Assembly: GCF_001592735.1 (NCBI RefSeq)
Contig: NZ_LUKE01000006.1
Span: forward strand, 192,738-256,737
Reading direction: 5' to 3'
DNA length: 64,000 bases
Origin: Bdellovibrio bacteriovorus
GTDB lineage: Bacteria; Bdellovibrionota; Bdellovibrionia; Bdellovibrionales; Bdellovibrionaceae
Shown: in pieces, positions 1 through 64,000 of the stretch
Layout: every line of letters starts with the position of its first letter
Numbering within the stretch: the stretch's first letter is position 1
Made by a program: the position numbers and the translations under genes
Notes under the pieces: generated by a model
Told to the model about the DNA's origin: nothing
Seen by the model: only the letters and a program-made list of their open reading frames with translations
The model's database searches: none

Positions 1-44
1 AACTTATCTATATGCTCAGTAATATTGTGGGGAGAATTAGGTCG

Positions 45-497
45 TTAATCAAGCACGACGGTGAATTCAGGGACTGTATGGTGGGACTGCCAAGCGGTCT
101 GAAGGCTCCCGGTACTTTGTCCAGGAGGCAAGAAGACACGCAAAGAAGGCTCTTTAAGCTGGCTCCAAACTTCGAAAATTCTTGTGCTCCATTCGCGCAG
201 GTCACCATTCCAAGGAAGAATGACCACCCACTTATTTGGCAGCAGATTTTCAGAGCTGATCATCAGGGGAGTGGTCCCCATTTTCTGGGGTGTGCGAACA
301 TTCAGCTCACTTTCACGCAAGACATCGGTCAGATATTTTTCTAAGTGCGGGGATACATGGCGAGAAGATTTGCAAACTTGAAAGTTTAAATACCAATCAA
401 GTTTGGCTGTCCATTGCGACTTTTCCAAATCAGGCACGATCCACAAGTCGGATCCAGGATTCAATGCACTGGCCTGGGAAAGAACGCTCAAAGCCAT
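45..497 (-). CDS. hypothetical protein downstream of nusB
   Basis: A 150-residue protein of no family I recognise. The ATG overlaps the nusB stop by one base (TGATG), and an in-frame stop lies four codons upstream of it, so the start can hardly be longer. It is very likely translated by coupling to nusB. The N-terminus (ALSVLSQASALNPG) is mildly hydrophobic but too short for a normal signal peptide. The rest is Trp-rich (about nine Trp) with no Cys and no membrane segment. Its place behind nrdR-nusB suggests a housekeeping transcription unit, but the sequence does not show a function. Confidence 0.7.
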   Translation of the reverse strand: MALSVLSQASALNPGSDLWIVPDLEKSQWTAKLDWYLNFQVCKSSRHVSPHLEKYLTDVLRESELNVRTPQKMGTTPLMISSENLLPNKWVVILPWNGDLREWSTRIFEVWSQLKEPSLRVFLPPGQSTGSLQTAWQSHHTVPEFTVVLD

Positions 498-904
498 CAG
501 CGGGCCTTACTAACTTGGTCCAGAAGACCATTAACGAAACTTGCCGATTCTGTGGTTCCGTATTTTTTGGCAATCTCTACGGCTTCATTGATAGCGATAT
601 TTTCTTTGATCGGATCAGCGGCGAATTTCATTTCATACACAGCGATACGCAAAATATTGCGATCAATGGTCGCCATGCGCTCCACTTTCCAGTGAGCACT
701 AGAAGCTTGGATTTTAGCATCGATTTCGGCTTTTTTACTTTGCACGCCTTTGATCAACGCATCGGCGTAAGAAGTGGTTTCTTCTTCAACACTTTGTTCA
801 AAAACATCGAGCAATGTTTGTGGGCTGATTTGCGGCGCGAACTCAGTTTGAAATAGGATTTGGAGAGCGAGTTCTCTGGCTTGTCGTCTTGCTGTCAGTT
901 TCAT
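497..904 (-). CDS. nusB: transcription antitermination factor NusB
   Basis: NusB of 135 residues, a typical length. It is the all-helical protein that binds boxA RNA with NusE (S10) in rRNA antitermination complexes. The N-terminus MKLTARRQARELALQILFQ matches the family's arginine-rich first helix (ARRxARExAxQ), and the C-terminal half carries the conserved DRNILRIAVYEM and INEAVEIAKKYG segments before the FVNGLLD end. The start is secure because this first helix begins NusB proteins generally. It lies inside the 3' end of nrdR: the two frames share 62 nt. The next gene starts at its stop codon, giving the order nrdR-nusB-hypothetical on one transcript. Confidence 0.97.
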   Translation of the reverse strand: MKLTARRQARELALQILFQTEFAPQISPQTLLDVFEQSVEEETTSYADALIKGVQSKKAEIDAKIQASSAHWKVERMATIDRNILRIAVYEMKFAADPIKENIAINEAVEIAKKYGTTESASFVNGLLDQVSKAR

Positions 905-1427
905 GGTTCGGTTTCTTTTCGTTGTCTACTAAGTTCATGGAAGTCAGACTTAATTGTGGATTATTTGTATCCACAAAATCAAGAAGTTCAGTGTCTTCCA
1001 GGGTCTCGACAAATTCTTGGACGTCTTTAAAGGTACGATACACACTTGCAAAACGGATGTAAGCCACGTCATCAAGCTGTTTGATTTCAGCCATGACTTT
1101 CTTTCCGATCAAGCGAGAAGAGATTTCGCTCTCTCCACGGTTGATAACCCAGGCCGAGATACGTTCAACGACCGCGTCGATTTGCGCTAGACTTACGGGG
1201 CGTTTTTGACAAGCTGCTTGCAGGCCTTTTAAGATTTTCTCTTTGCTGAAAGGTTCACGGCGTCCATCTTTTTTAATGATGAAGGGGAAAGCCAACATGA
1301 TGGTTTCCACCGTCGAGAAACGGGCTTTGCATTCTAAACATTCGCGACGCCGACGGATGCTGCCATCCTTCTGCACTCGCGTGTCTAAAACTCTGTCATC
1401 TGCATGCGCACAAAATGGGCATTTCAT
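843..1427 (-). CDS. nrdR: transcriptional repressor NrdR
   Basis: NrdR represses ribonucleotide reductase genes by sensing ATP/dATP. An N-terminal zinc ribbon uses C3-x2-C6 and C30-x2-C33, with the basic stretch DGSIRRRRE between. An ATP-cone follows (about residues 45-135; FIIKKDGRREPFSKEKI... YIRFASVYRTFKD). The family is usually about 150 residues. This one has 194, because a polar, low-complexity tail of some 45 residues follows the ATP-cone. The last 20 or so codons of the tail overlap the start of nusB in another frame. No ribonucleotide reductase gene lies in the window, so the targets are elsewhere. Confidence 0.96.
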   Translation of the reverse strand: MKCPFCAHADDRVLDTRVQKDGSIRRRRECLECKARFSTVETIMLAFPFIIKKDGRREPFSKEKILKGLQAACQKRPVSLAQIDAVVERISAWVINRGESEISSRLIGKKVMAEIKQLDDVAYIRFASVYRTFKDVQEFVETLEDTELLDFVDTNNPQLSLTSMNLVDNEKKPNHETDSKTTSQRTRSPNPISN

Positions 1428-1522
1428 AGTCTTTGGTCCCGTCCTAAAGCTGCTTGGAGATTAGGGGAGCGGGCATTCATGAGTCAATCTAAGCAGAGGT
1501 AATGCTAGGCTGCGTCAAGGGC

Positions 1523-1552
1523 TTAACTCTGGCAGCAAAAGCTGGATAGAAT
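1523..1552 (+). promoter_or_regulatory. possible promoter for the 1575 gene
   Basis: TTAACT at 1523-1528 and TAGAAT at 1547-1552 are separated by 18 bases, a sigma-70-like arrangement about 20 bases upstream of the barrel gene. Assigned by eye only. Confidence 0.3.
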
Positions 1553-1574
1553 AGAAGACAGAATTGAGGTGCGT

Positions 1575-2207
1575 GTGAAGACTTTTCTTTTGATCATTTT
1601 GCCCTTGTTGGTCGGTTCGGTCGGATGGGCGCAAAGCTCTCAACCTATCGTGGGGCGCGATGCGGCGACGAAGTATTTTCAAAAAAGAGATGTTTCCAAT
1701 GATATCCAAAGTGGTGGCATCACGGGCGCAAATGATCACTATCTGGCTTTACACTACGGAAGATTGATGTCTTCTCAGTCTTATGATTGGGGAAAAAACG
1801 GCCAAGAAGATGATGTCGGTAAAAACAATTTCGGCGTCACCTATCGCATCGGCGAGTGGGTGAACTCGATGGATATGAACATCCGTATCGACTATATGGA
1901 CTATGAGATTGCCGGAGAAAAACCGACGAAACTTTCATTCCTACCTTTGATCACATTCCCGGATGCGAATTCTCGCTTTCCGCTTTATTTCGGTGCGGGC
2001 TTAGGCTTGGGAGTTTTCTTAAAGCAAATCAACGAAAAATCGGCGATCTCTTTGGACTATCAATTGGTGGCGGGGGCCAGATTTTTCAACGTCTTTGAAA
2101 ACACTGGCTTCTTTATCGAAGCTGGTCTAAAAAACAGCCTTTTCATCCTGTCCTCAGGACAATATAACGGCACCTTTTTAGCAGGTGGATTGGTATTTAC
2201 GTTTTGA
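1575..2207 (+). CDS. outer-membrane beta-barrel protein, signal peptide
   Basis: Secreted protein of 210 residues. I start it at GTG 1575, not GTG 1569, because the GAGG at 1566-1569 touches the first GTG but sits five bases before the second. The product then begins MKTFLLIILPLLVGSVGWAQ, a clean signal peptide with a GWAQ cleavage region. The mature part has alternating hydrophobic and polar strands with aromatic belts (for example FPLYFGAGLGLGVF) and ends GGLVFTF with a terminal Phe, typical of barrels handled by the Bam complex. Its stop overlaps the TTG start of the methyltransferase gene (TTGA), so the two are translated together. Function unknown. Confidence 0.82.
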   Translation: MKTFLLIILPLLVGSVGWAQSSQPIVGRDAATKYFQKRDVSNDIQSGGITGANDHYLALHYGRLMSSQSYDWGKNGQEDDVGKNNFGVTYRIGEWVNSMDMNIRIDYMDYEIAGEKPTKLSFLPLITFPDANSRFPLYFGAGLGLGVFLKQINEKSAISLDYQLVAGARFFNVFENTGFFIEAGLKNSLFILSSGQYNGTFLAGGLVFTF

Positions 2208-3391
2208 AAATTCATAAGCACTTGGTTGCGCAGGTCGTGACCACTCTGGAAGAGATTTTTGATCAAGGGCAATACGCCGACAAAGTCATCGAACGTTCGA
2301 TGAAGTCCAACAAAGCTTGGGGCGCACGAGACCGCAAGTTTTTTGCCGAAACCGTTTACGAAATCGTGCGTTGGGAGCGTCTTTTAAGTCATGTCGCTGA
2401 CAATAACGATTTTTGGGCCATCTGGGCCGCGTACTGGATTCGTCAAGGTCATGAGCTTCCAGACTGGGAAGAGCTTTCCGATATCGATGCAAAATTCATT
2501 CAAGCACGTTTAAAAGATCTGCCGTCTTTTGCGGTGGCTCAGTCGATTCCGGACTGGATGCACGAGCGTGGCACAACTGAATTAGGGGATGCGTGGAAAG
2601 ACGTGATGCGCGCGTTGAATAAGCCCGCAGAAGTTTTCTTACGCGTAAACACTTTGAAATCAAATCCCGATCAAGTGATTAAATCTTTAGCCGAAGATGG
2701 CATTGAAGCGGTGAAAGTTTCTGCGGATTTGCCGGTGGCTTTGCGTTTGCCGGTAAGAAAAAATGTCTTCACTTCGAAGGCTTTCAAAGAAGGTTTCTTT
2801 GAAGTGCAAGATGCTTCTTCACAAATGATTGCTCCACTTTTGGGAGTTGAGCCGGGTCATCGCGTGATTGATGCGTGCGCGGGGGCTGGTGGCAAAAGCT
2901 TGCACATGGCCGCGATGATGAAGAACAAAGGCAAGATCATCTCTTTAGATATTCACGAATGGAAATTAAATGAGCTAAAAATCCGTGCGCGCCGAGATGG
3001 GGTGGACGTGATTGAAACCCGTTTGATTGATTCTTCCAAAGTGATCAAACGCATGCACGCAACGGCCGATCGTTTGTTATTGGATGTGCCGTGTTCCGGA
3101 ATGGGCGTGCTTCGTCGTAATCCCGATACAAAATGGAAATTAAATAACGACGAGATCGCGCGCCTGCAGCAGCTGCAATATGAAATCTTAACCAGCTATT
3201 GTGTCATGACCAAAAAAGGCGGGCGCATGGTTTATGCGACTTGCAGTATCCTGCCGAGTGAAAACGAAAAGCAGATCGAACGTTTCTTAAAAGAGCACGG
3301 TCAGGACTGGACCTTGATTCAAGAAATTCATTTGCGCCCGGATAAAGAGGGCTTTGATGGATTTTATGGAGCCCTTTTAGAACGACGTTAG
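2204..3391 (+). CDS. rsmB: 16S rRNA (cytosine-C5) methyltransferase, RsmB/NOL1 family
   Basis: SAM-dependent RNA m5C methyltransferase of 395 residues. The SAM-binding loop is DACAGAGGKS (223-232). The two cysteines of the NOL1/NOP2/Sun mechanism are both present: C297 in DVPCSGMG (motif IV) and C347 in ATCSI (motif VI, the nucleophile). The N-terminal 120 residues form a short helical NusB-like region, which fits RsmB better than RsmF, though the exact target base (967 in E. coli RsmB) is inferred. It starts at TTG 2204, overlapping the upstream stop by four bases. The pairing with a barrel gene looks like operon convenience, not shared function. Confidence 0.88.
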   Translation: MKIHKHLVAQVVTTLEEIFDQGQYADKVIERSMKSNKAWGARDRKFFAETVYEIVRWERLLSHVADNNDFWAIWAAYWIRQGHELPDWEELSDIDAKFIQARLKDLPSFAVAQSIPDWMHERGTTELGDAWKDVMRALNKPAEVFLRVNTLKSNPDQVIKSLAEDGIEAVKVSADLPVALRLPVRKNVFTSKAFKEGFFEVQDASSQMIAPLLGVEPGHRVIDACAGAGGKSLHMAAMMKNKGKIISLDIHEWKLNELKIRARRDGVDVIETRLIDSSKVIKRMHATADRLLLDVPCSGMGVLRRNPDTKWKLNNDEIARLQQLQYEILTSYCVMTKKGGRMVYATCSILPSENEKQIERFLKEHGQDWTLIQEIHLRPDKEGFDGFYGALLERR

Positions 3392-3421
3392 TCCAAAGTT
3401 GTTAGCTGGACTTGGTAGTTT

Positions 3422-4006
3422 ATGGCGAAGCTCTCAAAACCACGAGATACTCATTTTGTGGGCCGTATAGCTTTTCTTGTCCTCTTCTTAACAGCTTCCT
3501 CGTCTTTTGCCGGTATTATGATTGATGTCGGTGGCATCTATTATTCAGATTCTTTAACAACTCCCAGTGATCGCACTTCCACGCAGATGTTTTATGGAGG
3601 GGGGTTATTATTAGACCTCGGCAAACAAGCCTGGTTGGGATTTAACTATTCTGGAATAAATCAAACGCAGTCGACCAGTACGACAACAACCTTTAGCAGT
3701 TCCGATATGGGTGTGGGATTTAAATATCAACTGGGTCGCGGGAAATTATACAACTTTGGTGCTGCCTATAATCTGATAAGTAAAGCCACTTATTCATCTG
3801 GAACGACGAATGAAAACTGGGAAGGCACAAGCTTTTTAGTTTCATTCGGTGTGTCACCCGAAGTCGCCGAGAAACTTTATATTGGTATGTCGTTGAACTA
3901 TTTTTCGGCAAGTTACACCAAGAAGATTGTAAATAATGTTGAATCCAGTGCGTCGAATGGCAAAACTTGGCTATTTCCGATGCTCACCGTCACCAAACAG
4001 TGGTGA
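3422..4006 (+). CDS. outer-membrane beta-barrel protein
   Basis: A 194-residue secreted protein. A polar N-terminus is followed by a hydrophobic stretch (RIAFLVLFLTASSSFA) ending in a plausible SFA cleavage site. The mature sequence alternates amphipathic strands and Thr/Ser-rich turns (QTQSTSTTTTFSSSD) and ends in KQW, an aromatic barrel terminus. The ATG at 3422 has no convincing Shine-Dalgarno sequence. No other ATG/GTG start was preferred. It lies 30 bases after rsmB on the same strand. Small 8-10-strand barrels of unknown role are common in this lineage, and no specific family is recognisable. Confidence 0.75.
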   Translation: MAKLSKPRDTHFVGRIAFLVLFLTASSSFAGIMIDVGGIYYSDSLTTPSDRTSTQMFYGGGLLLDLGKQAWLGFNYSGINQTQSTSTTTTFSSSDMGVGFKYQLGRGKLYNFGAAYNLISKATYSSGTTNENWEGTSFLVSFGVSPEVAEKLYIGMSLNYFSASYTKKIVNNVESSASNGKTWLFPMLTVTKQW

Positions 4007-4098
4007 CGCAAGAGGCTGATACCGCACATTAGTTTATTTTCATTTGAAACGTCCCCACCCCATTGATATCACCTTCGGGCAACAAACAGGGGGACCTA

Positions 4099-4830
4099 AT
4101 GATTCGTTCACTAACAGCATTCGTTTTGGCTTTGGGCTTGGCAAACACAGCTTTGGCCGTTGATAAATCTTACTATGAAATCAAAAACATGAAAGTGACG
4201 GACGTCACTGAAAAATACTCTTCTCAAGTAAACCCAATGGCTCAGCCAGGTTTGAATGAAGAGTGCGCATCTTCTGGTCCATTCGCGATCCGTTACTCTG
4301 GTCAAGCACCAGCAGATTTGAATCCACTAAATGGTGTAGAGTTGATCGTAGATCAAATCATCAACATTGGTAAAAAAATCTGGACGATCGTTCAAGCGGG
4401 TAAACCAGTGATGAACATCAAATTGGATACAGCCAATGCTCTTCCAAAAGGTTTGACTTGCTGGTCTGATCTTTCTGGTTGGAATGTTCCTGAATCAAAA
4501 GTTTACCAAATCGATTACACAAATGGTTTCGGTATGAACGTAGTAAGCTTCGCGTACCGCGTAACTTACACTGCGGGCGGATCAGCAAACGGCGTGGGTA
4601 AATACATCACGAACGCGACCTTTATGCCAGCTAACGTAAAAGTAGCATGGGGCTTCCAATTCGACGCCGAAGCAGCCATCCCATCAGTATTCAACACGGG
4701 AACAAAAGAAGCTCCAGTAGCAGGAATGCAAATGAACATGGGCTGGAAAGTAACTTCTCCAGTAGTAGAACACTTGTCATCAGAATCATACTTCGTGTCT
4801 GGCGAAAACAAGTTAATCAAATTGCAATAA
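4099..4830 (+). CDS. secreted protein of unknown function, probably highly expressed
   Basis: A 243-residue exported protein starting at ATG 4099, behind a strong AGGGGG at 4088-4093; an in-frame ATG twelve codons earlier lacks such a site. The N-terminus MIRSLTAFVLALGLANTALA is a classical signal peptide. Two Cys (in NEECASSG and LTCWSD) could form a disulphide in the periplasm. No family recognised. Codon use is strongly skewed to GTA/GTT, CCA, TCT, CGT and AAA, unlike the flanking genes, as in highly expressed genes. A strong terminator follows. High abundance is an inference from codon bias, the strong ribosome site and the terminator. Confidence 0.85.
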   Translation: MIRSLTAFVLALGLANTALAVDKSYYEIKNMKVTDVTEKYSSQVNPMAQPGLNEECASSGPFAIRYSGQAPADLNPLNGVELIVDQIINIGKKIWTIVQAGKPVMNIKLDTANALPKGLTCWSDLSGWNVPESKVYQIDYTNGFGMNVVSFAYRVTYTAGGSANGVGKYITNATFMPANVKVAWGFQFDAEAAIPSVFNTGTKEAPVAGMQMNMGWKVTSPVVEHLSSESYFVSGENKLIKLQ

Positions 4831-4857
4831 TCTTGGTAACACGAGTTTTATAGGCTC

Positions 4858-4880
4858 AAAGGTCCCTCCGGGACCTTTTT
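4858..4880 (+). terminator. rho-independent terminator
   Basis: AAAGGTCCC (4858-4866), loop TCC, GGGACCTTT and a run of five T with further T-rich sequence. It closes the gene ending at 4830. Confidence 0.9.
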
Positions 4881-4974
4881 GCTTTTTTAGGAACGCAAAA
4901 AGTCTTTCGACGTGATGACCTTCACGAAGCCCAAATTCCGTCTGATCTAAGTTCTTATTTTTTTATTTTCTGAT

Positions 4975-5155
4975 TTCTTCTTATTGCTTCAACCAAGACT
5001 GGTTCATTGAGATGGGGTGTTACCCTTAATTTGTGGGCTCCGCAGCGACACGAAGTCGTATGAACCTGCGGCGAGGCCCGGATGGCCGTCCCACAAATTA
5101 AGGGTAACACTCCATCTCAATGGTAAAGCAGGCTATGATTGAAAAAAGAAGCAAG
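4975..5155. repeat. large structured inverted repeat between convergent genes
   Basis: Two 32-nt arms, 5006-5037 and 5090-5121, are inverted copies with one difference that still allows G-U pairing in RNA. Outside them a weaker complementarity (CTTCTT...TCAA against its inverse in about 5122-5155) extends the pairing. The 52-nt centre holds CCGCAG/CTGCGG (5040-5045/5066-5071) enclosing CGAC/GTCG (5046-5049/5055-5058), and a second hairpin GGCC/GGCC (5075-5078/5084-5087). The folded form would be a long stem topped by two hairpins. It lies between the 3' ends of two convergent genes. It could be a dispersed repeat, a MITE-like element or a bidirectional transcript end; I saw no second copy in the window. 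Confidence 0.8.
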
Positions 5156-5169
5156 AACCAACAAGAAGG

Positions 5170-5925
5170 CTAAAAGAAGATTTTGATTCCTGACCTAATC
5201 CCTGTGCGATCGGTGACAGTGTCTTCCGTCGCAGCAGGGATCTTGTTTTTTTGGCTCTCCTTATACCAAGCACCGAAGATCCGCAGAGCTTTGAAGTCTA
5301 TGAAAACTCCCGCTTCGGTCATATCTCCTTTGACGTCGCCTAATTCATCAGTCGATGTCGGCAGGAAATATCTGTATTTTCCGTCGATTCCAAAATATTT
5401 GGTTAAGTATAATTGCAAACTGGCTTGCCCGAATTGCTGACGTAAAGTGCTCGTATCCGAAGTGCGCGTGCGTTGACCATAATGAATGGTGAACGAGGTG
5501 TTCTGAATGGAATTTCCTAAAAGGCGCAGATTGAAAATACCGGAAAGATCGTTGAAGCCTTCTTCCGTATTATTCTCATATTCGGCGGTCACCCCCACGA
5601 GTTGGGCATAGGCGGCGGCTTCGGCCTTGTAAGACGAATGCGATTTTGCTTCGGAGCCATCGCCAAGATCGGTCTTAAACGAGTTGTAAGAGCCCGACAT
5701 CATAAATTCAAACGCGGACGGTGAATTAAGGGAAAGCCATTGATCCATCATGCGATTGCGCTCTTTCATCGCGAGCCAATCGGTGAGGGACCAGCGGCCT
5801 TTTTCGCGATTGGCGGATCTTTGGGTGAAGTCGATCCCAGAGCTCCATTTGCTCTTGGTTTGAGCCTCAGACAGAGACGAAAAGATGATAATGCACAGTA
5901 GAAGCAAGGATGTAATTCTAGACAT
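5170..5925 (-). CDS. outer-membrane beta-barrel protein
   Basis: A 251-residue secreted protein. MSRITSLLLLCIIIFSSLSEAQ is a signal peptide with probable cleavage at SEAQ. After a polar region of some 70 residues rich in charged and Trp residues, the sequence alternates in beta-strand fashion with aromatic belt residues (TSFTIHYGQR, ASLQLYLTKYFGIDGKYRYF) and ends IKIFF, a barrel-type terminal Phe. It is divergent from lgt with about 95 bases between the starts. The structured repeat lies directly beyond its stop. No specific substrate or family can be named. Confidence 0.78.
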   Translation of the reverse strand: MSRITSLLLLCIIIFSSLSEAQTKSKWSSGIDFTQRSANREKGRWSLTDWLAMKERNRMMDQWLSLNSPSAFEFMMSGSYNSFKTDLGDGSEAKSHSSYKAEAAAYAQLVGVTAEYENNTEEGFNDLSGIFNLRLLGNSIQNTSFTIHYGQRTRTSDTSTLRQQFGQASLQLYLTKYFGIDGKYRYFLPTSTDELGDVKGDMTEAGVFIDFKALRIFGAWYKESQKNKIPAATEDTVTDRTGIRSGIKIFF

Positions 5926-6019
5926 AGGCTTATTTTCCCGCTTTTATATCGAAAACCCTAATTTTTCCCACGCTGAGACGTACTGTTTGTCTCAAAATAT
6001 GTCGAAAAAAGGAGGCCTC

Positions 6020-7078
6020 GTGGTTCACGATTTTGACCCATTTGCACTTAGAATTTCCGGAGACTTCGGTATCCGTTGGTATGGTTTGTCTTACATGATG
6101 GGCTTTATTTGTGCCTATCTTCTGATCAAGTGGTTGGCCCAACGCCAGCGTTCGGGATTAACCGCCCAAATGGTGGGCGATTTCATCACGTATGGTGCGA
6201 TTGGCACTTTGGTGGGCGGTCGTCTGGGGTATGTATTTTTTTATGGCCCGGATTTGTTAACAAAATTCAAAGGTGAGTTCCCTTGGTGGGGAGTTCTCGC
6301 GGTGAACGAAGGCGGGATGGCGAGCCACGGTGGTATTATCGGGATCGTGATTGCGTGTTGGTTGTTTGCCCGCAAATACTCCGTGAACACACTTTATCTT
6401 TTCGATTTAGTGGCCGTTGTTGGACCTTTGGGAGTTTTCTTTGGTCGTATTGCGAACTTTATCAACGGTGAACTTGTGGGACGTCCTTGTGATCCGACCT
6501 ATCCGTTGGCGGTGAAGTTTCCTCAAGATATTTATTCTTGGCCGGCGGCAGAAGCGGGACGTTTACCGGAGCTTGCACCCGTGGCTGAAAAAGTCGGTGT
6601 GACATCTGAAAAATGGTTAGAGCTCGCGCAAAATTTCCGTATGGACATCGGCGCGCGCGAACAGTTGTATGATATTTTAAATAAAATCGTTGTCGGCATC
6701 CAAGATGGCAACACGGCGGCCAAAGAGGCCATCGCGCCTTTATTAACGCCTCGTTATCCATCACAGCTTTTTGCGGCTTTAGGCGAAGGCTTGTTTTTGT
6801 TTTTAATTTTGTTCTTCTTGTGGCGCAAACCGCGTAAGCCAGGATTTATCGCGGCTTGTTTTGTATTGCTGTATGCGATCGTGCGTGTGATCGATGAACA
6901 CTTCCGTATGCCCGATGCACATATCGGTTATCAGTGGTTGGGATTGACTCGTGGTCAGTGGTTAAGTGTGGTGATGTTTATCGTCGGCTTGATCTTGATG
7001 TTCGTTTGGACCCGAGCAAGTTCGTTGTCGGTGCCTGGCTGGGCAAGAGGATATTCGATCAAGTTAAATCGTAAGTAG
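6020..7078 (+). CDS. lgt: prolipoprotein diacylglyceryl transferase
   Basis: Inner-membrane enzyme that moves diacylglycerol from phosphatidylglycerol to the lipobox Cys of prolipoproteins, the first step of lipoprotein maturation. I start it at GTG 6020, five bases after AAGGAGG, which gives MVHDFDPFALRI..., the usual start of Lgt. The open frame extends further upstream but would run into the divergent gene. Family features: GGRLGYVFFYG (66-76), H103 in SHGGIIGI, the signature GRIANFINGELVGRP (142-156) and RVIDEHFRMPD near the end, with about seven membrane segments. The 352 residues include an insertion of roughly 70 (about 170-243) that many Lgt proteins lack. The genome clearly needs it: several lipoproteins are encoded here. 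Confidence 0.96.
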   Translation: MVHDFDPFALRISGDFGIRWYGLSYMMGFICAYLLIKWLAQRQRSGLTAQMVGDFITYGAIGTLVGGRLGYVFFYGPDLLTKFKGEFPWWGVLAVNEGGMASHGGIIGIVIACWLFARKYSVNTLYLFDLVAVVGPLGVFFGRIANFINGELVGRPCDPTYPLAVKFPQDIYSWPAAEAGRLPELAPVAEKVGVTSEKWLELAQNFRMDIGAREQLYDILNKIVVGIQDGNTAAKEAIAPLLTPRYPSQLFAALGEGLFLFLILFFLWRKPRKPGFIAACFVLLYAIVRVIDEHFRMPDAHIGYQWLGLTRGQWLSVVMFIVGLILMFVWTRASSLSVPGWARGYSIKLNRK

Positions 7079-7096
7079 TCACCGGCAAGCCGGTGA
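7079..7096. terminator. GC-rich hairpin between convergent genes
   Basis: TCACCGGC-AA-GCCGGTGA, a perfect inverted repeat directly after the lgt stop. There is no T run on either strand, so intrinsic termination is doubtful; it may block 3' exonucleases. Confidence 0.45.
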
Positions 7097-7114
7097 CAGG
7101 CGGTCTTCGCAAAC

Positions 7115-7336
7115 CTAGTGAGCCGTGGTGCAAACTTTTTCGACGCATTTCTTGCCACCACAATCTGCATCTTTGGTGCAGGCTTGTGGAGCCGCTGAAA
7201 TATCAGCACTGGGATCTGGCAGGTCTTGGTTAATAACTTCTGCATGGGGGCCTGAATGGGCCGTAGAAACAGAATCCGATTTTTTAGTACATGATAGACA
7301 CGACAACGCAAAAAGTACGATAACTAAAAACTTCAT
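7115..7336 (-). CDS. small cysteine-rich lipoprotein
   Basis: A 73-residue predicted lipoprotein. Start ATG 7336 (MKFLVIVLF...) is chosen over an ATG four codons earlier because the upstream ATGGAG supplies a GGAG six bases before it. The hydrophobic leader ends LSCLSC, offering two possible lipobox cysteines (ALSC or CLSC, neither with the usual Leu at -3). A Ser/Pro-rich linker leads to a C-terminal CTKDADCGGKKCVEKVC, a compact four-Cys motif likely to make two disulphides, as in many small extracellular knots of the C-x5-C-x4-C-x4-C kind. Function unknown. Confidence 0.75.
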   Translation of the reverse strand: MKFLVIVLFALSCLSCTKKSDSVSTAHSGPHAEVINQDLPDPSADISAAPQACTKDADCGGKKCVEKVCTTAH

Positions 7337-7386
7337 TCTAAACTCCATGAAAAAAGCGGCCCATCGTGGAGCCTAAAAAATTAAAA

Positions 7387-8637
7387 CTAAATTTTAAATT
7401 CGTAAGTCGTCAATGCCGCGCGCGAGATTTCGCTTTGTTCGCCGCTAGCAAAGTTTTTTATCGTGACCGTTTTATTGGCGACTTCATTTCCACCCAAGAT
7501 CAAAGCGTAATGCGCACCCAGTTTGTTGGCTTTTTGCATTTTCTTGCCCATTTTTCCTGAGAGGAAGTTCTCGGTCTTAATTCCGCGGGCGCGAAGCTCG
7601 TGGGATAATTTCACGCTTTCAGCTTCCCCTTGGTCGTCAGCGCCGATCACCGCGACTAAAAGATCTTTTTTCACGGCCAGCTCGGGTGGAACAAGATCAG
7701 CCAAACGGTCAAGACCTGCGCCCCAGCCGACGGCCGGTGTGCGTGGGCCGCCCATGGACTCAATCAATCCATCGTAACGACCGCCAGCTAAAACGGTTCC
7801 TTGGGCACCTAACTTTTGCGTGGTGAATTCAAAAACAGTGTGAGTGTAGTAATCTAAACCACGCACCAATAATGGATTTAATTTAAATGGAATCCCCAAG
7901 GCCTCGATGCCTTTAAGGACGCCGGCAAAAAAATCTTTCGAAGTTGCATTTAGATATTCTGCAAACTTAGGCGCGCCGGTATTGATTTTTTTATCGCCCT
8001 CGTCTTTGGAATCTAAAATGCGCAAAGGATTTTTTTCCAAACGCATCTTACTATCTGCGGACAAAGAATCGACGTGTTGAGAGAAGTATTTTACTAGCGC
8101 ATCGCGATAGGCGGTGCGGCTTTCTGCATCACCCAGAGTATTGATTTCAAGCGTGCACTCGGCCGCGATTCCGATGGATTTTAAAAAGTCCCAAGCAAGC
8201 GCGATCGTTTCAACATCCGCCAGGGGCGAATCGTAACCTAAGCACTCGGTGCCGATTTGATAGAATTGGCGATAGCGGCCTTTTTGCGGGCGTTCATAGC
8301 GAAACATCGGACCTGAATAATAAAATTTAAGAGGTAAATTCTGACTTAAGCCCTCGGAAATAAAGGCGCGCGCCACTCCCGCCGTGCCCTCCGGTCTCAG
8401 CGTGAGATTTTCTCCACCCCGATCGGTGAAGTCATAAGTTTCTTTGTTTACGACGTCAGAAGTTTCGCCCAAAGTGCGATGAAAAACGTCAGAAAATTCG
8501 AAAATAGGAGTTTCAATTTCTCCGTAACCATACAGAATCGCGTTGCGATAGGCTGATTCTTCGACAAAGCGGAAAACATTCGAAAGCTCCGGAAGAAGAT
8601 CGCGGGTGCCTCGTACACATTGAAATTTGTTACTCAT
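7387..8637 (-). CDS. hisS: histidine-tRNA ligase
   Basis: Class II aminoacyl-tRNA synthetase of 416 residues that charges tRNA-His. The N-terminus [14 protein letters not shown] is typical. Motif 2 is [17 protein letters not shown], the histidine-specific HisA block is [15 protein letters not shown], and motif 3 lies near [11 protein letters not shown]. The C-terminal anticodon-binding domain follows ([17 protein letters not shown]...). ATG 8637 is preceded by AAGAGGA at a suitable distance. It is transcribed divergently from the metal-transport operon and appears to be monocistronic. Confidence 0.98.
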
Positions 8638-8768
8638 AACTATCCTCTTAGATCTGACGTGAACTCCTTTATATCAGAGTGAAGGGCGCGGCGCAAAGCT
8701 ATTGCATTTACCCCAGGCGAAGTCTTTAATATAAGGAGGAACAATCGGCGAAAATAGGATCTGAAATC

Positions 8769-9218
8769 ATGAAAAAGTTTGTATTAATCGGTATTTTCAT
8801 TTTAGCCACGGTGGCCGGAGCCGCTCTTTACCATTCCGGCGCGTTAAGTCCTTCGGCGCTAACGGGAGTGGAAGTGGATTGGCGCTTGTTAGGCGATATG
8901 GATTATATCACCGGCAAGGCCAGCTCCGAATTAACGGCGCTCAATGGCCAAGCTGTCAAAATTCCGGGGTTTATGGTTCCGTTAGAAGATAACCAGAGAG
9001 ATGTCGTTGAGTTTTTGTTAGTTCCCAGTCCTCAAGCTTGTATTCACGTGCCGCCACCACCACCGAATCAAATGGTCTACGTGAAAATGAAAAGGGGTGC
9101 TGAGGCCGCGCAAGGACCCATCTGGGTTTACGGCACTTTGAATCTTGTCACTAAAAAGTCCATGTATGGAGATGCTTCATTCGAACTCGTCGGCGAGGCT
9201 ATCGAGCCTTATCGCTAG
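8769..9218 (+). CDS. DUF3299 protein, first gene of a Zrg-like metal operon
   Basis: A 149-residue protein exported or anchored by MKKFVLIGIFILATVAGAALYH. The domain carries the family's hallmarks: a VKIPGFMVPLE strand, a single Cys in SPQACIHVPPPPPNQMVYV, and a later GPIWVYGTL strand. DUF3299 proteins are often found beside DUF2796/ZrgA and an ABC transporter, exactly as here, and are thought to work in the periplasm in metal (zinc) handling. The Cys-x-His pair followed by a Pro run could bind metal; that is inference. The ATG follows TAGGA at 8754-8758. ZrgA starts 42 bases after its stop. Confidence 0.85.
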   Translation: MKKFVLIGIFILATVAGAALYHSGALSPSALTGVEVDWRLLGDMDYITGKASSELTALNGQAVKIPGFMVPLEDNQRDVVEFLLVPSPQACIHVPPPPPNQMVYVKMKRGAEAAQGPIWVYGTLNLVTKKSMYGDASFELVGEAIEPYR

Positions 9219-9260
9219 ACCCTTTCGCACAAAGCGAAAGTGCAAAATACGGAGGTTTCA

Positions 9261-9755
9261 ATGCTTAAAGTGATTTTATTTTCTATCACGGCGCTCTCAA
9301 TTTCAGTCTATGCGCAAGAACACAAAGCCCATGTGCATGGAGCGGCCCAGGTCAGCATGGGCTTTGATGGATCTAAAGGAAAAATTGAGTTTAAAGCACC
9401 CGCTGAAACTGTGTTTGGATTTGAACACGAGGCGCGTTCGAAAAAAGATCGTGAGGCCAAAGACAAAGGCCTGCAAGCGCTCAATGACAACATTTCTGAA
9501 ATGATTGCGTTTGATAAAGAACTGGCTTGCGAAATAAAAATGGAAGCTTCTCAAGTGAATCAAGAAAAAGATCACGCCGATGTGGAAGTAGAATATGCGG
9601 TCACTTGTCAAAAGCCAGTTGCGGGGTCCACCATCACATTTAATTTTAAAAAAGGCCTTTCTCGGATTAAAAAGGTGAAGGTCGAAGTGATTGCGGACGA
9701 AGTGCAAAAGTCGTTAGAAGTGAAAAAGAACGGAGAAAGTCTTGAGCTCAAGTAA
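9261..9755 (+). CDS. ZrgA-like periplasmic zinc-binding protein (DUF2796)
   Basis: A 164-residue periplasmic protein. Start ATG 9261 is preferred because GGAGG at 9251-9255 sits just before it, giving the signal peptide MLKVILFSITALSISVYAQ. The mature N-terminus EHKAHVHGAAQVSM is the His-rich DUF2796 start, and AETVFGFEHEARSKKDRE is the second conserved block. A single Cys pair (LACEI, VTCQK) remains. ZrgA in Vibrio is the periplasmic component of a zinc-regulated ABC system. The gene ends 14 bases inside the ATPase gene. Confidence 0.86.
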   Translation: MLKVILFSITALSISVYAQEHKAHVHGAAQVSMGFDGSKGKIEFKAPAETVFGFEHEARSKKDREAKDKGLQALNDNISEMIAFDKELACEIKMEASQVNQEKDHADVEVEYAVTCQKPVAGSTITFNFKKGLSRIKKVKVEVIADEVQKSLEVKKNGESLELK

Positions 9756-10434
9756 TATCCTGATCGAAGTTCGGGACCTGCAGTTTGACTATTTAGACGG
9801 GACATCCGTTTTGAATATTCCCGAATTTTCGGTCTTACGCGGGGAAGAACTCTTTCTTTATGGACCCAGTGGAACGGGAAAAACCACTTTGTTAGAAATC
9901 TTAGCGGGGGTCTTAAAACCCTCGAAAGGAACTTTAAAAATTTTAGGTTGTGACCTAGTGCAAATGTCGGATGCGGAAAGGGATTCTTTCAGGTCCGAGC
10001 ATATGGGTTACATCTTTCAGAACTTCAATTTGATTCCTTATCTTAGTGTTCAAGAAAATATCGAACTGCCTTTACATTTAAGTGCAGCTCGTCGTGCCCG
10101 TTTAGGCAGTGTCGGCACCGACTTAGTGATTCGCGGCCTGTGCGGAAACTTAGGTATTGGGGATTTGTTAAGTAAACCTGTCGGGGCCTTGAGTGTCGGT
10201 CAACAACAGCGCGTGGCCGTGGCCAGAGCTCTTTTGGGGAAGCCGGATTTATTACTGGCCGATGAACCCACATCGGCTTTAGATTTTGATCATCGCGAGA
10301 AGTTTTTAAAACTCATGTTCGAACTTGCGGAGCTTTATGGAACCACCGTGGTGTTTGTTTCGCATGATCGCACGATGGAAAAGCTATTCACTCGCACCAT
10401 TTCTTTAGAGTCTATCAATAGGGCGCATGCATGA
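9742..10434 (+). CDS. ABC transporter ATP-binding protein (LolD/MacB type)
   Basis: A 230-residue ABC ATPase. Walker A GPSGTGKT (41-48), Q-loop IFQNFNLIPY (91-100), signature LSVGQQQRVA (150-159), Walker B LLLADEP (170-176) and the switch His in FVSHDRT are all intact, so it should hydrolyse ATP. It starts at TTG 9742 with GGAG seven bases upstream and overlaps zrgA by 14 bases. Its closest look is the LolD/MacB/FtsE class that pairs with FtsX-type permeases, which is what the next gene encodes. In the Zrg context it probably energises metal-linked transport or extraction of something from the membrane. Confidence 0.93.
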   Translation: MSSSNILIEVRDLQFDYLDGTSVLNIPEFSVLRGEELFLYGPSGTGKTTLLEILAGVLKPSKGTLKILGCDLVQMSDAERDSFRSEHMGYIFQNFNLIPYLSVQENIELPLHLSAARRARLGSVGTDLVIRGLCGNLGIGDLLSKPVGALSVGQQQRVAVARALLGKPDLLLADEPTSALDFDHREKFLKLMFELAELYGTTVVFVSHDRTMEKLFTRTISLESINRAHA

Positions 10435-11696
10435 TTTTTTTGAAACTGGCCATCAAGTCGCTTCGCAACCGTGCTTTTTCAACAACCCTGACGGTGATTT
10501 CAATTTGTCTTAGTGTCACTTTGCTTTTGACGGTGGAAAGGGCCAAGCGCGCTGCCGAAGAAGGTTTCACCCAAACCATCAGCCGCACGGATTTGATCGT
10601 GGGCGCACGCAGTGGTCCCTTGCAACTGATCTTGTACACGGTCTTCAATATGGGAAATGCCACGCACAATATTTCCTATGATTCCTATAAAACCATCAGC
10701 CAATTGCCGAATGTGGCTTGGACCATTCCTTACTCTTTAGGAGACGGTCATCGCGGTTTCCGGGTGGTCGGCACCAACGAAGATTTTTTTAAGTATTATC
10801 ATTATCGCGGTTACCAGAAGGTGGAACTGGAGCAGGGCGTTCCTTTTGACAAGTTGTGGGACGTGGTGATTGGGGCGGATGTCGCCAATAAATTAGGTTA
10901 TAAACTAGGAAATCGTATTGTGATATCCCACGGGGTCACCAAAACAGAAGGTGTGCTTAATCACGATGACAAACCTTTTGTGGTCTCGGGGATTATGAAG
11001 CCGACGGGAACGCCTTTGGATCGCGCGGTGTATGTCTCTTTAGAAGGGATGGAGGCCTTGCACTTAGATTGGCAAGATGGCTCGGCCCCCACGTCGGACA
11101 AGGTGATTCCGAAAGAAAAGATCTCTAAAGAAAATATAAAAGTTGATACGATCACCGCTTTCTTTTTAGGAGCTAAATCCAGAGCCGAAACATTACGCCT
11201 GCAAAGAGAAATCAACGACTTTAAATCTGAGCCGTTATTGGCAATCATTCCCGGCGTTGTTTTGTCCGAGCTATGGCAAGGACTTTCTTATATCGAAGGA
11301 GTTTTGCGCGGAATTTCTTGGATGGTTGTGGTGGTCGGTTTTTTAGGAATGCTGATTGCATTAACGACAACATTAAATGAACGCCGTCGTGAAATGGCGA
11401 TCTTGCGCGCTGTGGGTGCCAGGTCCTTCCAAATCGTGGGGCTTTTGGTTTTCGAATCAGCACTGCTGACAACCTTAGGAGTTTTATTTGGCGTGCTTCT
11501 TTCTTACGTCTCAATGGCGGTATTAGGTCCGTGGGCTGAACGAGAATTTGGACTTTATTTAGCTGGGGCGGCATTCACCAAAAAAGAACTGTTATACGTC
11601 ATTGTTACCTTGGTGGGTGGAACCGTTATTGGTTTAATTCCAGCCCTGCGCGCTCAACGCTTAGCCTTAAAAGACGGGCTTAGTATTAAGATTTAA
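10431..11696 (+). CDS. ABC transporter permease, FtsX/MacB family
   Basis: A 421-residue inner-membrane protein. It has one N-terminal membrane segment (FSTTLTVISICLSVTLLLTV), a periplasmic domain of some 230 residues with no Cys, then three C-terminal segments (about 290-320, 340-365, 385-410). The segment around LNERRREMAILRAVGAR is the typical FtsX-family cytoplasmic loop (E-R-x-x-E-x-x-x-L-R-A-x-G-A). The ATG overlaps the ATPase stop as ATGA, so the two are coupled. Type VII (MacB-like) transporters work by mechanotransmission and do not move solute through a channel. That makes simple zinc uptake by this pair uncertain. Confidence 0.92.
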   Translation: MIFLKLAIKSLRNRAFSTTLTVISICLSVTLLLTVERAKRAAEEGFTQTISRTDLIVGARSGPLQLILYTVFNMGNATHNISYDSYKTISQLPNVAWTIPYSLGDGHRGFRVVGTNEDFFKYYHYRGYQKVELEQGVPFDKLWDVVIGADVANKLGYKLGNRIVISHGVTKTEGVLNHDDKPFVVSGIMKPTGTPLDRAVYVSLEGMEALHLDWQDGSAPTSDKVIPKEKISKENIKVDTITAFFLGAKSRAETLRLQREINDFKSEPLLAIIPGVVLSELWQGLSYIEGVLRGISWMVVVVGFLGMLIALTTTLNERRREMAILRAVGARSFQIVGLLVFESALLTTLGVLFGVLLSYVSMAVLGPWAEREFGLYLAGAAFTKKELLYVIVTLVGGTVIGLIPALRAQRLALKDGLSIKI

Positions 11697-11784
11697 CAAG
11701 GGCTTCACGTAAGCCTGTTAACTATCAATACCGTTGAAATTAAAATGCGGTGTTATTGGAGGCATAATGCTCTTAGGAGGTCTT

Positions 11785-12036
11785 ATGCCCAAAGTTAATA
11801 ATGTTGAATACAAGTCCCCAAATTCCACCGCCTTTTTCGGTCAGAAAAAAGAAACCGTCGCGACCGAATTAAAAACGGCGGCCGGTGTGATGGCTGGCGC
11901 CTGGGCCTTAAAAAAATTCCCTAAAATTGCGGTGTTTGGACTGATTGGTGTTGGCATCATCATCGGCATGACCGTCAAGGAAGTCGCGCGCAGCGTGGAC
12001 CGATTTCCACGCCGACGACCTGAGGACTTGCACTAA
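11785..12036 (+). CDS. small single-pass membrane protein
   Basis: An 83-residue protein. Start ATG 11785 follows AGGAGG (11775-11780) by four bases. Another in-frame ATG six codons earlier (11767) also has a GGAGG (11757-11761) four bases away, so two isoforms differing by six residues (MLLGGL) are possible. A polar N-terminal half leads to a hydrophobic segment IAVFGLIGVGIIIGMTV, then a basic tail with RFPRRRP. That suggests an inner-membrane anchor with a positively charged cytoplasmic end. It converges on the nucleotide cyclase gene, which it overlaps by four bases at the 3' ends. No family recognised. Confidence 0.68.
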   Translation: MPKVNNVEYKSPNSTAFFGQKKETVATELKTAAGVMAGAWALKKFPKIAVFGLIGVGIIIGMTVKEVARSVDRFPRRRPEDLH

Positions 12037-13862
12037 GCGACGTCTTTGGCGATTTTTACTTTATCCGCGGATTCGGCCTCATAGTCCGAGTAAGCCGTTT
12101 TTACTTCGACCATATGGCCGTCCTCCGCGACGTATCCGCGCACTTTAAACATCTTTAAAGCTTCAGAGCGGCCTTTAACTTCGGCAGCCCCTGCAAGTTC
12201 AATTTTAAAGGCTTCGCCGATTTTTTCGATGACCGTATCTGAAATTAAAAGATCAGCACCGAAAGCTTTCGTCGAAGCCTCGATTCGTGAAGCCGTATTG
12301 ACGGTATTTCCGATGACGGTGTATTCCATACGTTCATCAGATCCGATCGTTCCGGAAATCGCCGGGCCTGCATGCAAGCCCATTCCGATATTAATCGGAG
12401 GTTGCCCACGGTTGATGCGTTTTTCATTCAGTTTTTCTAATGAACGACGCATTTCCAAACAAGCGCGAACTGCATTGTGAGCATCCTTCTGTGTTCCTTG
12501 CGGAGCCCCCCAAACGGCCATGATGGCATCCCCGATAAATTTATCTACGACGCCGCCGTGAGAGTTAATAATTTTTACCATCACGCCAAAATATTCATTG
12601 AGCATTTCAACGACTTCTTCCGGAGAGCGTTTTTCTGAAAAAGCGGTGAAACCACGAATGTCTGAAAAGAAAACGACGACTTCTTTAGACTGACCGCCGA
12701 CACCAATGTCTTTGCTGATTAAGTCTTCGGCAACCGAAGATCCATGGAATTTTGAAAAAAGGTTTTTCACCTTATCGCGTTCTTTTAAACCCTCGGTCAT
12801 ATGATCGAAGGCTTCCGCTAAATCGCCCACTTCGTCGTGAGACCGCACTTGCGACCGGGCTTTCACATCGAAATTACCCTTGGAAACCAAATGAATCATG
12901 TCCGCCAATTTTTCAATCGGGGAGGTGAGAGTCATTGAGAATAAGAAGATAAAGAAAATGGCCATCGAAATCGCCGAACCCGCTACAAAGATCGCGCGGC
13001 GTTTTACTTCGTTAGAAACTTCTAAGATCGTTTCTTCAGAAGTTTGCGAAATAACCGTGCCGCCGAAAGACGTTTTGACCGAGGCGCCGAAAATATTTTT
13101 ATCAGTGTCGGGATCCACAAACTTCGTTTGGAACTGGGGAGATTTTTGTTCTAAAGCTTTTTGCACGATCGGATATTTTTTCATGTTAAGACGGGCGATG
13201 GCTTTATGTTCATCTTTATGAGCTAAAAGTTCACCGTCACGGTCGACAAGGTACTGCGTTCTTTCCGAAGGGTCCGTGAAAGGTTTTTCTAACGGGGACA
13301 GCATGACATCCGCAATCGCGATATGCGTGATTTTTCCCTGATCATCCCTGACTAACGGAATACCGATGGTAATCAACGCGGGCGCCTTCGGATAAGAGCC
13401 ATTGCGAATTTCTAAATTTCCTTGCGCCACAGAGCGTACGGGAAATTTCTGCCAAGCTCGCAGATGAGTAATATAATTAGGATTCAGTTCATAAGATTTT
13501 AGAATATCGTCTTTCACTTTTCGCGAAATACTTTCAACGCTGCTGCCATCAAGTTTTAGAACTTCGATGGAAACAAAGTTTTTATCTTTGGCAAAGTTAA
13601 AATCGAGATCGTTGTTCGAAGTTTGTTGAGTCGTGTCCTTCATTAAAATCGAAGCCGTAACGCGTGTTTTATCCACCAAAGAGGCCACGATGTTGTCGAC
13701 TTCCTTGGCTTTCGCGGCCGCGGATTCCAAGTTCGCGATATCTACTTGCTCTGAAGATTTCTTTTCAAAATAATCAGAAGAGATCCAAGTGATCGTGCCC
13801 GTGGCGGCTACCAAGATCAGGATCGTAACGGTGATGAGTTTTGTTGAAATAGGTATTCTCAT
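12033..13862 (-). CDS. class III adenylate/guanylate cyclase with periplasmic sensor and HAMP
   Basis: A 609-residue membrane cyclase. Start ATG 13862 sits six bases after GGAG; an in-frame GTG four codons earlier is less likely. Order of parts: TM1 (about 6-28), a periplasmic Cache-like sensor (30-290), TM2 (about 291-313), HAMP (about 312-366), and the cyclase domain (395-530). Metal-binding D401 (FSDIRGF) and D445 (FIGDAIMAVWG) are present, with substrate-binding K441, and N522 and R526 in GNTVNTASR. The residue that is Asp in most adenylate cyclases is Thr (T515 in EYTVIGN), the class IIIb type. It should make cAMP in response to an envelope signal. It closes an operon with the FecR and FN3-barrel genes. 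Confidence 0.95.
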   Translation of the reverse strand: MRIPISTKLITVTILILVAATGTITWISSDYFEKKSSEQVDIANLESAAAKAKEVDNIVASLVDKTRVTASILMKDTTQQTSNNDLDFNFAKDKNFVSIEVLKLDGSSVESISRKVKDDILKSYELNPNYITHLRAWQKFPVRSVAQGNLEIRNGSYPKAPALITIGIPLVRDDQGKITHIAIADVMLSPLEKPFTDPSERTQYLVDRDGELLAHKDEHKAIARLNMKKYPIVQKALEQKSPQFQTKFVDPDTDKNIFGASVKTSFGGTVISQTSEETILEVSNEVKRRAIFVAGSAISMAIFFIFLFSMTLTSPIEKLADMIHLVSKGNFDVKARSQVRSHDEVGDLAEAFDHMTEGLKERDKVKNLFSKFHGSSVAEDLISKDIGVGGQSKEVVVFFSDIRGFTAFSEKRSPEEVVEMLNEYFGVMVKIINSHGGVVDKFIGDAIMAVWGAPQGTQKDAHNAVRACLEMRRSLEKLNEKRINRGQPPINIGMGLHAGPAISGTIGSDERMEYTVIGNTVNTASRIEASTKAFGADLLISDTVIEKIGEAFKIELAGAAEVKGRSEALKMFKVRGYVAEDGHMVEVKTAYSDYEAESADKVKIAKDVA

Positions 13863-13877
13863 GCAAATCTCCACGAG

Positions 13878-15500
13878 CTAAAAAGCCCACTCCGCGAAAA
13901 AGTTTAAATAGTTCCCCACGACGGTGGACTCAACAGTATTACCAAAATTCAAAGAAGGATCGATCGGGGTATATGGATTGGACTGATATTTCACGCGGTC
14001 TTCGCGCATCGCCCAACCCACCAGGCCCGTAAAGTTTTGAGTCATACGATAACTGCCTAAGATACCAATCTGGTAAGACATCGCCGGTTCGATATCGCGG
14101 TTATTAGGCGTTTCCATTTTCAATAGCGAATTATACAAGTGAGCATTAAATTGAATACCCAGTTTTGGCGTTAACGAGTACCAGAATTCAGCGCCAATGT
14201 GAGGACCGGCGACCACGACCTTGGTGTCTTCAGCACTCGAGGTGCTGGCATCGGCGATGCTGTCGGGATGTTCTTTAATATAAGGGCCGGCTTGCAGACG
14301 CAGCTCGGTGCGATCCCCCATGGAGATGCGGTAGACGCTGTTAAGTTCGGTGGAAGCAAAAGTTTTAGTTTTTCCGTCGAAAGTAAAACCACTTAAGTCT
14401 AAGATTCCTAAAAATCCCCAAGGAGTGCTTGAACCAAACCACCCCACACCCAAGCGACCCGTTCCGCCCACGGCATTGTACGTGCCTTTAGATGATTTTT
14501 CTGGATATACACCTGAAAACTTCACTTCAGTAATAAGATACGAGGCAATCCCGTACCAGCCGGTCACGCGATCAATGGATTTTCTGACTAAGGCCGTGTA
14601 TTCCGCGGCAGGGGAGCGGTCACCAGAACGAACTTTGAAGCTTAATTTAGCAAGCTCTGAACTAGGGCGCATATTTCCATTGGCGCGGACCGCGACTTTA
14701 TAAAGGCCTCCGGGCCAAGAAGGATCGAAATCTAAGTTCGCGGACGTGGTTTTTTCAATGGATTTAAACTTTTCAAATTTCTTCGTGCGTTCGTCGCGAC
14801 GGATAATATAGATATCATAAGACGTCGCGTATTCGGGGGCTTCCCATTTCAATTCGCGCACGAATTCTGTTTCAGGTTTATCTAAAGAGGGCTTCTCTAA
14901 TTTTTTGCCGTTGAGGGCAAATTTAGATGTCGCCGTTCCTTCGCTAATAATTCCTTCTCTATTAGAAGCGCTCACACTCCAAGAATAATTGGCGGCGACG
15001 GGAACTTCCGCTTTGAAGTAAGGCTCGGTTAATTTTTGCGTGATGGCGGTGGTGCCATCTTCGGAAGTCAGTTTGAATTCGTATTGATCAGCACCGCCCA
15101 CGGCTTCCCATTTGAATTCGATTTCTTTTTTGTCGGCAGAATCAGTCTCTATTTTATCTGTCAGTGGCGATTTTAAAACGACATTATCTAATCCCACGTT
15201 GAAATCACTTTGCGGGCTCCAGTCCCCCGGAACGCCACGATAATCGCGCGAACGAAGCCGCATTAAATATTTCCCGGGCGTGAGGCGACCATTCCACGCA
15301 GCATCTTTAGTTTTAAAGTTAAATGCCTTTGGTTCTTCAGAATCGATTTTGACGGGGATAAGTTCGATTTCATAGCTTGTCGCGCCCTCGATGGCTTCCC
15401 ACTCAAAATTCACCAAACGACGATACTTCGCCGCTTCGGCGATTCCCGTCGTGAAAATGAAAATGAAAAGGAAAATCCCCGCGGTCGCTTTAAGCATCAA
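13878..15500 (-). CDS. FN3-repeat protein with C-terminal outer-membrane barrel
   Basis: A 540-residue exported protein. The leader MMLKATAGIFLFIFIFTTGIAEA is a signal peptide. Residues 25-300 hold about three FN3-like modules, each with a W-E-A strand core (FEWEAIEGATSYEIEL, FKWEAVGGADQYEFKL, LKWEAPEYATSYDIYI). From about 300 the sequence becomes barrel-like, with repeated amphipathic strands (GRLGVGWFGS, ELRLQAGPYI, LGIQFNAHLY), and ends FFAEWAF. It is probably a barrel displaying periplasmic FN3 domains. Its ATG overlaps the stop of the upstream FecR gene (ATGA), and the cyclase gene follows 15 bases after its stop. Confidence 0.85.
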   Translation of the reverse strand: MMLKATAGIFLFIFIFTTGIAEAAKYRRLVNFEWEAIEGATSYEIELIPVKIDSEEPKAFNFKTKDAAWNGRLTPGKYLMRLRSRDYRGVPGDWSPQSDFNVGLDNVVLKSPLTDKIETDSADKKEIEFKWEAVGGADQYEFKLTSEDGTTAITQKLTEPYFKAEVPVAANYSWSVSASNREGIISEGTATSKFALNGKKLEKPSLDKPETEFVRELKWEAPEYATSYDIYIIRRDERTKKFEKFKSIEKTTSANLDFDPSWPGGLYKVAVRANGNMRPSSELAKLSFKVRSGDRSPAAEYTALVRKSIDRVTGWYGIASYLITEVKFSGVYPEKSSKGTYNAVGGTGRLGVGWFGSSTPWGFLGILDLSGFTFDGKTKTFASTELNSVYRISMGDRTELRLQAGPYIKEHPDSIADASTSSAEDTKVVVAGPHIGAEFWYSLTPKLGIQFNAHLYNSLLKMETPNNRDIEPAMSYQIGILGSYRMTQNFTGLVGWAMREDRVKYQSNPYTPIDPSLNFGNTVESTVVGNYLNFFAEWAF

Positions 15501-17290
15501 TTCACCTGGATTTTCTTTAAGGTCGGCGCCTTAAGACCCGAATTGTCAGGAACGGTGAGCTTACGCGGAGCACTTGTTTGACCGGGACGACCATAGGTGT
15601 CCGTCGCGGAAACTTCGACTTCGTATTCACCAGGTAAAAGATTTTTCAATGAAGTCGCCGGACCTCGGTAACGAGATTTCTTAAGCTCTTTGCCATCTTT
15701 TTTGATCGTCAGCCAGTATTCTTGCGCGCCCTCTAAGGCCGTCCATTGCAACTGAGTTTTACCATTCATCTCGGCTCGCAATTCACCCTCGCGAGGAATG
15801 AATGTCGGAGCTTCTAATAATGGACGAGGTAAAACGTTAATAGGTTCTGATGTTTTTGTGCCCAAAACTTCGCCGGTCTTATTTAAGGCTTCAACCGAAG
15901 CAATATAGCGACCGGGTTTCGCCAAGGTCGTGGTGAATTGCGTGGTGGTCGCATCAAAACTTTGCGCGGTTTCTGGGGCGGCATGTTCTTCAAGAAGTTT
16001 CACGCGCCATAAAGCGACCTGGTCGGATTTATCAACCTTCCAGTCCATGCCAAATTGTGGTTGGCCCACATAGTATTGAGTCGTCGGGGTGTGCAGATCC
16101 ACATTTACGGGAACTAATGCTACCGGAGTTTTTACTTCTGGCTCTGTTGAAACGGTGAACTTTTGGATTTTACCCAAAAGAGGCGTCGCGGAATCCGTGT
16201 ATGTCGAGCTCATGCGCCAATAATAAGTGCCTGCAGCTAAATTGCTCGCGGTGAAAGAGTCTTCGTTGGCGAAAGATTTTGCCGAGACTTTCTTTTGTAA
16301 ATTCGCATCTGCCCAGATTTCTAAGGTCGTCTGTTTAGTGTCATCACCTTTTTGCCAGCGGAACTCAACGGCAGCCGGAGTTTGTGCCACCGTGATATGG
16401 GCATCCGCGGTCGGGAAGACCACCGTCGGGGCGTAGCGAGCCATGACATCAGTGCGGTACACGCGTGTCTCGATGATGCGGCCTTCAGGTGTTGTGCCGA
16501 CAAGCTTCCAGTAATGACGTCCGAAAGTCAGCGGGGCTTTTAGGTAGGATGGACCGCCCTCGCTGACCTTAAACTCTTGCAGTTTTTTACGGCTGGGGCC
16601 GGCCCACAATGAAACTTTTGTTTGGGCGGGAAAACCCTCCCATTGAAATATCACCGGCTGCAAAGATTCCGCGTTCATCGCAATGGGTTTTTGCGGAAGC
16701 GGAGAAATGATTCTCACATCATCGCGAGATTTCAAATCTTGCGTTTGACCATCGGTTCCTTGCATGGAAGCGCGGCCTTCTAAGACATCGATGTTTAATT
16801 TTCCGCCAGAGCCTTTGCTTAAAGACGCAGAGGCTTGGGAAAGATCGACTTTTCCATTTTCAGAATTTAAAACCAGGCCGGGACCATTCTCTGTTCCCGC
16901 ACCTTCTTGGGCGTTGACGAAAAGAGAACCTTCCATCAAGTCCAAAGAGATTTCGCCAGCAGATTTTTTTATCACGATCAACGACTCCGGCTCTAAATCC
17001 AAATAGCGATCCGAATCGGTGAACTGAATGCGCACCTCGCCCTTTTCACTCGTACGAATGGCTTCACCGTCGTACAAGGGTTCCCCGGTATTGACTAATT
17101 GCCATAACAAACGCGAAGCGGGACGGCGTTGGATATCGTCCACAACATTGCCGACATAAGCCAAAGGTTTTTCATTTCCATTTCGTGAAAATTTTTGATC
17201 AGAGGATTGATACCAATACCAGGTTGCAGCAAAAACAGATGACGATGTCAAAGCGGCGATAAGCAAGCGTTTCCACTGTTTTTTCATCAA
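15497..17290 (-). CDS. FecR-domain protein with FN3-like repeats
   Basis: A 597-residue envelope protein. It has a basic N-terminus and one hydrophobic segment (LLIAALTSSSVFAATWYWY), so it is an anchored or exported protein. Residues about 45-190 are a FecR domain (AYVGNVVDDIQRR..., LYDGEAIRTSEKGEVRIQFTDSDRYLDLEPES, ISLDLMEGSLFVNA). At least four FN3-like modules follow with the W/F-core pattern (FQWEGFP, FRWQKGD, MDWKVDK, LQWTALEGAQEYWLTI). No sigma factor is adjacent. FecR domains next to class III cyclases suggest an envelope-to-cAMP signalling unit. It is the first gene of the operon; GAGGA stands just upstream of the start. Confidence 0.88.
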   Translation of the reverse strand: MMKKQWKRLLIAALTSSSVFAATWYWYQSSDQKFSRNGNEKPLAYVGNVVDDIQRRPASRLLWQLVNTGEPLYDGEAIRTSEKGEVRIQFTDSDRYLDLEPESLIVIKKSAGEISLDLMEGSLFVNAQEGAGTENGPGLVLNSENGKVDLSQASASLSKGSGGKLNIDVLEGRASMQGTDGQTQDLKSRDDVRIISPLPQKPIAMNAESLQPVIFQWEGFPAQTKVSLWAGPSRKKLQEFKVSEGGPSYLKAPLTFGRHYWKLVGTTPEGRIIETRVYRTDVMARYAPTVVFPTADAHITVAQTPAAVEFRWQKGDDTKQTTLEIWADANLQKKVSAKSFANEDSFTASNLAAGTYYWRMSSTYTDSATPLLGKIQKFTVSTEPEVKTPVALVPVNVDLHTPTTQYYVGQPQFGMDWKVDKSDQVALWRVKLLEEHAAPETAQSFDATTTQFTTTLAKPGRYIASVEALNKTGEVLGTKTSEPINVLPRPLLEAPTFIPREGELRAEMNGKTQLQWTALEGAQEYWLTIKKDGKELKKSRYRGPATSLKNLLPGEYEVEVSATDTYGRPGQTSAPRKLTVPDNSGLKAPTLKKIQVN

Positions 17291-17357
17291 ATTCCTCCTC
17301 TGTCTTATTTCGGAATTTTCACTAGAAAGCTCAAGGGAGTTGGTCTAGAGTCTAGGC

Positions 17358-17834
17358 ATGGATTCAACAAAGAACTACATCACGCCCGAAGGTCTAGCTA
17401 AACTTAAAGCCGAGTACCATGCTTTGATGCACGATGAGCGCCCTAAGCTGGTCGAGGTCGTGGCGTGGGCCGCGAGCAACGGGGATCGTTCCGAAAACGC
17501 GGATTATCAATATGGGAAAAGGCGTTTACGCGAAATCGACCGCCGCGTGCATTTTCTGACCAAACGAATTGAAGACGCGGAGGTCGTGGATCCCAAGGCG
17601 ATGAAAGCGGCAACCGTGCTTTTTTCAGCTACCGTGACTATAACTAACGAGGACGGCGAAGAGTTTGTGTACCAAATCGTAGGGGAAGACGAGTTTGACC
17701 CGAAAATGGGTCGCATTTCATGGAAATCCCCGGTGGCAAAAGCCCTCTTAGGCAAGAAAGTCGGCGATGAAGTGAGGCTTGTGAAACCGGCCGGTGAAGA
17801 GTTCGTCACCATCGAGCAGATCGAGTACAAGTAA
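17358..17834 (+). CDS. greB: transcription elongation factor GreB
   Basis: GreB rescues backtracked RNA polymerase by stimulating its intrinsic transcript cleavage. At 158 residues it is a standard length. The N-terminal coiled coil carries WAASNGDRSENADYQYGKRRLREIDRRV, with the acidic Asp-x-x-x-Glu tip (D48 and E51 in GDRSENADY) that reaches the active site. The C-terminal FKBP-like domain follows (VYQIVGEDEFDPKMGRISWKSPVAKALLGKKVGDEV). The DRSENADYQYGKRRLREIDRR stretch is the GreB, not GreA, version. It is the first plus-strand gene after the FecR operon. Confidence 0.96.
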   Translation: MDSTKNYITPEGLAKLKAEYHALMHDERPKLVEVVAWAASNGDRSENADYQYGKRRLREIDRRVHFLTKRIEDAEVVDPKAMKAATVLFSATVTITNEDGEEFVYQIVGEDEFDPKMGRISWKSPVAKALLGKKVGDEVRLVKPAGEEFVTIEQIEYK

Positions 17835-17858
17835 AAATTATAATGCCTGACAGAGACG

Positions 17859-17921
17859 TTGCTGAATGAAAGCGAATTAGCCAAACTCCGGTCCGCTTAC
17901 AAGCAGGGGGGTTTTGGGTGA
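17859..17921 (+). CDS. possible 20-codon mini-ORF coupled to the DUF3465 gene
   Basis: TTG 17859 opens a 20-codon frame reading LLNESELAKLRSAYKQGGFG, with its stop overlapping the next gene's GTG as GTGA. The composition looks protein-like, but the ribosome site is weak (GAGA). It may be a coupling leader peptide, a remnant, or chance. Confidence 0.22.
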   Translation: MLNESELAKLRSAYKQGGFG

Positions 17922-18397
17922 AATTTTATTTTGCGGTTCTATTGTGTTTCCTAAGTTTGGCTATGGGTCTAGAGGCAAGTGCGAAAGCCAAGCCTAAAAA
18001 TCCTCCTCCGCACATAGAGCGTGAAATTGAAAAACGCCAAAGCATTGCGGGTCATGGGGAGGATGCGGATTTAGTTGATGCCGTGAACAATCGTCGTCCC
18101 GTTAATTTTGTGGAAGGCTCAGGTTTGTTGGTCGTGACAATTCTTCCAGACGATACTAATGGCCGAGAGCACCAAAAATGGGTTGTCCAGCTTTCCAATG
18201 GAAAATTAGTTCAAGCCGTGTACAATTCAGACATGTGCCCACGCGTTCCTTTAAAAGAAGGTGACGTCGTGGACATGGGTGGACAGTTTATCTGGACACC
18301 AAAGGGTGGACTGATTCACTGGTTGCATCACGATCCTCGCGGGAATCGTCCTGATGGATACGTAACTTTAAACGGAACAGTATATTGCGGAAAATAG
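17918..18397 (+). CDS. secreted DUF3465 protein
   Basis: A 159-residue secreted protein beginning at GTG 17918 behind AGGGGGG. MKFYFAVLLCFLSLAMGLEASA is a signal peptide. The mature domain matches DUF3465: GSGLLVVTILPDDTNGREHQKWVV, then MCPRVPLKEGDVVDMGGQFIW, then GGLIHWLHHDPRGNRPDGYV. The conserved His (GREHQ, HWLHHDP) suggest metal or nucleotide binding in the OB-like fold, but no activity is established. Its stop lies inside the start of the YheT-like gene (13-nt overlap). Confidence 0.85.
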   Translation: MKFYFAVLLCFLSLAMGLEASAKAKPKNPPPHIEREIEKRQSIAGHGEDADLVDAVNNRRPVNFVEGSGLLVVTILPDDTNGREHQKWVVQLSNGKLVQAVYNSDMCPRVPLKEGDVVDMGGQFIWTPKGGLIHWLHHDPRGNRPDGYVTLNGTVYCGK

Positions 18398-19359
18398 AAC
18401 TTCTTCCATGTAAAGCGCCCTTTTGGGCCAACAGCGGTCACACACAAACGCTGTGGGGGCATTTTTTAAAATCGCCGACGCTTTCGCAATTAGGAGCTTT
18501 AAATAAAGTCGATCTTCCTGATGGGGATCGACTTTTTTGTTATATCACTGAAGGCCCCTCGGACACGGTGGTCGCACTTTTTCATGGTTTGTCGGGTGAT
18601 GTGCACTCGGACTACATGCAGCGCACAGCTCTTTTGTGCCAGCAACTGGGGCACACCTTTGTGCTTGTGAATCATCGCGGCGCAGGGGAAGGTTTTTTAG
18701 AGGCTCGTCATCCTTATCATTCCGGCAGAGCTGAAGATATGTCTGCTGTTTTGGGATTCTTGCGCGGGAAATTTTCAAATAAAAAATTGATCGCTATTGG
18801 TTATTCGATGAGTGCCAATATCTTACTAACTCTTTTAGGCGGTTTCCGCGGAACTCATTTGCCGGACGGGGCGATTGCGGTGAATGGGCCGATTGATTTA
18901 GGCCAGGGCTCGGCCTTGCTAAAAAAAGGTCTTAACCGCATCTATGATATGCGTTTCGTTTTAAGCTTGCGTAAGCTGGTTCAAGAAAGACATCGCCTGG
19001 GGTTGAGTGATCGTTATGAGATTTCGCCATGGGCGACGATTTGGGATTTTGACGAGATCTATACGGCCCCGGCCTCGGGATTTAAAAATCGTGCGGATTA
19101 TTATGCGCAATGTTCGGCGAAAAACTATATTCCGAACATTAAAACACCGACGTATGTTTTAACGGCGGGCGATGATCCTTTTGTATCAGCAGAGAATTAT
19201 TTAAAAACAGAATTTCCAAAAAGCACGCAGCTGCATATCGAAGCTCGCGGCGGGCATATGGGATATCTTTCGGCACAAGCCACCCCTTTTGGGTCCACTC
19301 GATGGTTGGATTATTACCTGCATGAAGCTTTACAGGGTCTCAAACAGACTTTGGCGTAA
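18385..19359 (+). CDS. alpha/beta hydrolase, YheT family
   Basis: A 324-residue alpha/beta hydrolase of the YheT/EMB8 type. The start PFWANSGHTQTLWGHFL is diagnostic. The catalytic triad is visible: nucleophile in GYSMSAN, Asp in TAGDDPFVS and His in ARGGHMGYL. The oxyanion segment is LFHGLSGDVHSDYMQ. The substrate is unknown; relatives are esterase-like. It starts at TTG 18385, overlapping the previous gene, with only a weak ribosome site, so coupling is likely. Its 3' end overlaps the convergent glycosyltransferase-like gene by 30 bases. Confidence 0.9.
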   Translation: MRKIELLPCKAPFWANSGHTQTLWGHFLKSPTLSQLGALNKVDLPDGDRLFCYITEGPSDTVVALFHGLSGDVHSDYMQRTALLCQQLGHTFVLVNHRGAGEGFLEARHPYHSGRAEDMSAVLGFLRGKFSNKKLIAIGYSMSANILLTLLGGFRGTHLPDGAIAVNGPIDLGQGSALLKKGLNRIYDMRFVLSLRKLVQERHRLGLSDRYEISPWATIWDFDEIYTAPASGFKNRADYYAQCSAKNYIPNIKTPTYVLTAGDDPFVSAENYLKTEFPKSTQLHIEARGGHMGYLSAQATPFGSTRWLDYYLHEALQGLKQTLA

Positions 19360-20091
19360 AAGTTCCCACCTTGCGCTCCAGAGAGAAAAGTCGGTCGGGC
19401 GCAGTCCTGAATCATGAATATGCAAAAAATGTTGGGGAAGGTTTTTCTGTCTTAAAACTTTCTGACAATGATTTGCTAAAAACCACCCTTTGGATTTTTT
19501 GAGCTCTGGTGCATTTTCAATTTCAGACCAAGCTGTTTTACGAAGACCGCCAATTTCGCACAAAGGATCTAGAGCGCTGTGCGGATTTTTTTCTTTTAAA
19601 ATTTTATTAAAAGTATTTTCTGTTTTCAGGGCAGCATGCAGGCTGTGGGTCATGACTTCCGATTTTTTTGAATAGCGCTCACCCCAGCACGCCATCATGC
19701 TTGGTTCGGACATGAGATGTTGCAGGATTTTAAAAAGATCGCCTAAGGGAGTTGCCATCATCAGCGAAGGGAAGATGATGAGCTCACCCCGGGCATGACT
19801 TGCACCTTTTTGCAGGCTTTGGGCGCGTCCGATTTTTGCCGCATTAGTCAGAATCTGCCAAGATTCATTTTGCGGTGCCGTTGACTTCAGTTCTTTTAAA
19901 ACATGTTCTTCAGGTGTGCTGTCAATGACGCAAATCAGCTCGTAATTCAGCGGAAATTTTTGAAAGAAAGCACGAAAGTCTTGAATAAAAAGCGGCAGCG
20001 CTTTTAAGTCGCGAAACAAATAAATCACGAATGAACAATGTGGGGTTGACACGCTGGATTCCATCTTTACCATAGTTAGCAATGAAATCAT
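19330..20091 (-). CDS. glycosyltransferase-like protein (GT-A/GT2 fold)
   Basis: A 253-residue cytoplasmic protein resembling the N-terminal half of family 2 glycosyltransferases: FVIYLFRDLKALPLFIQDF, YELICVIDSTPEEH, KIGRAQSLQKGASHARGELIIF. A normal GT2 DxD motif is not evident where expected (a MMATPLGDL segment occupies it), so activity is uncertain. The start is also uncertain: ATG 20091 overlaps the divergent gene's start by ten bases, and ATGs at 20073 and 20064 are alternatives. The neighbouring gene encodes a membrane sugar transferase, hinting at a shared glycan pathway. Confidence 0.7.
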   Translation of the reverse strand: MISLLTMVKMESSVSTPHCSFVIYLFRDLKALPLFIQDFRAFFQKFPLNYELICVIDSTPEEHVLKELKSTAPQNESWQILTNAAKIGRAQSLQKGASHARGELIIFPSLMMATPLGDLFKILQHLMSEPSMMACWGERYSKKSEVMTHSLHAALKTENTFNKILKEKNPHSALDPLCEIGGLRKTAWSEIENAPELKKSKGWFLANHCQKVLRQKNLPQHFLHIHDSGLRPTDFSLWSARWELLRQSLFETL

Positions 20092-21587
20092 TCAAGGTCA
20101 CGCAAAACTCCGAAGCGAAATACCTCCAAACCTTGTTCTTGATAGTTCTGGGACTCGCGGTCTTGGCGTCGCGTTTTTATGGTCTTACCTTTAAACCGGT
20201 GCATTTTGATGAGGGCATCAATGGTTGGTTCTCATCCCAAGTGGCTGAACTGGGGTATTACAAATATGACCCGAATAATTATCACGGTCCTTTGTATTTT
20301 TACGTTTTACGCTTTTTTGAAATCGTTTTTGGTAAAAGCATTACGACCTTGCGCGCAGTGCCCAGTCTTTTTGCCGTGTTAAGCGTGATGCTTTTTGCGC
20401 TGCCGTCTTTAGGCGGTGTGGTGTGGCGTCGCTGGGTGATGGGGCTTTTACTGATCAGCCCGGCATTTATTTTTTTTGGGCGTTCAGGCATCCATGAAAT
20501 GCCGTTCGTATTTTTTCAGTTGGTTTTTGCAATGGGCATCCTGCGCAGTCTGGAAGAAAAAGACGGCACGGCTTTAAACTGCCTGATGATCGGCCTTTTT
20601 GGTATGATCACTCTGAAAGAAACTTTTGCGGTGACGCTTTTTAGTTTCGCGATGGGACTCTTGGCATTAGGACCCAAAAAAATCTGGGAATTGGTTTCGC
20701 TTAGAGATTGGAAGCAGGCATGGACTTATAAGCAAAGTATTTTGCTTGCCATTTTGCTTTGGGCCTTTCTGGTTATGTTCACCGGCTTTTTTAAAAACTT
20801 TGCCGGCCTTATAGATTTTTTCCGCGCGTTTTTACCCTGGATGAAAACCGGTGTTCATGGCAATGGTCATGATAAATATTTTTTCTATTGGATAGATACC
20901 TTGTGGCAGGCAGAGCCCCTGGTTCTTCTGGGTGTGCTTTTAGCCATGGCAGGGGTGTTTTCTCATCACCGTGGACTTAAATTGATCAGCGTTTTTTCGC
21001 TGGTGCAGCTTTTCGTTTATTCTGCGATTCCCTATAAAACGGTGTGGTGCATACTCAGTTTGGTTTGGGGATTTTACCTGGTGATTGCTTATCATCTGGC
21101 AAACACCACCAGTCCCAAGCTTCGCTGGGGATTGATGGTGGCAGTGTTTTTCGGTGGACTGTTTAATCTTTGGAGTTCTTATGAGTCTTCCTATCGCAAT
21201 CCAATTAATTTAGATCATCGCTATGTTTACGTGAATTCCACATACGAAGTAAATGAAGTGATAGATTTCCTTTTGCAAAACAATCCCGAAAAGACTGCAC
21301 GAGTGCAAGTGGGAATGGTTGAACAATGGCCATGGCCGTGGCTGCTGAGGGACTTTCCGATTGTGAGTTATGAAGGCTGTATGAAAAGCTTTTCTCCAGA
21401 ACTAGAAATTTATTTCTGTGATAAAGCTGACACCGATTACATGGATCAAACCTTAGCAGAAGCTTATTGGAAGGCGGAATTTGAATTCCGTCAGGAAAAA
21501 GGCGCATCTTCGTATGTGTATTTGAAAAAGTCAGTTTTCCCAACCGTTCCATTTAAGCGCGTTCAGGAAATTCCCGGGAAGGAGTAG
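20082..21587 (+). CDS. membrane protein of the Agl23/TIGR03663 (GT-C) family
   Basis: A 501-residue polytopic membrane protein with about 11 hydrophobic segments. Near the start, KPVHFDEGINGW (38-49) gives the acidic D43/E44 pair typical of GT-C transferases in the first periplasmic loop. YDPNNYHGPLYFYVLRFFE is the second family block. The TIGR03663/Agl23 family is linked with glycan transfer or flippase activity from a lipid-linked sugar. The C-terminal 100 residues after the last membrane segment are soluble. The lytic transglycosylase gene starts directly at its stop, so they share a transcript. Confidence 0.85.
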   Translation: MKSFKVTQNSEAKYLQTLFLIVLGLAVLASRFYGLTFKPVHFDEGINGWFSSQVAELGYYKYDPNNYHGPLYFYVLRFFEIVFGKSITTLRAVPSLFAVLSVMLFALPSLGGVVWRRWVMGLLLISPAFIFFGRSGIHEMPFVFFQLVFAMGILRSLEEKDGTALNCLMIGLFGMITLKETFAVTLFSFAMGLLALGPKKIWELVSLRDWKQAWTYKQSILLAILLWAFLVMFTGFFKNFAGLIDFFRAFLPWMKTGVHGNGHDKYFFYWIDTLWQAEPLVLLGVLLAMAGVFSHHRGLKLISVFSLVQLFVYSAIPYKTVWCILSLVWGFYLVIAYHLANTTSPKLRWGLMVAVFFGGLFNLWSSYESSYRNPINLDHRYVYVNSTYEVNEVIDFLLQNNPEKTARVQVGMVEQWPWPWLLRDFPIVSYEGCMKSFSPELEIYFCDKADTDYMDQTLAEAYWKAEFEFRQEKGASSYVYLKKSVFPTVPFKRVQEIPGKE

Positions 21588-23813
21588 ATGATGAAAAAAA
21601 CAAGTGTGCTGATGTTGGCCCTAGCAGCCAGTGTCCCGGTGGGTGCTCAAGTTTCTAAGATCTCTGTGCTTAAAGATCTGCCCGCAAAGCCTGTGGTTGA
21701 TCTTTATTCATTAAAAAGCGAAAAAAAAACCAAGCTGTCTCCGTTATCACAGCTGAAAGATTATGAAATTCGTCTGAAATGGTCGGAGTGCTCTAAGCTA
21801 GCACCTAAAGTTTTTGCGACGTCTAAAGATCTGCAAGGCTGGGTGGCTTTGGCTTGGCTTCATTGTGCAGAACAGGAAAATAAAAAAGGATCTTCAACCT
21901 TGTCAATTCAGGCGGCTTTAAATGCGATCGATGGGCATGAAAAGCTTTTCGCGGAAGGTCCTTGGTCTTCGGATTTGGCGCAAAGCTACAGTTCTTTGCG
22001 ATTAAAAATATTAGAAGCACAAGTCGCCAAAAAAGATTTAAAAGCGGTGACGGCGTTAGAAAAAATTCTGGCGGATCGCTATCAGCTCAGTAAAGATCAA
22101 AAAGCTTTGGTTTATCAGTTGTTGGGTGATTTGGCATTGTTGAAAGTAAATTATCCCGAAGCGCAATTCTTGTTTGAGCAAGCGCAAGAATACAAAGACT
22201 CCGCTTACCTTCAAGAAAAATTGGATTTTCTTAAAAAAGCGCGTGGAGAAACGGCGACCGTTTTACCAATTCCGGCTCCGCTAGAGACGGGTGAAGAAAT
22301 CCGCATCGAAGAGCGGATTCGCCAGTCGATGAAACAAAACGAAGTCACGTCGGCCATTCAGGATGCGGTGATTATTTTAAATCAATATCCGGGCAGTCGT
22401 TCGGCACGTCGACTCAAAGATCGTCCTTTAGAAATTTATCTGCAAATCAGTGATGCCAATGCCAAAAGCAAAGCGCTGAATTTGATGGAAGAGGCGGATG
22501 GCAGTCGGATTTTAGAGTGGGCGCAAAATCTGCATCGTCGGGCTGATTACGCGGCCGCCTTAAAGCTTTCCGAAGAAGCCTCAGAAAAATTGTCAGGCTC
22601 GGCCCAAGCCACTAGTGCATTATGGATGGCCGGGCGCAGTGCTCATTTCTTAGGTCAATACGGCGAGGCTTTGAAATACTTCAATAAACTGATTGTCGGG
22701 CATAATGGCTCTGACGAAGCGGCGGAAGCTTTGTTCCGTTCGAGCTTGATTTATTATCGTCAAAAAGATTATTCCAGCAGCTCGGCTCTGTTAGAGCGTC
22801 TGCTTTTGCAAAATCGGGATCGCTATGACTTAAACGGTCGTTATTGGTTGGTGCGCGCTTTACAGCAAACTAATCCCGAACGCGCCAAGATTGAAGCGGC
22901 CGACTTAATAAATCGTTATCCTTTTTCGTATTACGGATTAAGACTGCGCGCCGAAGCCCAAGATATGAAGCTGACTTGGCCTGAGGTGAAAGAAAAAAAT
23001 ATTTCTTTGCAAAGTGATATTTACCTTGTGGGCGAACAAAAAAAATCATGGCAGCGCTTTAAAGAACTGTCGGCGGCGGGCTGGTTAACGGAGGCTCAAA
23101 AAGAGTTGTCGGGCTTACCGCCTATTAAAGATGCTACTTTGAAAATGACGATGGCCCAGAAGTTTGCGGATCGTGGTCAATTCATGCCCGCGATTCGTTT
23201 TGTCAACGAAGCGATGGAAGCAGATCCACATTTGCGGCAAGAACAGTTTTTAAAAATCGGGTACCCCATGATTTTCAAAGATCTTTATAATGCCGAATCA
23301 GAACGCTATGGTGTGAGCTCGGTGGTGTTGCGCAGTCTGACTCGTCAAGAAAGTGGCTTTAATTTGCGAGCCGTGTCCACGTCCAACGCTTTGGGTTTGA
23401 TGCAGATGATTCCGCCCACGGCCCAAGAAGTCTCAAAAAAACTGGGACTGAAAATTGAATTACCCGACGATATGTTCCGTCCCGAAGTAAATATTCCGAT
23501 GGGCTCGTTCTATGTTTCCCAGATGTTAGACCAGTTCAAAGATAATATTCCGTTCGCACTCGCCGCTTATAACGCAGGACCTACCAGAGTTAAAATCTGG
23601 ATCGAGTTGCGTCCCGAAGTAAGTGCTTTGTTAACAAAACAAAGCAGCGAAATTGCAGATGAGCTGTGGTTTGATGAGCTTCCATGGACAGAAACCAGTT
23701 TTTACGTGAAAGCCATACTGCGCAACATTTTGCTCTATCGTCTAGTCGATGAAGGCCCGCTGACTTTAAAACCCGTCCTATGGGCGGATTTGCGGAATAA
23801 AAAGGCAAAATAA
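21588..23813 (+). CDS. soluble lytic murein transglycosylase, Slt family
   Basis: A 741-residue periplasmic enzyme. It has a signal peptide (MMKKTSVLMLALAASVPVGAQ), then a long alpha-superhelical region (TPR-like repeats, about 60-560) and a C-terminal SLT domain (about 570-700). E588 in LTRQESGFN is the catalytic glutamate; SNALGLMQMIPPTAQE and FALAAYNAGPTRVKIW are the remaining SLT motifs. It should cut the glycan strand between MurNAc and GlcNAc to leave 1,6-anhydro ends. The start ATG follows AAGGAGTAG with no gap after the previous stop. In a predator such enzymes may act on prey wall as well as its own; that is inference. Confidence 0.95.
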   Translation: MMKKTSVLMLALAASVPVGAQVSKISVLKDLPAKPVVDLYSLKSEKKTKLSPLSQLKDYEIRLKWSECSKLAPKVFATSKDLQGWVALAWLHCAEQENKKGSSTLSIQAALNAIDGHEKLFAEGPWSSDLAQSYSSLRLKILEAQVAKKDLKAVTALEKILADRYQLSKDQKALVYQLLGDLALLKVNYPEAQFLFEQAQEYKDSAYLQEKLDFLKKARGETATVLPIPAPLETGEEIRIEERIRQSMKQNEVTSAIQDAVIILNQYPGSRSARRLKDRPLEIYLQISDANAKSKALNLMEEADGSRILEWAQNLHRRADYAAALKLSEEASEKLSGSAQATSALWMAGRSAHFLGQYGEALKYFNKLIVGHNGSDEAAEALFRSSLIYYRQKDYSSSSALLERLLLQNRDRYDLNGRYWLVRALQQTNPERAKIEAADLINRYPFSYYGLRLRAEAQDMKLTWPEVKEKNISLQSDIYLVGEQKKSWQRFKELSAAGWLTEAQKELSGLPPIKDATLKMTMAQKFADRGQFMPAIRFVNEAMEADPHLRQEQFLKIGYPMIFKDLYNAESERYGVSSVVLRSLTRQESGFNLRAVSTSNALGLMQMIPPTAQEVSKKLGLKIELPDDMFRPEVNIPMGSFYVSQMLDQFKDNIPFALAAYNAGPTRVKIWIELRPEVSALLTKQSSEIADELWFDELPWTETSFYVKAILRNILLYRLVDEGPLTLKPVLWADLRNKKAK

Positions 23814-23881
23814 GGGCGTTGTTTTATTGAAAAATGGCCCTTCTTTCTGTAGCCTAAAACCTGCGTCGAAAGAGAGGGCTC

Positions 23882-25498
23882 ATGCGGAGACTTTACACAC
23901 TGGTTTTGGTCCTGGCCATGATGGCTGGTTGTGCACATAAAAATGATGGTGCTTCAACAAAACAAATCCCAGGAACGGGACCAACCTCGGAATCAGAGAT
24001 CAAAGACATCTCTTCATTCCGTTTGTCTGATCCGGAAGGCCCTAAGGTGGTCGATCAGGAGTTGGAAACAATTCCTACAGAAGTAAATCCCTTGGTTGAA
24101 AAGTGGATTGCCTATTTCCAAGGACGGGGACGTCCTCATATGGAACGTTACTTAGCTCGTTCCACTCGTTATGAAAAACTAATGAAAAAAGTTTTGCGTG
24201 ATAACGGTCTTCCTGAAGACTTGTTCTATATCGCATTGATTGAGTCCGGATTTAGTTCGCATGCCACCTCGCACGCTTCGGCGGTCGGTTACTGGCAGTT
24301 TATTCGCGGAACGGGAAAACGGTATGGTTTAGAGATCACACCGTTTGTGGACGAACGTCGTGACCCGGTATTTGCCACGCAAGCGGCGGCTGAATATTTC
24401 AAAGGTTTATATTCAGTTTTTGGATCTTGGTATTTGGCGATGGCTTCTTACAACGTGGGTGAAAACCGGGTGAAGCGTGAAGTGATGAATCACTACACGC
24501 GTGATTTTTGGGAGCTAGCTCGTAAAAAACGTTTGCCTAAAGAAACAATCAATTACGTTCCTAAATTTATTGCGGCAAAAATGATCGCTAAAGAACCAGA
24601 TAAATATGGTTTCGGCGAAATCGATTACTTGCCACCAATTGAGTTTGATCACATCACTTTGACTAAAGCAGTGAATCTTCGCGCGATGGCCGATAAGTTG
24701 TCTTTGAACTATGAAGACTTCAAAGCTTTGAATCCTCGTTTTAAAGGTGAAGTGGCGACGCTGAAAGGTTCTGATTTGGTTTTACGTATTCCTCCAGGGA
24801 TGACAGAAACGGCCGTTGTGGCGGCAAATGAATCCGTGGTTGAAAGTGTGCAGTTCATCGCCGACTCGGGCGATACGACATCTTATCGTGTTCGTCGTGG
24901 TGATACTTTAAGCACGATTGCTCGCCGTTATCGTACGACGGTGGCCTACCTTCGTGATTTGAATGATCTTCCTCGTCGTAAACCCATGAAAGTGGGCATG
25001 CGTTTGTATGTTCCAGATCGTACACCGGTGAAAGATCGTCCAACCACCGCAGGTTCTTTGGCGAAACGTTCAAAAAATGCAGACTCCGTTGTGAAAAACA
25101 CAGTTTCGGTAAGTGCTGATGGTCGTCATTACATCGTGCAATCGGGTGATTCTTTATACACAATCGCGCGCAAGTATTCGACCAGTGTTTCTGAGCTTCA
25201 ACGCTTAAATAACATCAAACGCGGTCGTGTGTTGAAAGTAGGAATGAAAATCATCGTTCCAAATCCAGACAGCACATCCATGACTCGTGGGGTGGCGAGC
25301 TCGGTTGCTAAGGCAACCCCTGTTAAGTCAGCGCCAAAACAACGTGTTCACGTGGTTCGTCGTGGAGAAAACCTTTCCGTGATCGCGGCTCGTTACAATG
25401 TGCCATTGACCGATATCAAGCAGAAAAACAATATCCGCAATGCTTCGACACTTTTAGTGGGAACGCGCATTTTAATTCCGCCGGTCGCCTCTAATTAA
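23882..25498 (+). CDS. mltD: membrane-bound lytic transglycosylase MltD-like, three LysM
   Basis: A 538-residue lipoprotein. The leader MRRLYTLVLVLAMMAGC ends in a lipobox with C17. The SLT domain spans about 95-240, with catalytic E121 (IALIESGFSSHATS) and motifs SAVGYWQFIRGTGKRYG and WYLAMASYNVGENRV. Three LysM domains follow at roughly 338-383, 418-462 and 490-535, each beginning with the Y/H-x-V-x-x-G-(D/E)-(T/S/N)-L pattern, joined by Ser/Lys-rich linkers. LysM binds the GlcNAc of peptidoglycan. E. coli MltD has two LysM, so three is a modest expansion. It has its own short upstream region with a weak hairpin at 23811-23850. Confidence 0.96.
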   Translation: MRRLYTLVLVLAMMAGCAHKNDGASTKQIPGTGPTSESEIKDISSFRLSDPEGPKVVDQELETIPTEVNPLVEKWIAYFQGRGRPHMERYLARSTRYEKLMKKVLRDNGLPEDLFYIALIESGFSSHATSHASAVGYWQFIRGTGKRYGLEITPFVDERRDPVFATQAAAEYFKGLYSVFGSWYLAMASYNVGENRVKREVMNHYTRDFWELARKKRLPKETINYVPKFIAAKMIAKEPDKYGFGEIDYLPPIEFDHITLTKAVNLRAMADKLSLNYEDFKALNPRFKGEVATLKGSDLVLRIPPGMTETAVVAANESVVESVQFIADSGDTTSYRVRRGDTLSTIARRYRTTVAYLRDLNDLPRRKPMKVGMRLYVPDRTPVKDRPTTAGSLAKRSKNADSVVKNTVSVSADGRHYIVQSGDSLYTIARKYSTSVSELQRLNNIKRGRVLKVGMKIIVPNPDSTSMTRGVASSVAKATPVKSAPKQRVHVVRRGENLSVIAARYNVPLTDIKQKNNIRNASTLLVGTRILIPPVASN

Positions 25499-25518
25499 GC
25501 TTAAGCTCATCAGAAAAC

Positions 25519-25551
25519 AAAAAAGGAATTGGTGAACCAATTCCTTTTTTT
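25519..25551. terminator. bidirectional rho-independent terminator
   Basis: AAAAAAGGAATTGG (25519-25532), loop TGAA, CCAATTCCTTTTTTT. T runs on both strands serve the convergent genes on either side. Confidence 0.92.
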
Positions 25552-25570
25552 GTTTTAACGTCTTAAAAAA

Positions 25571-26671
25571 TTAAAAGCGCTCTTCGATATGAAAACCTTT
25601 GATTGCCTCGCGAATCAGGTTTCCCTTAATGCTAAAATAAGGTGTCGCGGTTTTATTGATAATTTCGGATCGGCGCCCTTGATAAAGATAGTACATATAA
25701 TTTTGCAGGGTCTCTTCGGTAATGCCCGGATGTTGATCGGCGCGATTGCGAATCTGTATTAAGAACTCTGCTGATTTTCCTAAAGTGGCAATGGCCGCTT
25801 TTTCGGGGTCGTACAGATCTTCTTTTTCTATACCATAGTGCTTGGTGATCAATTCTGGAATGTCTTTGATTTGGGTGGGTCCGCGGCTGTTATCAGAGGT
25901 GTCAAGGCCATTGCCTTTTCTTAAGGACACGATGTAGGGAACCATTTCTTTAAAGCGATAAGTCCAGCTTTTTCCGAAATTAGTTTCCGGAGCTAAAACC
26001 CCATAAGCAAATTCAGCTAACAGGTTGTATTCGTCGTTTTCTAACTTATAGATCTCCATCAAACGAGGTTTTTGTTTTTCTAATGCTTGAACATAGCGCT
26101 GACTAAAGCGATCCGTGCGATCTGTGGTGAAGCGAGTTTCATGGACTGTATAGTTGCGAGGCGTGTAGTTAAACTCTTTTAAATTTTTCAGCACATCTTC
26201 AGAGTTAAATGTGATATGGCGGTTGCGAATACGAAAGCGATGGGCCGTTGTCTCGGGGACTACATACAAAACCATCCCCTTAGTTAAAGGCGGAGTTTCG
26301 GTGGTGAAAAATAATCCATGAGCAGATTGATCTTTTTCCGCGCGCGCAAAATAAACACCGCCTTTCACTCCCAAAAGGGAATAAATTCCAGAGCCCCCTT
26401 TGGCAAGCTCATCACCGGCGTAAGTTTTAACTTTTAACGTGGCTAAACGCTGGGCTTTTTCATCTAGGACATAAAGCATTTTGGTTTTCTTGTCTAAAAT
26501 TGCGTAAGGGGAAGGATTTTGCCGCTGATAATAGTCGATAACGATCAGGTCACCCAAAGTATTGGAATACTTCTTAAGGTCATTATACCGTTCATAATCC
26601 TGATCCGTGAGGGCCGATGTGGCCGGCAGGGAAAGTAAGATGGACATGGTAAATAAAAGCAGCTTTTTCAT
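25571..26671 (-). CDS. secreted protein with YkuD-like and lysozyme-like regions
   Basis: A 366-residue exported protein when started at ATG 26671, giving MKKLLLFTMSILLSLPATSA. The open frame continues 37 codons upstream, but that leaves the signal sequence internal. The first third (YAILDKKTKMLYVLDEKAQRLATLKVKTYAGDE) resembles the entry strands of L,D-transpeptidase (YkuD) domains, but the later HGLFFTTETPP region lacks the catalytic HxxC-type Cys; the mature protein has none. The last third (FAYGVLAPETNFGKS, SRGPTQIKDIPE, DLYDPEKAAIATLGKSAEFL) resembles the E-x-x-x-x motif, GxxQI and helix pattern of transglycosylase folds. The cell-wall role is inferred. It converges with mltD. Confidence 0.72.
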   Translation of the reverse strand: MKKLLLFTMSILLSLPATSALTDQDYERYNDLKKYSNTLGDLIVIDYYQRQNPSPYAILDKKTKMLYVLDEKAQRLATLKVKTYAGDELAKGGSGIYSLLGVKGGVYFARAEKDQSAHGLFFTTETPPLTKGMVLYVVPETTAHRFRIRNRHITFNSEDVLKNLKEFNYTPRNYTVHETRFTTDRTDRFSQRYVQALEKQKPRLMEIYKLENDEYNLLAEFAYGVLAPETNFGKSWTYRFKEMVPYIVSLRKGNGLDTSDNSRGPTQIKDIPELITKHYGIEKEDLYDPEKAAIATLGKSAEFLIQIRNRADQHPGITEETLQNYMYYLYQGRRSEIINKTATPYFSIKGNLIREAIKGFHIEERF

Positions 26672-26803
26672 GCTCTTAGACCAGAGCAATGCCGGTGCCA
26701 CCGAAAGCGTCGCTAAAGTGTCTATATCGTTACTCGTTCCCAAAAGGTGTTTCATTATGAGATGAACTTCGTTTGATGACAAAACTTGGTAGTCAGGTAG
26801 GAC

Positions 26804-26817
26804 TTGTTAATTAACAA
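26804..26817. promoter_or_regulatory. 14-bp perfect palindrome, possible operator
   Basis: TTGTTAATTAACAA, a complete palindrome between the divergent genes starting at 26671 and 26882. It could be a dimeric repressor site; no regulator is identified. Confidence 0.4.
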
Positions 26818-26881
26818 TGTGTACGCTTAGTAAAGTTTTGCATGTTTGCTTCCAAAATTTTACCCAGCTATGCTCATATCT

Positions 26882-27478
26882 ATGAAGAAATGGATAGCGG
26901 TCACGATCTGGATACTCTGTGTGGGAGTGGGACTTCAATTTCTTTGGTCCTATGAAAACAAAGCAGCGATCAGTAAAAAAGCGCCCTTAAGAATTCCGGC
27001 TTCACATTCTATCACCTTGGACGCACGTCGGCCGACGGTGGTAGTTTTTGCGCATCCTTATTGTCCTTGTTCGCGGGCAAGCCTTGTCCAGTTAGAAAGA
27101 ATTTTTGGTACGTTTGAAAATAAATTAAGTGCCCGTATTTACTTTTATAAACCAAAAGGGCAGACCGACGAGTGGCTAAAAACGGAATTGTGGCGAATGG
27201 CTTCGCGCTTTCCCAACACCGCGATCACCCCGGATCACGAAGGGTATGAAGCCAAACGATTTGGCGCAACAACTTCAGGGGAAGTTTTTGTGTACTCTCC
27301 GGATGGAGCCATGCTTTTTCATGGCGGCTTAACGGCCTCGCGGGGACACGAGGGGGACAGTGTTGGCACCCGCAGCTTAGAGCAAATCGTGCATCAAGGT
27401 TTCAGCGAAGTGGTTGAGGCTGCTGTTTTTGGATGCTCGCTTTTTCAAAATACCAAAGACACCTTCGGGGGATCTTAG
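26882..27478 (+). CDS. membrane-anchored thioredoxin-fold protein with CPC motif
   Basis: A 198-residue protein, start ATG 26882 (MKKWIAVTIWILCVGVGLQFLW), with one N-terminal membrane anchor. The periplasmic part has a thioredoxin-like strand-turn RRPTVVVFAHPYCPCSRASLVQLERIF, where the redox site is Cys-Pro-Cys in place of Cys-x-x-Cys. An ITPDHEGYEAKRFGATTSGEVFVYSPDGAMLFHGG segment matches the cis-Pro-strand end of the fold. It may be a redox or metal-binding (copper-type) protein; the CPC supports either. Its stop abuts the start of the histidine kinase gene, so the two are made together and probably act together. Confidence 0.8.
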   Translation: MKKWIAVTIWILCVGVGLQFLWSYENKAAISKKAPLRIPASHSITLDARRPTVVVFAHPYCPCSRASLVQLERIFGTFENKLSARIYFYKPKGQTDEWLKTELWRMASRFPNTAITPDHEGYEAKRFGATTSGEVFVYSPDGAMLFHGGLTASRGHEGDSVGTRSLEQIVHQGFSEVVEAAVFGCSLFQNTKDTFGGS

Positions 27479-28798
27479 ATGGAAAATTCCAGCTATCTTC
27501 CTGAAGCTCAAGCCTTGCAAGAAGTTCGTCAGCACGATAACTACGTCAAGATCGATCGTGCTTTTGGTTGGCTGATGATCGGGCAGTGGGTGTTTGGAAT
27601 TTTGGCGGCCGTGGTGATTTCGCCCTACACCTGGATTGGCGAGGCCAAACAGGTGCACCTTCACGTGTGGGCCTCCGTCCTGCTGGGGGGCTTGATTTGT
27701 CTTTTTCCATTTTATTTAAGTCGTCGTCAGGCGGGTGATTTTCTTACTCGTCATGTGATGGCGGTGGCGCAGCTTTTATATTCATCGTTATTGATTCACT
27801 TGATGGGCGGGCGGATCGAGGCCCATTTTCATATATTTGGATCATTGGCTTTTTTAGCCTACTATCGTGATGCCAAAGTGATCTACACGGCTTCGGTGGT
27901 CACTGTCTTAGATCATTTGATCCGGGGTTATATTTATCCTTTATCTGTGTACGGAGTTTTAAATGCTTCAGAGTGGCGGTGGCTAGAGCATACCGCGTGG
28001 GTGATTTTTGAAGATGTCTTTTTATTGATCGCAATTAAAAATGGCCTGCATGAAATTAAGAAAAGCACGATGTATGAAGCCGCTCTGATCAAAGAGCGCG
28101 AGCGAGCTTTGAATCTTTCAAAAATCAAAACTAGATTTTTATCTAATATGAGTCACGAAATTCGCACGCCATTAAACAGCATTGTGGGCTACAGTGATTT
28201 ATTAGGGCAGACGCCGTTGAACCCGGAACAACAGCAGTATATCGGCACGATTCATCGTTGTACCGAATCGCTATTGGGGGTGGTGAATGATGTCTTAGAT
28301 ATCAGCCGAATTGAAAGCGGGCGTTTGACGGTGGAAAAAGGGGCTTTTGATATTCGTGAACTGCAATCCACTTTGCAGGGAATTTTTGCCGTTCAGTGCG
28401 AAAAAAAGAAAATCCAATTGCGCGTGATTACCGAGGGCGATTGGCCGCCGATGGTCACGGGAGATCGTCATCGCTTGCAGCAGGTCTTAGTGAATCTTTT
28501 AGGAAATGCGGTCAAATTCACGCAAGAGGGTTCGGTTCACTTGCACCTTCGTCGGGACGGCGATTGTGCGATTTGGTCGGTCAGTGACACGGGCATCGGC
28601 ATTCGACCCGAGAATCAGGAATTAGTTTTTGGTCCTTTCACGCAAGAAGATGCCTCCACGGCTCGCAAATTTGGCGGCTCAGGCTTAGGCCTGACGATAA
28701 GTCGTGCGCTTGTAGAGCAAATGGGTGGTGAATTAAAAATGCAAAGCACCCCAGGGGTGGGATCTGTTTTTGAATTTTCCGTGAAAGTCATTGAGTAG
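27479..28798 (+). CDS. multi-pass membrane sensor histidine kinase
   Basis: A 439-residue kinase. The N-terminal 190 residues form five or six membrane segments with an unusual set of His (H60, H62, H107, H116, H118, H146) in conserved-looking blocks VHLHVWASVLLGG, HLMGGRIEAHFHIFGSLAFLAYYRD and LDHLIRGYIYPLS. A short coiled coil leads to HisKA with phosphorylated H226 (NMSHEIRTPLNSIVG). The ATPase domain has an N box (NLLGNAVKFT), G1 (DTGIGI) and G2 (GGSGLGLTIS). There is no receiver or HPt domain and no response regulator beside it. The coupled CPC thioredoxin-like gene suggests redox or metal sensing; this is inference. Confidence 0.92.
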   Translation: MENSSYLPEAQALQEVRQHDNYVKIDRAFGWLMIGQWVFGILAAVVISPYTWIGEAKQVHLHVWASVLLGGLICLFPFYLSRRQAGDFLTRHVMAVAQLLYSSLLIHLMGGRIEAHFHIFGSLAFLAYYRDAKVIYTASVVTVLDHLIRGYIYPLSVYGVLNASEWRWLEHTAWVIFEDVFLLIAIKNGLHEIKKSTMYEAALIKERERALNLSKIKTRFLSNMSHEIRTPLNSIVGYSDLLGQTPLNPEQQQYIGTIHRCTESLLGVVNDVLDISRIESGRLTVEKGAFDIRELQSTLQGIFAVQCEKKKIQLRVITEGDWPPMVTGDRHRLQQVLVNLLGNAVKFTQEGSVHLHLRRDGDCAIWSVSDTGIGIRPENQELVFGPFTQEDASTARKFGGSGLGLTISRALVEQMGGELKMQSTPGVGSVFEFSVKVIE

Positions 28799-28825
28799 GA
28801 ATTTAGATTCCTGTTGCGCCTAAAA

Positions 28826-28863
28826 AAGTGCTTGCGAGGAATCGTCTGTGATAACTCGCAAGC
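28826..28863 (-). terminator. rho-independent terminator of the riboswitch RNA
   Basis: On the minus strand GCTTGCGAG, a 16-nt loop, CTCGCAAGC, then ACTTTTTT. It ends the non-coding RNA and does not face the kinase gene. Confidence 0.9.
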
Positions 28864-28947
28864 TAAGGGGAATGAAACCAATCCTTGTATGTATATAACT
28901 TTGAACCTTCCATATGCACACCTCTGATTCCTCAGGTGACTCATTGA

Positions 28948-29034
28948 CCTTTGGCAGCTGGCTGACATGGCTTGCGCCGACATCCCTTTAGCTTTGCGTC
29001 CCAGCGTTTCCACTGGTTTGCCTTGAGGCAAAGG
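28948..29034 (-). promoter_or_regulatory. class I cyclic-di-GMP riboswitch aptamer (GEMM-I)
   Basis: On the minus strand the order is CCTTTG (P1 5'), GGCAAACC (29015-29022 region), a stem CAGTGG/CGCTGG capped by a GAAA tetraloop, GGGACGCAAAGC, AAGGG, a variable stem, then GTCAGCCAGCTGCC and CAAAGG (P1 3'). These are the hallmark blocks of GEMM-I, including the GNRA tetraloop and its CC-rich receptor stem. Nothing beyond the aptamer looks like a gene control platform for a downstream gene. Confidence 0.93.
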
Positions 29035-29328
29035 AAGGATCTAAATCCTAACGAGTATAACCCTAGGAACCTCCTTTGAGTTATTTATCGCCCCGGCCGG
29101 GCCGAAGCATCCCGTAGATCCAACCTTAAATGTTTATCCGTCATTCTTTATCGAGGCCCAGACCGCATTAAACCTCGTGGTAGCAATCCTGGTGATTCGC
29201 ACGTCACTTCGGTGGTTCGTCATGATGATCATGTATTCTATGTTTCATCTCGCGTCCTTTCTTAGCTGGCCCAATAAGCATTCGCCTACCCGTGGTAAGC
29301 CTCACGAGCCTTCGGTTTCAACTCTTTT

Positions 29329-29358
29329 AGGATAGCTCGACCAAAGTTTTGTTTTCAA
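29329..29358 (-). promoter_or_regulatory. candidate promoter of the riboswitch RNA
   Basis: On the minus strand TTGAAA (29358-29353), 18 bases, TATCCT (29334-29329), placing the RNA start near 29322. Assigned by eye. Confidence 0.45.
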
Positions 29359-29450
29359 GAGGGTGAGATTCGATTCTCAAAATACGTCACAAAAAAGCGG
29401 AAAATCGTCTCGAGTGCAGAAAATCGGGGTGTTTTGTGTTTAAGGATGAA

Positions 29451-29484
29451 ACGAAAAAAGTCCTCCATGGGCATGACCTGGAGG
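29451..29484 (-). terminator. rho-independent terminator of the VOC gene
   Basis: On the minus strand CCTCCA, an 11-nt loop, TGGAGG, then ACTTTTTTCG, just after the VOC gene's stop. It insulates the riboswitch RNA from upstream transcription. Confidence 0.85.
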
Positions 29485-29494
29485 AACCAAAGAA

Positions 29495-29857
29495 TTATAA
29501 ATCTGCTTCCAAACCAAAAACGTTACCGTAAGGATCTTTTATTTGCACGATGGTTCTTTTAACTTCGTCCACTCTAAGAGGTCCACGATACACTTGACCA
29601 TCTAGACTCTTAGCTTTGGCAATAGCGTTCTCCAGATTGTCGACCAACCAGTAACCCACCGATCCTCCCGTGGACAGAGGTGACTTTTGATCTGCGAGAG
29701 AGATATCAAAAAGAGTATTTCCAATTCTGAAAGAGGCGAAGTTTTCTAAATCCTCGATAGGTTCAATACCAAAAAAAGATTTGTACCAGTCTCGACTGTT
29801 TTGAACGTTTGATACACAAATACGGATGGTTGCGAAATTTCTGATATTAAATGCCAT
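29495..29857 (-). CDS. VOC-family (glyoxalase/bleomycin-resistance fold) protein
   Basis: A 120-residue VOC-fold protein made of two beta-alpha-beta-beta-beta units. IRICVSNVQNSRDWYKSFFGIEPIEDLENFASFRIGNTLFDISL and VGYWLVDNLENAIAKAKSLDGQVYRGP...IVQIKDPYGNVFGLEADL follow the family plan, with DPYGNVFGL at the usual end position. Some metal-ligand positions of true glyoxalase I are not obvious, so the substrate cannot be named. ATG 29857 is the only reasonable start. It is monocistronic with its own terminator. Confidence 0.87.
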   Translation of the reverse strand: MAFNIRNFATIRICVSNVQNSRDWYKSFFGIEPIEDLENFASFRIGNTLFDISLADQKSPLSTGGSVGYWLVDNLENAIAKAKSLDGQVYRGPLRVDEVKRTIVQIKDPYGNVFGLEADL

Positions 29858-29933
29858 GTCTTGATACTAAATATTTTTGCAAAAGAGTCATGAGATTATT
29901 GAGTGGTTTGAATATTTTTATGGAATCATAGAC

Positions 29934-29961
29934 GGGTGCGCGGGTTGTCCCTTGCGCACCC
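29934..29961. terminator. GC-rich hairpin after the GST gene
   Basis: GGGTGCGC (29934-29941) and GCGCACCC (29954-29961) form a stable hairpin. No T run follows on either strand, so it is a weak terminator candidate or an RNA-stabilising structure. Confidence 0.4.
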
Positions 29962-29996
29962 ACGAAGGTGAAATGGATTTGAGCGCGGAAAATATT

Positions 29997-30659
29997 TTAC
30001 CACGCACTGCCGCGGGCGATGCCTAGCCGGTCTTCGTAATTTTCTAGAACTTTGATAAACGCCGGACGTTCCTCACAGCGCTTTCGGTATTTTTCAATCT
30101 GAGGATAACCGCTTAGAACTTCGTTTTTCCGTAGTTCGCGAAGCACGCACACAAAAATAATATCCGCGACGGTGAACACATCACCGGTAATAAATTCTTG
30201 ATTTTTCAACATGTCGTCGATGGTCGGTAAGAATTGTCCTAAAACTTCGACGTACCAAGGGCGTAAAGCTTTTAAGTGAGGATTGTTGTCCCCTTGAAGA
30301 TCCGCAAATAAAATCGGCAACGCAAAAAGTTCGATATTGTTTAAGGATGTGATCAACCAACGATACACTTGCGCCCGTCCTTGAAGGTCGGAAGGGATCA
30401 GCTTTCCGGATTTTTCTGCTAGGTATAGCAGGATGGCGCCGGATTCAGTGAGAACGTACCCATTATCATCAATGGCCGGGACTTGTTTGAAGGGCGATAC
30501 GTCGGCAAACCAAGTTTCTTCTTGCAATCCCTTCGGACCACAATCAAGTCCTACGGTTTCATAAGCTATCCCGCATTCCTCTAAAGTCCACATCGCACGG
30601 ATGTCACGCGTGTATCCCCAAAGAAATGGTGGCAGTGATTTGAAAACGTAAACTTTCAT
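29997..30659 (-). CDS. glutathione S-transferase family protein
   Basis: A 220-residue GST. Start ATG 30659 (MKVYVFKSLPPFLWGYTRD) is preferred over the longer frame because AAGGAT lies upstream and the thioredoxin domain begins there. The N-terminal domain carries the cis-Pro turn KQVPAIDDNGYVLTESGAILLYLAEKSG, whose E-S pair binds the glutathione gamma-glutamyl group. The C-terminal all-helical domain contains ITGDVFTVADIIFVCVL, the N-capping-box region of GSTs. Role likely in detoxification or thiol chemistry; the substrate is unknown. Monocistronic. Confidence 0.92.
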   Translation of the reverse strand: MKVYVFKSLPPFLWGYTRDIRAMWTLEECGIAYETVGLDCGPKGLQEETWFADVSPFKQVPAIDDNGYVLTESGAILLYLAEKSGKLIPSDLQGRAQVYRWLITSLNNIELFALPILFADLQGDNNPHLKALRPWYVEVLGQFLPTIDDMLKNQEFITGDVFTVADIIFVCVLRELRKNEVLSGYPQIEKYRKRCEERPAFIKVLENYEDRLGIARGSAW

Positions 30660-30846
30660 CAGTGATCCTTGCTTAGGATGAAGTGACTGTTGAATATACA
30701 AAATAGCATTGTGCCCGCGTCGGGTCATGACCTAATATAAATCAACAGAGTGCCAAGCGACAAAAGCCCCATTGGTTTTACTCAAAAACCCTTGGCTATC
30801 ATTGAGGGATCGCCCGTTTTGCATTTATATAATTCTAGGGAGGCTT

Positions 30847-32301
30847 ATGAAGAATCTTGCAGTACTAGCCTTTGTTTTGTTTTCCATTATTTCCGCCACC
30901 ACCCACGCGCAGTGGGGTGCGATCATTCGCACGACAACCACGCCTTCCAATAACGGAAAAGCCGAAGTCGCCGCGCCTGGTTTTCCGATTCTGGAGTTTC
31001 CCACCCCTGAAAGTGATCGCAAAATCATGGATCAGTTGCAAAGCCTGGTGAAAGAATCAGGATGGTTTTCAACTATTCATATCCGAGTCAAAGATGGCAT
31101 CGTGGTGCTTGAAGGAAACATCAAAAGTCGCGAGCACTTGAATGTGTTTTTAGAAACCGCGCAACGCTTGCCGATGACGGTGGCGGTGATCAACAAGGTG
31201 CGGGTGCAGCCGCCGCTGGCGGACAACATTGAGCCCGTCATCGAACAGCTGCGTGATTTTGGTCAAAAAGCGTGGCAAATGCTACCGGTGCTTTTGATCA
31301 GTATCTTTGTGGTCGTCTTTTTTATTTTCTTTGGCGGGTATCTTTCTGACGGAATTAGAAATATTTGGAAGTGGCGAATTCCCAATCCTTTTTTGTTGGC
31401 TTTAGTTACGCGGCTGACCATGGTGCCGATCTGGATTCTGGTATTTTATTTTGCGTTAAGAATTGTAGGGGTTTCAAATCTTGAGGCCACAATTATCGGG
31501 GCGACGGGTTTTCTGACTCTGCTTTTCGCGTTGGCCTTTAAAGGGATCGGTGAAAATTATCTGGCTGGTATTTTACTAGCCAGTCGCAGTCCGTTTACAA
31601 AAGGGGATTTAATCAAGGTCGGGGATCATCAAGGGTACGTGCAAAACCTCAATATGCGTGGAACCACGATCATTGATTTTAACGGAAATCTGATTCTTAT
31701 TCCCAATATTATGGTCATTCAGTCGGTCGTTGAAAATCGCACGGCGAACCCCAGCATGCGCACTTCGTTTTTTGTGAACATTGGTTATCATGAATCCATT
31801 TCGCGTGTTCAAGAGCTGATTATCAATGCCTTAAAAGAAGTGAATGGGATTTTGTCCGACCCCGCGCCGAACGTGGTGGTGGAGGAGTTGACTCCGTCCG
31901 CGGTGCGCTTAAGGGTCATGGTGTGGTTAGATGCCAAGAACAGCGCTGAAGCCAGAGTGAAATCGCGCGCGATGATGAAGACAAAAGATATCTTGTTAGT
32001 AAATGGCATCACGATACCCGATGAAGCCCGCGAAATTATTTTTGCCGACGACTTAAAAGTTCAATTGGTGCAAGATGCTGCCCAAAAATCCACGCAAACA
32101 GATCGCAAAGAGCAGATTCGCAGGGCGGCGGCTTACAATTTAGAAGACGCCAAGAAAGAAGAAAATTTGCCGATCGAAGAGCCTAAAGAAAAACTGATGG
32201 ACTTAGCCAAACAAAATCCGTTGCCGGGAAATAAAGATTCATCTGATTTATTAGAACCCTCTAAGCCGAAAGAGGGTTCTGAGGAAGAGAAAAAAAATTA
32301 A
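30847..32301 (+). CDS. mechanosensitive channel MscS family with BON domain
   Basis: A 484-residue inner-membrane protein, start ATG 30847 behind GGGAGG (30837-30842), giving the signal peptide MKNLAVLAFVLFSIISATTHAQ. Residues about 60-120 are a BON domain (DQLQSLVKESGWFSTIHIRVKDGIVVLEGNIKSREHLNVF). Three membrane segments follow. The pore-lining one is near IIGATGFLTLLFALAFKGIGENYLAGILLASRSPF, the MscS TM3 signature, then the beta domain (GDLIKVGDHQGYVQNLNMRGTTI... IPNIMVIQSVVENRT). The charged tail is long and disordered. BON-MscS fusions are membrane-tension or osmotic channels; the BON domain probably contacts periplasmic partners or lipid. Confidence 0.93.
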   Translation: MKNLAVLAFVLFSIISATTHAQWGAIIRTTTTPSNNGKAEVAAPGFPILEFPTPESDRKIMDQLQSLVKESGWFSTIHIRVKDGIVVLEGNIKSREHLNVFLETAQRLPMTVAVINKVRVQPPLADNIEPVIEQLRDFGQKAWQMLPVLLISIFVVVFFIFFGGYLSDGIRNIWKWRIPNPFLLALVTRLTMVPIWILVFYFALRIVGVSNLEATIIGATGFLTLLFALAFKGIGENYLAGILLASRSPFTKGDLIKVGDHQGYVQNLNMRGTTIIDFNGNLILIPNIMVIQSVVENRTANPSMRTSFFVNIGYHESISRVQELIINALKEVNGILSDPAPNVVVEELTPSAVRLRVMVWLDAKNSAEARVKSRAMMKTKDILLVNGITIPDEAREIIFADDLKVQLVQDAAQKSTQTDRKEQIRRAAAYNLEDAKKEENLPIEEPKEKLMDLAKQNPLPGNKDSSDLLEPSKPKEGSEEEKKN

Positions 32302-33092
32302 GGACAAAGTTCGCGCAAGCGATCTGCCATACGCATAAAGCTTTGAGCTTCCGCCCCCGCAGAGTTGGCATCAACCACGGGAATGCCCGCTTCGCAAGAA
32401 AGTCCTACAGACGGGTTGAAGGGAACTTCACCTAGTTTTGGAATGTTTTTGCTTTTGGCGTAGCTATCGATTTCGCCCTTAGGAAATAGCTGCATTTTTT
32501 CGCCATTGGCGGGGTTGATCATATAAGCCATATTTTCAACCATACCCAATAAAGGCACGTTCACGCGCTCAAACATGTCGACTGCTTTTTTGACGTCAAG
32601 CAAAGCTACGTTTTGTGGAGTTGAAACCACCACGGCACCAGCAAGTGGAACTTTTTGCGCGAGGGTCAATTGGATGTCACCAGTCCCAGGTGGCAGGTCT
32701 ACCAAAAGATAATCCAGCTCTCCCCAGTTTACGTCGCGCAGGAATTGGTCCATGGCTTTAAAAAGCATTGGTCCACGCCAAACCACGGCCGAATTTTCTT
32801 CGATCAAGAATCCAATCGACATCAACTTCATCCCATAACGGGTGATGGGTTCAAGCTGGTTCGTCTCGGCGTTAATGTGAGGTTTTTGTCCTAAAGCGCC
32901 TAACATTCGAGGGATGCTCGGGCCATAAATATCGGCATCTAATAAACCGACCTTGCTTTTTTTGCTTAAAGCCATGGCAAGATTGGTCGCCACCGTGCTT
33001 TTTCCCACCCCCCCCTTACCGGAGCTGATCGCAATAATGTGTTTCACTCCGGGAATGCCGGTCTGTTTTTCAAAAGGATTGGGGGCAGCCAT
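32298..33092 (-). CDS. mrp: Mrp/ApbC-type P-loop ATPase lacking the CxxC motif
   Basis: A 264-residue Mrp/NBP35-family ATPase, the Fe-S carrier class. Start ATG 33092 follows AAGGAG. The deviant Walker A is SSGKGGVGKSTVATNLA, and DADIYGPSIPRMLG and LLVDLPPGTGDIQLTL are the other MinD/Mrp motifs. Where bacterial Mrp/ApbC usually has CPxC near ENMAYF, this protein reads AYMINPANGEKMQLF with no Cys, and there is no N-terminal DUF59 (MIP18) domain. Fe-S cluster binding in the classical manner is therefore doubtful. Its stop overlaps the convergent MscS stop by four bases. Confidence 0.9.
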   Translation of the reverse strand: MAAPNPFEKQTGIPGVKHIIAISSGKGGVGKSTVATNLAMALSKKSKVGLLDADIYGPSIPRMLGALGQKPHINAETNQLEPITRYGMKLMSIGFLIEENSAVVWRGPMLFKAMDQFLRDVNWGELDYLLVDLPPGTGDIQLTLAQKVPLAGAVVVSTPQNVALLDVKKAVDMFERVNVPLLGMVENMAYMINPANGEKMQLFPKGEIDSYAKSKNIPKLGEVPFNPSVGLSCEAGIPVVDANSAGAEAQSFMRMADRLRELCP

Positions 33093-33139
33093 AGGGACTC
33101 CTTGATAAATGCTTGCGGACAACGAATAATAGAACTTGG

Positions 33140-33568
33140 ATGAATAGCCAAGACTTTTTGACTATCAATTTGGTAGGAGCCGGCGCGTTTGTGCTTTGGT
33201 ACCTCGTTTCACGAGGCGGACCGATTCAACCCACTCGTCTTAACATGAAAGCTCCCGACACAGCGCCCACGGTGCTAGAGCCAGCTATTTCACAAGCCCC
33301 AGATCACGACGCGCCTAGCTCGGCGCCCGCATTGGCAAGAAATAGCCCTATCAACCACTCGATGACTCCAAAAATGAAGTCGTTGAATGTGATGTTCATT
33401 TACAATGGGCACAGCTGGGATGCGTACGAAGTTTTAGGAGTTCCGGCTGGAGCTTCGATCCCCATCGTGACCGAAGCTTATCAGACAGCGTTACGCCGTT
33501 GCACCGGGGCAGAGTCGGCCGAGTTTCTAGAGACGGCCTATAAGGCCATCCTCAATAAATCAGCTTAA
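33140..33568 (+). CDS. membrane-anchored J-domain-like protein without HPD
   Basis: A 142-residue protein started at ATG 33140; the frame opens nine codons earlier with TTG, overlapping the divergent gene region. An N-terminal hydrophobic segment (FLTINLVGAGAFVLWYLV) is followed by a Pro/Ala-rich linker and then a short C-terminal region SWDAYEVLGVPAGASIPIVTEAYQTALRRC...FLETAYKAILNKSA that follows J-domain helices I, II and IV. The His-Pro-Asp loop needed to stimulate Hsp70 is absent, so it is a J-like protein that probably does not act as a normal co-chaperone. The ribosome site is weak. Confidence 0.68.
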   Translation: MNSQDFLTINLVGAGAFVLWYLVSRGGPIQPTRLNMKAPDTAPTVLEPAISQAPDHDAPSSAPALARNSPINHSMTPKMKSLNVMFIYNGHSWDAYEVLGVPAGASIPIVTEAYQTALRRCTGAESAEFLETAYKAILNKSA

Positions 33569-33643
33569 GACGTTAGCCAAGCTGGTAACACTTCCTTGCT
33601 GCAAGCTCTTGTGAAAATGTAAGTGAGCACCGACAAGTGGAGT

Positions 33644-35242
33644 ATGAGAACCTTTCGGTATATTTTTGTATTAGTGGCGATCTCTTCACACGTGTTAGCA
33701 TCACCTTTACAGCTCACTTATCAAGGGCGCATCATCAGTTCGAAAGGCGTACCTTTAGAATATGACGACGTGTCTTTCGAGTTTCGCATCACCAACCCTC
33801 AGGGCACGTGCGTGCTGTATCGAGAGCGGCTCAATTCGGTGGATATGACCAACTCGAAAGGCGTCTTTGATACGCCGATCGGAGCGGGTACTAAATTATA
33901 TCCGCCATCTACAAGTTCCACTCTGATGGATGCTTTTTCCAATCAAAGTTCAATGTCCTGTGAAGGTGGTGGCACTTACAGTCCCGTCGCCGATGATGGA
34001 CGACTTTTGCGCGTTCTTTTCCACGACGGCAATGGGTGGAAGGTGATCAGTCCCGATAATAAAATTCGATCTGTTCCTTATGCCGGATTTGCGTATGCAT
34101 CCCAAAAATTAGGAAACCACTGGGCGAACGAGTTTTTTTTAAAAACAGGTGTCCCGACATGCACTACGGGAGAAGTTTTGAGCACCACTGGTGCGGGGAT
34201 TCTAATTTGTACACCGGATGTTGGAGGCAGCTCGGGAGGAGCTACGCGGATCGTGGCTTCCGCGTTGCCGGGAAGTCCGGCCCTAGGTGACGTCGCCATT
34301 GATTCAGGTGATGGCAACAAATTTAAATGGTATGACGGATCAGCGTGGCAATCGGCTCAGAGTGTGGCAGGAGGAGCCGGAGATATTTTAAATGGAGGAA
34401 ACTCCACGGGCAGTTCGGTCTTTGTGGGAACAAATGATGCACAAAGTGTGTCGCTAGAAACCAATAATATACCCAGATTGACGATCACATCGGGCGGCAA
34501 TATTGCGTTGGGTGGGACCACGACCACCGATCGCATGGCCTTGATCGCCAATGATGAGGGAGCGCGTTTTCGCGTCATCAATAACAGTTCAAGTGTGGCT
34601 CGTTATCCTGGTATCAGTGTCCAAAACTTTGCGGGAACCGGTGACGGGTATCCTGGTATTAGTTTGATAAATGGGGCGGGAAGTTCGACGTCCCCTACGG
34701 CTTCTAGTGCCGGCGATAATTTGGGGCGAATCACATTTTATGGCTTGGATTCTGCGGGCACGGCGAGGTCGGCTGCGTATATTCAAAGTACTCTTGCTGA
34801 AAATGTCACAAGCACCGCTTCTGGTGGGAACCTGCAGTTTTTTACAAGTAATACCGGATCGGTAGTGCCTACAGCTCGCATGACGATTACGTCCGCGGGT
34901 AATATCGGTATCGGCACGACATCTCCGACGGCAAAATTAGAAGTGGCCGGTCATATTGCGAATTCGGCGCCCAGTGCCAGTATCACGGCGTGCGGAACCA
35001 GTCCCTCGATCTCGGGGAATGATACTCGCGGGGAAATCACTTTAGGCGGCGGCTCTCCCACGTCGTGCCGTGTGAATTTTACGACGGCGTTTAACACCGC
35101 CCCTTATTGTGTGGTCAGCCCCTCGCAAGGCGACGCGGGCGCGATTCGATATTGGGTTGTTTCCGCGACGACCTCTTTAACCTTAAATCTTTCGGCGGCC
35201 GCAACGGCAGGTCAGAAGTTTAGTTATTTTTGTATTCAATAA
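33644..35242 (+). CDS. secreted fibre-like surface protein with tail-fibre repeats
   Basis: A 532-residue exported protein started at ATG 33644; GTG 33623 would add seven residues and neither has a good ribosome site. MRTFRYIFVLVAISSHVLAS is a signal peptide. An N-terminal domain (QLTYQGRIISSKGVPLEYDDVSFEFRI...) is followed by a Gly/Ser/Thr-rich shaft with tail-fibre-type strand repeats (LTITSGGNIALGGTTT, MTITSAGNIGIGTTSPTAKLEVAG) and a Cys-containing C-terminal tip (ACGTSPSISGN... YWVVSATTSLTLNL). This matches the chimeric trimeric fibres ('MAT' type) that Bdellovibrio uses at prey contact, though membership is inferred. The gene stands alone, with convergent neighbours. Confidence 0.8.
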   Translation: MRTFRYIFVLVAISSHVLASPLQLTYQGRIISSKGVPLEYDDVSFEFRITNPQGTCVLYRERLNSVDMTNSKGVFDTPIGAGTKLYPPSTSSTLMDAFSNQSSMSCEGGGTYSPVADDGRLLRVLFHDGNGWKVISPDNKIRSVPYAGFAYASQKLGNHWANEFFLKTGVPTCTTGEVLSTTGAGILICTPDVGGSSGGATRIVASALPGSPALGDVAIDSGDGNKFKWYDGSAWQSAQSVAGGAGDILNGGNSTGSSVFVGTNDAQSVSLETNNIPRLTITSGGNIALGGTTTTDRMALIANDEGARFRVINNSSSVARYPGISVQNFAGTGDGYPGISLINGAGSSTSPTASSAGDNLGRITFYGLDSAGTARSAAYIQSTLAENVTSTASGGNLQFFTSNTGSVVPTARMTITSAGNIGIGTTSPTAKLEVAGHIANSAPSASITACGTSPSISGNDTRGEITLGGGSPTSCRVNFTTAFNTAPYCVVSPSQGDAGAIRYWVVSATTSLTLNLSAAATAGQKFSYFCIQ

Positions 35243-35245
35243 GGG

Positions 35246-36064
35246 CTATTTGTTTTCGCCTAAAGGAAAAAAAGCTGTGCTCAATTGATAAATGGTGTCG
35301 GCTGCGTTTTCTTCACAAAGACTGAAGATTTCTTGATAAAATTTTGCGAGGAGGAATTCTATCTTATTATAGTTTTCTTTTTTAATGGCCAAGGTTAGAC
35401 CCTGAATGCTTCTTTTTTCGCGTGGGACATCGCGAATGGATTCTTTAGCCAAGTCGAGCATTTGGCTGTGGAAATTTCCTAGGGCGACACTTTTTTGAGC
35501 GACGGTGGTATGGCTGAGTTCTTCTTTTTTGATGCGGATATAAATGTCATTTTCTTTTTTTATCATGCCCACCTGTTGAAGAACGGTGAGCGCTTTTTGA
35601 ATTTGCACGATGGTCAGTCGAGGTCTTAAAACGGATTTAAAATCACTGGCCAAACGAAATTCTTTATCCAGGCTGAGGGCCTCCATGATGGCCGCATAAT
35701 ACCACTCTGAAATCATCGTAAATTCATTGAGGCTCAAGCGATTGACACTTACTTGTTTGGATGGCCGTAAAGCTTCTTGTATCTGTCGGTAAGAGTCTGG
35801 AAATTTGTGTTTGCTAAACTGAATCAAACATTCCGCATAAAGGCGCTCTTGTTCAGAAAACTCGAGAGCTTTGGCAATTTTTAGAACGTGTGCTAAAGTC
35901 GGCTCTCTTTTTCGGCTTAAAATTCGCGACAACGGGCCCGGGGCGGAAAAACCTAATTTCATACTCCATGAACGCAACGAATAGCGGGGGCGTTTTTTCT
36001 GAATGTCTAGCAATCTGGCATTCAAAAAATCAACAAAATCATCGAATTCATAAATGCTTTTCAT
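35246..36064 (-). CDS. TIGR02147-family regulator
   Basis: A 272-residue protein started at ATG 36064, overlapping the preceding gene's stop as ATGA. It begins MKSIYEFDDFVDFLNARL, then an HTH-like region YSLRSWSMKLGFSAPGPLSRILSRKREPTLAHVLKIAKALEFSEQE, and continues with the TIGR02147 block (ISEWYYAAIMEAL, RLTIVQIQKALTVLQQVGMIKKEND). The last 40 residues (IKKENYNKIEFLLAKFYQEIFSLCEENA) match the family's end. TIGR02147 proteins are plentiful in Bdellovibrio and Fibrobacter and are probable transcription regulators. Coupling to two secreted paralogues suggests it controls or senses something linked to them; this is inference. Confidence 0.9.
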   Translation of the reverse strand: MKSIYEFDDFVDFLNARLLDIQKKRPRYSLRSWSMKLGFSAPGPLSRILSRKREPTLAHVLKIAKALEFSEQERLYAECLIQFSKHKFPDSYRQIQEALRPSKQVSVNRLSLNEFTMISEWYYAAIMEALSLDKEFRLASDFKSVLRPRLTIVQIQKALTVLQQVGMIKKENDIYIRIKKEELSHTTVAQKSVALGNFHSQMLDLAKESIRDVPREKRSIQGLTLAIKKENYNKIEFLLAKFYQEIFSLCEENAADTIYQLSTAFFPLGENK

Positions 36065-36780
36065 TGATGTTTTTTCTTTTCGCAAATGAGGTTGGTCGCG
36101 GGGCCATAAAGTTTGCTGGCTATTTCGACCTCGTAGGTCGTCAAGGGAGCTATACCGTCACGCTCAAGAAGCAGATTTTTCATTGTTCCGGAGTCAATTC
36201 CATCAACCAGGCTGGTCAGAAATATCCGGGCTCTACCCGCGTCAAGATGCCCGTAAACATCTTTTGAAAACTGCGTGAAATCTTGTTGCAGGCGTAGCAA
36301 AGACATCGTTTTTTCTTGGGACATCCGAATGCGTTTAATTAAGCTTGGAATATAAGCTTGGGTCGTGGACGTATGCAGAATAACCTGGCGCAGAACACAG
36401 TTTTTCGGCAAAGCTATTGGCAGTTGGTTGTCATCCAAAAGCGGAAGCTCGTCGGTGGTAGCAGGCTCTGTTATTTTTTTTAGATCCTGGCGATAATAGC
36501 ACCAGACCGGTTGAAACAGATGAGGCGTGGCCCACTGAAAACGAGCCCACACTTCATCATAAAATGTATCTTCTTCGAAAGTACCGAAAATTTTATTCTG
36601 ACTGGTCCAAGCAATGAAAGGTTGAATAGATTTTAGATTCTTTTCGCCTTCGGCGGAAAGATCCCCACCATTAAAAAAACTCGTTTTTGCCGCGTCCTTA
36701 AAACAAACAACAACTTGAGCACCATCCGCCATGGTGGGTAAGGCCGCCGTTAAAAGTAAAAAGAAGAGGCATTCCTTCAC
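36061..36780 (-). CDS. secreted protein, second of two tandem paralogues
   Basis: A 239-residue secreted protein. The start is GTG 36780, overlapping the preceding stop as GTGA, giving MKECLFFLLLTAALPTMADGA as signal peptide. The TTG five codons earlier is less likely. The mature N-terminus VVVCFKDAAKTSFFNGGDLSAEGEKNLKSI closely matches its neighbour. It shares DELPLLDDNQLP...LPKNCVLRQVI and the VYGHLDAGRARIFLTSLVDG end with the other copy. Four conserved Cys (VVCFK, VWCYY, KNCVLRQ, LICEK) may be paired. No known family. Both proteins are 239 residues long. Confidence 0.85.
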   Translation of the reverse strand: MKECLFFLLLTAALPTMADGAQVVVCFKDAAKTSFFNGGDLSAEGEKNLKSIQPFIAWTSQNKIFGTFEEDTFYDEVWARFQWATPHLFQPVWCYYRQDLKKITEPATTDELPLLDDNQLPIALPKNCVLRQVILHTSTTQAYIPSLIKRIRMSQEKTMSLLRLQQDFTQFSKDVYGHLDAGRARIFLTSLVDGIDSGTMKNLLLERDGIAPLTTYEVEIASKLYGPATNLICEKKKHQ

Positions 36781-37496
36781 ATAGCACCATCGCAAAGGGG
36801 AGCCTTATAAGGCCCGAATTGAGTATAAATCTTCCGGGCTTCTGATGTGTTTTCAGCTAAAAGGGCGGCGACCAAAAGGCGTGTTAAAACGCCATCCTCA
36901 TGACCATAGGAATTCACCGCATAAGTAAATAAAAGCTCATGAACGCGCAAAATCCCCGTTTGGGACGGACAGCTCGACTTAGAAAGACGTTTTAACAACG
37001 GCTTACTAAAATAAAAATGAGGACCCTGGCGAATGATGGCCTGCTTTAAAACGCAATTTTTCGGAAGATCAAGCAGAGAGGTTTTGTCATCAATGAAAGG
37101 CAATTCATCATTAACTCCGATATCTGTTTTTCCCATCTGCAGGCAGGCTTCGGTGGTCCCATCAAAATTGGCGTCTAACTTTGAAAAAGCACTGAGAAGT
37201 GTTTTATAAACTTCATCCGGCCCCATTTTACAAATTTGCGATTGTCGCGCCTCGGACAATTTTTCGGGATGCCATTTTTTTGCCAAGTAGAAATCTAAGA
37301 CATCCATCGATTTAAGGCGATGTAAACCTTGGGCGGAAATGTCTCCGCCATTAAAAAAAGAAGGGTCCGCATTTTGATCAAAACAAATGACGACATGTCC
37401 AGGATTGCCGACAAAAAAACCACCGGCACAAGAAACTGCAGTCACTCCCAAGCACAAAAACGTAAAAAGAATCGCTCTGGTTAAAACGCTAGTCAT
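36777..37496 (-). CDS. secreted protein, first of two tandem paralogues
   Basis: A 239-residue secreted protein; ATG 37496 follows GGAG at five bases and replaces a longer start. MTSVLTRAILFTFLCLGVTAVSC may be a signal peptide or, with VSC, a lipobox. The conserved core is VVICFDQNADPSFFNGGDISAQGLHRLKSMDVLDF, then DELPFIDDKTSLLDLPKNCVLKQAI and SYGHEDGVLTRLLVAALL. It shares about a third of positions with the next gene by eye, with the Asn-Gly-Gly-Asp and LPKNCVL blocks best kept. It starts an operon of three genes joined by 4-nt overlaps. Function unknown. Confidence 0.85.
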   Translation of the reverse strand: MTSVLTRAILFTFLCLGVTAVSCAGGFFVGNPGHVVICFDQNADPSFFNGGDISAQGLHRLKSMDVLDFYLAKKWHPEKLSEARQSQICKMGPDEVYKTLLSAFSKLDANFDGTTEACLQMGKTDIGVNDELPFIDDKTSLLDLPKNCVLKQAIIRQGPHFYFSKPLLKRLSKSSCPSQTGILRVHELLFTYAVNSYGHEDGVLTRLLVAALLAENTSEARKIYTQFGPYKAPLCDGAM

Positions 37497-37604
37497 TGTA
37501 GCTCCGTGAAGAGCCGATTTTTTATGGTTTGCAGAAGCTGAAGTCAATCACGCGGCAAAGGAAGCGTTACCATGTTGGTACTATTTTCAGAAAAGGGGTC
37601 GATC

Positions 37605-40600
37605 CTAAAGATCAACCACCTTATGCTTACTTTCAAGCGGCACAAGAGCCATATATAAAGCCGGCACGACAAACAAAGTCAGGATCGTTGAAACAATGGT
37701 TCCCCCGATAATCGCCAAGCCCATCGGCAAACGCGTTTCCGCACCAATACCATGACCAAACACTAAAGGTGTTGCTGCCGCTACCGTCGCCACAGAAGTC
37801 ATTAAAATCGGACGCAGACGAATCGGGCAAGCTTCAAGCAGGGCTTCGTTCGGTGACTTCTTCCCTTCACGATGCTGATTGGTGAATTCCACCAGCATGA
37901 TCGAGTTCTTTTTCGCGATCCCCATTAAGACAATCAATCCAATGAAGCTGAAAAGATTCAAGGACACATCAAACATCCATAACGCCACCAAGGCTCCGGT
38001 CACGCTGAATGGCAAGGCGACAAGGACCGTGATCGGATGGATGAATGAGTTAAACTGCACCGCTAAAATCATATAGGCGACCAGAACCCCGACCAGCATT
38101 GCTCCGTAAAGACTTTGAAATGATTGCGCAAAGCCAGCCGAAGCTCCTTCGAGCGCAAAAGAATATCCCGGAGGCAATATTTCTTTGGCGATCTGGCCCG
38201 CTCTTTCTAAGACGTGGGATTGGGATTGTCCCGGACCTAAATTTCCGAAAACCGAAATCGCGCGTTGACGGTTCACGCGACTGATTCCTTGAATCGTGGA
38301 TTGTTCTTCAATTTTCACTAACTGAGAAAGCGGGATGAGGTTGCCGAAATTGTTGCGTGCATTCAGATTTTCAAAATCTTTGGGCGATGAAATTTTATCT
38401 TCTTCAATTTTAAAGCGAATATCATAACGACGGCCATCGGCTGTGTAACGACCTTGGCGAAGTCCGCTGACTCCGGCGGCCAATACATCCCCCACGCTTT
38501 GCACGGAAACTCCGCGGGCTGACATGGCGGCGCGGTCGGGTTTTAAAATCAGTTCTGGCAAACCTTTGCGGAAGTCGGTGTCTAAATCCACGGCCAATTT
38601 TTCTTTTTCCAATCGATCCATCAGTTCTTGAGAAGCTTTTTGTAAAACCTCAAGATCGGGTCCTCGCAAGTTCACGGCCAAAGGATTTTGTCGTCCCGAG
38701 CTTAAATTGCGGGCGGAAATATCGCGCATGCTGATTCTTAATCCTTTGATTTTGCGCAATTCTCCGCGAAGCTCTTCCATCACCTGCATATGGGTCACGG
38801 AACGATCTGCTTTAGGAATCAGTTTTACCGGCAAAAAGATTTGATTCACATTTGCGGCGCCACCACCGCCGCCAATAGAGACGAAAAAGCCTTCAACGTT
38901 TTTATTAGCCTTCACGATTTTTTCAACTTGGATGGCGAAATCCGTGGTTGCTTCCAGAGAAGTGCCGGGAACAGCTTGCGCTGTCACGATGATAAAGTCC
39001 TGATCTTGCGGAGGAACGAATTCCTGACGAACTTTAGTAATCAAAACTAAAGAACCGGCAAAAAATAAAAGCGAAGCGATTATGATGGTGTATTTCCATC
39101 GGATCGTAAATTTTAAAGAGTTTTGATAAGAGTGCGCAAAGCGTTCAAAGAGATGGTCTAACCATGCCTCAAAGCGATTCACTTTGGGCTCGTTTCTTAA
39201 AAGAGCGGCGGCCCGCATCGGAGTGATGGTGACGGCTTCTAAAAGCGACAAAAGAACTGCCGCACTCATGGTGACACCGAATTGGAAAAAGAATTTACCG
39301 ATGATGCCGTCCATAAAGACGACCGGTAAGAACACCGCAATGACGGCGGCCGTGGCCGCGGTCGCCGCGGGTAGAACTTCTTTTGCGCCTTCAGAAGCGG
39401 CCTTCGCGGAAGGCTTTCCCATGCGATAGTGGCGCACGATATTTTCTAGCAGCATGATTGCATCATCGACCACGATGGAAATTGAAAGTGTTAAGGCTAG
39501 AAGGGTGAAAAGATTTAAAGTGAAGCCGGAAAAATAAAGAATCGTAAAGGTGCCGACAATCGAAGTCGGAATGGAAAACAAAATATTAATGGCGGCTTGA
39601 ATGCTTCCTAAGAACAAAAAGCAGACTAAAATGGTGATCAGCGCCGCGACCCACAGCTTTTCGATAGTCAAATCCACGGTGGCTTCCGTGGAGCGAGTGA
39701 AGTCGACACTCACGCGGTAGTTAAATCCTTTGGGAAATTGATCTTTAATTTCCTCCACTTTTTTAAGAACGTTCTTAGCGACCTCGACTTCGTTCGTCCC
39801 CCGTTGTTTACGGATAGAGATACCCACGGCCTGTTTGCCTTCCACACGTCCTTGACGGCGAATATCGGAAAGACCATCTTCAACCCGGGCCACGTCCTTG
39901 ATGCGAATCACAACGTCTTGAATGCGCGCTCCACCGCGGTTGATGATTTGGATATTTTCAACTTCTTTAGTGGAGGCGGCTTCGCCTAACCAACGCACGC
40001 GCAGCTCGCGCTGACCATTTACAAATTGCCCGGCAGCACTTTCTAGATGTTGTTGGTTTAAAGCTTGAACAACATCGGTGACGGTCAGGTAGTATTTTTT
40101 TAATTTTGCGGGATCAATCCATACGCGTAAGTTGCGCTCCGAAAAACCGGTGATATTGACATCTCCGACTCCGGGCAAAAACCTCAACTGATCCATAAAA
40201 TAAGTATCCACCCAGATCAGCATGTCACGAAGAGGAGCTTCGCCGTAGACCGTAAAAATGATAATAGGGTCTTCTTCGGGATTTTGTTTTCTAACGACTG
40301 CCGGATCAACCCCCGTGGGCCAGCGAATTTGACCCATCGCTGTTTGCACCTCTTGTAGAACAACGTCGACATTACGATTGATATCAAATTCTAAAGTGAC
40401 TGAGCCTTGCCCTTGCCTTGCCGAAGAGCGCATTTCTTTAATACCCTCAATTGAAAGTAAAGCTTCCTCCATAGGGTCTAAGAGCTCAGCTTCCACGATT
40501 TCGGGGGCGGCACCTTCATAACTGACAGAAACATTCACGATCGGAAAGTCGACATCGGGCAGGGCACTGATTCCCATACGATTTAAAGAGATTGCCCCGA

Positions 40601-40670
40601 AGATGATCAAGCCAAACATAAGGGTCCAGGCAAAAACCGAGCGCTTGATCGAAAGATCTATCAGATTCAT
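37605..40670 (-). CDS. RND efflux transporter, HAE1/AcrB-like inner-membrane pump
   Basis: A 1021-residue RND pump, the normal length for AcrB/MexB relatives, with twelve membrane segments and two large periplasmic loops. It begins MNLIDLSIKRSVFAWTLMFGLIIFGAISL. Proton-relay acidic residues lie in TM4 (LTLSISIVVDDAIMLLENI), and the internal repeat is clear (LIVLMGIAKKNSIMLVEFTNQ in the second half). The GISALPDVDFPIVNVSVSYEGAAPEIVE start is HAE1-type (drugs, organic compounds), not CzcA. Neither a membrane-fusion protein nor a TolC-like channel is next to it; in most genomes these are co-encoded. ATG 40670 follows AAGGAA. Confidence 0.96.
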   Translation of the reverse strand: MNLIDLSIKRSVFAWTLMFGLIIFGAISLNRMGISALPDVDFPIVNVSVSYEGAAPEIVEAELLDPMEEALLSIEGIKEMRSSARQGQGSVTLEFDINRNVDVVLQEVQTAMGQIRWPTGVDPAVVRKQNPEEDPIIIFTVYGEAPLRDMLIWVDTYFMDQLRFLPGVGDVNITGFSERNLRVWIDPAKLKKYYLTVTDVVQALNQQHLESAAGQFVNGQRELRVRWLGEAASTKEVENIQIINRGGARIQDVVIRIKDVARVEDGLSDIRRQGRVEGKQAVGISIRKQRGTNEVEVAKNVLKKVEEIKDQFPKGFNYRVSVDFTRSTEATVDLTIEKLWVAALITILVCFLFLGSIQAAINILFSIPTSIVGTFTILYFSGFTLNLFTLLALTLSISIVVDDAIMLLENIVRHYRMGKPSAKAASEGAKEVLPAATAATAAVIAVFLPVVFMDGIIGKFFFQFGVTMSAAVLLSLLEAVTITPMRAAALLRNEPKVNRFEAWLDHLFERFAHSYQNSLKFTIRWKYTIIIASLLFFAGSLVLITKVRQEFVPPQDQDFIIVTAQAVPGTSLEATTDFAIQVEKIVKANKNVEGFFVSIGGGGGAANVNQIFLPVKLIPKADRSVTHMQVMEELRGELRKIKGLRISMRDISARNLSSGRQNPLAVNLRGPDLEVLQKASQELMDRLEKEKLAVDLDTDFRKGLPELILKPDRAAMSARGVSVQSVGDVLAAGVSGLRQGRYTADGRRYDIRFKIEEDKISSPKDFENLNARNNFGNLIPLSQLVKIEEQSTIQGISRVNRQRAISVFGNLGPGQSQSHVLERAGQIAKEILPPGYSFALEGASAGFAQSFQSLYGAMLVGVLVAYMILAVQFNSFIHPITVLVALPFSVTGALVALWMFDVSLNLFSFIGLIVLMGIAKKNSIMLVEFTNQHREGKKSPNEALLEACPIRLRPILMTSVATVAAATPLVFGHGIGAETRLPMGLAIIGGTIVSTILTLFVVPALYMALVPLESKHKVVDL

Positions 40671-40755
40671 GAGGTGGTTCCTTTCTGATGATGCAACCCA
40701 CTTTAGACGCAGCTAAAGCTCACCAGGTTCAATAAAAGAACACAAATTTTAAGAT

Positions 40756-41109
40756 TTAATGAGCTTTATTTGGGGTGGGCTCTTTGTAATCGGGCATAAG
40801 CTTGCCGCGATGACACATGTAGCAAGTAGCGGCCGGGCCATTTTTGCCGTTCATGCCGTTTTCTTTCAACATTTGAGTGAGCTTCATATGCTCTTTTCCA
40901 ACTTTGAAACTCTTTTTAGATCCGTCGGCAAAATTAGTAACTTTGTGACATTCAGTGCAGGTAACCCCGAGTTCGCGGGAAATGGTGATCATTTGTTCCC
41001 GGATTTGTTCCTCTTTGCTGACAAAAGCAGCGACGGACTCCGAGTGTGCGGTCGGGCTCCAAGATAATACTAAACCCAGTGATAAAATGAGCGATGATAT
41101 GCGATGCAT
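40756..41109 (-). CDS. dihaem c-type cytochrome, reaction-centre cytochrome-like
   Basis: A 117-residue secreted cytochrome started at ATG 41109 (MHRISSLILSLGLVLSWSPTAHS, signal peptide). Two haem-binding motifs are present: CTECH and CYMCH. The spacing and context (ITISRELGVTCTECHKVTNFADGSKKSFKVGKEHMKLTQMLKENG...CYMCHRGKLMP) match the repeat unit of the photosynthetic reaction-centre cytochrome subunit family, which also occurs in non-photosynthetic bacteria. It should carry electrons in the periplasm. It lies 85 bases upstream of the RND pump on the same strand, but the two are unlikely to be linked in function. Confidence 0.92.
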   Translation of the reverse strand: MHRISSLILSLGLVLSWSPTAHSESVAAFVSKEEQIREQMITISRELGVTCTECHKVTNFADGSKKSFKVGKEHMKLTQMLKENGMNGKNGPAATCYMCHRGKLMPDYKEPTPNKAH

Positions 41110-41228
41110 AAAACTATCTTGCGGGAAGCGCTGGTCCGAGATCAAGAGAGGGCCCCCAATTCTTGACCCGTTCTAGACCGAAGTGTAATTATGAAGGGCC
41201 CCTTCACCTCTTTTTGGAGCTCAAAGAC

Positions 41229-42563
41229 ATGAAAATTAAGCACTGTGATGACCTCAACACTCTTGTGAGTCTTAGCAAACGTCGCGGATTTGTATTTCAA
41301 TCCAGCGAAATTTACGGAGGTCTAGCTAGTTGCTGGGATTACGGTCCTTTGGGTTCTTTGATGAAGTTGAATGTCAAGCGGGCCTGGTGGAATGCGATGA
41401 CTCGCCGTAAGGACATCGTAGGTATTGATGCCGCTATTTTGATGCATCCGATGGTATGGAAAGCGTCTGGTCACGTGGACGGTTTTTCGGATCCTTTGGT
41501 GGATTGCAAATCTTGTAAAACACGTTTTCGCGCGGATAACACCGACTCTTATATCAATGAAAAAAAATGTCCAAATTGTGGCAGCAAAGATCTTTCTGAA
41601 GAGCGCAACTTCAATTTGATGTTTAAAACTCACATGGGTCCTTTGGAAGACACGGGCAGTGTGGTTTATTTGCGTCCGGAAACGGCTCAAGGTCACTTCG
41701 TGAACTTTCAAAACTGCCAGCAGTCATCCCGTTACAAAATTCCATTTGGTATCGCGGCGATCGGCAAGTCTTTCCGTAACGAAATCACTCCGGGTAATTT
41801 CATTTTCCGCACGCGTGAATTTGAACAAATGGAGATGCAATATTTCGTTAAACCAGGAACGGATGCGGAATACTTCAACCAGTGGAAAGAAATTCGCATG
41901 AATTTCTACACCAAATACGGCATCAAAAAAGAAAATATCAAATTCAAAGACCACGATAAACTGGCCCACTATGCCAAGGCGGCTGTGGATGTGGAATACA
42001 AATTCCCCATGGGTTATTCAGAACTTGAAGGTATCCATAATCGTTCGGATTTTGACTTGTCTCAACATTCAAAATTCTCGGGCAAAAACCTTGAGTATTT
42101 CGATGAAGCGAACAAAGAAAAATACATCCCTTACGTGATTGAAACCGCGGTGGGTTGTGATCGCCTGTTTTTGGCTTTCTTGTGTGATGCTTACCGTGAA
42201 GAAATCACGGCCGATGCTGAAGGCAAAGAAGACGTGCGCGTGGTTTTGGGTCTGCACCCGGAAATTGCGCCTTATAAAGTAGCCATCTTGCCGTTGTCCA
42301 AAAAAGAAGAGCTTTCTTCGATCGCTGAAAAACTGCGTGATGACTTGGCGATGGATTTTGATGTCACTTATGATGAAGCCCAATCCATCGGGAAGCGCTA
42401 CCGTCGTCAAGATGAAGCCGGAACTCCGTTCTGTGTGACCGTTGACTTTGATACCATCAATGACCAAGCCGTGACGGTTCGTCACCGCGACACCATGGTG
42501 CAAGAGCGCATTGCGATGTCGCAATTAAGTTCGTATATCGCGGGTAAGTTGAAGTCGTTTTAG
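41229..42563 (+). CDS. glyS: glycine-tRNA ligase, homodimeric (alpha2) type
   Basis: Class II synthetase of 444 residues that charges tRNA-Gly. It is the single-chain type of archaea, eukaryotes and some bacteria, not the alpha-beta tetramer. ATG 41229 follows TTGGAG; the frame opens earlier without support. Signatures: [22 protein letters not shown], a zinc-like CKSCKTRF...CPNCGSKDL pair of CxxC, motif 2 [25 protein letters not shown], and a C-terminal anticodon domain ([14 protein letters not shown]...[26 protein letters not shown]). The intrinsic terminator follows. Confidence 0.97.
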
Positions 42564-42599
42564 TTCCCGGGATCCTATCTATATATAAAGAGAAGGAAT

Positions 42600-42633
42600 A
42601 AAAGCCGAGCCGAGAGGTTCGGCTTTTGTTTTT
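42600..42633 (+). terminator. rho-independent terminator of glyS
   Basis: AAAAGCCGA, a nine-base loop, TTCGGCTTTT, then GTTTTTT. Ends glyS transcription before the gliding operon. Confidence 0.9.
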
Positions 42634-42722
42634 TGGAATCAACTCCACATGGATTATTAAGTTTTCCTTAAGATATAGTTACAAATTTGTTCATAACGTC
42701 CTGTGTAAACCCTGAATTGACT

Positions 42723-42751
42723 TTGCAAACCTCAGGACCATGGTCTGTAAT
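42723..42751 (+). promoter_or_regulatory. candidate promoter of the Agl/Glt operon with spacer palindrome
   Basis: TTGCAA (42723-42728), 17 bases, TGTAAT (42746-42751). The spacer contains GACCATGGTC, a perfect 10-bp palindrome (42736-42745) that touches the -10 box, a natural place for a regulator. Confidence 0.45.
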
Positions 42752-42774
42752 TATTGGTAATCGGAGGGGAATCC

Positions 42775-43485
42775 ATGGAATTTTTAACTAAACTTGCACT
42801 AGCTTTTGAACACGGTGGCTTCTGGATGTGGCCAATTTTACTTATCCAGGTATCGTCTATCGCGATCATGATCGAAAGAGCGTACGCGCTTTTTGTTCGT
42901 CGTAAAATCTCTCAAACTCAATTCGCACTAGGCTTTGAAGAGTCTATTCGTCGTGGCGAAATGGATCAAGTGATCACGAAAGCTCAAGCGGCTTCGGCAC
43001 AAAATCCAGTGGCGCGCGCGATTGCCGCGGGTGCATTTGCAGCTAAAAACTTAGGCGGCAAAGAAGAGATCCAAGGAAAAATGGACGAAGTTCTTCTTGA
43101 AGAAAACGCTCACCTTGATCACCGCACAGGTTTCCTAACAATGCTTGGTAACGTAGCTACGTTGACCGGTCTTCTTGGAACTATCTCGGGTATGATTAAA
43201 TCTTTCGCGGCTGTGGCGTTTGCAAATCCAGCGGACAAAGCATCTTTGCTTTCAGCAGGTATCTCTGAGGCGATGAATGCGACAGCTTACGGTTTGATTG
43301 CGGCGATCCCAGCTCTAGTAGCTTACGCGATCTTGCAAAATCGTGCGAATCGTTTGGCTGAAGACTTAAACCAAGGTGGACTCAAAGTTTACAACTGGTT
43401 GAGCTATGCTTATGAGCCACTGACTGCTTATCAAATCAAAACTGCCAATGCGAAGTCTGAGCGTAATAACGAAATCAATGCGTAG
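42775..43485 (+). CDS. MotA/TolQ/ExbB-type proton channel protein, AglR-like
   Basis: A 236-residue inner-membrane protein started at ATG 42775 behind GGAGGGG. Three membrane segments: about 15-37 (FWMWPILLIQVSSIAIMIERAYALF), 120-145 (LTMLGNVATLTGLLGTISGMIKSF) and 165-190 (AMNATAYGLIAAIPALVAYAIL). The last two are the MotA/TolQ/ExbB signature helices, with the conserved Gly-Leu-Leu-Gly-Thr and Thr-Ala-x-Gly. It is the stator pore partner of the two ExbD-like proteins behind it. The three genes followed by Glt-like components match AglR-AglQ-AglS of Myxococcus, which power gliding. Confidence 0.92.
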   Translation: MEFLTKLALAFEHGGFWMWPILLIQVSSIAIMIERAYALFVRRKISQTQFALGFEESIRRGEMDQVITKAQAASAQNPVARAIAAGAFAAKNLGGKEEIQGKMDEVLLEENAHLDHRTGFLTMLGNVATLTGLLGTISGMIKSFAAVAFANPADKASLLSAGISEAMNATAYGLIAAIPALVAYAILQNRANRLAEDLNQGGLKVYNWLSYAYEPLTAYQIKTANAKSERNNEINA

Positions 43486-43494
43486 GAGCTGTTA

Positions 43495-43950
43495 GTGAAA
43501 CAGTCTAAAAAGCATCTGGATTTTGAAGTCAACCTGGTTCCCTTCATCGACTTTTTGTCGGTCGCGATCTGCTTTCTTTTGATCACCGCTGTGTGGTTGA
43601 ACGTGGGCTCGATGGACGTCAAACAAGCTGTCGGTGGACAGGCGCAAGAGGACACAAAGAAAAGTCCGCTTGTCTGGATTCGTATGACTCCGCAAGGGGA
43701 CTTGGATCTGGAAGTCCAGCAGAGTTCGCTAGTTCCAGCGAACTTAAGAAAAATCCGCGTTGCTCAACTTGATAAACAAGTAAATTGGGAAGGTCTTGAA
43801 AAAGCCCTAGCTAATTTGCGTCAAGTAGAACCAGCGCTTAACACCGGTCTTATTCAACCTACGGCTTCAACCGCTTACGAAGAAATTATCGACGTAATGG
43901 ATAAAATGAAAAAAGTTGGAATGAATGACCTTGGCGTATCGCCACTTTAG
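43495..43950 (+). CDS. TolR/ExbD-type motor protein (AglQ/AglS-like), first copy
   Basis: A 151-residue protein with one N-terminal membrane helix (NLVPFIDFLSVAICFLLITAVWL) holding D19, the proton-carrying aspartate of ExbD/TolR. The periplasmic part (VWIRMTPQGDLDL...AYEEIIDVMDKMKKVGMNDLGV) is the ExbD fold. It starts at GTG 43495, nine bases after the AglR-like gene. Two ExbD-type genes in one motor operon mirror AglQ and AglS, whereas Tol and Exb systems have one. Confidence 0.9.
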   Translation: MKQSKKHLDFEVNLVPFIDFLSVAICFLLITAVWLNVGSMDVKQAVGGQAQEDTKKSPLVWIRMTPQGDLDLEVQQSSLVPANLRKIRVAQLDKQVNWEGLEKALANLRQVEPALNTGLIQPTASTAYEEIIDVMDKMKKVGMNDLGVSPL

Positions 43951-43959
43951 GGGGAACTT

Positions 43960-44457
43960 GTGATTGCTGATGGCGTATTAAAGACATCTGTATTGACGGG
44001 CACCCTTGAGGGTCACTCTATCATCACTCCCAAAGGGGCGAAGCATAAGCGTTCAATCGCTGCGGATCTTCTTTTGACTGCTTTGATTGATGCCTTTTCG
44101 ATCCTGGTCATCTTTCTTTTGATGAACTTTTCAAGCACGGGCGAAATCCTGATGATTGGTAAAAACCAAGAGCTTCCAAAAGCACACTTGGCGGCCGTTC
44201 TTGAAAGAAATCCGGTTATCAAAGTTGATGATGGAAAAATCTATCTTGAAGATAAATTAGTCACCGCAAACTCTATCACGGCAGAGTTGTTGGAGCTTCG
44301 TAAGAAATTCCAAGAAACCAATCCTAAAGGGGAATTCCCAGGGATTGCGACGATCCAAGCGGATCGCCGCGTGAAGTACGAGCTTCTGAACCAAATTATC
44401 TTGGGGATGAATCAAGCGGGGTATAGCGATATTAAATTTGCCGTTGTCCTTAAATAG
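43960..44457 (+). CDS. TolR/ExbD-type motor protein (AglQ/AglS-like), second copy
   Basis: A 165-residue ExbD/TolR protein. It has a longer cytoplasmic N-terminus (about 35 residues, with HSIITPKGAKHKRS) before the membrane helix (LLLTALIDAFSILVIFLLMNF) with D44 as the proton-binding residue. The periplasmic domain carries GKIYLEDKLVTANSITAELLELRKK and the family end YELLNQIILGMNQAGYSDIKFAVV. Start GTG 43960 follows AGGGGGAA. It lies nine bases after the first copy, giving a 1:1 set with AglR. Confidence 0.9.
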   Translation: MIADGVLKTSVLTGTLEGHSIITPKGAKHKRSIAADLLLTALIDAFSILVIFLLMNFSSTGEILMIGKNQELPKAHLAAVLERNPVIKVDDGKIYLEDKLVTANSITAELLELRKKFQETNPKGEFPGIATIQADRRVKYELLNQIILGMNQAGYSDIKFAVVLK

Positions 44458-44496
44458 CTAGGGCACCGGCTTTCTGAAGGGGCGAGGGGGCTCACG

Positions 44497-47481
44497 ATGA
44501 AAAAAGGGATTTTGATCTTATCTGCAACAGCCACGATGGCGACAGCGGGGGTTGCTTACGCGCAAACTTCAGAGACCACCCAAGACCTATTAATTCAAAA
44601 ATTAACTCAAGTGCAACTGGGCTTGGCTCCGGCAGACCCTGCCAGAGCCGGTGTGCTTTTGCGCTTGGCCGATTTACACGCCGAACGTGCGCGCCAACTT
44701 TCAATGAAAGAATTAAATGACGGATGCACCGTGTGTAAAGCGGGTGATAAAGACCGTGAAAAAGCATTGAGCTTTTACAGCGAAGCATTGACGAAGGTGC
44801 CGCCGACGTCGATCGCCAAGGTGCAACTGCAAATGGGTCATCTTTATGAGCTTCAAGGTAAAGCTGATTTAGCTGAAAAAAGCTATTTAGCGATGTTGGG
44901 TTCATCCTCTTCTCCAGCAGAGATGGCTGAGGCGAATTTAAGCCTGGCGGAAATGGCTTTCCGTAAAAATGATTTCCAAAAAGCGCAAGACCTTTACGCC
45001 AAAGTTTTGGCAACGGAAGGTGCTAGCTCGCAAGGGTTGGCGGCTTATCGTAAGGCATGGTGTGCGTTCCGTATGGGAAATATGGAATCTGCGATCACGC
45101 AATTACAAGAAATTCTTAAAAATCCAAAATTACAATCGCGTATGGCCTCTTCTCGCGGAGTTGCAGATACTTCCTTCTTAATCGAAGTTTCGCAAGACAC
45201 GGCGACTATCATGGCCGCGCGTGGAATCCAAAATTCTGACGCCGATGTCTTGTATTCTTTGACGCCAGAGCAGGCAAAAATTCAGCAAGTGACAACGCTA
45301 GCGCGTGAAGGTTTGCGTTTAGGACAAAAAGAACAAGCTTTAAAGGTCTGGGATTTTGTCTACCAACGCCAAGCAGATCCTAAAGGCCGCTTGGAGGCGC
45401 AAGTACGTATCGCGCAACTAAACTTTGATTTGAAAAACAATGCTGCTGCCAATAAAGCTTACCAAACAGGTTTAAGCCTTTGGGGTGCGACGGACTGTAC
45501 GGTTGAATCTTGCGAAGAATCAGCCAAAGGTCTTCGTCAGTTTGTTGTTGGTTGGAATCGCCTTGAAAGTTCTAAAGCAAGCCCCGAGCTTTTAAATGCT
45601 TATACCGAATACTTCAAAGTTTTCGCCAATGACGAAGATATGTATGTATGGGGCTCGCAGGCCGCAGCTACGGCCGGTCAATATCCACAAGCCGTCGAGT
45701 GGACTGCTTTAGCGAACAAAGTGATCTTAGCGAAATATAATGCCGAAACAGATACCGCAGCGAAAAAATCTCAAAGCGAAAAATTAGAAAAAAATCTTCT
45801 TTTGGGTATCGAAAATGCGGAAAAAGCCAAGGACGAAAAACTTTTGGCATCAGCACAAGATGATTACCTGACGATGTCGATTGCAAAAGAAAAAGCATTT
45901 GATGTTCAGTATCAGCGCACTTATGCGATTTACCAAAAAGGTGATTACGTGAAGGCCGCGGATCAGTTGAAAAACTTGGCGATGTCTTCAAAAGGGTCTC
46001 GTCAGATCCAAATACAAGCAGCCGAACTTTCTTTAGATGCTTTAGCGTTGTTAAAAGACGATGCGCGTTTGCAAGCCTGGTCTTCAGAATACGCGGGCAA
46101 GTTTGCCGAGAAAAAAACGGACTTCCAACACATTCAACAAAAATCCATCTTAAACCAAACGGCGAAGCTGGCGGATTCTCAACCAGATCAAGCCTTGGCG
46201 ACGATGATGTCGTTTAATGCGGCGGGGGCGACACCGGAAGATCGCAAAGTTTATTTAAAGAATAAAATCATCTTGAATGAAAAACTAAATAAGATCACCG
46301 AAGCTCGCGTGGCAACCGAAGATCTTTTGCGTGAACCGACTTTGACGGCGGAAGAAAAAGAGTTCGCTTTAGGTCGCAAGGTTTGGTTTGCCGAACTTGA
46401 GCTTGATTTTGCCACGGCTTTAAAAGCGGCAGAGCAAATGAAATTCAGCACTCTTTCCCAAGAAGAAAGAATGTTGAAGCTGGCGATGTATTCAGAGCTT
46501 GCGGATAAAGATCCTCAAACTTATTACAATCAATATCTTCGCCAATCTAAAGACGACGAGAAAAAAGCATTGATCGCAATGCAGTTAATTCGTTTGTCTA
46601 AAAACCCGGTGAAAGACCTTGATACCTACAAACCTTACTTCAAAAACAACGCCGGTCTTTTTGCTCGCGCCGGTCTTGAAGTTTACGGTCGTACCAATGA
46701 CCGCAAAGTCTTAGAAAGAATCGCGAAAGAAAAAGGTTCTGCCAAGGGTGATGCGTTTGTGATGATCGACAAGATCCTTTTAATGGGTGACGTAAAAACC
46801 TTAGGAACTCAGCTTGCAAGTCATAACTTAGATACTAAAAACCAAAACACGATCGGCAAAAGCTTAAAAGCACGAGTGGTGTTGTTAGAAAAAGCCGATG
46901 GCTTAGCAAATCGCGCGATTGCCGCGGGTGACTGGGCTTCGCAATTGTTAGCCTTGGATTTAGTGGCTAAAGAAAATATGCGTTTTTATAACGAAGCCTT
47001 GGCTTTACCAATGCCAGCGGGTCTGACGCCTGAACAAGAAAGTGAATACTTAACGATCTTGTCTCAACAAGTGTCGCCGAATCAAAGTACGGCGACAATG
47101 GCTGAAACGAAAGTGAAAGAGTTCTGGGCGCAAGGAACAGCTTTAGATACTTATAAAGCTTTTGCGGCAAATAATATGGAATGGGCTAAATACATCGCGG
47201 AAGAAATTGAAGCGGTGGCGGCGATTGCTCCGGAAGCTCAGAAAACTGCTTGGTCCACGGCTTCCGTGGATATCAAAACAGCGGTGGGTGCTGTCAGCAA
47301 ACCAAGCTTGGCCGAACTTGAAAAAGCTCGCACCAATTTAAAACAAAATCCATTTGCGAAAAGTGCGCTTGAAGAAGCTTTGGCTTTAGAAAGAAAAGCG
47401 CAACGTAAGAGCATGGTGGAATATCTAGAAGGTCGTTTGGCCTCTTTGAACACAAGTGCAGAACCTAAGGAGAAGCAATAA
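44497..47481 (+). CDS. large periplasmic TPR protein of the Glt-like complex
   Basis: A 994-residue secreted protein. MKKGILILSATATMATAGVAYAQ is a signal peptide; GGGG and a run of GAGG precede the ATG 44497. It consists of TPR-like helical repeats throughout, clearest near KVQLQMGHLYELQGKADLAEKSYLAML and MAEANLSLAEMAFRKNDFQKAQDLYAKVL, with Cys only in CTVCK and a TDCTVESCEE segment. TPR proteins (GltD, GltE, GltF, GltI) form the periplasmic scaffold in Myxococcus; I cannot say which this corresponds to. It is the largest component of the operon. Confidence 0.85.
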   Translation: MKKGILILSATATMATAGVAYAQTSETTQDLLIQKLTQVQLGLAPADPARAGVLLRLADLHAERARQLSMKELNDGCTVCKAGDKDREKALSFYSEALTKVPPTSIAKVQLQMGHLYELQGKADLAEKSYLAMLGSSSSPAEMAEANLSLAEMAFRKNDFQKAQDLYAKVLATEGASSQGLAAYRKAWCAFRMGNMESAITQLQEILKNPKLQSRMASSRGVADTSFLIEVSQDTATIMAARGIQNSDADVLYSLTPEQAKIQQVTTLAREGLRLGQKEQALKVWDFVYQRQADPKGRLEAQVRIAQLNFDLKNNAAANKAYQTGLSLWGATDCTVESCEESAKGLRQFVVGWNRLESSKASPELLNAYTEYFKVFANDEDMYVWGSQAAATAGQYPQAVEWTALANKVILAKYNAETDTAAKKSQSEKLEKNLLLGIENAEKAKDEKLLASAQDDYLTMSIAKEKAFDVQYQRTYAIYQKGDYVKAADQLKNLAMSSKGSRQIQIQAAELSLDALALLKDDARLQAWSSEYAGKFAEKKTDFQHIQQKSILNQTAKLADSQPDQALATMMSFNAAGATPEDRKVYLKNKIILNEKLNKITEARVATEDLLREPTLTAEEKEFALGRKVWFAELELDFATALKAAEQMKFSTLSQEERMLKLAMYSELADKDPQTYYNQYLRQSKDDEKKALIAMQLIRLSKNPVKDLDTYKPYFKNNAGLFARAGLEVYGRTNDRKVLERIAKEKGSAKGDAFVMIDKILLMGDVKTLGTQLASHNLDTKNQNTIGKSLKARVVLLEKADGLANRAIAAGDWASQLLALDLVAKENMRFYNEALALPMPAGLTPEQESEYLTILSQQVSPNQSTATMAETKVKEFWAQGTALDTYKAFAANNMEWAKYIAEEIEAVAAIAPEAQKTAWSTASVDIKTAVGAVSKPSLAELEKARTNLKQNPFAKSALEEALALERKAQRKSMVEYLEGRLASLNTSAEPKEKQ

Positions 47482-47738
47482 TGAAATACGCATTGATGAT
47501 GCTCGTGTTATTAGGCGCGGTGGCGAATGCAGCGCCGGAAAAAGCAGCTCCTGTAAAAGATAAAAAACAAGACGTTAACTTCGAAGATCTTTTGGTCAGC
47601 GGTCAATACCACTTCAGCGATGAAGCGGTGACCACGGTTGAAGAAGACAAAGTTTTAAACAGCTTGATTGGTGTTCGCACAGATTTCAAAGATCGCATGA
47701 AACAATCTGCGACATTGGGAGAGGTTAAATCTAAATGA
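47481..47738 (+). CDS. small periplasmic protein of the Glt-like operon
   Basis: An 85-residue secreted protein with signal peptide MKYALMMLVLLGAVANAA and a charged mature part (VKDKKQDVNFEDLLVSGQYHFSDEAV...). No Cys and no family recognised. It begins at the last base of the previous gene's stop codon and its own stop overlaps the next start by four bases (ATGA), so it belongs to the machine. The length suggests a small adaptor between the TPR protein and the AgmX-tail protein. Confidence 0.78.
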   Translation: MKYALMMLVLLGAVANAAPEKAAPVKDKKQDVNFEDLLVSGQYHFSDEAVTTVEEDKVLNSLIGVRTDFKDRMKQSATLGEVKSK

Positions 47739-48868
47739 GTAACCTAAGACTGATTTTTGAAGACAATCTTGGTAACGTGACTCGCCAGATCCCGGTGACG
47801 TCGAAAAAAGCGCAGGTCATTCAGCGCTTTGACACTAAACGCTTTGAGGTCGTGACGGATACATCGGCATTAGAAAAAGACAAAATCAAATTCTCCACGA
47901 TCGCGGACTTAGACTTTGACGAAATGATGAATAAATCATTGCCGCTGGGAAGCTTTGGCACTTTAAAAGTAGTTAAAGAGATTTCGGCGGTTCCGGCGGA
48001 CATCCCGGTAAAACAAGATGGTCGTCGTGATTTACGAGCCTCTATTTTGCTCGCTTTTGCATTTTTATTGACGATTGTTTCGATTCAAAAATTTGCGCCT
48101 CGCGAGAGTCAAAAAATTGATGAGCAATTAAAGCAAGAAGTCGTAAAAATCGTCCAAGCCAAAGAACAACGTCGTAAAACCGTCGCGCCAACAACAAATA
48201 TGATGGCCGATCAAACAGCGACGAAGATGCCAACAAAACGTGCGGAACTGGTAAAACGTTCCGGTGCATTGGCCGCTTTAGGCAGTCTTCGCTCTGGCAA
48301 ACAAAAAGGCGGTTTGAACTTAGGTGCGGTGAATACCACAGCGGGTATCGGCCTTGGGGGCAATGCGGGTAGCGGTGGTGTGCAAACGTCACTTTATGGA
48401 AAAGGTATTACCTCGGCGGCTTTAGGTACCGGAGGTAACGTTGCCGGTGGCGGTGGTTACGGCACTAAAGGTAAAGGCGGCGGTCAGGCGGGTTACGGCA
48501 GTCTTTCACTTGTTGGTTCAGCAGGTGGAGCGCCAGTGCCATTGGGTGCTGAAGCGGAAGTGGCTTCTGGTCTTGATAAATCAGCGATTGATGAAGTCAT
48601 CCGTCGCAATATCGGCCAAGTTCGTTTTTGTTATGAACAGGCATTGCAAGGCACGCCCAATTTGAGTGGTCGCGTGGCAATGGGTTTCACCATCGGCGGT
48701 AACGGTTTAGTTAAAACGGCCAATGTGGAAAGCTCATCGATGGCAAATAAAGGTGTTGAAGATTGTATTACAATGCGTTTGAAAACGTGGAAGTTTCCAT
48801 TGCCTCAAGGGGGCGTGGACGTAAAAGTAACTTATCCGTTCGTATTACGCAGACAAGGGCAGGGGTAA
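47735..48868 (+). CDS. GltG-like inner-membrane protein with AgmX/PglI C-terminal domain
   Basis: A 377-residue protein. Residues 1-100 are a small cytoplasmic domain (MSNLRLIFEDNLGNVTRQIPV...), one membrane helix follows (about 102-118), then a charged segment, a Gly-rich linker (about 178-255) and a C-terminal domain (275-373) with DEVIRRNIGQVRFCYEQAL and GRVAMGFTIGGNGLVKTANV...CITMRLKTWKFPLP, the AgmX/PglI tail with its Cys pair. The layout resembles TonB/TolA-like energy transducers and GltG/GltJ in Myxococcus, which cross the periplasm and touch the outer membrane. It should couple the proton motor to outer-membrane parts. Confidence 0.9.
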   Translation: MSNLRLIFEDNLGNVTRQIPVTSKKAQVIQRFDTKRFEVVTDTSALEKDKIKFSTIADLDFDEMMNKSLPLGSFGTLKVVKEISAVPADIPVKQDGRRDLRASILLAFAFLLTIVSIQKFAPRESQKIDEQLKQEVVKIVQAKEQRRKTVAPTTNMMADQTATKMPTKRAELVKRSGALAALGSLRSGKQKGGLNLGAVNTTAGIGLGGNAGSGGVQTSLYGKGITSAALGTGGNVAGGGGYGTKGKGGGQAGYGSLSLVGSAGGAPVPLGAEAEVASGLDKSAIDEVIRRNIGQVRFCYEQALQGTPNLSGRVAMGFTIGGNGLVKTANVESSSMANKGVEDCITMRLKTWKFPLPQGGVDVKVTYPFVLRRQGQG

Positions 48869-48871
48869 CAT

Positions 48872-50026
48872 ATGAGAATTCTTTTAGCGGTACTAACAAG
48901 TGTTCTGTTTTTTACAGCGTGTGAGTTTAACCAAGATCCATTGGCCAATGCTCCAGAAAAAGTAAAAACTAACAATCCACCGATCACGAAGCCCGAAGGC
49001 CCTAAAGCCTGTCCGGTAGAGACGTTGTTTGTTGATGCTCCTTCTTACATCAATGCCCGCGTCAACGATGAAGTAAAAGTCCAAGTTGCAGGTCGCACCA
49101 TGATTGATGGCTTGGAGCTTGAACTTAAAGTCGACAACATGAAAGACTTCCCTGGAGCAAAGTTTGATCCTGAAAAAGGCGTCTTTACTTGGGTTCCAAA
49201 TAAGGAAGCGATCATTGGCGTACCCAGTGCCGTTTTTGTTTTGAATGTTTCCGTCGTCACGAAAGCAAGCCCGGTGTGCCAAGTCGCGATGTCGGCATCT
49301 CGAGCAGTACCGATCTTGGTTGTTAATGAATACGATGCCCCAGTGGTTAAAAGCGTTACTTCTCAAGGGCCTTTTATTGCGGGTGAAAAGTATGCAACTT
49401 TGACTTTTGCGATGGAAGATGTCGATGCCATCGATAAAAACGATGTGACTTTGAATTTCCGTAATTGTGATGATAACTTCAGCAATTCCATTGCTCATTT
49501 GATCAAAGTTAAAAGCATTGTTCAGGATGAAAATGTTGGAAAAAACTTTTCCGGCACTTTGCAATTAGATCTAACGAAATTTGAGTATTTTCCGAGTGGC
49601 AGATACTGCTTTGAAATGTTTGCTTTGTCGAAGTTTGGCATGATGTCTGAGGTGTATAAACACGAATTTGATATCGAAGCAAAATTACAAAAAGCACGTA
49701 TGACTTTGGATGTTTTTCCGGACATGAATCAGGGCACGATGGCAGTTTATCCTTTTTCAATTTTTGAACCCGCAGGAAATGGAGTTTTGACGCTTTCATC
49801 TGTGGGAGATCTTGAAAAACAACTTCCTGGCAGTTCGATTGTTTGTAAGTCGGCTAGCGGCAATAAGGCGCAACTAAATTGCGTGGCTACCTTTGATGCC
49901 ACCAACGCGATGATCAGAAATTATTCTCTGGCTTTGACCGTGGATAACGAAATGCCTCGCTCGGCTCAAAAATTATCTTCAACTATTTATATCAACGTTC
50001 GCGTATTGAAGGCGGTGACACCATGA
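48872..50026 (+). CDS. lipoprotein of the Glt-like operon
   Basis: A 384-residue lipoprotein: MRILLAVLTSVLFFTAC with lipobox FTAC (C17). After a Pro-rich linker the mature protein has Ig-like beta domains (LFVDAPSYINARVNDEVKVQVAGRTMIDGLELELKVD, FTWVPNKEAIIGVPSAVF, then a second after EYDAPVVKSVTSQGPF) and about six further Cys. It resembles cadherin/Ig-type Put-x-FTW modules. It probably anchors in the outer membrane as in GltK-like parts. Four-base overlap (ATGA) with the next gene. Confidence 0.82.
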   Translation: MRILLAVLTSVLFFTACEFNQDPLANAPEKVKTNNPPITKPEGPKACPVETLFVDAPSYINARVNDEVKVQVAGRTMIDGLELELKVDNMKDFPGAKFDPEKGVFTWVPNKEAIIGVPSAVFVLNVSVVTKASPVCQVAMSASRAVPILVVNEYDAPVVKSVTSQGPFIAGEKYATLTFAMEDVDAIDKNDVTLNFRNCDDNFSNSIAHLIKVKSIVQDENVGKNFSGTLQLDLTKFEYFPSGRYCFEMFALSKFGMMSEVYKHEFDIEAKLQKARMTLDVFPDMNQGTMAVYPFSIFEPAGNGVLTLSSVGDLEKQLPGSSIVCKSASGNKAQLNCVATFDATNAMIRNYSLALTVDNEMPRSAQKLSSTIYINVRVLKAVTP

Positions 50027-50748
50027 AATCAGTTGTTCTTTTTTTAGCATTATTTTCAAGCGTGAGTGCCTTTGCCCAAGTTGAACAAGAACTAGATTCT
50101 TTCGGTGGCAATGAAGCTTTGTACTTAAAAGCCCAAGCTTTAAATCCGGAAGTTCAAAATGAAGTGGTGCAGAACCGCTTTATCAATCGCACCAACCGCG
50201 TGGAAGCTTCTTTAGAGGGATCAAGCGTATTTGGTGGGGATGCATACAACCGTACGAATAACATTGGTTTTAATGCTCACTATCACATCAATCCTCACTG
50301 GAGCATTGGTGCGAAATACAACTATGGCATTAACAAGTTAACTCCAGAAGGCACGGCGATGGTGCGTGAAGCGGCTCAAGAAGCCGAGCGTAATCCTGAA
50401 AACCCGAGTATCTTATTCCCGCAAGTGATTTATCCAAAATCAGAACTATTGGGCTTGATCAACTGGTACCCCATCGTAGGTAAATTAAGCTTTGGCAGCT
50501 GGGGTGTAGCGCACTTTGATACTTACTTCACGGCGGGTTACGGCACGATGGAATTAGGCTCTAATTCTCCTATGGCGTCTAGCAATGCAGGGGTGGCGAC
50601 TTTGGGTGCGGGCTTGGGTTTCTGGTTGGGGTCAAACCTAACGACCCGAGTTGAATACCGTGCTGAACAATATTCGGCTCAATATTATGATCGTACCGAA
50701 GACATGTTAACTGGTGTGGCCTCATTACAGGTGGGTTGGATCTTATGA
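50023..50748 (+). CDS. outer-membrane beta-barrel protein, GltA/B/H-like
   Basis: A 241-residue outer-membrane protein. Signal peptide MKSVVLFLALFSSVSAFAQ; after a helical linker (EQELDSFGGNEALYLKAQALNPE) come barrel strands: NRVEASLEGSSVFGGDAY, IGFNAHYHINPHWSIGAKYNYG, GVATLGAGLGFWLGSNLTTRVEYRAEQY, ending LQVGWIL. The pattern fits the outer-membrane barrel domain found in Myxococcus GltA, GltB and GltH. It starts inside the lipoprotein gene's stop and overlaps the next gene by four bases. Confidence 0.88.
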   Translation: MKSVVLFLALFSSVSAFAQVEQELDSFGGNEALYLKAQALNPEVQNEVVQNRFINRTNRVEASLEGSSVFGGDAYNRTNNIGFNAHYHINPHWSIGAKYNYGINKLTPEGTAMVREAAQEAERNPENPSILFPQVIYPKSELLGLINWYPIVGKLSFGSWGVAHFDTYFTAGYGTMELGSNSPMASSNAGVATLGAGLGFWLGSNLTTRVEYRAEQYSAQYYDRTEDMLTGVASLQVGWIL

Positions 50749-52340
50749 AGTTAGTCCATTCATTAACCACAGTATCGTTGCTGGTAAGTTTGCAAAATGT
50801 GGCCTTCGCTGAGGATGACTTGATGAGCATCCTTGAAGGAAAAAATGCGACACCAGCAGCGCAATTCGTTGAAAGTGAAGAAATCGCTAAGCTTAAAAAA
50901 GCGGTGAATCCTTCATCGGCCGAACAAAACATCTTTTTTCAATTCTTAGTTGAAAAAAATTACGAAAAAGCCCTTTTTCAATGGAGTGCCGCTTTCACCG
51001 GATCGGCGTTTGCTCAAACTGAAACGGGCAAAGCCTTAGAATCTTTTTTAAATTATAAAAATGGTTTGAAACTGACGGGTGTTGAAGGTCTTTTGGCGAT
51101 CAAAGATCCTGAAAAAATCGACAACTCGGTGATCAGCTTATGGAAAGAAAACTTGAATGACAAAGACCCAGTATGGGGAATGGCGCAAGTAACTTGGCAT
51201 CCCTTCTGGACACAGACTTTTGGTGTCGCGGCTGAAATGGCCGTGGTTCTGCAAAAAAGTTATGTGAACGAAGAAATTCCTGCTTTGACCGAGTTGATCA
51301 AAAAAACGCCGGTAGACTCAGTAGAACGCAACCTTTTGCAATGGCAATTGGTTTTGAATCTGGGAATTCGCGGGGATTCAGCTAAAGCCGCCCAAGTTTT
51401 GGCTCATTTGATGAAAGCTAAAAACAACCCGATCGATATGGATCTTATGACCATCACGGCGGGACGTTTGCTTTATCAAAATGGCTTTTTGGATGCTTCT
51501 TTAAAATACTACGAAAAGATCTCTAAAAAATCAGATTATTGGTTTCAAGCACAAGAAGAAATGGCTTGGGCTTACATGAGAAAAGGTGAGCCTCAAAATG
51601 CGATGGCGATCACAAAAACTCTGACTTACCCGCACTTTAAAGGATGGGTTGGGATTGAGTCGTATCTTTTAGGTTCTTTTAGCAGCCTTAAAGTTTGTGA
51701 TTACCCAGGAGTTTTGAAAACGATGAAGTCGATCAAAACTCAGTTCGGGGATCACTTGATTGCTTTGGAAAAGCTAACAGCGGATCCAAATCAACCAGCG
51801 GCGACAAATTTGATGAAACTAATCGCTTCGGGTCCGGTTGATATTTCTAAACTTGGTAAAGACGCTCATATTTTGCCGAACCAGGCCTCACGCGATGAAG
51901 TCTTGGTTTTGTTGGTCAAAAGAAAGCAGTTTTTGACGAAAGAATCGGAAGTGGCAGAGCAGCTTTACGCGAAGTCTTTAACTTTCGGCAACCTGCAAGG
52001 ACACTTTGAAACTTTGAAAAACCAAGTTCAGATCCGTGCACAAATGACGGAAGGTGCTGGATATCAGCGTATTCAAGAATTAGCCAAAGCGGAACTAGAA
52101 GATTCAAAACAAGTGATGCAACGTTTGCACATCGTCGAAGTTGAAATGATTCAACAAGTGGATTCGGCCTCTAAGTTTTTGAAACACGCTAACGGCGGGG
52201 AATCAAAAAAAGGATCGACAGGATCTAACTCTAAGTATGCGATGAGCTTTGCTAACGATAAAGAAATTTGGTTTGACGAGCTTTCTAATTACAAAGTGGA
52301 TGTCAAAAAAGGTTGCGCGAAAAGCGTAGCTAAGGAGTAG
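50745..52340 (+). CDS. periplasmic TPR protein, second of the Glt-like operon
   Basis: A 531-residue secreted protein, start ATG 50745 overlapping the barrel gene's stop (ATGA); the frame opens three codons earlier, inside that gene. MKLVHSLTTVSLLVSLQNVAFAED is a signal peptide. Helical TPR-like repeats fill the rest (VERNLLQWQLVLNLGIRGDSAKAAQVLAHL, ASLKYYEKISKKSDYWFQAQEEMAWAYMRKGEPQNAMAI). Two Cys only (LKVCDY, KGCAKS). Likely a periplasmic scaffold in the same complex as the 994-residue TPR protein. Confidence 0.85.
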   Translation: MKLVHSLTTVSLLVSLQNVAFAEDDLMSILEGKNATPAAQFVESEEIAKLKKAVNPSSAEQNIFFQFLVEKNYEKALFQWSAAFTGSAFAQTETGKALESFLNYKNGLKLTGVEGLLAIKDPEKIDNSVISLWKENLNDKDPVWGMAQVTWHPFWTQTFGVAAEMAVVLQKSYVNEEIPALTELIKKTPVDSVERNLLQWQLVLNLGIRGDSAKAAQVLAHLMKAKNNPIDMDLMTITAGRLLYQNGFLDASLKYYEKISKKSDYWFQAQEEMAWAYMRKGEPQNAMAITKTLTYPHFKGWVGIESYLLGSFSSLKVCDYPGVLKTMKSIKTQFGDHLIALEKLTADPNQPAATNLMKLIASGPVDISKLGKDAHILPNQASRDEVLVLLVKRKQFLTKESEVAEQLYAKSLTFGNLQGHFETLKNQVQIRAQMTEGAGYQRIQELAKAELEDSKQVMQRLHIVEVEMIQQVDSASKFLKHANGGESKKGSTGSNSKYAMSFANDKEIWFDELSNYKVDVKKGCAKSVAKE

Positions 52341-52343
52341 TCT

Positions 52344-53381
52344 ATGAACTTTGTTCGTCCCGTTCTGCTGTCGTCAGCAGTGTTTTTGACTTTATTGGGT
52401 TGTGCAAAAGAAGTTCCAAAGTTAGAAGCCGAAGCGATTATCAAGCAAGAAGAGGTCACGGAAAAGCCAAGTGACTTTGTTGTGTATGATCCGCGCGTAG
52501 ATATTTTATTTGTGATCGATAATTCCGGCAGTATGGATAGAGCGCAAAAAGAAGTGGCACGCAATACGCGTCTTTTTGCAACTGAAATTTCCAGAGCCAC
52601 TTTGCTTGACTATCATATCGGCGTTGTTTCCACGGATATGAGCGCACGAGACGATGTTGGCAGTTACGGTAAACTTGCGGGCTTTCCAAATTTTGTGGAT
52701 AAAAATACGACGGAAGCCGTTCGTAAACTGTCTAGTCGTATGCTCTTAGGCACTGATGGCAGCGCGACAGAGATGATGTTTGCGCCCGTGAGAGCGGCTC
52801 TTTCAGAACCTAACCAGTCGACTTATAATAAGGATTTTTACCGTCCAGGAGCCTTCTTGGCGATCATCTTTATCACGGATGCGGCGGAACAGTCGGGAAT
52901 CAGTGGCAAGGACTTCTTGAGCTTTTTGTTAACTAAAAAGATCAATCCAGAAAAAGTCTTGGCTTACGGTGCTATTCGTAAGTTCAAAGAGGCGGACTCT
53001 TGCTTAAAAGGTGTTGAACCTTTGGATGAAAAGTTAGAGCAATTCTTGGCCAGCGTGACCAATGGTGCGCCGGTGAATGGACAAGACCAGCCCAACGTGG
53101 TCAGCCTTTGTGATAAAAAATTCGGACGCAAGCTTGCGGATTTTGCGAAGGACATCGTTCAGCGCACCGCAAACTCAATCCGTTTGAAAAAGACTCCGGA
53201 TGTAACGACAATCCGCGTATTTTACGGCAATCAAGAGATTCCAAATACCTATGGAACAGGTTGGACTTATGAAACTAAGTCCAACTCTATCATCCTGGGG
53301 GGGGATATTCCCTGGGATACGACGCAAAGCAACCCACAGCTAAGAATCGATTTCAAAGTGATCGAAGAGAAGCTGAAATAG
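52344..53381 (+). CDS. VWA-domain lipoprotein closing the Glt-like operon
   Basis: A 345-residue lipoprotein with leader MNFVRPVLLSSAVFLTLLGC (C20). A von Willebrand factor A domain runs from about 52 to 240: RVDILFVIDNSGSMDRAQ gives the MIDAS DxSGS motif, and FLAIIFITDAAEQSG the later acidic site. It should bind a divalent cation and a protein or surface ligand. Two Cys (ADSCLK, SLCDKK). It follows the TPR gene by three bases, and no Myxococcus Glt protein I know of has this domain. A possible role is adhesion to the substratum. Confidence 0.9.
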   Translation: MNFVRPVLLSSAVFLTLLGCAKEVPKLEAEAIIKQEEVTEKPSDFVVYDPRVDILFVIDNSGSMDRAQKEVARNTRLFATEISRATLLDYHIGVVSTDMSARDDVGSYGKLAGFPNFVDKNTTEAVRKLSSRMLLGTDGSATEMMFAPVRAALSEPNQSTYNKDFYRPGAFLAIIFITDAAEQSGISGKDFLSFLLTKKINPEKVLAYGAIRKFKEADSCLKGVEPLDEKLEQFLASVTNGAPVNGQDQPNVVSLCDKKFGRKLADFAKDIVQRTANSIRLKKTPDVTTIRVFYGNQEIPNTYGTGWTYETKSNSIILGGDIPWDTTQSNPQLRIDFKVIEEKLK

Positions 53382-53403
53382 TAAATCCGCAATAAAATTA
53401 AAG

Positions 53404-53442
53404 AAAAAGGGCATCAATCAGCAAAAGATTTATGCCCTTTTT
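53404..53442 (+). terminator. rho-independent terminator of the Glt-like operon
   Basis: AAAAAGGGCAT (53404-53414), a 17-nt loop, ATGCCCTTTTT (53432-53442). It marks the VWA gene as the last of the operon. Confidence 0.88.
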
Positions 53443-53481
53443 ATTTGCATTTAACTCATCGCGAAGCTCCACGAATTTCAA

Positions 53482-53510
53482 TTGATGTTCAGCACTTAGA
53501 AGTGTTTTAT
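53482..53510 (+). promoter_or_regulatory. possible ppdK promoter
   Basis: TTGATG (53482-53487), 17 bases, TTTTAT (53505-53510), 36 bases upstream of ppdK. Assigned by eye. Confidence 0.33.
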
Positions 53511-53546
53511 GTGTCTTAAAGACATCATATCACTTTCGAGGGCTTT

Positions 53547-56255
53547 ATGCAGACCAACGTGAGCACTGAAGAAAAACCAAAAACAACCATTCCGCAAAAA
53601 TTCGTCTACTTCTTCGCCGCCGGCGAAAGCGAAGGCAATGCCGGAATGAAAAACATCTTGGGTGGAAAAGGGGCCAATCTTGCAGAGATGACTTCTTTGG
53701 GAATTCCGGTGCCCCCCGGATTCACCATCTCTACTGAAATCTGTACTCACTACTCTGAAGCAGGTGGCAAACTTCCTGAATGGGTTCGTCCGGCCGTCAC
53801 AGCGGCGATGGCGAAAGTGGAAGCCAAGATAGGCAAAAAATTTGGTGATGTGAAAGATCCACTTTTAGTTTCGGTTCGTTCCGGCGCACGCGCTTCCATG
53901 CCCGGGATGATGGATACCATTTTAAATCTTGGCTTAAATGATCAAACGGTGGAAGGCTTAGCGAAGTCTTCCAACAACCCACGCTTTGCTTGGGATTCTT
54001 ACCGTCGCTTTATCCAGATGTATTCGGATGTTGTGATGGGTATGAACTCATCCCTTCTTGAAGTGACCTTGGAAGATTTAAAAGAAGAAAAACACTACAA
54101 GCTTGATACAGAAATGACCGTTGATGACTTGAAGATTTTAGTAAAAAAATTCAAAGATCTCGTTCATCAAATGACGGGCCAATCTTTTCCGGCAGATCCT
54201 TGGGAACAATTGTGGGGTGCGGTTTCTGCCGTGTTCAGTTCTTGGAATACTCCGCGTGCGATCACTTACCGTGAACTTCACAGCATCCCGGCAAGCTGGG
54301 GAACCGCGGTGAATGTTCAATCCATGGTCTTTGGAAACATGGGGGATGATTCAGCAACGGGTGTGGCGTTTACTAGAAATCCGTCCACAGGTGAAAAAGC
54401 ATTCTATGGAGAGTTCTTAATCAACGCTCAAGGTGAAGACGTGGTTGCGGGAATCCGCACGCCACAGCCGATCACCAAAATCGCGGCGGCAGCTTCAGGG
54501 CAGATGTCTTTAGAAGAAGCTTTGCCTCATGCTTACAACCAACTGGTTGAGATTTATAAAAAATTAGAAGCTCACTATCGCGATATGCAAGACATCGAGT
54601 TCACCATTGAAAAAGGAACTTTGTGGATGCTGCAAACTCGTAATGGAAAACGCACAGCCGCGGCGGCATTAAAAATTGCGTGTGACATGATCGATGAAAA
54701 ATTGATCACCGAACAAGAAGCGATCTTGCGTTTAGAGCCTTCGGCTTTAGATCAGCTTTTACATCCAACATTAGATCCCAAAGCGCAAAAAACTGTTTTA
54801 GCGAAAGGTCTTCCTGCATCTCCGGGTGGGGTGAATGGCCAGATCGTATTTAGCTCTGAAGAAGCCGTTGAGTGGAAAGAACAAGGTAAGAAAGTTATCT
54901 TGGTTCGGGTAGAGACGTCTCCTGAAGACATCGCGGGTATGATTGCCGCTCAAGGTATCTTGACCTCACGGGGTGGTATGACATCGCATGCGGCGGTTGT
55001 TGCGCGCGGTATGGGTAAATGCTGTGTGGCCGGTTGTGGTGATGTTGATGTCGACTATCGTAACGAAACGATGAAAGTAAAAGGTTACGTTCTTAAAAAA
55101 GGTGACGTGATCACTTTAGACGGTTCTACGGGTGAAGTTTATTTAGGCGAAGTCAAAACGATTGAGCCTAAATTAGAAGGCACTTTTGAACGTATCATGA
55201 AAATCGCCGACGGCGTTCGCAAATTAAAAGTGCGCACCAATGCCGACACGCCTAAAGACGCGCAAACCGCGCGCAACTTTGGCGCGGAAGGTATCGGTCT
55301 TTGCCGTACCGAACATATGTTCTTTGGCCCGGATCGTATCGATGCGGTTCGTGAAATGATTATCGCGGATAATAAAACAGAGCGCGAAAGAGCTTTGGCG
55401 AAACTCTTGCCAATGCAACGTGATGACTTTTATCAGTTGTTTAAAATTATGGACGGCTTGCCGGTGACAATTCGTTTGTTGGATCCACCTCTTCATGAGT
55501 TCGTGCCTCACACGGATGAAGAAACGAAGGATTTGGCAAAACGTATCGGGACAGACTTTGAACGTCTTCGTTCGAAAGTAAAATCTTTGCATGAGTTTAA
55601 TCCGATGTTGGGTCACCGCGGTTGCCGTTTGGCGATCACCTATCCGGAGATCTATGCTATGCAAGTGCGTGCGATCGCCGAAGCGGCTTGCCAATTGATT
55701 TCTGAAGGGAAAAAATTAATTCCAGAAATCATGATTCCATTGATTGCAACAGACAAAGAGCTCGACACTCTTCGTGTGTTAACGGTGAATGAAGTTAAAA
55801 AAGTTCAAGCGGAAAAAGGTATCAAATTTGATTACCAAGTAGGCACGATGATCGAGCTTCCTCGTGCCGCGATCACGGCGGATTCCATTGCGGAATACGC
55901 GGACTTCTTTAGCTTTGGCACGAATGACCTAACGCAAACGACCTTGGGTCTTTCTCGTGATGACTCAGGCCGGTTCTTGGGCACGTATGTGTCGACGGGA
56001 ATTCTACCTAAAGATCCATTCATGTCGATTGACCAACAAGGCGTGGGTTCCTTAGTAAGAATGGGAACGGATTTAGGTCGTCGCACAAAACCTCATCTGA
56101 AGGTGGGCGTGTGCGGAGAGCATGGTGGCGATCCAGATTCTATCGAGTTCTTCCACCGTGTGGGGCTTGATTACGTATCTTGTTCACCGTTCCGAGTGCC
56201 TATCGCCAGACTTGCGGCCGCTCGTGCGGCGTTGCTGGGTAAGAAACTGCACTAG
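53547..56255 (+). CDS. ppdK: pyruvate, phosphate dikinase
   Basis: A 902-residue enzyme converting pyruvate, ATP and phosphate to PEP, AMP and PPi, and back. Three domains are visible: the N-terminal nucleotide-binding part (YFFAAGESEGNAGMKNILGGKGANLAEM, SVRSGARASMPGMMDTILNLGLND); the central phosphohistidine domain with H481 (SRGGMTSHAAVVARGMGKCCVAGC); and the C-terminal TIM barrel with C856 in GVCGEHGGDP and substrate residues in FEFNPMLGHRGCRL-type text. The start ATG follows GAGGG. It may run in either direction; in an amino-acid-fed predator it could support gluconeogenesis. Own promoter, no partner gene. Confidence 0.98.
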   Translation: MQTNVSTEEKPKTTIPQKFVYFFAAGESEGNAGMKNILGGKGANLAEMTSLGIPVPPGFTISTEICTHYSEAGGKLPEWVRPAVTAAMAKVEAKIGKKFGDVKDPLLVSVRSGARASMPGMMDTILNLGLNDQTVEGLAKSSNNPRFAWDSYRRFIQMYSDVVMGMNSSLLEVTLEDLKEEKHYKLDTEMTVDDLKILVKKFKDLVHQMTGQSFPADPWEQLWGAVSAVFSSWNTPRAITYRELHSIPASWGTAVNVQSMVFGNMGDDSATGVAFTRNPSTGEKAFYGEFLINAQGEDVVAGIRTPQPITKIAAAASGQMSLEEALPHAYNQLVEIYKKLEAHYRDMQDIEFTIEKGTLWMLQTRNGKRTAAAALKIACDMIDEKLITEQEAILRLEPSALDQLLHPTLDPKAQKTVLAKGLPASPGGVNGQIVFSSEEAVEWKEQGKKVILVRVETSPEDIAGMIAAQGILTSRGGMTSHAAVVARGMGKCCVAGCGDVDVDYRNETMKVKGYVLKKGDVITLDGSTGEVYLGEVKTIEPKLEGTFERIMKIADGVRKLKVRTNADTPKDAQTARNFGAEGIGLCRTEHMFFGPDRIDAVREMIIADNKTERERALAKLLPMQRDDFYQLFKIMDGLPVTIRLLDPPLHEFVPHTDEETKDLAKRIGTDFERLRSKVKSLHEFNPMLGHRGCRLAITYPEIYAMQVRAIAEAACQLISEGKKLIPEIMIPLIATDKELDTLRVLTVNEVKKVQAEKGIKFDYQVGTMIELPRAAITADSIAEYADFFSFGTNDLTQTTLGLSRDDSGRFLGTYVSTGILPKDPFMSIDQQGVGSLVRMGTDLGRRTKPHLKVGVCGEHGGDPDSIEFFHRVGLDYVSCSPFRVPIARLAAARAALLGKKLH

Positions 56256-56262
56256 CTTACAC

Positions 56263-57033
56263 CTACGGTCGGTCGACACCGCGAGGTGCGGAAAGGGTGG
56301 AGTGGCCGCCGGTGTGAGTCCTTTTATAGTCTGTGTGGTAAATCCATAACGGTCTAGAAAAGGACTCTGTCGTATAAATTCCCAGCTTAAAATAAGGGGC
56401 GGTGCTGTCGGCACGGTAGCCGACGGGGCCGCGATAATTCGCGACTTTTCGATTATTCATCCACACTTCGATACGGCCCTTGTTGTCAGCGGACCACAAA
56501 GCGCGAACTTTCCAACGTGTCCATTGCCCGTAAACGGCGGGTTGAGCGTAAAGGATTTGTCCCGGTCCTTTAAGGCCCTGTTTGCGAATCACGTTTTCGT
56601 TGAAAAGAGGGAGCACGAATTTTCCGTTTTTGAGGCGGATTGAAAAAGGCGGGCGTTCCGCGGCCACACCGGGAGCCTTGTTATCATGCCATTGAGCGAA
56701 CACCAAATTGGGGATGTCCCCCTCGTTGAGTTGCGTGGGGACATAAGTCGAAAATTCATAGATCGCTAAGGTGCCATGTTCGAATCGCAAAGGGTCTTCG
56801 ATTTCGGCCCTCCAGCCATTGTGAATTTGCGCTGTTTGTGGAGAGATTTGAAAGCGGGCCACGCACTTTTCTTCCACCTCTTTGAAAGCCAATGCATCCC
56901 CCTCTCCAATACGACGTAAAGACCAACCATTGGCAGAGCAATCGGTGAGCTTGCTTGGCGGAGGCGTCACAAGAGCTAAAGCGGAGACGCTAAAGAGTGT
57001 GGTAAGAAGGAGAGTTAAAAGCGTGGAATTCAT
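56263..57033 (-). CDS. secreted polysaccharide-lyase-like protein (PF14099 type)
   Basis: A 256-residue secreted protein with leader MNSTLLTLLLTTLFSVSALA. The mature sequence resembles the heparin-lyase-like jelly-roll fold: HGTLAIYEFSTYVPTQL, NLVFAQWHDNKAPG, PPFSIRLKNGKFVLP, WTRWKVRALWSADNKGRIEVWMNNRKVANYRGPVGYRADSTAPYFKLGIYTTESFSRPLWIYH. The family members cut uronic-acid polysaccharides such as alginate or glucuronan. Catalytic residues cannot be confirmed by eye. It ends 7 bases from ppdK's stop, convergent, with no terminator hairpin seen. Confidence 0.8.
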   Translation of the reverse strand: MNSTLLTLLLTTLFSVSALALVTPPPSKLTDCSANGWSLRRIGEGDALAFKEVEEKCVARFQISPQTAQIHNGWRAEIEDPLRFEHGTLAIYEFSTYVPTQLNEGDIPNLVFAQWHDNKAPGVAAERPPFSIRLKNGKFVLPLFNENVIRKQGLKGPGQILYAQPAVYGQWTRWKVRALWSADNKGRIEVWMNNRKVANYRGPVGYRADSTAPYFKLGIYTTESFSRPLWIYHTDYKRTHTGGHSTLSAPRGVDRP

Positions 57034-57208
57034 AGGCTCTTTTTTAAATGAAATAGCGGCAGATTGAAACTTTTGGAAATTTCTCGTGTTTCAGAGTGGT
57101 ACATATTTCAAACACAGTGACACTTTTGGGGCTGCCCATTTGCGGCAATGTCAACGGAACAGTCAGTTTTAGTCCCATACACAGTCCCTCCACAATGCCT
57201 TAATACCT

Positions 57209-57236
57209 TGAAACACTTGGGTTTTCGGGTATGCCA
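57209..57236 (+). promoter_or_regulatory. possible promoter of the Cys/Tyr-rich lipoprotein
   Basis: TTGAAA (57209-57214), 16 bases, TATGCC (57231-57236). Weak -10 box; assigned by eye. Confidence 0.3.
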
Positions 57237-57289
57237 TGAGGGTTGGCAACGCTCTTGCTTTAGGGAATAGGTATAAAGGAAGTGAAATT

Positions 57290-57913
57290 ATGAAAACATA
57301 TACTACGATCTATAAAATCTTTAAGGCGATGTCGTTGATTGCAATGACCTTAGTTTTAGCAAACTGCGGAAAAAGCGATAACGGCGGTGGTTCAGCAAAC
57401 ACAAGTGGATACGTCCTATCAAATGGACAATGTCTATATAACGGAACAACAACTCCATTGAGTTCTTGCCAATCAGTAGCGACTGCTGGTTACGGCTGGG
57501 CCAACGGACAATGTTACCAAGTTGGTGGTGGTGCTTACACTATGACGAACCAAACTTACTGCGCTAGTTACCCTAACTATCAATTGATCGGTAATATGTG
57601 TTACCAAATTACTAACGGTGTACAAACTCAAGTAAGCTCTACTTATTGTGCGACAACGGGTTACGGTACTGGTTACGGCACAACTTGCCAAAGCCAATAC
57701 GGTTCTGGTTACAACTATAATAACGGTTATGCGCAAACTTGCAGCGGTCTTATGTACGGCGCAGGTGGAACACCAGTTCTTTGTACTCCAACGATGACTT
57801 GTGGTCAGATCTCTTATGCGAACTACGGTTATCAACAAGTCACTCAAATGAATTGCTCTGGTATGACTCTGAGCCAGATGCAATACGGTACTTCAGGCGT
57901 TTACTGCCAATAA
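57290..57913 (+). CDS. Cys/Tyr/Gly-rich lipoprotein
   Basis: A 207-residue lipoprotein started at ATG 57290 behind AAAGGAAG. Leader MKTYTTIYKIFKAMSLIAMTLVLANC with lipobox LANC. The mature part is very low in charge and repeats Cys-containing units of the type xxGQCYxxx / TYCAxxx (SNGQCLYNGTTTPLSSCQS, ANGQCYQVGG, TYCASYPNY, MCYQITNGV, TYCATTGYG, TCQSQYGSGYNYNN). About 14 Cys in 180 residues with rich Gly/Tyr. It is likely a disulphide-linked surface or matrix protein. Codon use resembles highly expressed genes. No family recognised. Confidence 0.83.
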   Translation: MKTYTTIYKIFKAMSLIAMTLVLANCGKSDNGGGSANTSGYVLSNGQCLYNGTTTPLSSCQSVATAGYGWANGQCYQVGGGAYTMTNQTYCASYPNYQLIGNMCYQITNGVQTQVSSTYCATTGYGTGYGTTCQSQYGSGYNYNNGYAQTCSGLMYGAGGTPVLCTPTMTCGQISYANYGYQQVTQMNCSGMTLSQMQYGTSGVYCQ

Positions 57914-58228
57914 TTTCCGATCGTTCACTTCCCATTTAAATACTCGGCGTACCCCAGAAAGGTGCGCCGTTTATATTTTTGAAATGCTCATCCCCTAAGC
58001 AAACGCGTCACATCTCAAACGCGTCGCAATAAATACGCTCGAAACTTTGCCTTCTTTTTAAGCTTCTGTACTTCTTTTTAGACCCTACAGTTGACATAGT
58101 CTCGGACTCCTTGGACAGTGAAATGGGCTTTTGTCTAGCTAGACCAAGGACGGGTGAGGCGCAGGCTGCGCAAGCGAAAGACGTTATTTCGGCAGGGTCG
58201 AAATAAAGCAAGCCGAGGGGATTGTACT
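57914..58228. other. 315-base gap with terminator hairpin and structured smc leader
   Basis: 57945-57975 holds CGGCGTACC / GGTGCGCCG then TTTATATTTTT, an imperfect terminator for the lipoprotein. TTGACA at 58091-58096 is a good -35 box but the -10 position reads GACAGT. The rest, up to the smc start, can form GTCTAGCTAGAC, GCGCA/TGCGC and TTATTTCG/CGAAATAA hairpins (the last around 58184-58206), an untranslated leader of unknown purpose. No gene seen. Confidence 0.4.
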
Positions 58229-61200
58229 TTGAGAATTAAGAAAATTGAACTCATTGGTTTTAAGTCTTTTAAAGATCGCACCGTCATTCATTTCGACGCC
58301 GGCATTACGGGTATCGTAGGGCCTAACGGTTGTGGTAAGTCCAATATCGTCGACGCCCTTATGTGGGTTATGGGCGAGATGTCCGCGAAAGATCTGCGCG
58401 GCTCGCAAATGACCGACGTTATCTTTGGCGGTGCCGAAGGTTACGCCCCCTTGGGGATGTGCGAAGTTTCGTTGACGCTTGAAAACGACGGCGGAGCTTT
58501 TCCGGCAAAGTATATTAAACATTCTGAAATCATGGTCACGCGTCGTCTTCACCGAAATGGTGAGGGGGAGTACTTCATCAATAAAGAACCAGCGCGTTTA
58601 AAAGACGTGCAAGAGATCTTTATGGATACGGGTGCGGGCTCTAAAGGTTTCTCGATCATCGCTCAAGGTATGATCGGTAAAATCATCACGGCTAAAGCTG
58701 AAGATCGTCGTATGTTGATCGAAGAAGCGGCCGGGATTACGAAGTTCAAAGCTCGTAAAAAAGAATCGCAAAGAAAACTTATTTCTACGGACCAAAATTT
58801 GGTGCGTTTGCAAGACATCATCGGCGAGTTAAAGCGCCAAATTGATTCTTTGCAAAGACAAGCCCAACGTGCGGAACGTTATCGTAACATCAAAAACCAA
58901 ATCGAAGATTTGGACCTCTGGTTGTCTTCAGCTCAGTACGTAGAGTTGAAACGTGCGGCGGACGAAGCGCAAAATATCTTCAACGAAGCACAAAGCATGG
59001 AAGTGGAAGGTGAAACAAACCTTTCCACTCTTCAGGGGCAATTAGAAGTTTTGAAGCTTCAAATCTTGGAAAAAGAAAAGCTGGTTGAATCGCAACAAAC
59101 TGAGTTTTTTGCAAAACAATCAACAGTTCAGAAAAAAGAAATGGAAATCCAAGAGCTTCGTTTTGAAATCGAACAGGCTCGTCGTAATGAACAGATGACC
59201 GGCACGATCTTGCAAGAACAGCAAGCCCGTCAAGAGTTGTTGGCTCGTGATAAAGCGACTTTGGATTCTCAGGTCGCAGAGCTTAAAGAAGAAGCCGAAA
59301 CTTTAACGGCTCAATTCACAGAAAAAAATGAAATCTTCCAAAACTCGAACAACCGCATTTCACAAGTCGATGAAGAATTGACGGTGAAACGCCGTGATCT
59401 ATTCGCGGTCGGTCAGTCTGAGTCTTCCTTGGATGCGCGTGTAAACTCTTTACGTTCGCAAATCTCTGATTTGACGGACCGTCAAGATAACGAGCAATTG
59501 GTCCTAAACGAACTTCGTGAAAAACACGTTGAGTTTGAGGGCCGCCGTAAAAAAGTTTTCAACGAGCTAGAAAAAGAACGTCAAATGCAATTGGATTTGG
59601 CGAATGATTTCGAATCGTTTGAAGCGAATAAAAAAATCCTGACGGAAAGTGCCGCTACTAAACGTGCTGAGATGGAACAGTTCAAAGACAGCTTGAATGA
59701 GGTTGCTTCTCGTTTGTACGGTTTAGAAAACTTGCAAAACAACTTCGAAGGTTTCCAAGAAGGCGTGAAACAAGTCATGCTTTGGCAGAAAACCAAAACA
59801 CAAGAGTTGATGGCTGATGGTTCGGTGGTCACTCATTTTCAACCGGTATCCGAGGTTGTTGAAGTTCCGGCGCAGTACGAAGTCGCGATGGAAGCGGCCC
59901 TGGGCTCACGCCTGCAAATGCTTCTTTCTTCCGACTCTGACGTGGCGTTGGAAGCTGTTGATCATTTGAAAGAACAAAAAACCGGTCGTTCTAGCTTCTT
60001 GTCAGCGCAAAGCAGTTCGCAAAGCTTGCACCGTGCTTCGGCGCCTGAAAATGAAACCGGCGTTCAAGCTATTTTGAAAGACGTAGTTCAAGCGGCGGAT
60101 AAGTTTAAAGGCACTGTGGCTTACTTGCTTGATGGCGTAGCCATCGTGGATTCTATCCGCACGGCGTTGGCTCTTCGCCCACGTTATGAAGGTTGGACAT
60201 TTGTTACCCTTGACGGTGACACGCTCACAGCTGACGGAGTTTTGACAGGTGGATCGACGGAATCAGCAGATTCAGGCGTTTTAAAACGTCGTCGTGAAAT
60301 CAAAGAACTTTCTGATCGTAAAGATGAGTACGCGGGTAAATTAGCGCTGGCTCAAGCCGCTTTGAAAAAAACGGAAGAACAATTAACTAACGTCGTTAAC
60401 GACTTTGAAGGCGCGCAAAAACGTAAGGTTGAGCAAGAAATCAAAGTCACCGAACTTCGTAAAGACCTAGAACGTGCGGAAAACGAACTAGTCAACGCCC
60501 AAACGGCCGTTGAACGCCAAGAGCGCGAAGTTAAAAAATTGACTGAACAAGTGGAAGTTCAAGAGCAAAAGATGGAAGAGCTGACAATCGCTCTTCAAGA
60601 AGCTCGTGAAAAGAAAACTGTTCTTGAAATGGAAGTTGAGACTTTAAACAAAGAACTTAGCTTCACGCGCACGGGCTTTGATGGCATGCAGGCGGAAGTC
60701 ACTGATTTACAGGTTAAATCGGCTTCGAAGACTCAAGAATACCAAGGGGTTCTTCGTCAGCTTGAAATGGTGACGAAGTCTTTGAATGACTTAGACGGTC
60801 AGTTGACTCGTATGAACGAGGAAGCTCAAGGCTACAGTTCGCAAATGACTGAAAGCCAGATGACTCTGGAAGAAAAGAAAATCGAATTTGAACGTTTGTT
60901 AGACGAAGTCGAGACAATGAAATTGTCAGTGGCTCGCACTAAAGACGAATACGAAGTGATGTCTGAAACCGTTCGCCAGTTGGAAGATGAAGCCATGTCT
61001 TCACAACGCGCGCGCAACGAAAGACAACACAAAATGAATGACTCTCAATTGAAGCTTGAACAAGCGAAGATGAAAGAGCAGTACTTGATTGATCAAGTGC
61101 GTGAACGTTACATGCTCAACCTTCCAGACGTTGTTGAAAAATACGCGGGCCGCGAAGGTGACTTCTTAACCGCAGAAGGTGAACTGAAAGAGCTTCGTGA

Positions 61201-61816
61201 GAAATTGGCGAAGATCGGCGAAGTGAACTTGTCAGCAATCGAAGAATACGAAGAGACCGCTCAACGTTATGAGTTCTTAACGAAACAACATGCGGACTTA
61301 ACCGAAGCTAAAGAACAATTGCGTAAAGTGATCGATCGTATCAACCGCATCTGTTCTAAACGTTTCAAAGAGACCTTTGACTTGGTTAACGATCGTTTCA
61401 CTCGTGTATTCCCAGTCCTTTTCGGTGGCGGGGAAGCATGGCTTGAAATGGTTGAAGAAACAGAGAAGAATGAGGCGGGTATTGAAATCATCGCTCGCCC
61501 TCCGGGAAAGAAAACTCAAAACGTCTCATTGATGTCGGGGGGCGAAAAAGCCCTGACGGCGGTGGCGCTTGTGTTCTCGATCTTCTTGGTGAAGCCTTCT
61601 CCGTATTGCTTACTGGATGAGGTTGATGCGCCACTTGATGATGCCAACGTATTCCGATTCAACGACTTGGTTCGTGAAATGGCCAAACGTTCGCAAATCA
61701 TCGTAGTGACGCATAATAAACATACGATGGAAGTTGCTAAAAAATTGTACGGCGTGACCATGCAAGAGCGTGGTGTGTCGACAATGGTGTCTGTATCTCT
61801 TCAAGATATTCACTAA
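58229..61816 (+). CDS. smc: chromosome segregation ATPase SMC
   Basis: A 1195-residue SMC, start TTG 58229 eight bases after GAGGGG, giving MRIKKIELIGFKSFKDRTVIHF, the invariant SMC start. A GTG 25 codons upstream is out of place. Walker A GPNGCGKSN (31-39), coiled coil, hinge (about 520-670, with DGVLTGGSTESADSGVLKRRREIKEL at its end), second coiled coil, signature LMSGGEKALTAVAL (S1103), Walker B YCLLDEVDAPLDD (D1130/E1131), D-loop LDDANV. It compacts and segregates the chromosome with ScpA/ScpB, encoded elsewhere. It carries its own leader and a terminator downstream. Confidence 0.98.
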   Translation: MRIKKIELIGFKSFKDRTVIHFDAGITGIVGPNGCGKSNIVDALMWVMGEMSAKDLRGSQMTDVIFGGAEGYAPLGMCEVSLTLENDGGAFPAKYIKHSEIMVTRRLHRNGEGEYFINKEPARLKDVQEIFMDTGAGSKGFSIIAQGMIGKIITAKAEDRRMLIEEAAGITKFKARKKESQRKLISTDQNLVRLQDIIGELKRQIDSLQRQAQRAERYRNIKNQIEDLDLWLSSAQYVELKRAADEAQNIFNEAQSMEVEGETNLSTLQGQLEVLKLQILEKEKLVESQQTEFFAKQSTVQKKEMEIQELRFEIEQARRNEQMTGTILQEQQARQELLARDKATLDSQVAELKEEAETLTAQFTEKNEIFQNSNNRISQVDEELTVKRRDLFAVGQSESSLDARVNSLRSQISDLTDRQDNEQLVLNELREKHVEFEGRRKKVFNELEKERQMQLDLANDFESFEANKKILTESAATKRAEMEQFKDSLNEVASRLYGLENLQNNFEGFQEGVKQVMLWQKTKTQELMADGSVVTHFQPVSEVVEVPAQYEVAMEAALGSRLQMLLSSDSDVALEAVDHLKEQKTGRSSFLSAQSSSQSLHRASAPENETGVQAILKDVVQAADKFKGTVAYLLDGVAIVDSIRTALALRPRYEGWTFVTLDGDTLTADGVLTGGSTESADSGVLKRRREIKELSDRKDEYAGKLALAQAALKKTEEQLTNVVNDFEGAQKRKVEQEIKVTELRKDLERAENELVNAQTAVERQEREVKKLTEQVEVQEQKMEELTIALQEAREKKTVLEMEVETLNKELSFTRTGFDGMQAEVTDLQVKSASKTQEYQGVLRQLEMVTKSLNDLDGQLTRMNEEAQGYSSQMTESQMTLEEKKIEFERLLDEVETMKLSVARTKDEYEVMSETVRQLEDEAMSSQRARNERQHKMNDSQLKLEQAKMKEQYLIDQVRERYMLNLPDVVEKYAGREGDFLTAEGELKELREKLAKIGEVNLSAIEEYEETAQRYEFLTKQHADLTEAKEQLRKVIDRINRICSKRFKETFDLVNDRFTRVFPVLFGGGEAWLEMVEETEKNEAGIEIIARPPGKKTQNVSLMSGGEKALTAVALVFSIFLVKPSPYCLLDEVDAPLDDANVFRFNDLVREMAKRSQIIVVTHNKHTMEVAKKLYGVTMQERGVSTMVSVSLQDIH

Positions 61817-61838
61817 TCGATGTATTGAAGGACGACGT

Positions 61839-61869
61839 AAAAAGCCGCTGAGAAATCAGCGGCTTTTTT
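61839..61869. terminator. bidirectional terminator between smc and the binding protein
   Basis: AAAAAGCCGCTGA (61839-61851), loop GAAA, TCAGCGGCTTTTTT. On the minus strand the first arm encodes the end of the binding protein, including its stop at 61856-61858. Confidence 0.92.
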
Positions 61870-62974
61870 CTTTTTTAATCTGGGCTAAAATTTGATCGTA
61901 CATAAGTTTCAGGCCGTTGCGTTCACGCACGGTGAGAACGGGCCAATAGGCTCTTTGGTCCGACAAATACTTGATATCGGACTCCAACTCCATGGATGGT
62001 AAAGAGGAGATTTTTAAGGGCGACAGATATTTCTTTTCTAAAATTGTTTGTTGGAATGATTTACCTAAAACAAAATTCGCCCATTCCATCGCTAAAGTCG
62101 TAGCAAAGGGATTGCGGCGCACGTTTTTAGTCACCGCTAAATAATCCACCCACATGCTCACTCCCTCTTTCGGTTGGGCCATCCGCCATTTTTGGGCATC
62201 AGGACCTGAGATCGAAGTGGAAAGTCCCCAGCTCGTGGTCAGGACAGATTTTTTCAAAGCATCGGAGTGAGGTGTGCCCTGCCAGAAGTTCGCATTGGTT
62301 AAGAGCTGTGTGAGCTTGAGGCGGAATTTCTTTGTGTTTAACAAAGAAATGTCGTGCAGTTGATCGTTTTTATATCCCATCGCCAAGGCCGTTAAATAAA
62401 TATTGGCTTCGTAAAAATCCAATGAAAGCGAATAGCGGCCCTTCATCTCTGGCGCCCATAAAATATTCCAGCTTGTGGGCGCCGTGGCGATTTGGTCGAC
62501 ATTATAAAGAAGCCCGTAAGGCCCGGCGGCCAGTGGCACACCGTAAAGTTTTCCTTTGCTAGTGACGAAATCGTTTTCGATAAAGTGAGTTTGTACGTCT
62601 TTAAGATTGGTGACGATTTCTGGATCAATCGGAATGATCAGATTGTTTTTGATAAAATGTGTGCGCTCGTCTTTCAAAAAGTTATGCGACGGTGAAATAA
62701 TATCCGAAATGCCGGCGCGCACGCGATCATAAAAATCCTCTGGCTTTAAAGTGCGGCGAACATGCAGATCCACGTTTTTGCCATATTTCTTACGGATAAA
62801 ATCTTTAAACTCATTGATGGGGGCCGAGGGGCCATACGAAGTCCATACGTCCATCGTAAGGACCTCGTCGTAATGGCAGGTGATGACAGTTTCTTGTTTA
62901 CTTTGTGTGGTGAATTGGGCTGATGCGATATATGTGAAAGAAATCAGTGCTACAGAAATAAAATATTTCAGCAT
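61856..62974 (-). CDS. orphan periplasmic solute-binding protein, PotD/FutA-like
   Basis: A 372-residue secreted binding protein. Signal peptide MLKYFISVALISFTYIASAQ. Fold features: ITCHYDEVLTMDVWTSYGPSAPINEFKDFIRKKYG, AGISDIISPSHNFLKDERTHFIKNNLIIPID, GKLYGVPLAAGPYGLLYNVDQI, MKGRYSLSLDFYEANIYLTALAMGY. It is the class II bacterial binding protein type used by polyamine or ferric-iron ABC importers. No permease or ATPase lies next to it, so the transporter is elsewhere or it acts in sensing. The terminator overlaps its last codons. Confidence 0.86.
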   Translation of the reverse strand: MLKYFISVALISFTYIASAQFTTQSKQETVITCHYDEVLTMDVWTSYGPSAPINEFKDFIRKKYGKNVDLHVRRTLKPEDFYDRVRAGISDIISPSHNFLKDERTHFIKNNLIIPIDPEIVTNLKDVQTHFIENDFVTSKGKLYGVPLAAGPYGLLYNVDQIATAPTSWNILWAPEMKGRYSLSLDFYEANIYLTALAMGYKNDQLHDISLLNTKKFRLKLTQLLTNANFWQGTPHSDALKKSVLTTSWGLSTSISGPDAQKWRMAQPKEGVSMWVDYLAVTKNVRRNPFATTLAMEWANFVLGKSFQQTILEKKYLSPLKISSLPSMELESDIKYLSDQRAYWPVLTVRERNGLKLMYDQILAQIKKEKSR

Positions 62975-63056
62975 AGGTCCCCGTACTACCTTGATAGCTT
63001 AGGTCTTTTCACATAGGAAGGTTTTTCTTTCAATGCTTGTTACATGTGGTCCAAAG

Positions 63057-63092
63057 AAAAGCCCTCGCCGGGAGGAACGGCAAGGGCTTTAA
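63057..63092 (-). terminator. rho-independent terminator of the nitroreductase gene
   Basis: On the minus strand AAAGCCCTTGCCG, loop TTCCTC, CCGGCGAGGGCTTT then TCTTT. It follows the nitroreductase stop by about 40 bases. Confidence 0.85.
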
Positions 63093-63131
63093 AAACGCCG
63101 ATCGGCGTAAATAGTCGAGGGAGGGAGTTCG

Positions 63132-63773
63132 TTACTTCACGTACTCAATGACTGAGTCCTCTGCGAAACGAACTTTTTTGAGATTCTGAAAGGCATCATC
63201 CGTATGACGATAACCAAGGGCTACACTCGCGACGGTCTTCCAACCTGAACCTTCCAATCCTAAGATGTTGTCGTAGGCTGCGGGATCGAAGCCTTCCATG
63301 GGGGTGGCGTCAACTTTTAGTAAGGCGGCGGTTTCAAGAAGGAAGCCCATCGCTATGTATGCTTGTCGTTGGGCCCACACCCGAGTTTTTTCTTCTGGGG
63401 CCTGGGCGATATTTTGAACCATCATGGCTTTAAAACCTTCCAATGATTCTGGGGTCGCTCCGCGCACTTCGGCGATGCGATCCACGTATTTTTGAATGAA
63501 GCGTTCATCCACATTGTCTTTGTATAAGAAGACGACGTAGTGACTGGCATCGGTGACTTGTGTTTGATTCCAAGACACTGTCTTCAACTTTTCTCGCACC
63601 GCTGGATTTTCAACCACGATGAATTTATACGGCTGCAGTCCGTAAGAAGAGGGCGCTAGAAGAAGACTTTGCGTTAAGGCCTTCCAGTCCGTCGCCGAAA
63701 TTTTAGCGTCGGGGTTGTATTTCTTAACGGCATAACGCCAGGTTAAAGCGTCACTCACTGAAGTTTGGCTCAT
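63132..63773 (-). CDS. NAD(P)H-dependent nitroreductase family oxidoreductase
   Basis: A 213-residue FMN enzyme of the nitroreductase superfamily, started at ATG 63773 with GGAG six bases upstream. The FMN-binding RYAVKKYNPDAKIS start and SSYGLQPYKFIVV are typical, with the second block MGFLLETAALLKVDATPMEGFDPAAYDNILG and the end VASVALGYRHTDD. It should reduce nitro compounds or quinones using NAD(P)H; relatives include NfsB and dihydropteridine reductase. Monocistronic, with two inverted repeats upstream. Confidence 0.93.
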   Translation of the reverse strand: MSQTSVSDALTWRYAVKKYNPDAKISATDWKALTQSLLLAPSSYGLQPYKFIVVENPAVREKLKTVSWNQTQVTDASHYVVFLYKDNVDERFIQKYVDRIAEVRGATPESLEGFKAMMVQNIAQAPEEKTRVWAQRQAYIAMGFLLETAALLKVDATPMEGFDPAAYDNILGLEGSGWKTVASVALGYRHTDDAFQNLKKVRFAEDSVIEYVK

Positions 63774-63795
63774 GGAGCTCTCCATTCTTATTAAA

Positions 63796-63832
63796 GTCTG
63801 TTACCAGTCCATTAGGACTTAACGTAACAGAC
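63796..63832. promoter_or_regulatory. inverted repeat upstream of the nitroreductase gene
   Basis: GTCTGTTAC (63796-63804) and GTAACAGAC (63824-63832), with an inner AGTCC/GGACT. It sits 22 bases before the ATG and could be an operator or a 5' UTR hairpin. Confidence 0.4.
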
Positions 63833-63857
63833 ATACGCACAATATACCGATCCTGGA

Positions 63858-63890
63858 TTTTAAATGCAACAGTAAAAAGCACATTTAAAA
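63858..63890. promoter_or_regulatory. second inverted repeat, possible operator
   Basis: TTTTAAATG (63858-63866) and CATTTAAAA (63882-63890), a perfect nine-base inverted repeat with 15 bases between, in the divergent region. Confidence 0.35.
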
Positions 63891-63972
63891 TAAGACCCCC
63901 TTACATTTGTCATAAATGCCTCAAAAAACGTCAGCATTGTGTCTGGGGCTTGGCTGTAGTACAGTGGATTCA

Positions 63973-64000
63973 TGGTCGACCAAAGGTTTTCAGTCTCAGT
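63973..64000 (+). CDS. possible start of a gene cut by the window end
   Basis: ATG 63973 opens a frame reading MVDQRFSVS up to the window end. No clear ribosome site precedes it. Too short to support a call beyond a possible partial gene. Confidence 0.25.

Follow-up and report, generated by a model that had tools for sequence, protein, structure and literature searches.

The c-di-GMP riboswitch RNA known as merRNA very probably carries two conserved micro-ORFs under coding selection, one in its 5' domain (ORF1) and one behind the aptamer (ORF2). This is based on a copy in a 64,000-nucleotide stretch of DNA from Bdellovibrio bacteriovorus, called the window here and analysed as a whole, and on related loci in other genomes. 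We lean towards the view that in Bdellovibrionaceae the RNA would be a translated micro-mRNA with two cistrons, in which c-di-GMP may switch ORF2 and ribosomes may be slowed. Compared with the account published in 2013, order-wide occurrence, ORF1 in the 5' domain and ORF2 behind the aptamer would be new.

The transcription unit and its relatives

The unit lies on the minus strand. Behind a promoter-like element come about 280 nt of 5' sequence and then the aptamer, which about 90 nt separate from a terminator. The features, with the basis on which each was placed, are:

29371..29382, minus: conserved upstream element TTTTGAGAATCG, 5' of the promoter (genus alignment)
29329..29358, minus: promoter-like TTGAAA-18-TATCCT with conserved spacer ACTTTGGTCGAG (alignment in the genus)
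29334-29329, minus: -10 box of the merRNA promoter
28822..29313, minus: predicted merRNA transcript, its 5' end borrowed from the HD100 transcript
29255-29260, minus: Shine-Dalgarno (SD) sequence of micro-ORF 1, AAAGGA
29204..29248, minus: micro-ORF 1, MKHRIHDHHDEPPK-stop, 14 codons (coding signature, frame-specific)
29070..29077, minus: SD-like element AAAGGAGG 5' of the aptamer, with no start codon behind it (alignment)
29060..29071, minus: long-range helix PX, 5' strand GGTTCCTAGGGT (swap permutation)
29032..28950, minus: GEMM-I (c-di-GMP-I, RF01051) aptamer, 63.5 bits, model positions 1-87, full length
28926..28937, minus: long-range helix PX, 3' strand ACCTGAGGAATC (swap permutation)
28919..28938, minus: hairpin CACC-TGA-GGAA-TCA-GA-GGTG, which would hide the ORF2 SD (alignment)
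28919-28925, minus: ORF2 SD, AGAGGTG
28863..28913, minus: micro-ORF 2, MEGSKLYTYKDWFHSP-stop, 16 codons (frame conservation)
28863-28822, minus: intrinsic terminator, stem GCTTGCGAG/CTCGCAAGC followed by the T-run ACTTTTTT (folding)
32298-33122, minus: mrp, present in the window at a distance from merRNA
23882-25498, plus: mltD, present in the window at a distance from merRNA

The first-pass annotation had proposed a canonical GEMM-I aptamer within an RNA of roughly 500 nt (28822-29320) that ends in a terminator, beside a histidine kinase on the opposite strand, and these claims hold up well. The covariance model (Rfam cmscan) scores the aptamer at 63.5 bits with a gathering threshold of 35, the unit is about 490 nt long and very close to the proposed interval, and its strand is minus. 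The presence of the histidine kinase was confirmed (27479-28798, plus strand); it converges on the merRNA terminator. The aptamer is the sole Rfam match when cmscan is run over the whole window, and it is the only GEMM-I aptamer found in its own 3.93-Mb genome.

In strain HD100, merRNA is a 445-nt RNA from the reverse strand (1,073,741-1,074,185) that lacks a FliA promoter and reaches 2,038,479 RPKM in attack phase compared with 407 in growth phase (Karunker et al. 2013, PMC3627812). It was published as a non-coding RNA in which no conserved ORF lies behind the aptamer, and was reported to lack conservation outside the Bdellovibrio lineage (PMC3627812). The merRNA DNA of the window matches genome G004 at 1,073,742-1,074,262 on the minus strand, and because these coordinates agree with the published locus, G004 is taken as HD100 or an identical assembly. 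Judged by locus and sequence, the window RNA is the local orthologue of HD100 merRNA: the two are alike in having an orthologous locus, a GEMM-I aptamer near the 3' end, a terminator and no conventional gene. Window position 29313 corresponds to the published 5' end of the HD100 RNA; the promoter of the window would set the 5' end about 10 nt further upstream.

A match to the TTGAAA-18-TATCCT consensus is by itself no better than chance in a promoter scan, and it is conservation within the genus that supports the promoter. Loci outside Bdellovibrionaceae seem to share a conserved promoter core, GCG[CT]TA: it was counted in 14 of 30 and in 17 of 27, compared with 4.2 and 3.1 in shuffles. Within Bdellovibrionaceae no such recurrence was seen. 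Of 89 order loci, 37 carry TTTGAGA upstream of the aptamer, where shuffles give 2.8. In some families a palindrome, TCTCA..TGAGA, occupies the position of the TTTTGAGAATCG element upstream of the promoter. This element could be the site of a regulator, which is of interest as HD100 merRNA has no FliA promoter. At the other end of the unit, the terminator scan passed over the real merRNA terminator owing to its long loop, and it was recovered by folding. Among the 86 order loci with enough sequence, 83 have a terminator 50-230 nt past the aptamer, and terminators are far fewer in a control stretch 750-930 nt from the order aptamers.

On the evidence of sequence matches, merRNA is not confined to Bdellovibrio. 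At the DNA level the 621-bp merRNA region has matches in 76 of 141 order genomes, which is far above chance. A GEMM-I aptamer, at one copy per genome, was found in 89 of 140 order genomes and, over the whole phylum, in 137 of 369. In 43 loci the upstream neighbour is mrp, on the strand of the RNA, and in 42 the downstream neighbour is mltD, in antisense; this setting is found mainly in families f1, f5, f6, f7 and f9. Because mrp and mltD recur as neighbours, the merRNA-type RNAs of the order are very probably orthologues, and the histidine kinase, which among the loci compared stands beside merRNA only at the window's own copy, is an incidental neighbour. Between mltD and mrp in the window, kinase, glyoxalase-like, GST-like and MscS-like genes lie beside merRNA.

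Orphan GEMM-I aptamer RNAs also exist in other classes (f22, f26 and others), where the flanking fold is different. In these RNAs (L097-L103, L108-L118, L123) a long-range complement, GAAGAGG...CCTCTTC, lies around the aptamer, and a terminator follows, often with a queE-like gene behind it; this set showed no conserved ORF. In L104 and L105 (f11, in the same class as the order), start-stop pairs come behind the SD-like element that precedes the aptamer, AUG-UGA in one locus and AUG-UAA in the other.

The two candidate micro-ORFs

The RNA had been called gene-less in the first-pass annotation, and this is probably wrong, since a conserved ORF of 14 codons lies 5' of the aptamer and one of 16 codons lies 3' of it. 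The related claim that no gene follows the aptamer stands for conventional genes and fails for micro-ORFs, ORF2 being directly 3' of the aptamer. The suggestion that the 5' domain of 280 nt could be a second module fared better, as it holds the conserved ORF1, and a conserved micro-ORF is the best explanation, at least in part, for this domain as read from the alignments.

ORF1 is found in 21 of 21 loci of the genus. A related ORF1 is found in 63 of 89 order loci, a count that is descriptive as it uses a strict end-motif rule set after viewing the sequences. Relatives elsewhere include MVKRPMDWRLDPPPK, MRARPSGWVADPPPE, MKKAGWLADPKPK and MRRRKFDHRDKSPK, each followed by a stop codon. Outside the genus of the window the usual end is DPPP[K/E]-stop, as seen in f7, f9 and f10; the window has PPK-stop, compared with DDELK-stop in HD100. 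Codon tests, which do not hinge on the end-motif rule in that way and use column shuffles that ignore relatedness, gave a mean BLOSUM62 score of differing codons of 2.51 for the genus-type set (22 unique sequences), compared with -0.01 (sd 0.47) in the shuffles (0/500), and a synonymous fraction of 0.45 compared with 0.17 (0/500). In an independent set from f7 and f9 (12 sequences) the BLOSUM62 value was 1.93, compared with -0.29 when shuffled (0/300). Frames +1 and +2 gave no coding signal in the genus set. The start codons ATG and GTG interchange, and likewise the stops TGA, TAG and TAA. ORF1 is absent from f5, from genus g19 and from some others. Given these codon patterns, it is highly likely that ORF1 is translated.

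ORF2 sits where an expression platform would be expected, past the aptamer and with the terminator immediately behind it. Its frame into a C-rich end, which in the window reads SP-stop, is preserved in 18 of 20 genera of Bdellovibrionaceae; counted by locus the figure is 55 of 58, the exceptions being G025, G048 and G066. At the genus level this gives a binomial probability of 2e-7 if genera are taken as independent and chance as one third, with a start-codon rule that was adapted to the sequences for a few genera and favours the coding hypothesis. The start codon, the intervening codons and the length (7 to 24 codons) differ among Bdellovibrionaceae, and most loci have an SD match of at least 4 bases upstream. 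The HD100 locus has MEGTNTYKDWFHSP-stop, and further versions are MNSFFSEKYRFHSP, MLFNTIQKFHSP, MERFFYSP and MAKQVFPKNSNRFYPP, again each with a stop. In many genera the final codons do not vary even at their third positions, so a constraint on the RNA acts there too. Taken together, the frame conservation makes it likely that ORF2 is translated.

ORF2 was found only in Bdellovibrionaceae and perhaps in f5. In L045 and L076 (f5) the promoter is immediately 5' of the aptamer, ORF1 is missing, and AAGGAGG and an ATG come after the aptamer; in L045 the open frame past the aptamer enters the terminator, which could give a non-stop mRNA. Since each of the two ORFs is missing in some lineages, neither would be needed for the RNA to persist.

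HD100 merRNA also has both micro-ORFs, and they lie inside its mapped transcript. The published description is that of a non-coding RNA restricted to Bdellovibrio, whereas the present analysis points to two conserved micro-ORFs and an order-wide RNA. The presence of ORF2 in the HD100 locus revises the published description of merRNA, and the membership of the window RNA in merRNA stands. Literature searches found no mention of a merRNA peptide or ORF.

Structure around the aptamer and the ligand

Over 82 aligned loci, the AGGAGG of the AAAGGAGG element is conserved to at least 90%. In helix PX the segment past this element pairs with the one before the ORF2 SD, so that the aptamer is enclosed. 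The strands of PX differ greatly between genera, and a swap permutation demonstrates that the predicted helix covaries: over 20 Bdellovibrionaceae genera the summed energy of cognate strands is -238.7 kcal/mol, compared with -201.3 (sd 9.3) for swapped strands, a value reached in 0 of 10,000 permutations. An earlier test with other segment limits and all genera was borderline, and in families other than Bdellovibrionaceae the swap permutation detected no PX signal. The hairpin over the ORF2 SD (the SD2 hairpin) has arms that are compensated in other clades (UAAG/CUUA; CGA/UCG), as judged by eye from alignments. In the genus of the window the 3' strand of PX overlaps this hairpin, and the two structures exclude each other, as in an expression platform. 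When the P1 stem of the aptamer was enforced in an energy model, exposure of the ORF2 SD went up in 3 and down in 16 of 44, with no consistent shift.

One possible refolding model, in which AAAGGAGG pairs with CCUUCCUUU as an alternative to an extended P1, draws no support from covariation because AGGAGG is invariant where the partner varies. It was also observed that UUGAAACC at the predicted 5' end (29315-29322, minus strand) is complementary to GGUUUCA in ORF2 (about 28873-28880), a pairing that is unproven because the 3' motif stays unchanged in sequences that have lost its 5' counterpart.

With regard to the ligand, nucleotide 20 of GEMM-I aptamers selects cGAMP when it is A and c-di-GMP when it is G (PMC6456294). 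At the position-20 site, all 89 order aptamers have GG. Both positions that could carry the number 20 are G. The GG fits c-di-GMP as the predicted ligand. B. bacteriovorus also makes cGAMP (PMC9140294); a cGAMP-type (GEMM-Ib) aptamer was rejected, as position 20 is G in 89 of 89 and never A. The GEMM-Ib cGAMP riboswitches of Geobacter share the aptamer fold with merRNA, but they carry A at position 20 and are found in front of genes for cytochromes and pili (PMC6456294). Compared with the GEMM-I riboswitch family (RF01051) as such, merRNA is alike in its complete aptamer with G at the c-di-GMP-selecting position, and differs in being an orphan with a micro-ORF of 16 codons as its candidate output.

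What the RNA may do

In the reading that we lean towards, that of a translated micro-mRNA with two cistrons, binding of c-di-GMP would shift the balance between helix PX and the SD2 hairpin, and this shift would alter ribosome entry at ORF2. The proline-rich ends at the stops (DPPP[K/E]-stop mostly elsewhere; PPK-stop and SP-stop in the window) would slow ribosomes, and the very abundant RNA would engage ribosomes in a c-di-GMP-dependent manner at the switch between attack and growth. The holding of c-di-GMP would be a by-product of abundance. We infer the control of ORF2 translation by c-di-GMP, its direction and the stalling of ribosomes. PPP is a stall motif that is relieved by EF-P, and the upstream context matters (PMC4176338); a universal stalling role is disfavoured because the window has PPK-stop and HD100 has DDELK-stop. 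In having very short ORFs with an SD, a proline-rich terminus at the stop codon and RNA structure nearby, merRNA resembles leader peptides and EF-P-dependent polyproline stall motifs. Unlike leader peptides, merRNA has no downstream structural gene and has a metabolite aptamer in addition, and ORF1 of HD100 lacks these prolines.

It is also conceivable, although unlikely, that merRNA is a pure reservoir or sponge, an untranslated RNA that would bind c-di-GMP during attack phase and free it when the predator enters its prey. The extreme abundance of the RNA in HD100 during attack phase, with one high-affinity aptamer per molecule (PMC3627812), points this way, as does the persistence of the aptamer in lineages that have neither ORF, and the idea keeps some weight because storage follows from abundance and needs no ORFs. 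It would, however, leave two coding-selected frames and a covarying helix outside the aptamer unexplained, and in the source paper itself storage was offered as a model yet to be validated, that is, as speculation (PMC3627812).

Another alternative is a structured regulatory RNA whose conserved AGGAGG and GGA motifs bind the 30S ribosome or CsrA, with c-di-GMP controlling exposure and the ORFs serving only to load ribosomes or to protect the RNA. Across the order, the AGGAGG ahead of the aptamer shows almost no variation and is kept where its possible pairing partner varies, f7 and f9 have a GGA-rich element past the aptamer without a start codon, a CsrA gene is present, and AGGA/ANGGA occurs 12 times in the window RNA compared with 6.7 (sd 2.6). 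This excess is, however, about 2 sd and is partly made up of SD sites and aptamer bases, and loading alone would not need the conserved amino acids of ORF1, so we regard this alternative as rather improbable, and for a CsrA sponge in particular the motif excess is weak. GEMM-I aptamers usually regulate the gene behind them, but an ordinary cis-acting riboswitch for a conventional downstream gene was rejected as extremely improbable, since the aptamer is followed by a terminator (83 of 86 order loci), the next gene in the window is the convergent histidine kinase, and the downstream mltD is antisense (42 loci).

merRNA has been a puzzle since 2013, as its reads in HD100 about equal those of all protein-coding genes together and it has a c-di-GMP sensor but seemed to lack any gene. 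A testable output would now be given by the two conserved micro-ORFs, of which one is at the expression platform; ORF2 also contradicts the published claim that the aptamer has no conserved ORF behind it. The orthologous locus over the order marks merRNA as an old element and not an oddity of a single genus. As a tentative and rather doubtful extension of the micro-mRNA reading, merRNA might be gated by c-di-GMP and, at prey entry, use its SD-like elements and the proline-rich ends of its micro-ORFs to tie up or release ribosomes, or else emit two micropeptides. If true, the output of this riboswitch would be a peptide of fewer than 20 residues, or ribosome occupancy itself.

What the first reader, a model, noticed from the sequence alone, without database searches (positions are those of the whole stretch)
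35246..37496. Two secreted paralogues coupled to a TIGR02147 protein
Both secreted proteins are 239 residues long, share NGGD and LPKNCVL blocks, and the three genes are joined by GTGA and ATGA overlaps. The tight order implies a fixed stoichiometry or regulatory circuit, and the family is unknown. It is the best candidate here for an undescribed system of the lineage.
Basis: partly seen in the sequence, partly recalled or inferred. Interest (0 to 1): 0.7.

Follow-up and report, generated by a model that had tools for sequence, protein, structure and literature searches.

The report
Regulator-linked secreted protein family, Bdellovibrio
This small operon of a predatory bacterium encodes two related exported proteins and the DNA-binding protein that probably controls them, and it is one divergent example of an uncurated family of exported proteins that sits beside the same kind of regulator throughout the Bdellovibrio phylum.

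Summary
Observation confirmed: two exported 239-residue paralogues (27% identity, E=8e-21) and a TIGR02147/DUF4423 regulator are joined by 4-nt GTGA and ATGA overlaps at 37496-35246, minus strand. The exact pair is unique to this species among genomes searched, but the upstream paralogue belongs (E=1.4e-22, model without window sequences) to a large secreted family with no significant Pfam, NCBIfam, PHROG or PDB-sequence match and no paper that I found. It occurs in 159 of 290 Bdellovibrionota genomes (92 of 162 genera); 45 of 49 copies in five Bdellovibrio genomes lie within 1.5 kb of a TIGR02147 gene (expected about 1.5). Regulator and partner divergence correlate within one genome (Mantel r=0.30, p=0.007). 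The predicted structure (pLDDT 89) has no Foldseek PDB match; the only weak second-look hits are minimal zincins (Z up to 4.0), but the zinc motif is HExxY/F, not HExxH. The downstream paralogue has lost H and E. Most likely: a self-controlled operon for a secreted zincin-like protein plus a degenerate partner, possibly acting in predation. Enzyme activity, regulation and fixed stoichiometry are untested.

The parts
36777..37496 (-). Paralogue B: exported 239-aa member of the GNGGD/HExxY family, keeps H-E (HELLF); first gene of the operon
   Evidence: E=1.4e-22 to a family model without window sequences; 8e-19 to the 61-sequence model; structure pLDDT 89
36061..36780 (-). Paralogue A: exported 239-aa paralogue of B, H-E lost (LQQDF)
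   Evidence: 27% identity to B, E=8e-21; only weak match to the family model itself
35246..36064 (-). TIGR02147/DUF4423 regulator, XRE/HigA-like HTH plus winged helix
   Evidence: NCBIfam 155.9 bits, cut-off 50; predicted structure and PDB matches
36777..36780 (-). GTGA overlap: stop of B and start of A
   Evidence: sequence
36061..36064 (-). ATGA overlap: stop of A and start of TIGR02147
   Evidence: sequence
36927..36941 (-). HELLF codons of B at the family's HExxY position
   Evidence: alignment A4, H and E in 61 of 63 rows
36277..36291 (-). LQQDF codons of A, the same position without H-E
   Evidence: alignment A4
37597..37617 (-). Terminator-like hairpin between the RND gene and the operon
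   Evidence: consensus scan only
33623..35242 (+). Convergent MAT fibre gene (non-S74, 539 aa); neighbour, not shown to be part of the module
   Evidence: NF053851 214.6 bits, cut-off 60

Best explanation
The locus is one copy of a widespread Bdellovibrionota module: a TIGR02147/DUF4423 DNA-binding regulator in one operon with exported proteins of an uncurated family (here called GNGGD/HExxY). Shown by computation: family membership of B, kinship of A and B, the recurrent genomic linkage, and correlated divergence of regulator and partner. Inferred: the regulator binds its own promoter region and sets when its partner is made; the partners go to the envelope, the surface or the prey compartment; their C-terminal part is a zincin-like (minimal metallopeptidase) core whose normal zinc motif has become HExxY, so they are either atypical metal enzymes or binding proteins derived from such enzymes. 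In this copy B keeps the H-E pair and A has lost it, so A is most likely a degenerate partner of B (a pseudoenzyme).
For: B hits the family model built without window sequences at E=1.4e-22 and 8e-19; A matches B at 8e-21. Family in 159/290 phylum genomes; 45 of 49 members in five genomes within 1.5 kb of TIGR02147, expected about 1.5; 47 of 51 loci across genus and phylum hold both, two more just outside the flank. Mantel r=0.30, p=0.007. Tandem pairs behind one TIGR02147 gene recur in other genera. Regulator model: XRE/HigA-like HTH plus winged helix. B model pLDDT 89, pTM 0.88; second-look matches are minimal zincins only; 21 of 63 members match PhageMetallopep weakly, best 7e-4. H and E in 61 of 63 rows.
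Against: Zincin similarity is weak (Z 4.0 at best; Foldseek finds nothing) and the second zinc ligand is absent. No expression, binding or localisation data for this pair. Linkage shows association, not regulation. A is linked to the family only through B. The survey began from TIGR02147 neighbours, so the profile may favour linked members, although it was then searched against whole genomes.
Confidence: 0.6

Rival explanations
1. The family members are not enzymes but binding or assembly proteins of the envelope, possibly connected with the MAT adhesive fibres; the zincin-like core is only a scaffold.
For: Second zinc histidine replaced by Y/F; 8 of 24 MAT genes of this genome lie within 1.5 kb of a TIGR02147 gene, expected 1.75, P=2e-4; MAT gene convergent here with a 3-bp gap.
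Against: H and E kept in 61 of 63 rows, more than a mere scaffold needs; most family loci have no MAT neighbour; the MAT enrichment was noticed after the fact and may only mark variable regions.
Confidence: 0.2
2. The window pair is a decaying species-specific duplicate of little present function; the regulator is one of many redundant copies.
For: No close homologue elsewhere; A lost D44, H, E and S; B departs at two near-invariant sites; truncated TIGR02147 copies exist in this genome.
Against: All three frames are intact with overlaps preserved; A keeps both cysteines, D113, P121, Q128 and R182; the other tandem pair of this genome, L131, shows a similar loss while remaining open.
Confidence: 0.13
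3. A toxin-antitoxin-like pair with TIGR02147 as a HigA-like antitoxin.
For: HigA-type chains are the best PDB matches of the regulator's first domain; many copies per genome and tight coupling.
Against: The partners carry signal-peptide-like N termini and show no match to a toxin family; no PADLOC match; the HigA-like part is a generic XRE HTH and a winged-helix domain follows.
Confidence: 0.04

Closest known systems
TIGR02147 family (NCBIfam Fsuc_second; C-terminal domain Pfam DUF4423)
   Same: The third gene is a full-length member, 155.9 bits against a cut-off of 50
   Different: The family is curated by sequence only; its regular linkage to a secreted family is not described in any paper that I could find
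Minigluzincins and minimal zincins (selecase, abylysin, TTHA0227)
   Same: Weak structural similarity over residues 67-191 of B, Z 2.2-4.0; conserved H-E on a helix
   Different: HExxY/F instead of HExxH; exported; an extra N-terminal part of about 66 residues; no sequence match in the PDB
Pfam PF18894 PhageMetallopep
   Same: 21 of 63 members match weakly, best E=7e-4
   Different: The two longer members whose scores were shown lie below the curated cut-off (13.5 and 14.9 bits against 23.7)
Bdellovibrio MAT adhesive fibres (NF053851; PMC10769870)
   Same: The convergent neighbour 33623-35242 is a MAT protein; both families are exported, expanded and variable in these genomes
   Different: The two paralogues are not MAT proteins; the MAT report does not discuss operons or neighbouring genes

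Membership tests
TIGR02147 / DUF4423 | Score above the curated cut-offs over the full length | tested here: met
   155.9 bits, cut-off 50, positions 1-270 of 272; DUF4423 106.5 bits, cut-off 30
TIGR02147 / DUF4423 | DNA-binding fold | tested here: met
   Predicted XRE/HigA-like HTH at 8-90 and winged helix at about 105-190; binding itself not tested
GNGGD/HExxY secreted family (defined here) | B matches a model built without window sequences | tested here: met
   E=1.4e-22
GNGGD/HExxY secreted family (defined here) | A matches the family model directly | tested here: inconclusive
   E=0.09 and 0.076; linked through B at 8e-21
GNGGD/HExxY secreted family (defined here) | H-E signature | tested here: inconclusive
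   Met in B (HELLF), not met in A (LQQDF)
GNGGD/HExxY secreted family (defined here) | Within 1.5 kb of a TIGR02147 gene | tested here: met
   Window, and 45 of 49 in five genomes
Zincin metallopeptidases (minigluzincins) | Zincin fold | tested here: inconclusive
   VIA-align Z up to 4.0, minimal zincins only; no Foldseek match
Zincin metallopeptidases (minigluzincins) | HEXXH zinc motif | tested here: not met
   Y in 57 and F in 4 of 63 rows at the second histidine
Zincin metallopeptidases (minigluzincins) | Metal binding and peptidase activity | not testable with these tools
   needs bench work
Bdellovibrio MAT fibres (for the neighbour 33623-35242) | N-terminal MAT domain | tested here: met
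   214.6 bits, cut-off 60
HigBA-type toxin-antitoxin | Small cytoplasmic toxin partner | tested here: not met
   Partners are 239 aa with signal-peptide-like N termini; no Pfam or PADLOC match

The most novel reading that the evidence does not exclude
Bdellovibrionota carry a lineage-specific, diversifying repertoire of exported zincin-derived proteins with a remodelled HExxY site, each tied to its own TIGR02147 regulator, and in some tandem copies one member becomes an H-E-less partner: a one-regulator-per-effector system of predation not yet described as such.
Probability: 0.35. Interest if true: 0.75.

Novelty: new variant of a known kind. Interest (0 to 1): 0.55.

Why it matters
TIGR02147 proteins are among the most expanded putative regulators of Bdellovibrio (41 loci counted in this genome, 19 in the genome of HD100 size), yet the literature held here is nearly silent on them and on what they control. 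The linkage gives many of them a candidate target: the secreted gene beside it. It also marks out a phylum-wide exported family, with a confident predicted structure and a conserved putative site, that can be tested directly for a part in prey invasion, digestion or exit.

Tried and rejected
Direct BLAST of paralogue A in 59 relatives: only this genome, so close homology says nothing. Scan of genome contigs with B: no relative. Scan with the best conserved subfamily: 14 loci, all Bdellovibrionota, but with narrow patterns, so restriction to the lineage is not proven. PDB by sequence: nothing for the family or the regulator. Foldseek PDB and viral libraries for B: nothing significant; the second look gave minimal zincins only. 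Operator search: two 5-bp palindromes upstream of B, about what chance gives. Pfam DUF3318 matches 26 of 63 members weakly (best 0.003): not followed up. 4-nt overlaps as proof of special coupling: 23 of 51 family junctions against 43 of 196 other close same-strand pairs, about two-fold enriched but common, so not decisive. 'Every tandem pair has one dead member' was considered and rejected: the pairs in G315, G233 and G237 keep H-E in both. Papers: none with TIGR02147, one with DUF4423, nothing relevant for the string GNGGD.

Full report
What is there. On the minus strand, 37496 to 35246, three genes follow each other: paralogue B (coding 37496-36780), paralogue A (36780-36064) and a TIGR02147 gene (36064-35249, stop to 35246). 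The junctions are GTGA (36780-36777) and ATGA (36064-36061). A and B are each 239 residues and align at 27% identity, E=8e-21. The third protein is a clear TIGR02147/DUF4423 member. Upstream on the same strand lies an RND transporter gene ending at 37605, with a terminator-like hairpin at 37617-37597. Downstream and convergent, with a 3-bp gap, lies a MAT fibre gene, 33623-35242.

Close relatives. BLAST of A against 59 relatives found only this genome. A two-sequence profile over 140 genomes of the order gave one convincing hit, in G087 (E=1.2e-10), and several weak ones. Some of the weak ones lay beside TIGR02147 genes, which was the lead that opened the case.

The wider family. I fetched the TIGR02147 loci of the window's own genome and listed their neighbours. 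Many neighbours are exported proteins with VGNGGDxVxC and LLDxYE near the N terminus and LHExxY near the end of a domain of about 185 residues. A profile built from 17 of these, none from the window, hits B at E=1.4e-22; A is hit only weakly (E=0.09) and belongs by way of B. In a 63-sequence alignment the near-invariant columns are G6, G9, C14, D44, D113, P121, C124, Q128, H162, E163, Y166, S178 and R182, in B mature numbering. B departs at Y166 (F) and S178 (G). A lacks G6, G9, D44, H162, E163 and S178 and has F at 166, but keeps C14, D113, P121, C124, Q128 and R182. No significant Pfam, NCBIfam, PHROG, PADLOC or PDB-sequence match exists for the members tested.

Distribution. The profile finds members in 21 of 24 genus genomes, 21 members in the window's own genome, and in 159 of 290 genomes drawn from the phylum, 92 of 162 genera. 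Named hits of one subfamily are Bdellovibrio, other Bdellovibrionia, Halobacteriovorax and Bacteriovoracaceae.

Linkage to TIGR02147. In five genomes 45 of 49 family members lie within 1.5 kb of a TIGR02147 gene, against about 1.5 expected in all (17/21, 9/9, 8/8, 7/7, 4/4, coordinates copied by hand). The four exceptions are long lipoprotein-like forms of about 735-805 aa. Among 51 loci from the genus and the phylum 47 hold a TIGR02147 gene in the 1.5-kb flank, and two of the others are tandem pairs with the regulator just outside it. The usual order is regulator first; the window has the reverse order, G009 also has the partner first, and some loci are divergent. Three loci in other genera have the regulator followed by two tandem family members, both with H-E. 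Within the window's genome the distances between regulators and between their partners correlate (Mantel r=0.30, p=0.007, 14 pairs), as expected if partners stay together and diverge together.

Structure. B was modelled with 63 sequences: pLDDT 89.0, pTM 0.88. Foldseek against the PDB gives nothing significant. VIA-align, as a second look over 125 chains, lists four entries at Z 2 or more, all minimal zincins or zincin-like: selecase (Z 4.0, 87 residues, 3.5 A; a second entry 3.1), abylysin (3.3) and TTHA0227 (2.2) (that TTHA0227 is zincin-like is my own knowledge). The matched part of the best hit is residues 67-191, which contains the H-E helix (155-173). Independently 21 of 63 members match Pfam PhageMetallopep weakly, best E=7e-4. 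I take this as a moderately supported zincin-like core. It is not filed as a metallopeptidase, because the second zinc histidine is replaced by tyrosine or phenylalanine in 61 of 63 rows and by leucine in two. The regulator model (pLDDT 87.5, pTM 0.64) is an XRE/HigA-like HTH followed by a winged helix, which fits a DNA-binding regulator.

Most likely working. A TIGR02147 protein controls its own small operon and so the dose and timing of an exported partner. Export is inferred from the N termini. A role in predation is inferred from the lineage and from one data point: a DUF4423 protein, Bd3700, is raised at prey exit in the HD100 proteome (PMC12546842). In the genome of HD100 size (G006; identity inferred from its length of 3,782,950 bp, own knowledge) scaling of gene numbers places Bd3700 near the TIGR02147 gene at 3582197 (L211), which has no member of the secreted family beside it, so this speaks for the regulators in general and not for this pair. 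In this copy B keeps H-E and A has lost it; a second tandem pair of the same genome (L131) likewise has one member with HE and one with RQ. Since H-E is near invariant elsewhere, A is best read as a degenerate partner, or as a decaying duplicate.

The claim of an undescribed system of the lineage is right in substance, but it applies to the family and not to this pair. Fixed stoichiometry is untested. Interest 0.55: a real, phylum-wide, uncurated module of regulator and secreted protein, with this locus a divergent example and its mechanism still inferred.

Noticed in passing
L113:2698-4756, L141:3500-5574, L148, L149, L167, L170, L175, L176, L178, L183, L184, L185: A conserved three-gene operon across several families: TIGR02147, then a lipoprotein of about 222 aa (LLASCAS...), then a short family member of about 206-216 aa, mostly with 4-nt or 1-nt overlaps. 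It looks like the best conserved form of the module.
   Followed up: partly
L104:3024-3980, L108:4792-6036, L117:4714-5679, L126:4756-5427: A sibling set of secreted proteins behind TIGR02147 genes, with GGD near the N terminus and LHEiLxGLG in place of LHExxY; in L117 and L126 a short second gene without H-E follows.
   Followed up: partly
G000 whole genome; window 33623-35242: 8 of 24 MAT fibre genes lie within 1.5 kb of a TIGR02147 gene, expected 1.75, P=2e-4; may reflect shared variable regions.
   Followed up: partly
L125:4574-4888, L143:5593-5922, L210:6390-6665: Small KH-domain-like (UPF0109-like) genes directly beside TIGR02147 genes in three genomes. A UPF0109 protein, Bd2626, is raised at prey exit in HD100; by gene-number scaling it may be the L210 copy.
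   Followed up: no
G000:C1:1994338-1994796 (L137), G006:C1:634878-635336, G007:C1:1392638-1393096, G009:C3:180653-181111, G015:C1:162043-162501: A recurrent short TIGR02147 variant (176-199 aa) that matches profile positions 1-82 and 207-270 only, lacking the middle part, in five genomes.
   Followed up: no
L199:3295-8080, L200:2974-5214, L201:2609-4813: Long lipoprotein-like members of the secreted family (734-806 aa, with DKKLPDDDGYTGSGGTGDGGG near the N terminus) without a TIGR02147 neighbour, twice as one tandem pair per locus (L199, L206).
   Followed up: no
window 33113-33568: 151-aa ORF with a C-terminal stretch that reads like a J-domain (DAYEVLGVPAGASIPIVTEAYQTAL); no Pfam match.
   Followed up: no

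Follow-up and report, generated by a model that had tools for sequence, protein, structure and literature searches.

Organization and boundaries of the operon

We analyzed a stretch of 64,000 nucleotides from Bdellovibrio bacteriovorus (hereafter the window), and all ten genes of the operon (g1 to g10) were found among its open reading frames, on the plus strand between positions 42775 and 53381 (Table 1). A preliminary description had claimed a compact ten-gene operon with genes for a channel protein and its two ExbD-type partners, a pair of TPR proteins, an AgmX-tail transducer, a lipoprotein, and a barrel, together with a VWA gene. Its compactness was borne out by the coordinates, the spacings, and the gene order conserved elsewhere, and its content was confirmed by profile matches. 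The remaining tenth gene encodes a small CglF/GltF-like protein.

The successive intergenic spacings are +9, +9, +39, -1, -4, +3, -4, -4, and +3 bases; the largest gap is therefore 39 bases, and the others are smaller or are short overlaps. The value of -4 at the junction of g8 and g9 assumes that g9 starts at ATG 50745, which we favored over TTG 50736; the upstream start would give -13. Since corresponding sets of ten genes, arranged in the same order, recur elsewhere in the genus and in further families of the order, a chance arrangement can be excluded. Terminator-like structures flank the operon, of which the downstream repeat (loop of 17) was recognized by eye; the automatic hairpin scan made no call there.

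Table 1. Genes and sequence features of the operon region (window coordinates)
Feature	Position	Strand	Evidence
Terminator-like hairpin 3' of glyS, upstream boundary	42607..42632	+	hairpin 42607-42625, then T-rich DNA
Conserved promoter/operator-like element, CTTTGC-N19-TGTAAT with palindrome GACCATGGTC	42721..42751	+	sequence conservation; putative function
g1, AglR-type MotA/TolQ/ExbB proton-channel subunit	42775..43485	+	PF01618 8.7e-26; Agl clade in tree
g2, ExbD/TolR-type (AglQ/AglS-type), membrane-helix Asp19	43495..43950	+	PF02472 7.8e-17
g3, second ExbD/TolR-type (AglQ/AglS-type), Asp44	43960..44457	+	PF02472 3.8e-13
g4, GltD-like periplasmic TPR protein, 994 aa	44497..47481	+	family HMM to Hyalangium GltD-position TPR protein 4e-25; weak TPR matches
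g5, CglF/GltF-like small secreted protein	47481..47738	+	NF033764 5.9e-6, 26 bits (cut-off 90); family HMM to Hyalangium CglF 2e-8
g6, GltG-like transducer, one membrane helix 99-118, AgmX/PglI C-terminal tail	47735..48868	+	NF033760, NF033768; helix by hydropathy
g7, fast-diverging lipoprotein	48872..50026	+	lipobox FTAC17; 33-40% identity to genus copies
g8, outer-membrane beta barrel, GltA/GltB kind	50023..50748	+	TIGR04565 2.1e-28, above cut-off
g9, GltC-like periplasmic TPR protein	50745..52340	+	NF033756 3e-10, 39.5 bits (cut-off 450)
g10, VWA-domain lipoprotein, MIDAS-type DxSxS, candidate adhesin	52344..53381	+	lipobox at Cys20
Putative terminator, downstream boundary	53404..53442	+	11-bp inverted repeat, then T-rich DNA; loop of 17

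Within the promoter-like element, the 16-mer GACCATGGTCTGTAAT was exact in 11 of the 13 genus copies examined, with one mismatch in genome G008 and three in G004, and its distance from the start codon varied among these copies. Each of three carrier genomes (G000, G006, and G020) contained one exact element, and an exact search detected none in three genomes lacking the operon (G005, G012, and G013). A regulon under this element was rejected because of the single exact copy per carrier genome; besides, matches with two mismatches in the window genome were no commoner than those to a reversed control pattern.

Motor genes

The predicted AglR-like motor with two ExbD-like subunits was upheld by the PF01618 and PF02472 matches and by the phylogenetic tree, in which g1 fell into the Agl clade with Myxococcus AglR, separate from Tol/Exb proteins (support, 100/99). 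Within this clade, the window-type g1 was sister to the Bd0412 type (100/99), and it was the Bd0828 type, not the window type, that grouped with Myxococcus AglR (93/90). When genome G029 was added, the seven Bd2368-type rows no longer formed one supported clade (two changes); membership in the Bd2368-2377 cluster outside the genus therefore rests on gene order and identity. The Asp of g2 was kept in all genus copies, and Ser replaced it in three copies from other families; Asp44 of g3 was invariant (15 of 15 copies). Both ExbD-type subunits in the genus thus carry the proton-carrying Asp.

It is highly improbable that the operon encodes a Tol-Pal or TonB-Exb system that merely resembles a gliding cluster; better similarity to Tol-Pal or Exb systems, along with normal gliding in the absence of the operon, was what the preliminary description had named as refuting its proposal. 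Although g1 to g3 match TolQ, ExbB, and TolR profiles and the C terminus of g6 is TonB-like, g1 missed the TolQ and ExbB equivalog cut-offs (79.7 bits against 221 and 66.1 bits against 206) and lies in the Agl clade. Furthermore, the operon contains no Pal or TonB-dependent receptor and instead encodes GltD, GltF, and GltC homologues and a myxobacterial type of barrel.

Envelope proteins

The correspondence of the other genes to Glt parts, uncertain in the preliminary description, proved achievable by profile comparison for GltD, GltF, GltG, GltC, and the GltA/B barrel, although the NCBIfam equivalog cut-offs were missed for GltC and CglF (Table 1), GltG (143 of 650 bits), and CglD (38 of 400 bits). 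Homology of the window proteins to GltC, GltG, and CglF is supported by family HMMs; that of g9, for instance, matched Myxococcus GltC (1e-15). The g8 family HMM matched the two barrels encoded in the GltC cluster of Myxococcus (2e-14 and 1e-13). The g6 protein matched NF033760 at 1e-41, covering only positions 399 to 649 of the profile, and NF033768 at 8e-33. It lacks the FHA domain found in the Bd0828-type and Myxococcus GltG; among the clusters tested, only the Bd0828 type has an FHA-bearing GltG.

None of GltE, GltH, GltI, GltJ, and GltK was recognized in the operon, with models run for GltE, GltH/CglE, and GltJ. No window protein matched GltE (NF033758) or CglE/GltH (NF033755), GltJ (NF033761) was matched in the window only through the shared tail, and both GltI and GltK have been reported absent from Bdellovibrio (Luciano 2011, PMC3169522). 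A PDB sequence search returned no relative for g6 or g10.

Lipoproteins

The two lipoproteins g7 and g10 are the fastest-diverging proteins of the operon and diverge in step. Positive selection on them was rejected, as dN/dS was at most 0.09 where computable (for g10, one pair showed saturation). In some close pairs dS was unusually high, which points to an exchange of alleles. The g7 protein probably consists of tandem Ig/cadherin-like beta domains: a model from the single sequence was all-beta at low confidence (pLDDT, 59.8), and Foldseek matches to cadherins had TM-scores near 0.2, which we take as a hint only.

The single-sequence model of g10 was discarded (pLDDT, 35.5), and its VWA assignment comes from sequence alone. 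Its DxSxS motif was present in 15 of 15 copies. Like the MIDAS-family adhesin Bd0875 (PMC11003981) and Myxococcus CglB/CglD, g10 is a lipoprotein with a VWA domain bearing DxSxS, whereas its matches to these families (NF033765 CglD, 4.6e-10; NF052240 MIDAS adhesin, 6.4e-9) are limited to the VWA region, short of the whole protein, and lie far below the family cut-offs.

Relation to known agl/glt clusters

By gene content and order, the window operon is the orthologue of Bd2368-Bd2377 of strain HD100 and hence already known as one of the four agl/glt clusters of Bdellovibrio (PMC3169522, PMC2797640). In the HD100 genome, the positions of the four clusters, 0.39, 0.79, 1.40, and 2.28 Mb, match those expected of Bd0412, Bd0828, Bd1473, and Bd2368. 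Bd2368-Bd2377 shares the ten genes, their order, and the promoter-like element with the window operon, with identities of 83% for g6 and 75% for g4 against 38% and 53% for the lipoproteins g7 and g10, but it lies elsewhere in the chromosome, outside the glyS-ppdK interval. The closest paralogue is Bd0412-Bd0420/0421, in which the order from g1 to g10 is alike in HD100. Bd0828-Bd0838 also has AglRQS, GltD, GltF, GltG, GltC, and barrels; unlike the window operon, it has the FHA domain in GltG, a GltE-like lipoprotein, and glt genes placed before the motor genes, and no VWA gene was seen inside it. By phylogeny, this cluster rather than the window operon is the nearest counterpart of the gliding machine of Myxococcus.

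With the AglRQS-GltA-K machine of Myxococcus xanthus, the window operon has in common the motor clade, the GltD, GltF, GltG, and GltC homologues, and a barrel; it differs in having one barrel instead of two and in encoding a VWA lipoprotein of its own. The Myxococcus genes are spread over three clusters (PMC3169522), which agrees with the earlier remark that these parts lie apart there. The accompanying suggestion of a minimal machine is unsupported as worded, because three other clusters in the same genome could share parts and GltG is cut down relative to that of Bd0828 and Myxococcus.

Distribution and evolution in the genus

Of the 24 species genomes of the genus, 14 carry the operon and 10 lack it, a result obtained with g6, likewise with g7, and in selected genomes also with g4. 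This makes it the only optional one of the four clusters in the genus, which is new here; the Bd0412-type cluster was found in all genus genomes save two fragmented ones. The operon is absent from both epibiotic species tested and from the prey-invading isolates NC01, KM01, SKB1291214, and ZAP7. Since at least four prey-invading isolates lack it, the operon is not generally required for prey exit. Among carriers it occupies differing chromosomal sites. The idea that the glyS-ppdK site is the ancestral one is unsupported: several genomes, among them G034 from another family, have these two genes side by side with no operon between them.

The patchy distribution, together with the nearly alike gene order of the sister clusters, could also be explained if the operon redundantly duplicated the Bd0412-type cluster, had no distinct role, and were decaying in the genus. 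We consider this quite unlikely: the reading frames of g6 and g7 are open, with no stops, in all genus copies, dN/dS was at most 0.13 for every operon gene in the close pairs tested, the operon is, on its occurrence, old within the order, and in HD100 the peaks of the two clusters fall at different stages (PMC12546842).

Expression and possible role

A 2025 proteome (PMC12546842) reported nine of the ten proteins, Bd2368-2375 and Bd2377, to be increased (log2 fold changes of 2.1 to 3.2) when HD100 progeny leave the prey, and named Bd2368-2377 as the cluster involved in exit; Bd0412-Bd0420/0421, in contrast, peaks early in the bdelloplast. The four proteins marked as secreted in that study correspond to g9, g8, g5, and g4. 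We found no mutant of a Bd2368-2377-type cluster in the searchable literature, and a 2026 review (PMC13104615) calls the Bdellovibrio gliding machinery unidentified. Because bd1480, a gene of another cluster, is raised on surfaces (Lowry 2022) and Bd0838, of the Bd0828 cluster, has been tied to defects in attachment, killing, and rounding (Duncan 2019), gliding could rest on other clusters.

We favor, at a probability of roughly 0.62, that the operon encodes a complete-looking Agl/Glt-type gliding machine, orthologous to Bd2368-Bd2377, as an accessory copy that in HD100 is made mostly late, at exit. In such a machine, g1 with g2 and g3 would form a proton-driven rotary motor of the 5:2 type in the inner membrane and move the GltG-like g6. 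Through its periplasmic AgmX tail, g6 would drive the two TPR proteins, g4 (GltD) and g9 (GltC), together with the small g5 (GltF), and these in turn would press against g8. This outer-membrane barrel may carry or expose the lipoproteins g7 and g10, and the cell would glide as the VWA/MIDAS domain of g10 grips the substrate. Species lacking the operon retain the three other clusters and presumably exit the prey with those.

A somewhat unlikely alternative is that the motor serves a nongliding job, such as the transport of a surface polymer or of lipoproteins around the cell, a task that Myxococcus Agl-Nfs performs on spores, in which case the exit peak would reflect envelope remodeling in the progeny. 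Nongliding roles are ascribed to Agl motors in PMC3858216, and the grouping of the Bd0828 type with Myxococcus AglR, the missing FHA domain, and the prey-invading isolates without the operon are in line with it. However, the operon includes no polysaccharide genes, and its two surface-type lipoproteins, one of them with a VWA/MIDAS domain, are what would be expected of an external gripping machine.

Extending the gliding interpretation, we tentatively suggest that Bdellovibrio has four paralogous gliding-type machines for different stages, a scheme that is possible rather than probable. The window operon would be an exchangeable exit module, acquired, lost, and relocated in one piece along with its private promoter element; its g7-g10 pair might contact and fit the substrate and be re-sorted by interspecies recombination, and NC01, KM01, SKB1291214, and ZAP7 would be natural knockouts that exit by another cluster or without gliding. 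Such isolates, beside close relatives that carry the cluster, provide ready-made tests of its role: if they exit and glide normally, exit does not generally depend on the cluster, and a different manner of exit would reveal its role with no mutant needed. Architecture, too, sets the four clusters apart in this comparison, an FHA-bearing GltG being limited to the Bd0828 type among those tested.

Operon organization and gene families

In the window genome, a Bdellovibrio assembly of nine contigs in which the window lies on contig C6, the interval between glyS and ppdK holds ten genes (g1 to g10), all in the same direction and separated by gaps of 3 to 39 bases or overlapping by 1 to 4 bases, given an ATG start of g9 at 50745. 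The operon is flanked by a hairpin terminator 3' of glyS and, 3' of g10, by an inverted repeat and T-rich DNA. The gene calls in the window agree with the coordinates and the count of ten genes in the preliminary description, which had claimed a compact Agl/Glt-like gliding operon and possibly a minimal machine; that observation stands, its interpretation holds only in part, and the cluster was already known.

Features of the operon and of related loci (window coordinates unless a locus is named)
Feature	Position	Description
RND-type efflux transporter	37605-40670	minus strand, near the operon
glyS	41163-42563	upstream neighbor
Promoter/operator-like element	42721-42751	operon specific; contains the palindrome GACCATGGTC; almost unchanged across the genus
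Operon g1 to g10	42775-53381	plus strand
g1		MotA/TolQ/ExbB family; AglR, 2e-60
g2 and g3		ExbD family; two ExbD-type partners of AglR, 1e-24 and 6e-34
g4		TPR; GltD-position TPR protein, 4e-25
g5		CglF-like; CglF/GltF, 2e-8
g6		GltG-like with AgmX tail; GltG, 9e-41
g8		myxo-type barrel; both barrels adjoining GltC, 2e-14 and 1e-13
g9		GltC-like; GltC, 1e-15
g10		VWA; weak CglD and MIDAS-adhesin matches
ppdK	53547-56255	downstream neighbor
Bd0412-type cluster, window genome	L012:9773-19958	further VWA lipoprotein gene at its end
HD100 g7	L065:6988-8145	
MglA homologue, window genome	L031:1315-1908	adjoins recR and a nadA-like gene

Families were assigned using NCBIfam and Pfam, neither of which placed g7, and orthologue-built profiles were run against the clusters of Myxococcus sp. 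CA023 and Hyalangium, located via MglA. This profile comparison matched g1 to g6, g8, and g9 to Agl/Glt counterparts. Hyalangium has recognizable GltE and CglE/GltH beside these genes, whereas the window operon has neither, and g6 (377 amino acids, one membrane helix) lacks the FHA domain found in GltG of Myxococcus, Hyalangium, and the Bd0828-type cluster. The channel Asp of g3 is kept in all 15 copies and that of g2 throughout the genus, but in three copies from other families (L079, L080, and L082) the latter is Ser; since the second ExbD-type subunit retains its Asp there, the pair may include one proton-inert plug protein. A lipobox occurs in most copies of g7 and in all copies of g10, and DxSxS is kept in 15 of 15 g10 copies.

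Relationship to the four Bdellovibrio clusters

Four Agl/Glt-type clusters were found in the window genome, and four in HD100 at the places expected for Bd0412, Bd0828, Bd1473, and Bd2368. Of these, Bd2368-2377 is orthologous to the window operon; the HD100 copy lies on the minus strand, which equates Bd2377 with g1 and Bd2368 with g10. We infer support for this mapping from the coincidence of Bd2369, Bd2370, Bd2373, and Bd2374, marked as secreted (PMC12546842), with g9, g8, g5, and g4, which start with ordinary signal-peptide-like sequences. A closer relationship to Tol-Pal or Exb systems was not borne out by the motor-subunit tree, in which every Agl-type row is separate from Tol/Exb (100/99). 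The Bd0412 type is the sister of the window type (100/99), Bd0828 groups with Myxococcus AglR (93/90), and Bd1473 groups with a second Myxococcus cluster (91/82), consistent with the four expanded sets of Luciano et al. (2011), who regarded Bd0828-0838 as the best gliding candidate (PMC3169522). The VWA lipoprotein gene closing the Bd0412-type cluster of the window genome carries the motif DNSESM and extends past the end of the analyzed stretch.

Optional presence and mobility

The window-type operon was present in 14 of the 24 species genomes of the genus, the same 14 being recovered independently with g6 and g7. None of the 24 lacks the Bd0828 or the Bd1473 type, and the Bd0412 type was found in 22, the remaining two being fragmented assemblies. 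Among the four clusters, the window type is the optional one, which is a new observation. On a two-gene species tree with many weak inner branches, its presence pattern implies six changes, and supported branches make five or more of these unavoidable. The operon is old, because intact relatives occur in other families.

Carriers include HD100, SSB218315, Tiberius, and LBG001, and the operon was absent by g6, g7, and g4 from NC01, KM01, SKB1291214, ZAP7, W, and kdesi (strain identification strong but indirect in both sets); the g4 search in these six found only the Bd0412-type copy, 28 to 31% identical. All ten strains are classed as prey-periplasm invaders, and the W and kdesi genomes may be incomplete (PMC11656739). 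Bdelloplasts of NC01 have been observed (PMC7137782). Searches of the epibiotic predators JSS and qaytius (identification strong but indirect) revealed no g4 of the window or Bd0412 type, the two clusters made by HD100 inside prey.

In most carriers the operon occupies the glyS-ppdK interval, but in the HD100 group and genome G004 it lies elsewhere, with glyS and ppdK still close together. The RND-type transporter adjoins glyS in some relatives and is missing from that place in others. A 16-mer 5' of g1, GACCATGGTCTGTAAT, is conserved without mismatch in 11 of the 13 genus copies, even though the surrounding DNA scarcely aligns and the start codon lies at a variable distance (37 to 72 bases). 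Each of three carriers searched has one exact copy in its genome, and three noncarriers searched have no exact copy. The operon moves accompanied by a private element, also a new observation. The element, CTTTGC-N19-TGTAAT, is read here as a putative promoter that includes a palindromic operator.

Divergence of g7 and g10

The rate of divergence exceeds that of the core genes (g1, g2, g6, and g9) by a factor of 4.7 for g7 and 2.8 for g10, and dN/dS is low. The excess divergence of the two genes is correlated across ten genomes (r = 0.87; Mantel P = 0.002), also when the window genome is left out (0.70; P = 0.015), and no comparable correlation links g4 or g5 with g7. This linked divergence, previously undescribed, is suggestive, given ten genomes and several pairs tested. 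Between HD100 and SSB218315 (L064), g7 has a dS of 0.62 and the other operon genes 0.05 to 0.27; these odd values suggest that alleles have been exchanged through recombination. The g7 product is predicted, with low confidence, to resemble tandem beta domains.

Possible function

We propose that the proton motor would drive GltG, the TPR proteins, and the barrel, and that these envelope parts would drag surface lipoproteins gripping a substrate. We are about 95% sure of this kind of machine; that it moves the cell is only modestly favored. The machine would be used chiefly late in the HD100 cycle. Bd2368-2377 proteins are high at exit and Bd0411-0421 at 45 to 60 minutes (PMC12546842); earlier work found Bd0828-0838, Bd1473-1483, and Bd2368-2377 to be raised when growth is independent of prey, and Bd0412-0420 to be raised in early predation (Lambert et al., 2010; PMC2797640). 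A general need for the operon in exit is contradicted by NC01, KM01, SKB1291214, ZAP7, W, and kdesi, unless other clusters substitute. The papers searched describe, in their main text, no mutant of Bd2368-2377. With the genome comparisons at hand, the exit hypothesis is open to a direct test.

For the other clusters, a transposon mutant of Bd0838, which belongs to the Bd0828 cluster, fails in prey attachment, killing, and rounding (PMC6561027), and bd1480, of the Bd1473 cluster, is upregulated on surfaces (PMC9140294). Gliding persists after deletion of mglA (PMC3983030). The closest solved structures to the MglA homologue of the window genome are those of Myxococcus MglA.
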